Below, piece after piece: positions 1 to 25,960 of a stretch of 25,960 bases of DNA. Both the position numbers and the translations under genes were made by a program. Positions within the stretch are counted from its first letter, which is position 1. Each line of letters begins with the position of its first letter. The stretch is taken from IMG/VR virus record IMGVR_UViG_3300032296_001844, positions 1 through 25,960 of that record; one strand, 5' to 3'. The notes below the pieces were generated by a model. That model searched no databases. It saw nothing but the letters and a program-made list of their open reading frames with translations, and was not told where the DNA came from. This stretch comes from a virus.

Positions 1-266
1 AAAATGATGGGGGGCCTATTCCTATAAAACAAGTTTTGCTGCAGTGCAGTAAAAACAGAGGGGGGTGGGGGGTGTAATTAATATTTAGTTGCCAGGTGAA
101 TCAACTTATCTATTGCGTGAGGATAGGATGATATTAAGAGTATGGCGGACACAATGTTATTAATGAAAGTGCATTTACTACTTAAGTTATGAATTTTTTA
201 AAATGAAGTATGTACTGTGCAGAACATTGTGTACAGGTGTTGCTGGGACTCCTATTTTGCATAGCT

Positions 267-293
267 GGGGGTCGGGGGTAGGTGGGGTAAGGG
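267..293 (+). other. Predicted G-quadruplex
   Basis: Four G-runs lie close together on the + strand: G5 (267-271), G5 (274-278), G4 (284-287) and G3 (291-293), with loops of 2, 5 and 3 nt. This fits the standard G3+N1-7 pattern for an intramolecular G-quadruplex in DNA or RNA. It lies in non-coding sequence. A role in replication, transcription or packaging is only inference. Confidence 0.6.
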
Positions 294-393
294 TTTGCGG
301 GTCGCGATCGCCTGGCTGGTCGCCGCATAAAAACTGCCCAGGTCAAAAGTGGGCCACCGGTCGAGCTGGGTCTCAGCCGAAAATTTTATTAAT

Positions 394-434
394 TAATGCG
401 ACACACCAGCCAAGTAATGCGACACACCAGCCAA
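394..434. repeat. 20-bp tandem direct repeat, two copies
   Basis: Two identical 20-bp units with core GCGACACACCAGCC lie at 394-413 and 415-434, separated by 1 bp (21-bp period, two helical turns). A related GCGACGCACTAGCCA string occurs at 1550-1563. Two copies at helical phase suggest a protein-binding site, but there is no direct evidence. Confidence 0.7.
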
Positions 435-464
435 TAAAATAATTTAAATAAATGAAAATAATCC

Positions 465-493
465 TGTACTTTTTTCATTTAGTTTGATAAGAT
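465..493 (+). promoter_or_regulatory. Possible extended -10 promoter for the 550-1194 gene
   Basis: TGATAAGAT at 485-493 fits an extended -10 (TGnTAAGAT). The hexamer 17 bp upstream, TGTACT at 465-470, is a poor -35, as is common for extended -10 promoters. It would place the 5' end near 500, upstream of the gene at 550. Weak support from sequence only. Confidence 0.35.
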
Positions 494-502
494 TTATCTC
501 AG

Positions 503-521
503 CTAGGGAATGGTTCTCTAG
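503..521 (+). promoter_or_regulatory. Inverted repeat in the leader of the 550-1194 gene
   Basis: CTAGGGAA-TGG-TTCTCTAG forms a hairpin with one G-U pair, or a short operator. It ends 15 nt before the GGGAG ribosome site at 537-541, so it would sit in the 5' leader or just downstream of the possible promoter. Confidence 0.45.
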
Positions 522-549
522 TGTTTAACTAAGATCGGGAGTATTAAAA

Positions 550-1194
550 ATGAATGAAATCACATTCAAGCTAGATGATGATCAAGTATCAATATTTAAT
601 AATATTGGTGATTTGTTTGCAGTAAGTGAAGTGGATGCTGATCAAGCTGTTGAGGATTTTGCCAGAGCAGTAGAGATCGCAGTAGAGATCGACGGCAAAA
701 TTGTAAAGCAAGCTGATTACCATATTTGGATTGCTGGTAGCGAAGTAATGAAACAAGCCTATGCTAAGAAAAAAGGTGTACCCCTAGATTCTGATGCAGT
801 CAAAGGGATGTGGAAACGATTTACCCGTCGGCTGGAAGAAAATTATGCTTTAACTAAACCAGCCAGCCCGTCAGTTGAGGGTCAGAAAAAAGCTGATCAG
901 CGTACCAAAGCCCAATTAGCTATGGATGAATTAAAGGCTAAGCCTATATCTGAATTACAGGATGAGATCGCTATGCTTACGGCAAAAGCCACACCCGAAA
1001 ATTTAGCTAAAGCTACCAAGCTATCCAAAGCTATTAGCGAAAAAAATAGGGATGCCCTAAAAGATCGTATGGCGGGTATCAAAGAGCTACAAAAAGAGGT
1101 TAGTCAGGCAGTCAAAAATTGCCTTGATGAAACCTTACTTCAGGATGCTTTGCATACCCTTGAGCAATACACACCTGAAGATTCAGAAATCTAA
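550..1194 (+). CDS. Hypothetical protein, paralogue of the 2117-2695 product
   Basis: A 214-residue charged protein with no recognised domain. GGGAG at 537-541, 8 nt before the ATG, supports the start. The N-terminal third is acidic. The middle (about 75-100) reads DAVKGMWKRF, which lines up with DAIKSKWQRI in the protein encoded at 2117-2695. The C-terminal half (about 112-205) is helical, Ala/Lys/Glu-rich and clearly similar to the same protein: KKADQRTKAQLA against KRKAEQRAKARAV, followed by a TPENLAKATKLSKAISEK segment that also recurs in the 52-residue protein at 2954-3112. The shared Trp-containing block could bind nucleic acid, but this is a guess. The gene looks more AT-rich than its paralogue, which suggests different histories. 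It is followed by a hairpin and a small gene. Confidence 0.8.
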   Translation: MNEITFKLDDDQVSIFNNIGDLFAVSEVDADQAVEDFARAVEIAVEIDGKIVKQADYHIWIAGSEVMKQAYAKKKGVPLDSDAVKGMWKRFTRRLEENYALTKPASPSVEGQKKADQRTKAQLAMDELKAKPISELQDEIAMLTAKATPENLAKATKLSKAISEKNRDALKDRMAGIKELQKEVSQAVKNCLDETLLQDALHTLEQYTPEDSEI

Positions 1195-1207
1195 CTAACC
1201 ATGGAAT

Positions 1208-1227
1208 AGGCTGGGGAAACCCAGCCT
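1208..1227 (+). other. Perfect hairpin just upstream of the 1236 start codon
   Basis: AGGCTGGG-GAAA-CCCAGCCT: an 8-bp stem with a GNRA-type GAAA tetraloop, 8 nt before the ATG at 1236. There is no U-tract, so it is not a standard terminator. It occupies the place where a ribosome site would normally be. The same arm sequence recurs in the terminator at 1498-1522. Confidence 0.65.
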
Positions 1228-1235
1228 ACTAAAAA

Positions 1236-1475
1236 ATGAAATCACTAATACTTATCCCAGCATACGGCAGGGATTATAAAAGCCAGTCGGCATTGTTTGA
1301 CGATATAAAAGCCAATAAAGATTTTAGAATTGTGGATTACTTTAATGGACTCGACGGCAAATATATCAATAGACCCCAATTTAAACAATTAGCTAGTGCT
1401 GGGTTTACTCACTTAGAAATCAGATACTCTAAAAAAACCCGTTGCATTTTTATTGAGATCAGTAAATATATTTAG
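1236..1475 (+). CDS. Small conserved-looking hypothetical protein
   Basis: A 79-residue protein beginning MKSLILIPAYGRDYKS and ending in a basic/aromatic segment. I recall similar short proteins in other phage genomes as hypothetical, with no function known to me. No Shine-Dalgarno sequence is visible. Instead a stable GAAA-tetraloop hairpin lies 8 nt upstream of the ATG, so translation may depend on coupling to the gene before it or on hairpin opening. The gene is closed by a strong intrinsic terminator at 1498-1522, so it is the last gene of the first short operon. The ATG at 1236 is the first in frame. Alternative starts are not supported. Confidence 0.6.
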   Translation: MKSLILIPAYGRDYKSQSALFDDIKANKDFRIVDYFNGLDGKYINRPQFKQLASAGFTHLEIRYSKKTRCIFIEISKYI

Positions 1476-1497
1476 TAATTCCAATGGCAGTAATTTG

Positions 1498-1522
1498 ACC
1501 CAGCCTCGGCTGGGTTTTTTTT
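1498..1522 (+). terminator. Intrinsic terminator after the 1236-1475 gene
   Basis: ACCCAGC-CTCG-GCTGGGT followed by an uninterrupted run of eight T (1515-1522). The stem is GC-rich and 7 bp or more. It ends the short operon 550-1475. Confidence 0.9.
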
Positions 1523-1568
1523 CGTAAAAGTGAAGGGAACTGGTTGTAAGCGACGCACTAGCCACTTG

Positions 1569-1597
1569 GGACATTGTGTCACCATGACACTTTGTCT
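1569..1597. repeat. 29-bp palindromic element, copy 1
   Basis: Left arm GGACATTGTGTC, spacer ACCAT, right arm GACACTTTGTCT. Same 12-5-12 layout as the other nine copies, with two mismatches within the core. It lies in non-coding DNA, about 400 bp from the nearest downstream promoter, and is followed by TTTTG and another hairpin (1602-1624). Confidence 0.8.
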
Positions 1598-1601
1598 TTT
1601 G

Positions 1602-1624
1602 TTATGCTCTGTGACAGAGCATAA
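1602..1624. repeat. Perfect 10-bp inverted repeat
   Basis: TTATGCTCTG-TGA-CAGAGCATAA, a perfect 10-bp stem with a 3-nt loop, followed by TCGGTTTT. It lies 4 bp after copy 1 of the 29-bp element. It could be a weak terminator or a protein-binding palindrome. Confidence 0.65.
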
Positions 1625-1663
1625 TCGGTTTTACTGACTTCGTATACTAGGACAAACCCTAGT

Positions 1664-1971
1664 ATTGTTCTGCTAATGTTCCGTGCCATGGAACAATACA
1701 AAGCCTTTATAATCAAGGACTTGCACGCTTTGTTCCATTTGTTCCATTTGTTCCAAAAAAATAACCTCGGGAAAAATATTTGACTAGGTTAGCAAGACCC
1801 CTCACACGGAGTGCAGGGCTATTCTTAAAACCCGCCCCGTTCCCATATTATATTATATAGAACATTAGAACATTATATCTAATCTAACCGCCAAGCCAAT
1901 ACCAGCATGGTTTTGTATTGTTCCAAGCCCACAGAACATTACGGAACATTACCCCTTTTTTCAGAACATTG
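1664..1971. repeat. Cluster of GAACATT / TGTTCC iteron-like repeats
   Basis: At least ten copies of GAACAWT or its complement (allowing T/A variation) lie in about 310 bp. TGTTCC/TGTTCT orientation: 1664-1671, 1675-1682, three tandem 9-bp TTTGTTCCA units (1729-1755), 1916-1925. GGAACA/AGAACA orientation: 1689-1699, 1859-1867, 1867-1875, 1933-1942, 1943-1951, 1963-1971. An AT-rich stretch (1845-1882) lies between the blocks. This layout resembles iteron-type replication origins or multi-site regulators, but no DnaA box or known iteron is recognised. Confidence 0.65.
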
Positions 1972-1980
1972 CAAAATAAA

Positions 1981-2021
1981 TAGGACAAGTCCTTGACATA
2001 TCCCACAGAGTGTGTTAAACT
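1981..2021 (+). promoter_or_regulatory. Strong sigma70-type promoter P1 with overlapping operator-like box
   Basis: TTGACA (1993-1998), 17-bp spacer, TAAACT (2016-2021). The -35 is preceded by TAGGACAAGTCC, an imperfect palindrome (GGAC-AA-GTCC). The 18 bp 1981-1998 are identical to 2832-2849 in promoter P2. It drives the 2117-2695 gene, with copy 2 of the 29-bp element in the leader. Confidence 0.85.
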
Positions 2022-2057
2022 GTATTTGTGAGTCGGGAATTGTTTTCGGCTCATATC

Positions 2058-2086
2058 GGACAAAGTGGCGGAGTGACACTATGTCC
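2058..2086. repeat. 29-bp palindromic element, copy 2
   Basis: Left arm GGACAAAGTGGC, spacer GGAGT, right arm GACACTATGTCC. It lies in the leader downstream of promoter P1, about 30 bp before the 2117 start codon. The left arm has a G where most copies have T, with no compensating change on the right. Confidence 0.85.
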
Positions 2087-2116
2087 TACCCTAAACACCA
2101 CTCCATGGAGATTGTT

Positions 2117-2695
2117 ATGAAATCAGTTATTAAAACCGCCGATATGCTTGCTCAATTTGACGAGCAAGAGGACGCTCAGTTGGTATCCGCAACCCTTGCA
2201 ATGGACGAAGGCGAAGACACTATCGCCGAGGCTATCGCAACCATTGCTCTAGTATTAGGCACAAAGCCTACATGGTCACGCTATGAGATGGGTCGTATTC
2301 GTATCTTTGAAACCCTCGAGCAAGCGGGCAAGACCGAGGACGCTATCAAGTCCAAATGGCAGAGAATCCGCAAAGAGTCGGGTATTGTTATCCCTGAGTC
2401 AGATGACCCCGAGGCAAAGCGGAAAGCCGAGCAACGAGCAAAGGCTAGGGCTGTTTTTGCACAGAAGTCCGATAGTGACCTTCAAACCGAGATGGCTCAC
2501 TTGTTGGCTAATCCTACCCTCGCCAAGTTGGAGTCCGCTAAGAAAATTAGCAAAGAACTTGCAACCCGCCAAAAGGACTTAGGCAAAAGTGCTAAGTCTG
2601 AACTCGTAGAATTGCGTAAGCAAGTCAAAGCGGAGATTGACTCTATCGAGGATATGGAGTTGCTCGCTGACCTCTTGGCTCAGTTGCGTTCCTAG
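2117..2695 (+). CDS. Hypothetical protein, paralogue of the 550-1194 product
   Basis: 192 residues from the ATG at 2117, chosen because GGAG (2106-2109) lies 7 nt upstream. Longer in-frame starts would run through the 29-bp element and the leader. The N-terminus is acidic (FDEQEDAQLVSATLAMDEGED), the middle has WSRYEMGRIRIFETLEQAG followed by DAIKSKWQRIRKE, and the C-terminal half is an Ala/Lys/Glu-rich helical region. From about residue 98 it lines up with the 550-1194 protein. The Trp/Arg-rich middle could be a small DNA-binding helical domain, unproven. It is the only gene between promoter P1 and the perfect copy 3 of the 29-bp element, so it may be expressed alone. It looks more GC-rich than its paralogue. 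Confidence 0.8.
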   Translation: MKSVIKTADMLAQFDEQEDAQLVSATLAMDEGEDTIAEAIATIALVLGTKPTWSRYEMGRIRIFETLEQAGKTEDAIKSKWQRIRKESGIVIPESDDPEAKRKAEQRAKARAVFAQKSDSDLQTEMAHLLANPTLAKLESAKKISKELATRQKDLGKSAKSELVELRKQVKAEIDSIEDMELLADLLAQLRS

Positions 2696-2702
2696 TAGGC
2701 TC

Positions 2703-2731
2703 GGACAAAGTGTCATCTCGACACTTTGTCC
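2703..2731. repeat. 29-bp palindromic element, copy 3 (perfect arms)
   Basis: GGACAAAGTGTC, spacer ATCTC, GACACTTTGTCC: the only copy with fully complementary 12-bp arms. It follows the stop codon of the 2117-2695 gene and is followed by CTTTGTTTTTG. This copy may act as a transcription terminator, unlike those placed before genes. Confidence 0.85.
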
Positions 2732-2792
2732 CTTTGTTTTTGCTTTGCAAAAACCCACCAGTTCCACCCCTAGCGACACAACAACCCCTCAA

Positions 2793-2810
2793 ATTGCGTA
2801 GCGACGCAAT
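2793..2810. repeat. Short perfect inverted repeat
   Basis: ATTGCGT-AGCG-ACGCAAT, a perfect 7-bp stem with a 4-nt loop in the non-coding stretch before promoter P2. There is no T-tract. Role unknown. Confidence 0.5.
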
Positions 2811-2831
2811 AAATACACAACCCCCTCAAAG

Positions 2832-2872
2832 TAGGACAAGTCCTTGACAAATACCACTAGGTGTGGTATACT
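2832..2872 (+). promoter_or_regulatory. Strong sigma70-type promoter P2, near-duplicate of P1
   Basis: TTGACA (2844-2849), 17-bp spacer, TATACT (2867-2872). It carries the same 18-bp TAGGAC..TTGACA block as P1. The spacer holds a perfect inverted repeat TACCAC-TAGGT-GTGGTA (2852-2868), likely an operator. P1 has a degenerate form (CCCAC-AGA-GTGTG). It drives the small-gene operon from 2954. Confidence 0.88.
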
Positions 2873-2906
2873 AATAGAGTGGGAATTCGCCTGCACAACT
2901 CGCAAC

Positions 2907-2935
2907 CGACAAAGTGTCATAACGCCACTATGTCC
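2907..2935. repeat. 29-bp palindromic element, copy 4
   Basis: CGACAAAGTGTC, spacer ATAAC, GCCACTATGTCC. It lies in the leader between promoter P2 and the ribosome site GGAG of the 2954 gene. The right arm has C where others have A, again without a matching change on the left. Confidence 0.85.
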
Positions 2936-2953
2936 TTAACAACGGAGATACAT

Positions 2954-3112
2954 ATGACAAGTAATCAACAAGCCCAAGTAGCAGGAACGCTACAAAAAGT
3001 ATTCATGCTCTGCTTGAAATACCCAACCCCTGAGAACCTTGCACTAGCCAAGGAAGTATCGGACGCAATTAACATTGCAAGTATCCAAACCAAAGAGCAG
3101 GCGGGTGTATGA
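2954..3112 (+). CDS. Small protein sharing the TPENLA motif
   Basis: 52 residues from the ATG at 2954, with GGAG (2944-2947) 6 nt upstream. The segment PTPENLALAKEVSDAI (about 24-39) closely matches TPENLAKATKLSKAISEK in the 550-1194 protein and the corresponding ANPTLAKLESAKKISKEL of the 2117-2695 protein. It may be a minimal version of their C-terminal helical hairpin, perhaps able to bind to the longer paralogues. First gene after promoter P2. Its stop overlaps the next start (ATGA). No known function. Confidence 0.75.
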   Translation: MTSNQQAQVAGTLQKVFMLCLKYPTPENLALAKEVSDAINIASIQTKEQAGV

Positions 3113-3345
3113 CAGCGACGCACCAATCCCACCGCTATCTATGCACGAACTGCTACGGCAGGCAAGTAGACGAGGACAGAGCCGAGCATCTCAAAACTCA
3201 TGGTCTGCGTATGACTTGCCACCATTGTGGGGAGGAGATTGCCAAAGAACGCAAGTTCACCATTGCCCCCCTAAACAAATCAAACTATGTCTGCATAACA
3301 GATATGGCTATGCTCAAGCAACTAAACCCAAAGAGGACAACATGA
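3109..3345 (+). CDS. Small zinc-finger-like protein
   Basis: 78 residues with two CxxC pairs: Cys12/Cys15 and Cys37/Cys40, spaced 21 residues, plus His27, His31, His38 and His39 around them. This is a zinc-ribbon or C4-type finger. Such small proteins often bind nucleic acid or a host protein, but no specific family is recognised. The start overlaps the preceding gene by ATGA, and its own stop overlaps the next gene in the same way, so the three are translationally coupled. The Cys spacing is the only firm functional evidence. Confidence 0.78.
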   Translation: MTATHQSHRYLCTNCYGRQVDEDRAEHLKTHGLRMTCHHCGEEIAKERKFTIAPLNKSNYVCITDMAMLKQLNPKRTT

Positions 3346-3599
3346 GCCAACCAAACGAGCCAAGATTCGAGGACGACTTCTTCAATGAACCAAGCGATGA
3401 CGACCCATACGAGCAGGAAACCCCAACCATTGAGTCTATTGCCATAACCAAAGCGTGGAATTACACCTTGGAATATGACTCCAACTCAGGCATGGTATCG
3501 CCAAGAGCCTTTTCATCAGAACTCAAAGAAGCCTATAAAGCGGGGTTTCTTGAGGGTTTTTCCCACCGCTTTGCAACCAACGACAAAGTGTCAGAGTGA
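3342..3599 (+). CDS. Hypothetical acidic protein ending inside a 29-bp element
   Basis: 85 residues from the ATG at 3342, chosen for its ATGA overlap with the previous gene. A longer in-frame form from 3075 would run antiphase through the zinc-finger gene. The first 35 residues are very acidic (DDFFNEPSDDDPYEQE). The rest has SIAITKAWNYTLEYDS and ELKEAYKAGFLEGFSHRF, a pattern of a small helical domain. The last residues, NDKVSE and the stop, are encoded by the left arm and spacer of copy 5 of the 29-bp element. Function unknown. Confidence 0.72.
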   Translation: MSQPNEPRFEDDFFNEPSDDDPYEQETPTIESIAITKAWNYTLEYDSNSGMVSPRAFSSELKEAYKAGFLEGFSHRFATNDKVSE

Positions 3600-3609
3600 C
3601 ACTAAGTCC
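3581..3609. repeat. 29-bp palindromic element, copy 5
   Basis: CGACAAAGTGTC, spacer AGAGT, GACACTAAGTCC. It overlaps the 3' end and stop codon (3597-3599) of the 3342-3599 gene. It is followed by CCAACCTAGGAGAT and then the 3626 start. Confidence 0.88.
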
Positions 3610-3625
3610 CAACCTAGGAGATCAA

Positions 3626-3844
3626 ATGACAACCTTTACAACCGAAGACAGGCAAAAAGCCTACGATATTGAGGATCAGGAAGACCGAGAGCGTATGTTG
3701 CGTGACCAAAACCGCATACTTGCCGAGGAAATTCTAAGCCTCAAAACTAAACTTGCCCAAGCCAACACTCGTGCGGACTCATGGCAAGGAGCCTATAACA
3801 ACGCTATGGACACCATGGCTAAGATGAGTAGGGCAAAAAGATGA
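3626..3844 (+). CDS. Small coiled-coil hypothetical protein
   Basis: 72 residues from the ATG at 3626. TAGGAG (3615-3620) lies just upstream and fixes the start. A longer form from 3596 would include the 29-bp element. The sequence is nearly all helix: acidic/basic residues with heptad-like hydrophobics (RMLRDQNRILAEEILSLKTKL), so a short coiled coil is likely. It begins a run of four overlapping small genes (3626-4467). No family recognised. Confidence 0.7.
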   Translation: MTTFTTEDRQKAYDIEDQEDRERMLRDQNRILAEEILSLKTKLAQANTRADSWQGAYNNAMDTMAKMSRAKR

Positions 3845-4026
3845 CGGAATATTACAAAGGGCAACGCATCAGCGAGTTGCTTGACCGCATCAAAGTCCTA
3901 CAAAAAGCCTTGGAAGAAGGTCGTGGCGAGATAGCTTCAGCCGAAGGGTTTGTAGAATTTGTGGAAGGCGAGGCGACGCTTGCGATTATGAAAGCCAAAC
4001 TCACCGCCTTGCAGGGTGCAACATGA
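3841..4026 (+). CDS. Small helical hypothetical protein
   Basis: 61 residues, ATGA overlap with both neighbours. It contains ISELLDRIKVLQKALEEGRGEI, a coiled-coil-like stretch, followed by an acidic VEFVEGEATLAIMKAKLTALQ helix. This may be a partner of the coiled-coil protein just upstream. No recognised domain. Confidence 0.68.
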   Translation: MTEYYKGQRISELLDRIKVLQKALEEGRGEIASAEGFVEFVEGEATLAIMKAKLTALQGAT

Positions 4027-4202
4027 CCGACAAGAAGATGGTTAACGAAATGATATCCAATGCTCAAGCAATGATTGTTGCCTTGGGCACTACTCGTTTG
4101 CGTGGTGTCAAAAAGCAACACATTGACCTAATCATTTTCAATTCAATCCATAACCTAGATGTGCTCATTGACCAACTTAAGGAGATACGAGATGAGTGGT
4201 AG
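4023..4202 (+). CDS. Small hypothetical protein (59 residues)
   Basis: ATG at 4023 overlaps the previous stop (ATGA). The frame stays open to TAG at 4200-4202. The protein begins MTDKKMVNEMISNAQAM and is mostly amphipathic helix, ending LIDQLKEIRDEW. Its last 11 nt overlap the next gene, whose ribosome site AAGGAG (4179-4184) lies inside it, so the two are coupled. Included because every gap in this operon is filled by such overlaps. Function unknown. Confidence 0.65.
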   Translation: MTDKKMVNEMISNAQAMIVALGTTRLRGVKKQHIDLIIFNSIHNLDVLIDQLKEIRDEW

Positions 4203-4467
4203 AAAACCAAAAATGGTAGTAGAAAAGCTAGAAGGGGTAGATATGCGAACCTATCGGGGGACTGCTGACCCACACCATGTAGCAGGTCGCACTTGCCGTA
4301 GCATAAACGAAGCCTTCAAGGGTGCAGAGTATGCGTGTGCAATAGAAAGGCACAGGGGCGACTGGTATGAGGCAGTTCGTTGGTTCCAAGATTTCTTTAT
4401 GGTTTTGTTTTGGGGCGGGTGTGCCATAGCCCTTCCAATCCTATTTGCTTTATGGCTATTCAAGTAG
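4192..4467 (+). CDS. Small protein with a C-terminal membrane segment
   Basis: 91 residues from the ATG at 4192, with AAGGAG 7 nt upstream. The N-terminal 60 residues are basic and soluble, with SGRKPKMVVEKLEG, two Cys and several Arg/His. The C-terminus is one hydrophobic helix (about 65-90, FFMVLFWGGCAIALPILFAL) ending in Lys, so it would be a tail-anchored inner-membrane protein with the basic part in the cytoplasm. The stop TAG abuts copy 6 of the 29-bp element. Role unknown. Host-membrane targeting is inference. Confidence 0.72.
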   Translation: MSGRKPKMVVEKLEGVDMRTYRGTADPHHVAGRTCRSINEAFKGAEYACAIERHRGDWYEAVRWFQDFFMVLFWGGCAIALPILFALWLFK

Positions 4468-4495
4468 GACAAAGTGTCACAACGACACTAAGTCC
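4467..4495. repeat. 29-bp palindromic element, copy 6
   Basis: GGACAAAGTGTC, spacer ACAAC, GACACTAAGTCC. It begins at the last base of the stop codon of the 4192-4467 gene and is followed by CCAACC and the AAAGGAG ribosome site of the 4520 gene. Confidence 0.9.
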
Positions 4496-4519
4496 CAACC
4501 TTAACTAAAGGAGTATGTT

Positions 4520-5062
4520 ATGAAACCCGAAGTAAACGCAGTATTGCAAGAAGTAAAAGCACAACTTGCCAACCCACAACCCACAATGCCTGACTTCAAA
4601 ACCATGTCCATCATGGAGTCTGCCAAGTGGTGCATCGAGCATGGTATTACCAAAGCCCCTGATATTGCCAACACCACAGGCAAGCAGGTCAACACTATCC
4701 ACACAGCCATGTGGAAACTCCGCAACCCCAAAAGGGTGAAGGTGCTACAACGCAGAGCCAAGAAAGCCAAGGCACTCAAGGCAGGGATAACTGTGGCAAA
4801 AGTGGCAAAAGTGGCAAAAGTGGCAAAGCCAAAGATTACCAACGGGCAATACGACGATGGTATGGATACCCCATATCGTGATGCAATCCAAAGACGGGGT
4901 GGTAGTTTTAACCTACCCCAAAGCCTAGCCAAAGCAACCCAATGGCTTACCGAGGGTGCAACCAAAACCACCAACATTCACAACGAACTCATGACAGAGA
5001 ATCACAGACTCAAGATTTTGATCGAGCATTACGAGAGCCTGCTATTCAAGGGGGGCAAGTAA
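4520..5062 (+). CDS. Basic protein with a possible helix-turn-helix and VAK repeat
   Basis: 180 residues, AAAGGAG just upstream of the ATG. About residues 32-70 (IMESAKWCIEHGITKAPDIANTTGKQVNTIHTAMWKLRN) resemble a winged or simple helix-turn-helix: a helix, a turn, then a Thr-rich recognition-like helix. A lysine-rich linker with four VAK units (encoded by 4793-4828) follows, then a C-terminal part with NLPQSLAKATQWLTEG and a final helix. A DNA-binding regulator or scaffold is plausible and it is one candidate to bind the 29-bp element, but that is inference. TAATG overlaps the next gene. Confidence 0.7.
   Translation: MKPEVNAVLQEVKAQLANPQPTMPDFKTMSIMESAKWCIEHGITKAPDIANTTGKQVNTIHTAMWKLRNPKRVKVLQRRAKKAKALKAGITVAKVAKVAKVAKPKITNGQYDDGMDTPYRDAIQRRGGSFNLPQSLAKATQWLTEGATKTTNIHNELMTENHRLKILIEHYESLLFKGGK
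4793..4828 (+). repeat. Four in-frame 9-nt tandem units
   Basis: GTGGCAAAA repeated four times (last unit ends in G), coding for the VAK repeat of the 4520-5062 protein. As the unit is a multiple of three, changes in copy number would lengthen or shorten the linker without breaking the frame. Confidence 0.85.
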
Positions 5063-6015
5063 TGCTCTATCACCAAGGCTACAACTCGGCTCGCATAAAG
5101 CCGATATTAAACTATGCTCAAGCAAAGGAACGCTATGACAAGGTAGTCCCAATCAGGGGTAGAGATAATGTCCGACCCTTGGGTGACAAGCGACGCTATT
5201 GTTGGGTAAATATTGTCAAAAAGACAGTCAGTATAGAGTCTGCGGATCACCCACTAGGTCAGTTCGCAGAAGTGTATTCGTGTGCTATCTACGGCAGGGA
5301 TATTATTGACTTCTACCCTAGTGGCGACATAGTGTTCCATGGTGAATCCTATCGGGGTGTATCGGTGATGAACATGGTCACCTATGCTCTGAATGGGCTA
5401 GCCCAAATTGGTTCAATGCGGGGCAAGTGGTATTTCGTCAACAAGAAAGGTCAGAGTTTTGTAATCCACAATGACAAGCCGACAACCTTTAGTCTTGTTG
5501 ATGGCGACTACCAACCATCTCTAAACGACAAAGAATATATTTACAGACTTAATCGTAAAGAGATGAACGGCTTGCGTAAGCAACACAAGAAGTTCCTTGA
5601 CTATGCTTGCACCGCATTGGGTATGGACGATAACCTAGGTGATTCTGATGGGTTGCAAAAGATTAAAGAGTATCTAAAGCTAAAGCAAACTGAGCTTATA
5701 CCTGCTTTTAATTGGAATAGCAAACCTGATTTCAAAGGCAATCGAACAATCATTATTAAAGCATTGGATGATTTTAATGAATCTGGGGATTTGGAGTTAG
5801 CTTACAACCTGATGCAACTACTTGCTAGATCAGCAGGCAGATACAGCTATCGGACTAGCCAAACTCATTGCTCGCCACGAGAATTAAAGAAGTTTTTTGA
5901 CGAGTTCCTAAAGCATCACTTCAGGGATAAGTTGTTTGTAAAAGAAGAAGTAGAAGTAGGTAAAGCGTTTCATGATTCAAATAAGAAGTATGTGTTATCA
6001 GAGCGGTATGAGTAG
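5062..6015 (+). CDS. Hypothetical phage protein
   Basis: 317 residues from the ATG at 5062 (AAGGGGGG upstream, TAATG overlap with the 4520 gene). A 40-residue longer form would overlap that gene out of frame and is rejected. The N-terminal two thirds is mixed beta/alpha with many aromatic residues (YCWVNIVKKTVS, DIVFHGESYRGVSVMNMVTYALNG, GKWYFVNKKGQSFVIHN). The C-terminal third is helical and charged. No catalytic motif is seen. Similar proteins occur in phages as unknowns in my recollection, without a specific family. It ends against copy 7 of the 29-bp element. Confidence 0.75.
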   Translation: MLYHQGYNSARIKPILNYAQAKERYDKVVPIRGRDNVRPLGDKRRYCWVNIVKKTVSIESADHPLGQFAEVYSCAIYGRDIIDFYPSGDIVFHGESYRGVSVMNMVTYALNGLAQIGSMRGKWYFVNKKGQSFVIHNDKPTTFSLVDGDYQPSLNDKEYIYRLNRKEMNGLRKQHKKFLDYACTALGMDDNLGDSDGLQKIKEYLKLKQTELIPAFNWNSKPDFKGNRTIIIKALDDFNESGDLELAYNLMQLLARSAGRYSYRTSQTHCSPRELKKFFDEFLKHHFRDKLFVKEEVEVGKAFHDSNKKYVLSERYE

Positions 6016-6043
6016 GACAAAGTGTCACAACGACACTATGTCT
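6015..6043. repeat. 29-bp palindromic element, copy 7
   Basis: GGACAAAGTGTC, spacer ACAAC, GACACTATGTCT. It shares one base with the TAG stop of the upstream gene and lies before the AAGGAA ribosome site of the AAA+ ATPase gene. Confidence 0.9.
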
Positions 6044-6074
6044 TTAATTAAATATAACCTTAAGGAAATTAAAA

Positions 6075-7169
6075 ATGGCTGAAGTATTGTTAAGTAAATC
6101 CGCAACCCTCAAAGAAGCAGAAGATATGATCGTTGCATTGGGTGGTGAAGGAACAATTCACTTGATGGGTGAGATGGGTGTGGGCAAGACCTCAATGCAC
6201 AAGAACATTGTGGCACGCACAGGCTATCGTGGTGTGTATATCGACGCACCAAACATTGAGTTGGGTGAGTTGGGTGTGCCTATCCCTGATCATGCTACCA
6301 AGACTACTCGCATCTATCCAAATGAGATGTGGGGTTTTCATCTTAGCGAACCACTCGTTATCTTTATCGACGAGATAACCAAAGCACCATTGGGTGTGCA
6401 GAATATGTTGCACCCTATGCTTAATCACCCAAGGCAAGTTATGGGTATCCCATTGCACAAGGATACGATAGTCGTAACGGCTGGTAATTACAGCACGGAC
6501 GGGGTCAATGATGTAATGCGTTCCCATACACGCAATCGTGTCAGCGTTGTTCACATCAAGAAACCATCCGCAGGCTTTAATGCCGACGGGTCTATCGAGC
6601 CACATTCATGGGGCGAGTGGGCAATCAAGAACGATATCGTTGCTGAGATTCTAGCGTGGGTTAAACAGAACCCCCAAGTTCTAGCCACATACCTAGACTC
6701 ATCACAGGCAGGCAACCGCCATATCTTTCAACCGAAAGAACCACAGAAGGCTTTTGTCAGCCCTCGTTCCCTTGAGAGAGCATCAAATATTCTTAAGATC
6801 CGTGGCTCTTCAACCACTAATGCAATCCTTTGTGCATTGGAAGGCACTATCGGTGCTTACTCTGCTCGTGAGTTGATGTCTTTCGTTGATGTTGCAGACT
6901 CTTTGCCTTCATGGGAAGAAATCTGTAAGAACCCCAAGACTGCTCAAGTTCCAACAAGTCCCGCCGCCTTGTGTTTGCTAGCCTTCTCAGCAGTTCAGCG
7001 TGTTGACAGAGAAACAATCAATAAGTTCTTTGAGTATCTCAAGCGGACTCCAAAAGAGTTGCAGTCTGTATTCTGCTTGACGGGTATGAAGAACGACGAC
7101 AAGAAGAAGATGTTCTTGACAAGTCAGTCCTTTGTGGATTGGATGCGTGAGAATCAATACTTGTTTTAA
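6075..7169 (+). CDS. AAA+ ATPase, MoxR-like
   Basis: 364 residues. Walker A is GEMGVGKT (32-39), Walker B LVIFIDE (94-100), sensor-1-like AGN (136-138), followed by MRSHTRNR (148-155) with candidate arginine fingers. The order and spacing fit MoxR-type AAA+ proteins, which form rings that remodel protein complexes and work with a VWA-domain partner (as in RavA-ViaA or NorQ-NorD). The VWA partner is encoded two genes downstream (7501-8700), which strongly supports the assignment. The C-terminal half (about 200-364) is helical, a likely lid and oligomer interface. AAGGAA precedes the ATG and copy 7 of the 29-bp element lies in the gap. The target is unknown: virion assembly, host complexes or replication are all possible. 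Confidence 0.88.
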   Translation: MAEVLLSKSATLKEAEDMIVALGGEGTIHLMGEMGVGKTSMHKNIVARTGYRGVYIDAPNIELGELGVPIPDHATKTTRIYPNEMWGFHLSEPLVIFIDEITKAPLGVQNMLHPMLNHPRQVMGIPLHKDTIVVTAGNYSTDGVNDVMRSHTRNRVSVVHIKKPSAGFNADGSIEPHSWGEWAIKNDIVAEILAWVKQNPQVLATYLDSSQAGNRHIFQPKEPQKAFVSPRSLERASNILKIRGSSTTNAILCALEGTIGAYSARELMSFVDVADSLPSWEEICKNPKTAQVPTSPAALCLLAFSAVQRVDRETINKFFEYLKRTPKELQSVFCLTGMKNDDKKKMFLTSQSFVDWMRENQYLF

Positions 7170-7170
7170 C

Positions 7171-7199
7171 CGACAGAGTGTCATGGTGACACTTTGTCT
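7171..7199. repeat. 29-bp palindromic element, copy 8
   Basis: CGACAGAGTGTC, spacer ATGGT, GACACTTTGTCT. It lies between the ATPase stop and the TAGGAG site of the 7217 gene. The following CAACCTAGGAGAT string is the same as after copy 5. Confidence 0.88.
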
Positions 7200-7216
7200 C
7201 AACCTAGGAGATACAC

Positions 7217-7513
7217 ATGGATGTAAAAGCAATTAGTGCAGAAGAAGTAGATGAACGGCAAAAGCAATTGAAATACATTGCCGACACTCTTGGTTCTTAC
7301 TTTGAGAAAGAGGACATGGAAGTGGGTATGGTTATGTCAGTATTGTTTACCATGCTCATCAACACCATGCTAGGGCACGCTAATGTGCCACCGCATGAGG
7401 CTATCCGACTCTTTACTCAAGCAGTATGTGACTATGTAGAGCAAGCCGAAGAAGATGAAGAATTAAATATTGAAGTTAAACCTAACGAGGAGAAAATGCA
7501 ATGGCTCAACTAA
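7217..7513 (+). CDS. Small acidic protein between ATPase and VWA genes
   Basis: 98 residues. TAGGAG precedes the ATG. Helical, beginning with KAISAEEVDERQKQLKYIADTLG, with a moderately hydrophobic middle (GMVMSVLFTMLINTMLGHA) and a strongly acidic C-terminus. It overlaps the VWA gene by 13 nt, so the two are likely made together. Its place between the ATPase and VWA genes suggests an adaptor or regulator of that complex, by context only. No family recognised. Confidence 0.72.
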   Translation: MDVKAISAEEVDERQKQLKYIADTLGSYFEKEDMEVGMVMSVLFTMLINTMLGHANVPPHEAIRLFTQAVCDYVEQAEEDEELNIEVKPNEEKMQWLN

Positions 7514-8700
7514 CAGCAGAGCAACGGATCGAACGAATCCATGTGCAACTAATGAAACACCCAAGCTTTTGTTTGTTCTCAGGCTTGTTCATGATTGGCA
7601 AGGTCGAAGTTAAAGACAAGACTTTTAGTGGCACGGCTCACACCAATGGTGTTGATGTGACCTACGACCGAAGGTTTGTCGATAGCTTGAACGACAAGCA
7701 ACTAGCCTTTCTTATCTTGCATGAGAATATGCACAAGGCTTATCGTCACTTGGTAGTGTGGCAACCTTTGCGTAAGAGGAACGCACAACTAGCTAACATG
7801 GCTTGCGACTATGTTATCAATCTGCAAATCAAAGACTATGACCCCGACAATAAAATGACGGACTTCCCAACCGACGCAAATGGTAATGTGCTAGGTCTTA
7901 TTGATGAACGCTTTCGTGGTATGGACTCAGGGCAAGTATTCAAAATCCTTGAAGAAGAACAACAAGGCGGTGGTGGTGGCGGTGGTGGTAAAGACCCCTT
8001 GGACGGACACGACTGGGAAGAAGCCCAAAGTATGTCTGAGCAGGAGAAGGAAGAAGTCGCCAAAGAAGTAGAGCAAGCTTTGCGTCAAGGCTCTATGCTC
8101 GTGGGTAAGATGGGCGGTAATGTATCTCGTGAGATTGACGAAATGCTAGTGCCAAAGGTTAATTGGCGAGAAGCCCTGCGTGATTTTGTCAAGACTGCCA
8201 TGCAAGGCAAGGACAAGACTACATGGAAACGACTGCATAAGCGGTATCTTGCCTCGGACTTAATCATGCCGTCATCTTACTCTGACAAGGTAGGTGGTAT
8301 TGCGATTGGCATTGACACATCAGGCTCTATCGGGACTGAGGAGTTGACGCAGTTCTTATCTGAGGTGAAGTCTATCTGTGATGAGGTCAGCCCTGAAGTT
8401 ATCGACATCTTGTATTGGGATACCCATGTGGCATCACGAGAAACTTATCGGGACAATGAACTTGCGGGTTTGATTGAAACTACCAAGCCTGCGGGTGGCG
8501 GTGGGACTGAGCCTGCCTGTGTGCCTAAGTTCATGAGAAAGCACGACATGAAACCTGAGTGCCTAATCATGCTGACCGACGGATACATTGGATATCAAAG
8601 CCCAAGCGACTGGACTATTGAGTCACCTGTCTTATGGTGCATCAAAGGCAATCGTAATTTTAGTGAAGCAGTAGTAGGCAAAATCGTTCATGTTGAATAA
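7501..8700 (+). CDS. VWA-domain protein with HExxH metallopeptidase-like domain (DUF2201 type)
   Basis: 399 residues. The N-terminal domain has LILHENMHKAYRH, where HENMH (74-78) is an HExxH zinc-binding signature. This matches the putative metallopeptidase part of the DUF2201 family. A flexible linker with eight Gly (156-163) follows. The C-terminal domain is VWA-like with an intact metal-ion site: DTSGS (272-276), a Thr in GGGGTEP (about 335) and LTDG with Asp360. In known systems VWA proteins pair with MoxR ATPases, here at 6075-7169. The peptidase activity is predicted, not certain, as many DUF2201 members are not characterised. GAGGAG lies upstream of the ATG at 7501. It could be a host- or capsid-directed remodelling factor. 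Confidence 0.85.
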   Translation: MAQLTAEQRIERIHVQLMKHPSFCLFSGLFMIGKVEVKDKTFSGTAHTNGVDVTYDRRFVDSLNDKQLAFLILHENMHKAYRHLVVWQPLRKRNAQLANMACDYVINLQIKDYDPDNKMTDFPTDANGNVLGLIDERFRGMDSGQVFKILEEEQQGGGGGGGGKDPLDGHDWEEAQSMSEQEKEEVAKEVEQALRQGSMLVGKMGGNVSREIDEMLVPKVNWREALRDFVKTAMQGKDKTTWKRLHKRYLASDLIMPSSYSDKVGGIAIGIDTSGSIGTEELTQFLSEVKSICDEVSPEVIDILYWDTHVASRETYRDNELAGLIETTKPAGGGGTEPACVPKFMRKHDMKPECLIMLTDGYIGYQSPSDWTIESPVLWCIKGNRNFSEAVVGKIVHVE

Positions 8701-8709
8701 GGAGAAATC

Positions 8710-8916
8710 ATGACCACGCAAATACCAAAAGGTCGTAGTAAAGATGGCAAGATAAATGTAAGCCTCAACCCTGAAACAGTTGAAATGCTTATAGAAGTAA
8801 AAGATGAGATAAGCGAAATGCTAGGGTTTAACTTAACCTATTCTCACGCAATACAACATCTTGTTAAGTTTTACACAGACAGTGATTTTTACAAACAAAG
8901 ACAAAGTGTCAAGTAG
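8710..8916 (+). CDS. Ribbon-helix-helix-like small protein
   Basis: 68 residues, AAGGAG 6-7 nt before the ATG. GKINVSLNPETVEMLIEVKDEISEML, then YSHAIQHLVKFY, fits the strand-helix-helix layout of CopG/Arc-type ribbon-helix-helix repressors (strand about 14-20, helix A 22-38, helix B 45-55). Such dimers bind palindromic DNA. The gene ends inside copy 9 of the 29-bp element (RQSVK and the stop are encoded by it), so this is the most natural candidate for a protein that binds these elements, including a copy at its own end. That link is inference. It could also be an antitoxin-like relic, but no toxin is seen next to it. Confidence 0.68.
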   Translation: MTTQIPKGRSKDGKINVSLNPETVEMLIEVKDEISEMLGFNLTYSHAIQHLVKFYTDSDFYKQRQSVK

Positions 8917-8927
8917 ACACTATGTCC
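8899..8927. repeat. 29-bp palindromic element, copy 9
   Basis: AGACAAAGTGTC, spacer AAGTA, GACACTATGTCC. It overlaps the end and stop codon (8914-8916) of the 8710-8916 gene in a different reading frame from copy 5. It is followed by CCAATCCTAAAGGAAA and the 8947 start. Confidence 0.88.
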
Positions 8928-8946
8928 CAATCCTAAAGGAAACCAA

Positions 8947-9843
8947 ATGAATAACTCAATCAGTATTGCATCATCAGCCATGCTAGTCGAACTAAGTATC
9001 AGCAGTTGGACTGCACGCAAGTTGGATAAGAAGGTATCTGCCGAGGTAGATAATGCGAAGAATACCAAAGTGTCCACAGTCAATGTGAACAAGAACCTGA
9101 TGGCAGGCACAGGTGTGTTGGAGTCAATCCTCAAATACGCATCGGGTGCTAGAACATGGCACTTGTCACAAACTCTACCTTGGTCTGACAACGGCTCACG
9201 CTTGATCCCCATGTCTAACTTCATAACATACAAGGAACAGTTGAATGTATTGGAGAACAACTACATGGCATTGGTCGATAAGTTCATCGACTCGTATCCG
9301 AACCTAGTGATCGCTGCGGCTTTTCAGTTGGGCGATTTGTTTGACAGGGCAGAGTATCCCGAAGTCCATACGCTGAGAAACAGATTCAAGTTCTCGTATA
9401 ACTTCTTCCCTGTGCCGACTGCGGGTGACTTCCGTATTGATATTAACGAAGAAGCTAAGGCGGAAATAATCGCAAACTGTGACACGGCATACCAAGAGCG
9501 TCTTAACAACGCAATGCGTGATGCTTGGGCTAGGTTGCATGACTGCCTTACCCGCATGAGCGACCGACTTCAATACGACGAGGTTCCAAGCGACGACCCT
9601 CTTACCCACGGGACTGTGCTAAAGCCACGCATATTCCGTGACTCGCTAATGGATAACGCTACCGAGCTTATCAATATGTTGAAGCACTTGAACATCACCC
9701 AAGACCCCAAGCTAGAGTTGGCTCGTGCTGAACTTGAGGCGACTATCAAGGGCTACGATGTATCGGACTTGCGTGAATCGTTTACTGCTCGTGAGGCAGT
9801 CAAGCAAAAGGTTGACTCAATCCTAGCTAAATTTAACTTCTAA
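8947..9843 (+). CDS. Possible DUF3150-type protein
   Basis: 298 residues, AAAGGA upstream. The protein starts with a Leu/Ser-rich strand region (AMLVELSISSWTARKLDKKVSAEV), followed by a long helical part with YMALVDKFIDSYPNLV and a C-terminal helix-rich region. Its length, N-terminal pattern (LVELSISSWTARK) and place beside a MoxR ATPase and VWA protein remind me of DUF3150 proteins, which often accompany such ATPases in phages. I cannot confirm this by alignment. No catalytic motif. It overlaps nothing and lies 8 bp before the next gene. Confidence 0.6.
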   Translation: MNNSISIASSAMLVELSISSWTARKLDKKVSAEVDNAKNTKVSTVNVNKNLMAGTGVLESILKYASGARTWHLSQTLPWSDNGSRLIPMSNFITYKEQLNVLENNYMALVDKFIDSYPNLVIAAAFQLGDLFDRAEYPEVHTLRNRFKFSYNFFPVPTAGDFRIDINEEAKAEIIANCDTAYQERLNNAMRDAWARLHDCLTRMSDRLQYDEVPSDDPLTHGTVLKPRIFRDSLMDNATELINMLKHLNITQDPKLELARAELEATIKGYDVSDLRESFTAREAVKQKVDSILAKFNF

Positions 9844-9851
9844 GGAAATGT

Positions 9852-10742
9852 ATGACTGGCATAATTAAAATTGACAGGTCTAACTTGTCTACTAAAAATA
9901 AGGACTTAGAGTTGTCACCTAGGCTCGAGCAGTTTCTAGCACAGGTGCAATTAGTAAGACCTCTGTTTAGTTTTGTAGCTTGTGATGACAATGGGCATTA
10001 TATAGAAACAACTTACACGCACAAAGAAGGCGGAACTGATTTTGAAGAAAAGACTGTATTGAGAGGAGTCAAAGTCTTTGAAGATGGCGAAGAACTTGGG
10101 TCTTTGTTTGGGCAAAAGGACACCTACGAAATAAAAAGTTTTCGTATTAACAAAATGCGAGGCGACGAGAACACCACCTCAACTTGTAATATTAAAGTTG
10201 CCCTACGCAAAGTTAAAAAGTTATTTGTTGGTAGAGCAGACGAAGAACTGATCAACGATATTGTAAATAGAGTTAGCACTAAGATTACTAATTTACATGG
10301 CGAAAATCATAATGAAGTTCGATGGTCTTTTGACGACGATGGCGAGGGTATAAACTATGCTCTACTAGCACATCTTGCTAGGTGCAAAGGAGAAGACACA
10401 ATAACTTTGACATCAATGCCTACTTCAATCAAAGATCAGAAGAAACATACAAACGCTTGTGCTAACTATTATGAAAGCAAAGAGTTGCAAGATTTGCTCA
10501 ATAACGCTAAAGGGTATGGTGCAACATTGCGTCCTGATGGTGCATATGTTATTTATAACTACGCTGCCAAAACGCTCGCTAGGTATAAAGACTTTACGGA
10601 TATGCCGATTGACTTCCAAACAAAGCTAGGTGTGTTCAAGCTACTTCAGTCTGGTGAGATATGCTCTTTTGGTGTGATGTTTAAACCCGAGCACTACGAG
10701 GCACAGAAGCATCCAAACACTTACTTCTACCTTAAAGAGTAA
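9852..10742 (+). CDS. Hypothetical phage protein
   Basis: 296 residues, AAGGAA upstream of the ATG. Mixed alpha/beta, hydrophilic, with a middle containing HGENHNEVRWSFDDDGEGINYALLAHLARCKGED and a C-terminal beta-rich segment (GAYVIYNYAAKTLARYKD). No known domain or catalytic signature is recognised. It is the last gene of the MoxR/VWA operon and is followed by a structured RNA-like segment and a strong terminator, so it is probably co-transcribed with that group and may act with it. Confidence 0.72.
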   Translation: MTGIIKIDRSNLSTKNKDLELSPRLEQFLAQVQLVRPLFSFVACDDNGHYIETTYTHKEGGTDFEEKTVLRGVKVFEDGEELGSLFGQKDTYEIKSFRINKMRGDENTTSTCNIKVALRKVKKLFVGRADEELINDIVNRVSTKITNLHGENHNEVRWSFDDDGEGINYALLAHLARCKGEDTITLTSMPTSIKDQKKHTNACANYYESKELQDLLNNAKGYGATLRPDGAYVIYNYAAKTLARYKDFTDMPIDFQTKLGVFKLLQSGEICSFGVMFKPEHYEAQKHPNTYFYLKE

Positions 10743-10761
10743 TATAGATATTGTATTTCCG

Positions 10762-10862
10762 ATGGTTGTTCTTGCTAGCCTAGTAGATGTAATGCAAGTC
10801 AAGGCGTAAGCCAACAATCTCCCAATACCGCAAGTGGGATGCGGAATCTACTTAGCCTACAC
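10762..10862 (+). ncRNA. Candidate structured RNA or 3' leader element with pseudoknot
   Basis: The non-coding segment has several nested pairings: GGTTGTT (10764-10770) with AACAATC (10813-10819), one G-U; CTTGC (10771-10775) with GCAAG (10794-10798); GGC-GTAA-GCC (10803-10812), a GNRA-type loop; CCGC (10828-10831) with GCGG (10841-10844). AGTAGAT in the first hairpin loop (10782-10788) is perfectly complementary to ATCTACT (10846-10852), a possible pseudoknot. A terminator follows immediately. I recognise no Rfam family. It may be a small RNA, a riboswitch-like element or mRNA-end structure. Confidence 0.45.
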
Positions 10863-10863
10863 C

Positions 10864-10888
10864 AAGCCACCTTCGGGTGGCTTTTTTT
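10864..10888 (+). terminator. Strong intrinsic terminator
   Basis: AAGCCACC-TTCG-GGTGGCTT, an 8-bp stem with a stable UUCG loop, with a run of seven T from 10882. It ends the MoxR/VWA operon. Confidence 0.93.
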
Positions 10889-10891
10889 ATG

Positions 10892-10920
10892 GGACAAAGT
10901 GTCACAACGACACTATGTCC
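10892..10920. repeat. 29-bp palindromic element, copy 10
   Basis: GGACAAAGTGTC, spacer ACAAC, GACACTATGTCC, the consensus form and the last copy in the window. It lies after the terminator and about 31 bp upstream of the -35 of promoter P3, so it is not in an mRNA leader. This favours a role at the DNA level for this copy. Confidence 0.9.
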
Positions 10921-10950
10921 TACCCTCGGGTTTGTCCTAATAAAAATAGT

Positions 10951-10978
10951 TTGCAAAACTGTAATTAAGGACTATACT
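10951..10978 (+). promoter_or_regulatory. Sigma70-type promoter P3 for the nuclease/polymerase operon
   Basis: TTGCAA (10951-10956), 16-bp spacer, TATACT (10973-10978). It lies between the terminator and the VRR-NUC gene. Upstream GGGTTTGTCC (10928-10937) is the complement of GGACAAACCC at 1650-1659. Confidence 0.72.
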
Positions 10979-11012
10979 ATGTCAATAATTACATAAAAGG
11001 AAGTCAAAACCC

Positions 11013-11318
11013 ATGACCACACCTGAGTCCAAGGTAAAGAATGCCGTCGTCAAAATACTCAAAGACTACGGAGTCTACTACTTTTTCCCCGCCACACACG
11101 GCTATGGTCGTAGTGGTGTGCCCGATATCATATGTTGCTACATGGGCGAGTTCATCGCCATCGAGTGTAAAGCAGGCAACGGAAAACTTACTGCATTGCA
11201 AGAGCGAGAACTGCTACGCATAAGGCGAGCGGGCGGTCAATCCTTTATGGTCAACGAGGATTTGCTCGACGACTTGAAATTATATTTTGCGTCCTTTGAT
11301 GAAGAGGGGCGGGGTTGA
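11013..11318 (+). CDS. VRR-NUC domain nuclease
   Basis: 101 residues. AAAAGGAAG lies 9 nt before the ATG. The sequence follows the stand-alone VRR-NUC fold (PD-(D/E)XK superfamily): N-terminal ESKVKNAVVKILKDYG helix, then GRSGVPDII with Asp38, IAIECK with Glu51 and Lys53, and a downstream helix with Gln63 (TALQERELLRIRRAGG). All key residues are present. Such small phage VRR-NUC proteins are predicted structure-specific endonucleases acting in recombination or replication repair. First gene of the operon that includes the DNA polymerase, consistent with a DNA-processing role. The exact substrate is unknown. Confidence 0.9.
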   Translation: MTTPESKVKNAVVKILKDYGVYYFFPATHGYGRSGVPDIICCYMGEFIAIECKAGNGKLTALQERELLRIRRAGGQSFMVNEDLLDDLKLYFASFDEEGRG

Positions 11319-11320
11319 TT

Positions 11321-11656
11321 ATGCCACCAGTTCTCCATCGTCTTCACCCTAGCCATTTGCTCAAATATTTTTGCCACGACCAAGTAAAACTTTTGCTTGA
11401 ACGTATGGACAGCCATCCCCGAGAGTTTATTTACGATAGAAAATGGGACTATTTTTTACCACCATCACTAAAAGATATTTTAAATGTAGAACTTAGAATG
11501 TATGGACACTTTACATTAGTAGAAAAATTAGCCGTTTATCTCAAATTTAAACGTTACGTTGTAGAAATAGCAAGACCTTTTGCTTACGGACAAATACTTG
11601 AAATCATGATTGATGAAGATCATAAGACAGAGCCGTTTGTTGGGGAAATTAAGTGA
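11321..11656 (+). CDS. Hypothetical protein upstream of DNA polymerase
   Basis: 111 residues from the ATG at 11321. A TTG at 11315 that overlaps the upstream stop is an alternative start, two residues longer, and has a better-spaced GAGGGG site. The protein is rich in His, Leu and aromatic residues (LHRLHPSHLLKYFCHDQVKLLLERM) with a conserved-looking KWDYFLPPSLKDIL centre. No domain recognised. It overlaps the polymerase gene by GTGA, so it is coupled to it and may be a small polymerase accessory, by context only. Confidence 0.7.
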   Translation: MPPVLHRLHPSHLLKYFCHDQVKLLLERMDSHPREFIYDRKWDYFLPPSLKDILNVELRMYGHFTLVEKLAVYLKFKRYVVEIARPFAYGQILEIMIDEDHKTEPFVGEIK

Positions 11657-13482
11657 ACATAATAACCCTAGACTTTGAAACATACTACGCTGCGGACTTT
11701 AGTCTTACAAAGGTAACAACAGAAGAGTATGTGCGTGATGACAGGTTTGAGGTTATCGGAGTTGCCGTGCAAGTCAATGACGACACTCCAGCATGGAAGA
11801 GTGGGACGCATGCAGAAATAAAAGAATGGCTCTTGCAATTTGATTGGAACTGTTTCGCCCTAGCCCACAACGCTATGTTTGATTCGGCAATACTGTCTTG
11901 GGTATTCGGTATAAAGCCAACAGCATGGCTAGATACTTTATCTATGGCTCGTGCATCGGATGGTTTAGAAGCTGGTAATAGCCTTGCAAAGCTAGCCCAA
12001 AGGTACAACCTTGGCACTAAAGGCACTGAAGTTGTTGAAGCCAAAGGTAAAAATCGTGTGGACTTTATGCCAGTTGAGTTGCTTCAGTATGGTGAGTATT
12101 GCAAGAACGACGTGGCTTTAACTTACGAACTATTTAAAGTGTTGGTAGAACGCTTCAATACTAAAGAATTAAAACTAATTAGCTTGACAATAAAGATGTT
12201 TTCAGAGCCGACATTGTCTTTAAACACTCCTTTGCTTGAGCAACATTTAATGCAAGTCAAAGCTCGTAAAGAGAAACTACTTGAAGCTTGCATAGCAGAT
12301 AAAGATACGCTAATGAGTAACCCTAAACTAGCCGACTTACTTATTAGTCTTGGGGTCGAGCCACCAATGAAAGAGAGCCCTGCCAATGGTAAACAAACAT
12401 ACGCATTTGCCAAAAATGATGAAGGGTTCAAAGAACTTGCCGAGCATCCCGACGAACGAGTTCAAGCCATTGTTGCCGCCCGTTTGGGAACTAAGTCTAC
12501 TCTCGAGGAAACAAGAACTGAACGTTTCATTTCTATATCTAAGCGGGGCTGTATGCCTGTTCCTCTTAGGTATTATGCTGCCCATACTGGTCGTTGGGGC
12601 GGTGATGATAAATTAAACCTACAAAATTTGCCAAGAAAATCATTACTTAAGAATGCAATCACAGCACCCCAGGGTTTTGTTTTAATTGATGCTGACTCAT
12701 CACAAATTGAAGCTCGCACAGTAGCTTGGCTCAGTGGGCAAAACGATTTAGTCACAGCCTTTGAGGATAAACAAGATGTATACAAAATCATGGCTTCTTC
12801 TATCTATGGAAAGACGCAAAGTGAAATCACGGATGGTGAGCGGTTCGTGGGTAAGACAACAATCCTCGGTGCGGGGTATGGCATGGGTGCTACCAAGTTT
12901 GGGGTACAACTCAAAACTTTTAACGTGGAAATTGATGATGCGGAAGCGGCTCGCATTATTCAAGTCTATCGTGACACGTACCCCTACATACCTAGACTTT
13001 GGAAGGAAGCTAATAGTTCCCTTGATGCCCTCAGAGCTAAGCAGACTGCGCAAGTTGGGTGTCAGCCGCAGGCACTTACCCTTACGGAAAATGGCTTTTT
13101 ACTCCCGAGCGGGTTGTATTTAAACTACCCTGATTTACAAAAAGACCAAGATGAGCAATACTCTTATGCAAGTAGACGTGGACGTATTAAGATTTATGGT
13201 GGTAAGGTAGTAGAAAACCTGTGCCAAGCACTTGCTCGTTGCATTATTGGAGAGCAAATGCTACGGATTGCAAAAAAGTATAAAGTAGTATTAACGGTAC
13301 ACGATGCCGTAATGTGTGTGGTACCTGAAGCAGAAGCAAAAGAAGCACTGTTATACGTAAATGAATGTATGCGTTGGCGACCTTCTTGGGCTACTACTTT
13401 GCCTCTTGCATGTGAATTAGGTATGGGAGATAGTTACGATGAGTGCGGTAAAAAGAAACCAATAGAACTGTGGGGGGTTTAA
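11653..13482 (+). CDS. Family A DNA polymerase with 3'-5' exonuclease (Leu at the 762 position)
   Basis: 609 residues from a GTG start overlapping the previous stop (GTGA). An alternative ATG start is not seen near. The exonuclease domain has DFE (Asp7, Glu9), NAMFD (73-77) and YCKND (Tyr149, Asp153). The polymerase has GRWGGDDKLNLQNLPRKS, motif A DADSSQIEAR with Asp348 and Glu353, motif B R397-x3-K401-x3-L405-x3-Y409-G410, and motif C VHDAV with His550 and Asp551. All catalytic residues are present. The residue equal to Phe762 of E. coli Pol I is Leu405, a variant known from environmental phages and linked to slower, more accurate replication and often to temperate life styles. There is no 5'-3' exonuclease domain. 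It is the probable replicative polymerase. Confidence 0.95.
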   Translation: MNIITLDFETYYAADFSLTKVTTEEYVRDDRFEVIGVAVQVNDDTPAWKSGTHAEIKEWLLQFDWNCFALAHNAMFDSAILSWVFGIKPTAWLDTLSMARASDGLEAGNSLAKLAQRYNLGTKGTEVVEAKGKNRVDFMPVELLQYGEYCKNDVALTYELFKVLVERFNTKELKLISLTIKMFSEPTLSLNTPLLEQHLMQVKARKEKLLEACIADKDTLMSNPKLADLLISLGVEPPMKESPANGKQTYAFAKNDEGFKELAEHPDERVQAIVAARLGTKSTLEETRTERFISISKRGCMPVPLRYYAAHTGRWGGDDKLNLQNLPRKSLLKNAITAPQGFVLIDADSSQIEARTVAWLSGQNDLVTAFEDKQDVYKIMASSIYGKTQSEITDGERFVGKTTILGAGYGMGATKFGVQLKTFNVEIDDAEAARIIQVYRDTYPYIPRLWKEANSSLDALRAKQTAQVGCQPQALTLTENGFLLPSGLYLNYPDLQKDQDEQYSYASRRGRIKIYGGKVVENLCQALARCIIGEQMLRIAKKYKVVLTVHDAVMCVVPEAEAKEALLYVNECMRWRPSWATTLPLACELGMGDSYDECGKKKPIELWGV

Positions 13483-13683
13483 ATGAAAAAGCTACCTTGC
13501 TTAACTACCAGCGAAGTCAATGCAGCAATAGGGCTTACGCTTACAAGTAAATTTATTATCGACAAGCTAAAAGTTGAACCTGTGCACTACACAAGCACAA
13601 GCTATCTTTGGGGAGACGTCGACGAGATCCGTGTCAGACTAGCTAAATACTTAGTTGATTCTTTGGGAAAAACACGTGCCTAA
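13483..13683 (+). CDS. Small hypothetical protein
   Basis: 66 residues, starting immediately after the polymerase stop with GGGGGG upstream. LTTSEVNAAIGLTLTSKFIIDKLKVEP has the look of a small excisionase/AlpA-like winged helix-turn-helix, in which a helix is followed by a turn and a basic helix, but the match is weak. It overlaps the next gene by 8 nt. A DNA-binding function is possible. Confidence 0.62.
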   Translation: MKKLPCLTTSEVNAAIGLTLTSKFIIDKLKVEPVHYTSTSYLWGDVDEIRVRLAKYLVDSLGKTRA

Positions 13684-14350
13684 TTTTACTTGGTCATACT
13701 CATCCATCGGGCTGTTTGATCAATGCCCTAAAAAGTATTATCACTTGCGGGTTGCAAAGGATGTTGTTGAGCCTGAGACTGAGCATTTGACCTATGGCAA
13801 GATGGTGCATGAAGCTGCTGAAAAATACATAAGAGACGGCGTGCCGGTACCTGAGAAGTTCTCATTTATTGTTCCAGTATTGGATATTCTTAAAGAAATC
13901 CCGGGAAAAAAGTTATGTGAACACAAGATGGGTTTGACTGAGGATTTAGAGCCATGTGGGTTCTTTGACAAAAGCGTTTGGTTCAGAGGTGTAGCCGACC
14001 TACTTATTATTCAAGACGATTTAGCACACATTGTTGATTACAAAACAGGTAAGTCAGCGCAGTATGCGGATGTAAAGCAGTTAGAACTAATGGCGCTTGC
14101 TGTATTCAAACACTTCCCATTGGTCGAGCGTGTTAAAGCAGGACTTGCATTTTTAGTTAGCGAAGATTTTGTAAAAGCCCACTACATAAAACACGATGCT
14201 CCTGAGAAGTGGTTAACATGGATTCAACAAACAGATAAATTAGCCGCAGCACATGATAACGATGTATGGAACGCAAAGCCGAACTTCACATGCAGAAAGT
14301 TTTGCCCAGTAAAAGATTGTGAACACAATGGAAAAGGACATTACAGATGA
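13676..14350 (+). CDS. Cas4/RecB-like PD-(D/E)XK nuclease
   Basis: 224 residues from GTG at 13676, chosen because it gives the usual start MPNFTWSYSSI. A TTG at 13655 would add seven residues. The core is YGKMVHEAAEKY (Gly41, His45), GVADLL with Asp108, VDYKTGK with Asp121 and Lys123, and a QLELMALAVF helix: the RecB/Cas4 branch of PD-(D/E)XK nucleases, with all active-site residues present. Cys17 in FDQCPKKYY together with Cys206, Cys210 and Cys215 near the C-terminus could hold an iron-sulfur cluster as in Cas4 and AddB. It is likely an exonuclease for recombination or end-processing beside the polymerase. There are no CRISPR genes near. Confidence 0.88.
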   Translation: MPNFTWSYSSIGLFDQCPKKYYHLRVAKDVVEPETEHLTYGKMVHEAAEKYIRDGVPVPEKFSFIVPVLDILKEIPGKKLCEHKMGLTEDLEPCGFFDKSVWFRGVADLLIIQDDLAHIVDYKTGKSAQYADVKQLELMALAVFKHFPLVERVKAGLAFLVSEDFVKAHYIKHDAPEKWLTWIQQTDKLAAAHDNDVWNAKPNFTCRKFCPVKDCEHNGKGHYR

Positions 14351-14538
14351 TCGGTGATGACGATTTAAGAGATTGCTTTGCAATGTTTGCAATGCTTGGA
14401 TGGACGATGAATGGGGACTATACCAAAGGCGAAATACCCCGTATGTCCTATGACTTAGCCGACGCTATGATGGAAGCACGTAATAGACAAGAACCTGAAG
14501 TTGGCATTGTTGCGGTCAAAACAAGGAGAAGAAAATGA
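14347..14538 (+). CDS. Small hypothetical protein
   Basis: 63 residues, ATGA overlap with the nuclease gene and with the next small gene. It reads DDDLRDCFAMFAMLGWTMNGDYTKG then a helix with a basic C-terminus (KTRRRK). No family recognised. Confidence 0.65.
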   Translation: MIGDDDLRDCFAMFAMLGWTMNGDYTKGEIPRMSYDLADAMMEARNRQEPEVGIVAVKTRRRK

Positions 14539-14612
14539 ACTACGTAGTAGGCATGTTGCTTGGAGTTATTTTAGTCTTGAGTATGATATGCAGCGGCGCC
14601 GTTTGCAGGTAA
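14535..14612 (+). CDS. Very small membrane peptide
   Basis: 25 residues: MNYVVGMLLGVILVLSMICS then GAVCR and a stop. The ATG overlaps the previous stop (ATGA), with AAGGAGAAG just upstream. The sequence is one hydrophobic helix with two Cys near the end, as in short phage membrane peptides or small lipoprotein-like signals. The strong ribosome site and coupling are the reasons for calling it. Function unknown. Confidence 0.55.
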   Translation: MNYVVGMLLGVILVLSMICSGAVCR

Positions 14613-14824
14613 TTGAGGTATTGGACGAAGCCCTAAGTCTATTACCAAAGCCAAAATACTATATACCAAAGTTTGAGGATCATTACTTTGAACATGTACC
14701 TAATTTACGACGAGAACCAAGAGCTAATGCGCAAGGTCTCAAGAAAAGAAGAAGCAAACCAAATCGTCAATGGGAGAGCTGGGTGGACGTACAAACTTTT
14801 ACGTTGCAAGAAGAAGTCGATTGA
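14588..14824 (+). CDS. Small hypothetical protein overlapping two other frames
   Basis: 78 residues from ATG at 14588. Its start lies within the 25-residue gene. The first 40 residues (MQRRRLQVIEVLDEALSLLP then KPKYYIPKFEDHYFEHVPNL) look like a real helical protein. The last 35 are basic and Trp-rich and lie over the frame of the 14694 gene, where they look like its shadow. Either two genes truly overlap by over 100 nt, or a frameshift joins the head of this frame to the other. The ribosome site is weak. Confidence 0.45.
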   Translation: MQRRRLQVIEVLDEALSLLPKPKYYIPKFEDHYFEHVPNLRREPRANAQGLKKRRSKPNRQWESWVDVQTFTLQEEVD

Positions 14825-14855
14825 TTTATCTAGTTTAGAGGAGGCACCGTTTTGA
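14694..14855 (+). CDS. Small hypothetical protein, overlapping frame
   Basis: 53 residues beginning MYLIYDENQELMRKVSRKEE and including GRAGWTYKLLRCKKK. The beta-start, helix and GWTYK pattern is seen in other small phage proteins that I recall, so this frame looks more natural than the one it overlaps. A TTG at 14673 is an alternative start. No clear ribosome site, so translation may depend on the overlapping gene. Its stop overlaps the next start. Confidence 0.5.
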   Translation: MYLIYDENQELMRKVSRKEEANQIVNGRAGWTYKLLRCKKKSIDLSSLEEAPF

Positions 14856-15322
14856 GAACCTTAGAAGAAGGAGCCAAGATGCTTTTAGTAGCTTGGGTAA
14901 AAAACTGGACAATGCGAACACTATTGGGTATTTTATATAACGACACAAGGCATGAGTTAAACCAAGAATTTGCGGATGACTGCGCAAAAAACTTTCCGTT
15001 TATGCCAAATCATATATATTGGTACGCATCGCATGGCGGTGCTGGTTTAGAAGTACGTCGATTTGTTGCGGAGGTTTATCCAAAACTAAATGATCGCTTA
15101 TGGGATTTAAAAGATCCCAAAGATTGTTTAAAACATGCTGAGTACGTACAAAAACAAAAAGCAAAAGATGTTAAAGCAAAAACTAAGTATGGGCGTGAAG
15201 AAATAGCGGTAAGAGCAAAAGAAAGACGAGAGTATCGAGCCGCTACTATTGGATATCGTCAATCAAGAGAAGCGTTTAAGAAACATGGACGTAGCGCTTG
15301 GACAACAGTAAAGGCAAGATAA
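14852..15322 (+). CDS. Hypothetical basic protein
   Basis: 156 residues from TTG at 14852, with AGAGGAGG 7 nt upstream. The ATG at 14879 with GAAGGAG 5 nt upstream is nearly as good and would give 147 residues. The middle has HIYWYASHGGAGLEVRRFVAE. The C-terminal 60 residues are very basic (Lys/Arg, QKQKAKDVKAKTKYGREE), suggesting nucleic-acid contact. Unrecognised. Its TAA overlaps the following ATG. Confidence 0.68.
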   Translation: MRTLEEGAKMLLVAWVKNWTMRTLLGILYNDTRHELNQEFADDCAKNFPFMPNHIYWYASHGGAGLEVRRFVAEVYPKLNDRLWDLKDPKDCLKHAEYVQKQKAKDVKAKTKYGREEIAVRAKERREYRAATIGYRQSREAFKKHGRSAWTTVKAR

Positions 15323-15495
15323 TGATAGTCACCATCCTTAACCTATTTGCTTTGTTCGTGGCTACCTGTGCGGTGCTGATATTTGCGGTGGTGTTTATCT
15401 TCTTTCTGTTCATCATGTATGCCTGTGTACACATTGGTTGGAGAGAGATCAAAGGCATGCCATTGTCTGAGTTATGGGAGAGGATTCAGAAATGA
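15322..15495 (+). CDS. Small membrane protein
   Basis: 57 residues from the ATG at 15322 (TAATG overlap). Residues about 4-32 are very hydrophobic (LFALFVATCAVLIFAVVFIF) and form one or two membrane helices. The tail GWREIKGMPLSELWERIQK is amphipathic and would lie at the membrane surface. It has the size of a holin or other small phage membrane protein, but no endolysin gene is near, so a lysis role is not supported. Confidence 0.62.
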   Translation: MIVTILNLFALFVATCAVLIFAVVFIFFLFIMYACVHIGWREIKGMPLSELWERIQK

Positions 15496-15932
15496 ACGCA
15501 AATGAAATGGCTGATTTAATGATTCAGTTTGATAGTGGTCGGATATGGGAACACGCAGAAGAAATAGCCAATATGCTACGCCAGCAAGCAAAAGAGTTAG
15601 ATGAAGCTGGGCATATGATTGGTGTGCTACGGGAATACATCTCCGACTTAGAAAACGGCTTGGACTCGTCAATTAAGCTAAACAAGGCACAAGCGGAGCG
15701 TAACAATGAACCAGTAGCGTGGATGGATTCATGGGGTGATGTAGAAAAGTTTAACCACAACAATGAGAACTGGACACCACTCTATACCCATCCAGTAAAA
15801 GAACTAACAGATGATGAGATACACGAACTGGCTAACGAACACTTGCGAACTCAAAACCAAGATGGGGTAAAAGTTGTGTTGGGGCTAGAAGATTTTGCTA
15901 GAGCAATACTAAGAAAGGCACAAGAGAAATGA
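15492..15932 (+). CDS. Hypothetical protein with PVAW/PLYTHP motifs
   Basis: 146 residues from the ATG at 15492 (ATGA overlap, GGAGAGG upstream). An 18-nt upstream ATG at 15474 is an alternative. The N-terminal 70 residues form helices (a likely coiled coil). The middle reads EPVAWMDSW then WTPLYTHPVKELTDDEI, a motif pair I recall in many phage unknowns of similar size. The C-terminus is a helical DFARAILRKAQ. Function unknown. Confidence 0.68.
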   Translation: MNANEMADLMIQFDSGRIWEHAEEIANMLRQQAKELDEAGHMIGVLREYISDLENGLDSSIKLNKAQAERNNEPVAWMDSWGDVEKFNHNNENWTPLYTHPVKELTDDEIHELANEHLRTQNQDGVKVVLGLEDFARAILRKAQEK

Positions 15933-16183
15933 TTGAGCCAATCCCTTTTGCTGGCTGGGTAGATATATCTGATGACATGGACGAAACCCTTAAATTATTG
16001 ACTGGAACAGACCTTAAAAACATGCCAAAATACATAGTATTAGGCGATGGCGCCGTGTATTTTTACCGTAAAGAGGAGCAACGATATGCCTTATGTGAAC
16101 AAACCCCGCCCCTACAAGAAGGAGTATCAACAACAATTAGCCCGCAAGGAACAGGGGACACGGAATGCACGTGCTCGAGCTAG
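15929..16183 (+). CDS. Small hypothetical protein overlapping HNH gene
   Basis: 84 residues, ATGA overlap with the previous gene. The first 50 residues look like a compact protein (IEPIPFAGWVDISDDMDETL, then a YIVLGDGAVYFYRKEEQRYALCE beta part). The last 33 lie over the HNH gene in another frame and may be low-complexity read-through. It is either a real gene with a long overlap or one with a truncated end. Confidence 0.5.
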   Translation: MIEPIPFAGWVDISDDMDETLKLLTGTDLKNMPKYIVLGDGAVYFYRKEEQRYALCEQTPPLQEGVSTTISPQGTGDTECTCSS

Positions 16184-16406
16184 ATACGCCGTTGACAAGA
16201 CTGGTGTTGACAAAAATGGAAATGGTAAAGCTGATGCTCGTGAAGGCAAAGACATTGAACATATTAAACCTTTATCCAAAGGCGGCACCAATAGCCGTAA
16301 AAACATCCGCATAGAAACCCCAAGTCAAAATAGATCATTTAGCCGAAACTCAGACCATACAGTAAAAGTAAATAAAGCCAAACGTAAACATGGAAATACT
16401 AAATAA
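16086..16406 (+). CDS. HNH endonuclease with an EF-hand-like loop
   Basis: 106 residues from the ATG at 16086 (AGAGGAG 7 nt upstream). An in-frame start at 16047 would lie upstream of that site and is less likely. The HNH core is DIEHIKPLSKGGTNSRKNIRI (56-76), with the His59 pair and Asn69/Asn73, and NRSF further on (about 83). Just before it, residues 42-53 (DKNGNGKADARE) match the spacing of a calcium-binding EF-hand loop. Phage HNH proteins are nicking or cutting enzymes for packaging or recombination, or homing endonucleases. A homing role is possible since it is inserted between unrelated genes, but there is no intron here. Confidence 0.82.
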   Translation: MPYVNKPRPYKKEYQQQLARKEQGTRNARARARYAVDKTGVDKNGNGKADAREGKDIEHIKPLSKGGTNSRKNIRIETPSQNRSFSRNSDHTVKVNKAKRKHGNTK

Positions 16407-17946
16407 CAAAGCAATACTTATTACCACTAGACGTCCACAATTAGTAACTGAGTGCATAAGAAAAAGTGAAATTATTGAAACCAACGGCGATTTGCATAAA
16501 GTTGCCGTGCATTGGGGTTTGGATGAGGCACAAGCTTTAAACAAACTTAAGATTAAAAAAGTACCGTCTCCGATATTGCGTGATTACAAATGGCCTGGTT
16601 TGCATAAACCAATGGAGCATCAAAAAGATACAGCTAATTTTCTTACACTAAATCAAAGAGCATTTTGTTTTAACGAACAAGGCACTGGTAAAACTGCAGC
16701 CGCTATATGGGCTGCGGATTATTTGATGGAGCAAAAACGTGTGTATCGTGTGCTTATCGTATGCCCCTTATCTATTATGCAATCAGCGTGGCAAGCTGAT
16801 TTGTTTAAGTTTGTAATGCACCGCAAAGTAGGTGTGGCGTATGGAGATAGGCATAAACGTAAAGCAATTATTGAAAGTGATGCGGAGTTTGTCATCATTA
16901 ATTATGACGGTGTAGAAATAGTAGCCGACGACATTGCAAAACAAAACTTTGACTTAATAATTATTGATGAAGCCAATGCGTACAAAACAATAACAACTAA
17001 TCGCTGGAGAACCATGAACCGCATAATGACGCCACGTACATGGGTATGGATGATGACTGGTACACCAGCAGCACAAAGCCCAACAGATGCTTTTGGGTTA
17101 GGTAAACTAATAGTCCCACAAAATGTACCTAGATTTTTTGGTGCGTTTAGAGATCAAACCATGATAAACATCAGCAAATTTAAATGGCTACCAAAACCTG
17201 ATGCAGATCAAACTGTATTTAGCGCTCTTCAACCCGCAATCAGATTTAGAAAAGAAGATTGCTTAGACTTACCGGAGGTTACATATGTTTCTAGGGACGC
17301 CCCCCTTACTACGCAACAGGAGAAATACTACAAAACGCTCAAAGACGAGTGGCTTATGGCAGCGGATGGTGAAGAGGTTAGCGCAGTTAACGCAGCAGTT
17401 AAGCTCAATAAGCTTTTACAAATCTCGGGTGGGGCTGTCTACTCTGATACCGGTGCTGTCGTTGAGTTTGATGTTAGTAATCGCTTACGTGTTATTGAAG
17501 AAGTAATATCAGAAGCAAGCCATAAAGTGCTTGTTTTTGTACCATTTACTCATACTATAGAACTACTTAAGGCACATTTAAAAGGGGTAGGTATTGCTTG
17601 TGAAGTAATTAATGGAAAAGTTCCTGTAAATAAACGTACAGAAATATTTAAATTGTTTCAAGAGCAGCACGATCCAAGGGTGTTAATAATTCAACCGCAA
17701 GCTGCTGCCCACGGGATAACACTAACAGCCGCAGACACTATTATTTGGTATGCTCCAGTGACGTCTATAGAGACTTACTTGCAAGCTAATGCACGCATAG
17801 ATAGGCAAGGACAAAAGAACGCAATGACTATTGTGCACATTAAGGGTAGTCCCGTAGAGACACGGCTTTATCAAATGTTGCAAAATAAACTAGAAGCACA
17901 TGAAAAAATAATTGACTTGTACAAACAAGAAGTTAATAATAGTTGA
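16390..17946 (+). CDS. SNF2-like superfamily 2 helicase
   Basis: 518 residues, overlapping the HNH gene by 17 nt. The N-terminal about 70 residues form a small unique domain. The helicase core has Walker A GTGKT (98-102), DEAN instead of DEAH (193-196), TGTPAAQSP as motif III, and motif VI with QANARIDRQGQ (465-475), the R-x2-R pattern and the linked VHIKGSPVETRLYQML. This is the SNF2/SWI2-related branch seen in many phages, often next to polymerase and nuclease genes. It probably uses ATP to translocate on double-stranded DNA and remodel protein-DNA complexes or forks. It is the last gene before promoter P4. A DEAN box is a minor variation. Confidence 0.92.
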   Translation: MEILNNKAILITTRRPQLVTECIRKSEIIETNGDLHKVAVHWGLDEAQALNKLKIKKVPSPILRDYKWPGLHKPMEHQKDTANFLTLNQRAFCFNEQGTGKTAAAIWAADYLMEQKRVYRVLIVCPLSIMQSAWQADLFKFVMHRKVGVAYGDRHKRKAIIESDAEFVIINYDGVEIVADDIAKQNFDLIIIDEANAYKTITTNRWRTMNRIMTPRTWVWMMTGTPAAQSPTDAFGLGKLIVPQNVPRFFGAFRDQTMINISKFKWLPKPDADQTVFSALQPAIRFRKEDCLDLPEVTYVSRDAPLTTQQEKYYKTLKDEWLMAADGEEVSAVNAAVKLNKLLQISGGAVYSDTGAVVEFDVSNRLRVIEEVISEASHKVLVFVPFTHTIELLKAHLKGVGIACEVINGKVPVNKRTEIFKLFQEQHDPRVLIIQPQAAAHGITLTAADTIIWYAPVTSIETYLQANARIDRQGQKNAMTIVHIKGSPVETRLYQMLQNKLEAHEKIIDLYKQEVNNS

Positions 17947-17971
17947 CAAAGTCAAATTATAGTTTTAAAAT
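17943..17971 (+). promoter_or_regulatory. Sigma70-type promoter P4
   Basis: TTGACA (17943-17948), 17-bp spacer, TAAAAT (17966-17971). It begins in the stop codon of the helicase gene and would drive the 18017-22547 operon. AAAGGA precedes the 18017 start. Confidence 0.78.
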
Positions 17972-18016
17972 ATGATTTAACTGGCATAGACCAGCGTTTA
18001 ACCTAAAGGAATTTAT

Positions 18017-18427
18017 ATGGAACAAGAAGTCCAAGGCACTGCATCCGCTGAAAAACTTGTAGAAATTTACATAAAAATACGAGATGCCTCAGAAGCTAAT
18101 TATCGAAGCTACATGGATAAGAAGGCTGATTTAGAAGCACAGCTAGATGTTATTCAAGCAGAGCTGCTTGACATACTTAAAACTATTGACGCTACTAGTT
18201 TAAAAACCTCACACGGTTTGGCTAGACGTAGTGTCAAACAACGTTATACAACCAATGACTGGGAGCGTTTTCACAAGTTTATTGTGGAGCACAATGCGCC
18301 TGAGTTACTGGAAAGAAGAATTCAACAAACCAATATGAAGCAGTTTTTGGAGGAGAATCCGGACTTGCATCCCGCCGGTTTAAATGTGGATAGCACATAC
18401 GCAATCATTGTAACTAGGAGAAAATAA
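18017..18427 (+). CDS. Hypothetical protein, coiled coil plus compact domain
   Basis: 136 residues, first gene after P4 with AAAGGA upstream. The first half is helical (YRSYMDKKADLEAQLDVIQAELL), the second half has SLKTSHGLARRSVKQRYTTND, WERFHKFIVEHN and a beta-like tail, STYAIIVTRR. The layout (antiparallel helices followed by a compact domain) brings to mind Gp157 or Gam-type phage proteins, which protect DNA ends or bind the host nuclease, but I do not see enough identity to name it. It ends one base before the next start (TAATG), next to a candidate ssDNA-binding gene. Confidence 0.72.
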   Translation: MEQEVQGTASAEKLVEIYIKIRDASEANYRSYMDKKADLEAQLDVIQAELLDILKTIDATSLKTSHGLARRSVKQRYTTNDWERFHKFIVEHNAPELLERRIQQTNMKQFLEENPDLHPAGLNVDSTYAIIVTRRK

Positions 18428-19314
18428 TGAGCAACGTCGCTTTGTTTAACCAGCAATTACCTGACTACCTCAAAGAGGTAGAGATTGATGAAGTAACCCG
18501 TGCCTTAACGGGTGGTGGTACCGGTGTCAAACGTATTGCCCTTGGCAATAACAAGTTTATTTTAAAAGTAAACGGCGCCGAGATTTCTAAAAGCAACAGT
18601 AGCAAGATGGAGATTGTTATTGTTAATGCTTCCCCTAATGTATCTCGTACGTTCTACGCTAAAGCATGGGATCCAAAAGCTGATGCTGCCCCACCTGACT
18701 GCTGGTCTAACGATGGTGAGCGCCCTGACGCTTCTGTTAAAGAACCACAAAGCCCAATGTGTATGAACTGCCCACAAGACATAGCTGGTTCCGGTCAAGG
18801 CAGCACCAAAGCATGCCGTAAAAACCGCCGTATTGCTGTGGCTCTTGCTGCAGATTTAAACGGCGACGTGTACCAAATGACCTTACAGTCTAAGTCTATT
18901 TTTTATGATGCCAAAAAACCAGGCGATTTAGATCATATGCCGTTTGATCAGTATGTGCGTTATGTTGGCTCACAAGGTTACAACTTAAACACACTAGTAA
19001 CTGAAATGCGTTTTGACGAGGACTCAACTGTAGGCAAATTGTTCTTCCGTCCAGTGCGGTTCCTTGAGAAGGATGAATGGGAAGTAGCCAAGAAGCAAGG
19101 CGAGACTAAGACTGCTAAGTCTGCAATCACAATGACCGTAGCTCAAGTTGATGGAGTTAAAAAGCTAGAAGCTCCTGCAGTAAAAGCTGAAGCTGGAACA
19201 GTAGAAGTAATTGCTGAGCCAACTAAGCGTGTAGAGAAAAAAGCTGCTGAGCCTGCTCCTAAGCGTGATCTTAAAGCCGTAATGGGCGACTGGTCTAATG
19301 ACGACGCAGCATGA
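18427..19314 (+). CDS. Candidate ssDNA-binding protein with zinc-binding cysteines
   Basis: 295 residues. The centre has four Cys (92, 112, 115 and 130; C-x19-C-x2-C-x14-C), fit for one zinc ion, in a beta-rich region with SSKMEIVIVNASPNVSRTFY. The C-terminus is a flexible Ala/Lys-rich linker (about 225-280) and an acidic tail, DWSNDDAA, as in many ssDNA-binding proteins that recruit partners by their tail. The gene lies just upstream of the primase-helicase, where phage ssDNA-binding proteins are usual. The OB fold itself cannot be judged without structure prediction. If not that, a phage zinc-binding replication accessory is likely. Confidence 0.7.
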   Translation: MSNVALFNQQLPDYLKEVEIDEVTRALTGGGTGVKRIALGNNKFILKVNGAEISKSNSSKMEIVIVNASPNVSRTFYAKAWDPKADAAPPDCWSNDGERPDASVKEPQSPMCMNCPQDIAGSGQGSTKACRKNRRIAVALAADLNGDVYQMTLQSKSIFYDAKKPGDLDHMPFDQYVRYVGSQGYNLNTLVTEMRFDEDSTVGKLFFRPVRFLEKDEWEVAKKQGETKTAKSAITMTVAQVDGVKKLEAPAVKAEAGTVEVIAEPTKRVEKKAAEPAPKRDLKAVMGDWSNDDAA

Positions 19315-19544
19315 GTCTTAGAGGGTATAGCTTTCGTCTTGTAAAAGCCAACCAAGCTGCTGATTCCAAAAACATTGGAGTCCAGCTTGGGCGGTATTGT
19401 ATTGCCAACGATATTCCGGTATCAACCATTGCTACAAAGTTAGGCGTAACCCGCATGACTATATACAACTGGTTTACCGGAGTTGGCGTACCCAACAAAG
19501 ACAAAGTTAGGAAAATAGAAAAATTACTTACTAAGTATAACTAA
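19311..19544 (+). CDS. Small helix-turn-helix (XRE-like) protein
   Basis: 77 residues, ATGA overlap with the gene before and TAATG with the primase gene. Residues 22-55 (GVQLGRYCIANDIPVSTIATKLGVTRMTIYNWFTG) fit an XRE-type helix-turn-helix: helix 2 STIATKLG, turn, recognition helix RMTIYNWF. The N-terminus is basic. It probably binds DNA, as a small repressor or replication regulator. Its target is unknown. Confidence 0.78.
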   Translation: MSLRGYSFRLVKANQAADSKNIGVQLGRYCIANDIPVSTIATKLGVTRMTIYNWFTGVGVPNKDKVRKIEKLLTKYN

Positions 19545-22381
19545 TGGCAATCAGAGACCTATTGGTAGCAGTTTTGCCGCCCGAGGGAGAAGGCTGGTAT
19601 TGCACAGTCGGCTTACGGCAAGAAGGCGATAAACCACCAAGACAAAACTTCTTTCAGACTTTGGCAGATGTCGAAGCTGAAGTGAATACGTTGGTAGCTG
19701 AGAAGTATGATGCTTATTTTGCATGTGCTAAGTATGAAGACCCTAAACAGGGACGCATTCAACCAAACGGCAATTTTATTAAAGCTTTTTGGATTGACGT
19801 TGATTGTGGAGTAGGTAAGCCGTATGAAGATCAAGCTGCAGGACTTAATGCTCTTAAAGAGTTCTGCCACAAGATTAAAATACCTTTACCAACCATTGTT
19901 AACTCAGGGCGGGGTATTCATGCCTACTGGAGATTACAGGAAGTAGTTGGTCGTAAAGAATGGAAGCCTGTAGCCGAGCGGTTAAAAGCACTATGCGAAG
20001 ATCATGGCTTTGCAGCTGACCCGTCACGCACCGCAGACAACGCCTCAATACTGCGGATACCTGAAACATTTAACTTTAAGCAAGACCCACCGCTTCCAGT
20101 AGAGTTACTAGCTGTATCTAAAGAGTTGCCGTTTGAGGCTATTAAACAAAATATTGGTGTATTAATTGCACCTGATTGGATGCCACGTCAACTTAACGAG
20201 ATGACTCAAGCATTACTGGGTAACAAACAAAGCCGATTTAAAACCATCATGATTAAAACCATGAATGGTCAGGGTTGCGCTCAGCTTGAAAACATTGCAG
20301 TAAACCAAGACACAATTGAAGAACCACTATGGAGAGCAGGCCTGTCGATAGCGGCAGTTTGCGTAGATAAAGATGAAGCAATTCACAGGATTTCACAAGG
20401 GCACCCTGAGTACTCGCCGGAGAACACCGAACGCAAGGCGAATCAAACCAAGGGACCCTATACGTGCCAAACCTTTGAAAAGCTCAATCCTTCAGGGTGT
20501 CAAGAGTGCCAGCACAAAGGCAAGATATCTTCTCCGATTCAGTTGGGCTCAGAGATTGCGATTGCAGAAGAGAGCACTGTTGTCGAAACAACGAAGGCTG
20601 GTGAAGAAGAGGTTTTTGATATTCCGTCATATCCGTTTCCATACTTCAGGGGCAAAAACGGAGGCGTATACGCACAGTTTAAAGACGAAGCCGGTAACAT
20701 AGACGCCGTAAATGTATATGAACACGATTTATATATTGTTAAGCGGCTACATGACCCATCTCGTGGCGAATGTATTTGGTTAAGATTGCACTTACCTAAA
20801 GATGGTGTGCGTGAGTTTGCAATGCCCGTCGTTGATGTAATGGCTACTGAAAAACTTAGAGATCGGCTCGGCTGGCATGGTGTAGTAGGTAATTCAGATC
20901 AGATGAAAAAAGTAATGGCGTACATTATTACGTTTACAAAAGAACTTCAACATAAAACAGAGGTAGAAATTATGAGAAATCAATTTGGTTGGACCGACGA
21001 TAACTCCAAGTTTATTCTTGGGGAGCAAGAGATTTCAGCAGGCAAAGTTAGTTATAGCCCACCGTCTGCATCAACAGGCACAATCTCTGAGTTTTTAAAA
21101 TCCACAGGAGACTATGCCGAGTGGAAAAAAGTTATACAGGTATATAACCAACCAGGGTTTGAACCACACGCATTTGCCTTCTTTACTGCATTTGGTGCAC
21201 CATTGCTTAAGCATTTAAACCTTAAGGGTGCGATTATTAACCTCATTAATAACACTTCAGGCACCGGTAAGTCTACGATTCTTAAAGCTTGCAATAGCGT
21301 ATGGGGGCATCCTGAAGAACTAATGATGCAATGGAAGGATACAATCAACTCCATAATCCACCGGATGGGCGTGCTCAATAACCTGCCAGCTACCATAGAC
21401 GAGATTACCAAACTTAGTGGGGATGCTTTTTCAGACTTAGCTTATAGCCTGTCACAAGGGCGGGGCAAGAACCGCATGAAACAGCACGACAATGCTGAGC
21501 GAGTTAATCATACTAAATGGGCAACCATAGCGCTATGTAGCTCAAATGCTTCGTTCTATGACAAGCTATCTGCCCTCAAATCCACCCCTGATGGCGAGTT
21601 TATGCGCTTATTAGAGTACAAAATTGACTTGACAAGTAACTTAACTAAAGAAGAAGCCGACGCAATCTTTGGCAAACTGTATGGTAACTATGGACACGCA
21701 GGGGTTGAGTATGCCAAGTATCTTGTTAGTGACTTAGAAGAAGCTATTGATTTAGTTCTGCAGATACAGCAACGGCTAGACAAAGCTATTGGATTGACCA
21801 GCAGAGAACGGTTTTGGTCAGCAGTTGTTGCATGTAACATTGCTGGCGCTTTAATTGCTAAAGACTTAGGCATCATAGACTTTGATGTTAAGAGGGTTTA
21901 TGACTGGATTGTCAAAGAGTTAGTGGTAATGCGCAATGAGGTCAAAACTCCTTTAGGCACACAAAGCAGCATCATTAACGAGTTTATTAATGAGCATCGT
22001 GCCTCAGTATTAGTTATAAACAACGAAGTAGATTCTAGGTCTGGCATGGAACAACTGCCTATTGTGGAGCCTAAGTTTAATGACTTGTTTATTAGGATTG
22101 AGCCGGATACCAAGAAGATGTTTATTAATGCTAAACAGCTACGTACTTATTGCAGCGATCAACAGGTCACCCTAAAAGACATTTTAAAAGGGCTTGAAAT
22201 TGACAAAGCCTATCTAGGACACACTAAGAAGCGCTTATCTAAAGGGACTAAAGTAGCGTCTGGTCCTGTAGATGTTCATATTTTTGACCTAAGCAGTCAC
22301 CATTTTGAGGATGCCGAACTGTATATACAGGCAGCTAAGAGCGTACCTGATGCTGATCCACGGGCTAAGCTTCAGAGTTAA
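19544..22381 (+). CDS. Primase-helicase fusion (archaeo-eukaryotic primase-like domain plus DUF927-type helicase)
   Basis: 945 residues. The N-terminal domain (to about 220) has FWIDVDCG with the metal-binding DxD pair (Asp85, Asp87) and SGRGIHAYW (Ser121, His126), then DPSRTADNASILRIPETFNFK: the signature of primase-polymerase-like AEP enzymes. A cysteine-containing segment (GPYTCQTFEKLNPSGCQECQHKG, about 300-330) may bind zinc. The C-terminal half is a DUF927-type ATPase: Walker A GTGKST (573-578), Walker B TIDE (617-620), then a helical part to the end. This pairs primer synthesis and strand unwinding in one chain, suited to the phage polymerase at 11653. The start overlaps the upstream gene by TAATG. 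Helicase direction and polarity are unknown. Confidence 0.9.
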   Translation: MAIRDLLVAVLPPEGEGWYCTVGLRQEGDKPPRQNFFQTLADVEAEVNTLVAEKYDAYFACAKYEDPKQGRIQPNGNFIKAFWIDVDCGVGKPYEDQAAGLNALKEFCHKIKIPLPTIVNSGRGIHAYWRLQEVVGRKEWKPVAERLKALCEDHGFAADPSRTADNASILRIPETFNFKQDPPLPVELLAVSKELPFEAIKQNIGVLIAPDWMPRQLNEMTQALLGNKQSRFKTIMIKTMNGQGCAQLENIAVNQDTIEEPLWRAGLSIAAVCVDKDEAIHRISQGHPEYSPENTERKANQTKGPYTCQTFEKLNPSGCQECQHKGKISSPIQLGSEIAIAEESTVVETTKAGEEEVFDIPSYPFPYFRGKNGGVYAQFKDEAGNIDAVNVYEHDLYIVKRLHDPSRGECIWLRLHLPKDGVREFAMPVVDVMATEKLRDRLGWHGVVGNSDQMKKVMAYIITFTKELQHKTEVEIMRNQFGWTDDNSKFILGEQEISAGKVSYSPPSASTGTISEFLKSTGDYAEWKKVIQVYNQPGFEPHAFAFFTAFGAPLLKHLNLKGAIINLINNTSGTGKSTILKACNSVWGHPEELMMQWKDTINSIIHRMGVLNNLPATIDEITKLSGDAFSDLAYSLSQGRGKNRMKQHDNAERVNHTKWATIALCSSNASFYDKLSALKSTPDGEFMRLLEYKIDLTSNLTKEEADAIFGKLYGNYGHAGVEYAKYLVSDLEEAIDLVLQIQQRLDKAIGLTSRERFWSAVVACNIAGALIAKDLGIIDFDVKRVYDWIVKELVVMRNEVKTPLGTQSSIINEFINEHRASVLVINNEVDSRSGMEQLPIVEPKFNDLFIRIEPDTKKMFINAKQLRTYCSDQQVTLKDILKGLEIDKAYLGHTKKRLSKGTKVASGPVDVHIFDLSSHHFEDAELYIQAAKSVPDADPRAKLQS

Positions 22382-22547
22382 TTGGCGTAATTTTGTGGTC
22401 GGCTCGTCGTTTTTTATACCGTGCTTAGACCACAGCCATGCTTTGGAACAAATCAAAAAGACTACTAAACGCCTTAAATTCAAGGTAAAAACCCAAATTG
22501 TTCTAGAGCGTGGGGTTACTGGGTTGCGTGTATGGCGTATTAGGTAG
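22350..22547 (+). CDS. Small hypothetical protein at the end of the operon
   Basis: 65 residues from ATG at 22350, overlapping the primase-helicase by 32 nt. GTG at 22395 is an alternative giving 50 residues. The stretch VGSSFFIPCLDHSHALEQIKK then VKTQIVLERGVTGLRVWRI looks like a small folded protein (strand, helix, two strands, rich in basic residues). Weak ribosome site, so the start is uncertain. It is the last rightward gene before the terminator. Confidence 0.58.
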   Translation: MLIHGLSFRVNWRNFVVGSSFFIPCLDHSHALEQIKKTTKRLKFKVKTQIVLERGVTGLRVWRIR

Positions 22548-22604
22548 TATCATACAGTCGTAGTTAAGGGTTTTGACTACATTTCCTTTAGGTTTTATTT
22601 GATA

Positions 22605-22630
22605 CCCCGCCCCCTCGGCGGGGTTTTTTT
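22605..22630 (+). terminator. Intrinsic terminator between convergent blocks
   Basis: CCCCGCC-CCCTC-GGCGGGG, a 7-bp GC stem with a T7 tract, ends the rightward operon. The leftward gene ends at 22629, so this hairpin also lies at its end, but on that strand the T-tract is poor. Confidence 0.93.
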
Positions 22631-25600
22631 ATTGTTCGCCGTACTCAAGCATTGGCAACAGCTGCGGTATGAGGTTCTTATTAAGTCCCATGCCACCAGT
22701 TATGTTAGCAAGCGCTCGGTCTTTGTACCGTTTTTGTATTGAATCAATCAAAGCATCAGGGTCTATCCTAACTCCTGGATTGGTTTGGCTAAACGTCACC
22801 ATTTTTTCAATTACTTTTGCCATCATATCTGCATCGCCAGTATCCACAGAAATAAAGAAGGCATTAAGTAAATCAGTGCGTCTATTCATTATGGTTTCAT
22901 TAGCGTTTTTTGTTTGAAACGCAGCTTGTTGTTTTTGCGCAACTCTTTCTGGAGAGAAGCCAAGCATTTGGGATAAAGCTTCACGAGCACTAATATCTTC
23001 TACTAAAGTATTGCCCTTAAGGGTTAGTGCCTGCCCATCAACCATATATCTAGTGCCGACCATAACGTTCTTAATAGCTGCTGGCATTAACGCTTCCATT
23101 GCACGCTCTGTATGTCCATCGTTAAAGCGTTTTATGGCTTCAGGATAGCTAACCAGTAATGCGCCCATAGACGGGCCTAAAGTATTAATAAACATATTTT
23201 GGACGTAATCTACTTCGCTTTGGCTCTTACGCACATCTGGGAACCACATGTCTGGTAAGTTAAGATTCATACGGTCGGCAAAATTTAAACCGGTTGCTTG
23301 TGATAGCAAGCCTCTGGATATTGTGTCTCCAGCAAAACCACCAAATGTTCTGTTAGCCCAGTTCTTAAACCAGTTTTCTGGGTCAAACGGCTCGTCATCT
23401 TCGCCAAATACAGCATGGAAAGCTGACGCCACACCTGAGAAAATAAACCACAACGGCATACCGGTTACGCCGGCAGTCAAGAAAGACATACCCATCATAC
23501 CAACAAAAGCATCACGAGCTTCTTTTTGAATCTCAGCCATTTCAGCTTTTTTATCAGCTAAAGCTTTATCAAGTACGTCTTTTGGAGCTTTTTCTAATTG
23601 TTTTCTTATTTTATCAAGCTCTATTTTTTCTCCATCCATATACGCTTTTTGGAACGTACGGAACATAAGCACGCACATATGCTGTGGGTACATCTTAAAC
23701 TGCAGTAATACGTTGGCAATGTTGCCACGGAAATAACGTGGTTTATTTGTCGTGTTGTAGTTAAACATGGTCTCTTGGGTAAGATCCCGTGCTTGGTCTA
23801 AAGCTGCCTCAAAAGCTGCGTCTGGAGACATTTTTTTATTGGTTATGTTTTTCTCGTAAGCCAACTCAAAAGAAGTCATGTAAGCAATTTCACGATTAAA
23901 CTTCTCAGCGGCATGGAATGGTAAGCTAGCGTAGTACATAAACTTCTGCCATCTACCGGTATAGTCTTCTGAGGGCATTTCTCCCATACTTACGGAGTCA
24001 TGTACCAAAGTAGTATCAATAGACCCTCTATTTACCCCGGCTGCGTATACATCAGCTAACGTTTTACCTTTTGGCAAATTAATTGTATTGGCGCCATCTT
24101 TAGTGTTTATATTGTTCAAAGACTGTAAATTAGCACGTGCTAAAGACAAAAACTCGTAACGATTGTTTTCTTCGTTTACATAGCCAGTACCGCCTAGCAT
24201 GCGTACATATTTAGATATTACTGTGCCAACACGTTTAGGACCACCATATTTTGCTCCAGCTACCGGCACAAATAAACCTGGAATAGCCATCATATTAACT
24301 ATTGCTGAAGCGGGAGCAGTCAAAAATTGTAAGAATCCAAAGTGCGTTAAGAACGTTGTTAACTTAGAATGTTTAGGGGGTTCAAGCACACCGCTCCTAA
24401 ATTGTTTAGCAAGTTCATTTGCAACGTCGCCGTAAACTGATTTTTCTTCAGTTGTCGGCATACTCATTGAACGTATCTTAGCGCCTTCAACAATATTAAA
24501 TAGGCTTGGCATATGTTGGAAGCGGGCACGCTGATATGCAATGCGCTCGTAAGATAAACTAAAAGCACGAAGCATATCTTGGCTAGGACCAGCTACGTTT
24601 TGACGATGTAAGAACATCTTCTTAATACTTTCGGAAGGCAGTAGCTCTAAATAGTATTGTCCAAAAGCATCTTTTAATTGATCTTGCATTGCAGCAATTC
24701 TGTCCTGCATAATTTTAGGATCAGTGCTTTTTAAAATATCCTCAGTAGTTTCATCAACTAAAGATTTAATTTTATTAAGCTGAGTTACTTCGTTTAATTT
24801 TTCATTTAGTACTTCATTAAATCCTTGACCAGGCCATAGTTCAGCAGCAACTTCTTCTTCGGTATACGTTCTTGTTTGTCCAGTATCTTTGTCTTTTATC
24901 TGTGTTTTTAAGAGACGGTTTCTTTGCTTCTCTAATTCAGCATCACGGGCAAAAGCATCTTCAAACTGCATAAATATTTTACCTTTACCCCTACCAACCA
25001 TTAAGAAGTAGTCACCAAAACGTTTTATTGGGAAATAAGGTCTAATAATGCTTTCTTCAATTTCTTTTTTAAAGTTACGCAATTTAGCATCAATTTCTTC
25101 TGGAGTCAGATTTTTAGCCGAGCCCGCTTCTCTAATTCTGGCTTCTTGGACTTGGACATACTCATTCATACGCCGTTCATAGAAGTTACGTACTTGTGTG
25201 TATATTTCAACAGCAATATCACCATCTTTACCGCTGCTCATTTCACGCCATGCGGTCTTTAAATTAGACTTGTCATATGCCTCTAGTTCCTTGGGCATAC
25301 CTTTTTTAGTAAGCAACTGCTGTAACTGAGGGTCTAAAATAGCTGGATCCATTTTTTGCATAGTGGCTTCAATCATTACTTTACCCATTTGCTCAGCTTT
25401 TTCTGGGTTATCTTGTAATAAATTACTCCAACGCCCAACAATTGGACCACCCTCTTTTAAAATTGCATTGCGGGTAGCCAACATAGCATCAACTTCTTTT
25501 ACGTATTCTTTGAGCTGCGGCATGTCGGCGCCGTATATGTCGGCTAGCTGGTCAACTGTAAGCGCACCTAATAGATACCTGCGGTATTGGTTATTTAAAC

Positions 25601-25960
25601 TACCAAAAAATTTTTTAAAGTTGCTCTTGTCAACATCTTGCCAAGTTGTGCGTAGCTCAATAAGCTTATCAATAAAGTTTGTACGCTCTCCAGTGTTAAG
25701 TTTAAAGGTGTTGTTAAACACACTCTTACTAGGAGACCATAATAGTCCAGGACCTTTGTTAGTAGCACTACCGCTATTAGCCGAGAACAATACATCTGCG
25801 TTCGCTAGCGTGTGGAACAACACATTGTCCATTCCAAACAGTTGGGCAACTAACTGAATAAACTTAGACCAAACGGACATGTCGGTGTTCATGGCTTTTT
25901 GCATTTGACGCAGTTCTTTTTGGAACGATGGTCGGCTAAACGCCTCTGCTATAAATTCAT
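22629..25960 (-). CDS. C-terminal part of a large polyvalent phage protein (incomplete)
   Basis: The leftward frame is open for 1,109 codons, from the window edge to TAA at 22629-22631. It continues past 25960, and the first internal ATG is at 25904. The open part before that reads EFIAEAFSRPSFQKELRQ. The protein is highly helical and charged, with two hydrophobic stretches (about 511-552, FLQFLTAPASAIVNMMAIPG, and 797-833, GMSFLTAGVTGMPLWFIFSG) and a central block around 714-755 (NKPRYFRGNIANVLLQFKMY) that I recall from LPD38-type domains of phage large polyvalent proteins. Such proteins are packed in the capsid and enter the cell with the DNA. No peptidoglycan hydrolase or RNA-polymerase motif is visible in this part. 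Residue numbers start at 25904. Confidence 0.8.
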   Translation of the reverse strand, partial: EFIAEAFSRPSFQKELRQMQKAMNTDMSVWSKFIQLVAQLFGMDNVLFHTLANADVLFSANSGSATNKGPGLLWSPSKSVFNNTFKLNTGERTNFIDKLIELRTTWQDVDKSNFKKFFGSLNNQYRRYLLGALTVDQLADIYGADMPQLKEYVKEVDAMLATRNAILKEGGPIVGRWSNLLQDNPEKAEQMGKVMIEATMQKMDPAILDPQLQQLLTKKGMPKELEAYDKSNLKTAWREMSSGKDGDIAVEIYTQVRNFYERRMNEYVQVQEARIREAGSAKNLTPEEIDAKLRNFKKEIEESIIRPYFPIKRFGDYFLMVGRGKGKIFMQFEDAFARDAELEKQRNRLLKTQIKDKDTGQTRTYTEEEVAAELWPGQGFNEVLNEKLNEVTQLNKIKSLVDETTEDILKSTDPKIMQDRIAAMQDQLKDAFGQYYLELLPSESIKKMFLHRQNVAGPSQDMLRAFSLSYERIAYQRARFQHMPSLFNIVEGAKIRSMSMPTTEEKSVYGDVANELAKQFRSGVLEPPKHSKLTTFLTHFGFLQFLTAPASAIVNMMAIPGLFVPVAGAKYGGPKRVGTVISKYVRMLGGTGYVNEENNRYEFLSLARANLQSLNNINTKDGANTINLPKGKTLADVYAAGVNRGSIDTTLVHDSVSMGEMPSEDYTGRWQKFMYYASLPFHAAEKFNREIAYMTSFELAYEKNITNKKMSPDAAFEAALDQARDLTQETMFNYNTTNKPRYFRGNIANVLLQFKMYPQHMCVLMFRTFQKAYMDGEKIELDKIRKQLEKAPKDVLDKALADKKAEMAEIQKEARDAFVGMMGMSFLTAGVTGMPLWFIFSGVASAFHAVFGEDDEPFDPENWFKNWANRTFGGFAGDTISRGLLSQATGLNFADRMNLNLPDMWFPDVRKSQSEVDYVQNMFINTLGPSMGALLVSYPEAIKRFNDGHTERAMEALMPAAIKNVMVGTRYMVDGQALTLKGNTLVEDISAREALSQMLGFSPERVAQKQQAAFQTKNANETIMNRRTDLLNAFFISVDTGDADMMAKVIEKMVTFSQTNPGVRIDPDALIDSIQKRYKDRALANITGGMGLNKNLIPQLLPMLEYGEQ

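Follow-up and report, generated by a model that had tools for sequence, protein, structure and literature searches.

A palindrome repeated at the gene junctions of an early phage block looks like a set of control sites with a lineage-variable recognition code

A 29-bp palindrome stands in ten copies, all on the + strand, within an early/replication block of an uncultured phage, and the copies behave less like RNA hairpins than like candidate switches bound by a protein. At the same junctions, sister lineages have palindromes of another sequence, which suggests sets of control sites with a recognition code that varies between lineages. Judged from sequence, the copies are probably operators, dispersed along the early operon and serving a phage-encoded regulator of it, and each lineage would have its own recognition code. 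The window, the whole stretch of DNA analysed, comprises 25,960 nucleotides (IMG/VR record IMGVR_UViG_3300032296_001844, positions 1 to 25,960).

Copies, layout and placement

An earlier note on this DNA had placed ten copies with a 12-5-12 layout. All ten coordinates were exact and on one strand, and zero copies were expected in 100 dinucleotide shuffles, so base composition does not account for the matches, an explanation that the note had raised against itself. The 12-5-12 layout is right; across the 103 copies collected here, A at position 13 and T at position 17 (85/103 each) make 13-3-13, with only the N3 centre free, the tighter description. Its skeleton is GACA-N3-TGTCA-N3-TGACA-N3-TGTC, with four half-sites in two shells. 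The copies and the two best promoters are as follows.

1569–1597, + strand: copy 1, between a terminator (1497–1516) and a non-coding iteron-like stretch; orthologous in 15 records
1993–2021, + strand: promoter-like TTGACA-17-TAAACT, GGACAAGTCC immediately upstream
2058–2086, + strand: copy 2, 5' leader of gene 2117–2695, about 30 bp past the predicted start of promoter 1993–2021
2703–2731, + strand: copy 3, 8 nt past the stop of gene 2117–2695
2844–2872, + strand: promoter-like TTGACA-17-TATACT (11/12), GGACAAGTCC immediately upstream
2907–2935, + strand: copy 4, leader of gene 2954–3112, about 28 bp past the predicted start of promoter 2844–2872
3581–3609, + strand: copy 5, contains the stop of gene 3342–3599; leader of gene 3625–3843
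4467–4495, + strand: copy 6, first base doubles as the final stop-codon base of gene 4192–4467; leader of gene 4520–5062
6015–6043, + strand: copy 7, begins on the last base of the previous stop codon; leader of the ATPase gene
7171–7199, + strand: copy 8, leader of gene 7217–7513; reverse asymmetry
8899–8927, + strand: copy 9, contains the stop codon of the ribbon-helix-helix (RHH)-like gene; leader of the DUF3150-like gene
10892–10920, + strand: copy 10, between a terminator (10864–10883) and a promoter (10950–10978)

Seven copies had been described as preceded by a stop codon or promoter and followed by the ribosome site of the next gene, which is true of copies 2, 4, 5, 6, 7, 8 and 9; copies 1, 3 and 10 have no adjoining start codon. 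The T on the right arm of copies 1, 3 and 8 and the A-A mismatch in the remaining copies had likewise been read correctly. Copy 3 is a perfect palindrome, and copies 1 and 8 show the reversed asymmetry (T.T and G.T at the mismatch pair).

In a promoter scan, the two best sigma-70-type promoters lay about 30 bp upstream of copies 2 and 4. The scan gave no promoter-like site near copies 5–8, and those near copy 9 were on the opposite strand only; a classical promoter operator does not cover copies 5–9 because no same-strand promoter-like site is nearby. A promoter inside the element was rejected, as a -35-like TGACA with a correctly spaced -10 was present at copy 7 only and the scan found none at copies 5–8. 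The full stem of an intrinsic terminator (G+C-rich, then a T-run) was found at copy 3 only, and no perfect stem with a T-run was found in the other copies. At copy 3 the palindrome is followed by CTTTGTTTTT and scores as a terminator too, so that copy 3 doubles as a predicted terminator; perfect palindromes made up 5/10 of elements at the copy 3 junction (then a T-run), versus 1/90 at other junctions. A terminator precedes and a promoter follows copies 1 and 10, as well as copy 3 in some relatives, and the positions after terminators and after promoters are kept across relatives.

Conservation of the arms and the RNA alternative

At least 17 related virus records have the element at the corresponding junctions, in 103 copies of which 87 are distinct; records with one copy each (G010, G012, G013, G020 and G021) were left out as chance pattern matches. 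Within records of 55–67 kb, the copies are confined to one early/replication block of roughly 10 kb. At ten orthologous junctions compared in 16 records, the arms differ by 3–10% versus 13–37% at fourfold sites; the arms are thus strongly conserved and the N3 centre drifts about neutrally. Loop divergence in the closest pair was somewhat above that of fourfold sites (0.27 vs 0.13). A hypervariable loop or gene conversion was nevertheless discarded, since loop drift roughly equals the fourfold-site rate and needs no special process. Among the 87 distinct elements both arms keep the same positions (G2 A3 C4, G8 T9 G10, C12), and T11 to G is tolerated in both arms, uncompensated. The element was not seen among the listed repeats of KPP25, the best polymerase relative among Pseudomonas phages, and literature keyword searches found no papers on it.

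The earlier note had regarded the single-arm changes in copies 2 and 4 as uncompensated and had argued that RNA pairing alone fails to explain the conservation; both statements hold. The covariation test that it had proposed gave anti-covariation: across the 87 distinct elements, arm pairing was below that of shuffled arms (952 vs 977 ± 5.6 of 1131 cells), and deviations in the two arms were negatively correlated (half-position 6, Fisher p = 8e-7). Compensatory changes that keep the stem were not found overall; at junction 3 of one relative, a matching double change keeps a perfect stem. Because the arms pair less well than shuffled arms, the RNA stem is not what selection keeps, with copy 3 as the one exception, and conservation of an RNA stem was rejected. 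A hairpin acting in mRNA leaders through processing (RNase III type), stability or translational control is accordingly very unlikely to be the function. Transcribed copies are foldable (-7.6 to -18.6 kcal/mol), most stand in leaders right before ribosome sites, the stem has a recurrent internal A.A mismatch at a single position, and copy 3 is terminator-like. However, broken pairs are commoner than in shuffled arms, mismatches outlast substitution of both bases (A.A to T.T), the loop varies freely, and no start codon adjoins copies 1, 3 and 10.

Sister lineages and candidate readers

We collected 64 syntenic loci via the DUF2201 protein. This sequence is missing from sister lineages that share the gene order; their corresponding junctions hold another palindrome instead, such as GGACAAACTTAG-N6-CTAAGAATGTCC, ACTTGGCGACA-N3-TGTCGCTAAGT or CCTAACA-N2-TGTTAGG. 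Homologous phages lacking the element at these junctions had been named in the earlier note as an argument against it; the sequence is indeed absent there, but a different palindrome stands in its place. Exact-copy counts in the sister sets reached up to 22 versus at most 3 in shuffles, and further palindrome sets included three with zero expected and one with 0.1 expected. In a junction test that relies on a simple gene caller, the ATPase leader had a palindrome of its own set in 23/23 representative loci. Across this one gene order, about ten recognition codes can be seen at corresponding junctions. The change of both arms as DNA palindromes in sister lineages fits an RNA or a DNA reading alike. 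Distant lineages (42–50% DUF2201) have many palindromes inside genes, and the candidate family of gene 2117–2695 is often not detected in them. The palindrome set follows phage phylogeny, and coevolution with one protein is therefore inseparable from shared descent. The relevant genes are listed below; the block also contains a polymerase gene and the non-coding iteron-like stretch (1660–1990).

550–1194, + strand: paralogue of the candidate regulator, 214 aa; mutual HMM matches with 2117–2695
2117–2695, + strand: candidate regulator (helical, 192 aa), between copies 2 and 3
6075–7169, + strand: MoxR-like AAA ATPase; leader junction with a palindrome in 23/23 representative loci
7501–8700, + strand: DUF2201 metallopeptidase/VWA-like protein
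8710–8916, + strand: RHH-like 68-aa protein, second candidate reader; gene overlaps copy 9
8947–9843, + strand: DUF3150-like protein; leader junction with a palindrome in most loci
19311–19544, + strand: Cro/XRE-like HTH protein, 77 aa, third candidate; PF01381 above cut-off

We infer that the best candidate reader is the first-gene family (2117–2695 and its paralogue 550–1194). The 2117 family was present in every locus with an at least 59% identical DUF2201 protein and at least 9 kb upstream. An AF2 model (pLDDT 79) and structure searches revealed no recognisable known or DNA-binding fold. Its N-domain tracks the palindrome set, being more conserved than the C-domain within one set (68 vs 59%; 85 vs 55% in one same-set pair) and less conserved between sets (19 vs 24%), a contrast that ordinary lineage divergence with domain exchange could equally give. 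The other two candidates are weaker. Assignment of the 68-aa protein to the RHH fold is of low confidence, and structure searches with it gave no usable match. A profile scan of all viral contigs returned element-bearing contigs only, and the 10 other records from this palindrome set among its matches all contain the protein. First favoured as sole reader, it was weakened by several palindrome-bearing sister lineages from which the gene is absent. The Cro-like protein was rejected as specificity reader, its recognition helix (VSRMT.Y.WF) being nearly identical across palindrome sets.

RHH-like folds are typical of certain centromere-binding proteins. The presence of an RHH-like protein in the block, together with the iteron-like stretch 1660–1990, the polymerase gene and the spread of copies every 0.2–2 kb, would suit sites bound by a protein of DNA architecture, replication or partition (parS-, iteron- or nucleoid-like) instead of a transcription regulator, as would the palindromes inside genes in distant relatives and Rhizobium phage RHph_TM3_14A. 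We consider this reading unlikely. Neither the ParA-type ATPase (PF13614) expected as partner of a parS/centromere site nor the tyrosine recombinase (PF00589) expected of an att-like site was found in 7 records, which led us to reject the parABS and integrase readings, and four long records had no ParA-type ATPase and no integrase. The gene-junction placement with ribosome-site spacing and the conserved positions after terminators and promoters also argue against it.

The least probable alternative, and a far-fetched one, is that the element is a junction sequence for gene-cassette exchange through homologous or site-specific recombination. In locus L033 the flank upstream of copy 2 is joined, through a single element, to the flank downstream of copy 5, although this joint may be an artefact of assembly across a 29-bp repeat. 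An additional gene lies between two elements at junction 3 of locus L060, and copy 8 is missing in two relatives, where another gene comes after the ATPase gene. By contrast, the integrase search was negative and no recombinase was found, the ATPase, DUF2201 and DUF3150 core genes keep the element and do not move, and a passive junction would not predict replacement of the whole set in sister lineages.

Proposed operators and known systems

The element may be viewed as two nested dyads of four TGWCA half-sites with an 8-bp period. A phage-encoded DNA-binding protein would read it and co-regulate the early/replication operon. Bound past the promoters at copies 2 and 4, and in the intercistronic leaders at copies 5–9, the protein would act as a roadblock that blocks or pauses RNA polymerase, and on accumulating it would switch the operon down. 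At most sites one arm is non-canonical, which plausibly avoids a terminator hairpin inside the operon (copy 3 excepted). In sister lineages the architecture and junctions are kept, with the recognition sequence replaced as a whole set. It is possible, but a more tentative proposal, that this is an undescribed operator system used throughout a large group of phages, uncultured and probably lytic, in which a fast-switching N-terminal reading domain of the 2117/550 proteins is matched to two-shell palindromes placed at conserved junctions and the copies switch together. If true, a stoperator-like specificity system would exist outside lysogeny, and a code switch in the operator set would require about ten sites to change together. 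About ten codes at the same junctions would make specificity change between a regulator and its dispersed sites, a long-standing question, testable by comparison and binding assays, and a plausible function is offered for a first-gene protein family without annotation.

Ribbon-helix-helix operators are known for Arc, MetJ and Omega. Two RHH dimers would fit on four short, regularly spaced half-sites, and an RHH-like gene overlaps copy 9; it is, however, missing in several sister lineages that keep palindrome sets. The GACA-N3-TGTCA-N3-TGACA-N3-TGTC skeleton also resembles TetR two-dimer operators. Bacterial genomes contain it with outer T/A, and in 4/6 loci with neighbouring ORFs listed it precedes a TetR-family gene, one copy standing beside the regulator gene. 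These loci could point to operators for a host regulator (e.g. TetR-family) exploited by the phage, for which we see very little probability: the bacterial sites have outer T/A instead of G/C and number one per locus in the four TetR cases, and recognition sets differ between closely syntenic phages, which a phage-encoded reader suits better. A TetR reader in the phage was rejected, with no TetR-family protein above cut-off in 9 records.

The earlier note had named the start-associated sequences (SAS) of cluster K phages as the closest concept. This is close. The extended SAS (ESAS) fits best: these are inverted repeats that precede gene starts within the non-structural half of the genome (PMC3203893). 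The element shares with ESAS imperfect inverted repeats in that placement, several copies conserved by gene family (PMC3203893, PMC11373665), a left arm nearer the consensus with departures not supporting RNA pairing, arms that are each symmetric (for ESAS, in some subclusters) (PMC3203893), and a consensus that differs between subclusters, with a suggested role as DNA-binding sites (PMC3203893, PMC11373665). It differs in having arms of 12–13 bp with a fixed spacer, versus 17 bp with a variable spacer. ESAS is coupled to a 13-bp SAS, GGGATAGGAGCCC, overlapping the ribosome site, and overlaps a SigA-like promoter, whereas the element's leaders lack SAS and its promoter-like sites lie outside it. 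The element's sequence and phages are unrelated to those of ESAS, and its copies also follow terminators.

Cluster A stoperators are bound by a phage regulator and are able to stop elongation (PMC6550527, PMC9283540). Like them, the element has many dispersed copies, mostly in one orientation, and a lineage-specific consensus that tracks phage relatedness. Stoperators, however, are asymmetric (PMC6550527), whereas the element is a two-shell palindrome with reverse asymmetry at copies 1 and 8; they serve a monomeric immunity repressor (PMC9283540) in temperate phages, whereas the phages here have no detected integrase and the element is confined to one early block. By analogy, the element would work like cluster K ESAS and cluster A stoperators while belonging to neither, and the parallel with the still unexplained ESAS hints that junction operators recur as a phage strategy.

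Architecture of the element and its conservation in relatives

The element, GGACAAAGTGTC-N5-GACACTATGTCC, was found in ten copies in the IMG/VR fragment (25,960 bases), all on the + strand, with 0 expected from shuffles. All ten copies described in the earlier note were present, and the alternative that such matches arise by base composition fell away because shuffled sequence gave none. The features referred to here are:

1569–1597 to 10892–10920, +, first and last of copies 1–10; junction n is the gene junction holding copy n
550–1194 and 2117–2695, paralogous genes 550 and 2117
6075–7169, MoxR-like AAA ATPase gene
7501–8700, DUF2201 metallopeptidase gene
8710–8916, RHH-like gene
8947–9843, DUF3150-like gene
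19311–19544, Cro-like HTH gene
395–433, direct repeat TAATGCGACACACCAGCCAA, upstream of gene 550
1660–1990, between copies 1 and 2, AT-rich non-coding stretch with many GAACATT/TGTTCC repeats, resembling an iteron-type replication origin
22629–25904, −, end of a very large protein with an LPD39 domain, similar to DarB-like families and cut by the contig end

The element is a palindrome built from two smaller palindromes, with the finer skeleton GACA-N3-TGTCA-N3-TGACA-N3-TGTC, comprising four TGWCA half-sites with an 8-bp period and a free central N3. Copies 2 and 4 lie ~30 bp downstream of sigma-70-type promoters, copies 5–9 have a stop codon (sometimes inside the element) on one side and a ribosome site on the other, and copies 1 and 10 have a terminator on one side and a promoter or non-coding stretch on the other. 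Both strong promoters carry GGACAAGTCC abutting the −35 box upstream (1983–1992 and 2834–2843) and a CCAC..GTG(T)GG-like sequence in the spacer, possibly forming a site for a second regulator.

Two pattern scans of viral contigs extended the element to at least 17 related records, all metagenomic, whose genes were taken from simple ORF calls. Five further records (G010, G012, G013, G020, and G021) with one weak match each were treated as chance and excluded. The 55–67 kb records carry 8–10 copies, all within one ~10 kb block of conserved order: the two paralogous first genes (550, 2117), small genes, AAA ATPase, DUF2201 metallopeptidase, RHH-like, DUF3150-like, VRR nuclease, and DNA polymerase. 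All ten junctions are orthologous between relatives. In one relative (L033, 5052, sense orientation) the sequence upstream of junction 2 runs into that downstream of junction 5, and one element marks the joint; the genes between look as though they were deleted by recombination at the element, or lost through misassembly. Another, L060, has an extra 57-aa gene at junction 3 (5489–5721) between two element copies, each after TAGTAGGCTC, which looks like a cassette-like insertion.

DNA site versus RNA stem

Between relatives the arms diverged by 3–10% versus 13–37% at fourfold-degenerate sites (13% versus 48% in the more distant pair L052/L057), while the central N3 changed at a roughly neutral rate. 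The earlier view that RNA pairing alone fails to explain this conservation was borne out. Across 87 distinct elements, arm pairing was 952 versus 977 ± 5.6 of 1131 cells for randomly dealt arms, and 2000/2000 shuffles paired at or above the observed value. Covariation gave a negative correlation between the two arms' deviations and no stem-keeping pattern except at junction 3. At half-position 6, the canonical A stood in exactly one arm in 69/87 elements (Fisher p = 8e-7), and the canonical arm switched between orthologues with the mismatch kept in copy 2 (L060), copy 7 (L052, L057), and copy 1 (L051). The same positions were conserved in both arms, and T11 to G was tolerated in both without compensation. 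This pattern is the behaviour predicted of protein half-sites.

Junction 3 was the sole place with pairing kept: 5/10 orthologues had a perfect palindrome followed by a T-run, versus 1/90 elsewhere, L060 carried a matching double change (GTGGC/GCCAC) in its perfect palindrome, and copy 3 scored as a terminator. One simple reading is that a perfect stem within the operon would terminate transcription, and that one arm may therefore be kept imperfect unless a terminator is needed at that site.

With T/A as its outer bases, this skeleton occurred in seven bacterial contigs, and a TetR-family gene adjoined it in 4/6 of those with neighbouring ORFs listed, which speaks for the skeleton as an operator and not for kinship. 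In the bacterial loci L041, L044, L045, and L040, TGACA-N3-TGTCA-N3-TGACA-N3-TGTCA-like operators lie upstream of TetR-family genes, in the first three divergent from a gene for an NAD(P)-binding-like protein.

Palindrome sets in sister lineages

Among 64 syntenic loci collected by DUF2201 protein search, the exact element occurred only in the lineage with an RHH-like protein of at least 62% identity to that of the window. The earlier note had weighed homologous phages lacking the element at the same junctions as evidence against it; the sequence is indeed absent from sister lineages, yet another palindrome stands there.

Table. Palindromes of sister loci.
GACAnAGTTAC-N5-GTAACTnTGTC: L124, L125, L127
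GGACAAACTTAG-N6-CTAAGAATGTCC: L110, L112, L119
ACTTgGCGACA-N3-TGTCGCtAAGT: L117, L120, L131–L133
AACAAnnCGACA-N4-TGTCG...TGTT: L106, L108, L113, L114
CACAaatCAAGA...TCTTGaaaTGTG: L109
CACAaaTCGAA-N5-TTCGAtatGTG: L111
GGA...ATCGACA-N3-TGTCGAT...TCC: L137, L141, L147, L150
CCTAACA-N1-2-TGTTAGG or cGTAAAA-N-TTTTACg: more distant lineages

L123, L126, and L128 share the RHH-like protein of the first row and had too few copies in the stretch examined to assign. Sister sets had up to 22 exact copies versus at most 3 in shuffled loci, and an independent scan of four sets gave 0 expected matches for three and 0.1 for one. The junction before the ATPase gene held the own set's palindrome in 23/23 representative loci. 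Junction placement was significant in most sets (e.g., 12/13 versus 0.23 and 11/13 versus 0.18) and not significant in L106, L113, and L140. The sets follow phylogeny, and the two-shell architecture is retained at most sites in lineages with DUF2201 at least 59% identical. Sister lineages change the putative recognition code of the set. Rhizobium phage RHph_TM3_14A (L050), which has been cultured, is distantly related, and has a similar gene order, carries ~48 copies of GTTACC-N5/6-GGTAAC across the stretch read, many within genes, and is a possible cultured model for palindrome sets.

Candidate readers and known systems

Three small conserved phage proteins are candidate readers. The RHH-like gene overlaps copy 9 and its protein has an invariant K-x-N-x-S in the expected strand; the fold call is weak (pLDDT 62), a structure search gave no match, and the protein is absent from seven palindrome-bearing sister loci. 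The Cro-like protein is a clear HTH_3, but its recognition helix hardly changes among phages with differing palindromes. The 2117/550 family, whose genes open the block, occurs in every locus that has DUF2201 at least 59% identical and extends 9 kb upstream. Of the loci with a palindrome set, 26/31 have it, versus 18/31 for RHH. Within sets, conservation is higher in the N-terminal than in the C-terminal domain of this family (68% versus 59%; 85% versus 55% in L112/L119, 72% versus 49% in L147/L141); between sets the N-terminal domain is the less conserved of the two (19 versus 24%), as expected of a specificity domain. A search for a known fold in this family found none, so its role as reader of the palindromes is putative.

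No integrase or ParA-type gene was detected in the long records, so these phages are probably lytic, which makes timing of early transcription a likelier role for the set than maintenance of lysogeny. The start-associated sequence of cluster K, named earlier as the nearest concept, held as a likeness of position and symmetry. With the extended start-associated sequence (ESAS) the element shares its position, its symmetry, the lack of RNA pairing, and a consensus that is specific to the subcluster (PMC3203893, PMC11373665). Like stoperators, it forms a dispersed set that differs by lineage (PMC6550527), but it fails defining features of both the ESAS and stoperators.
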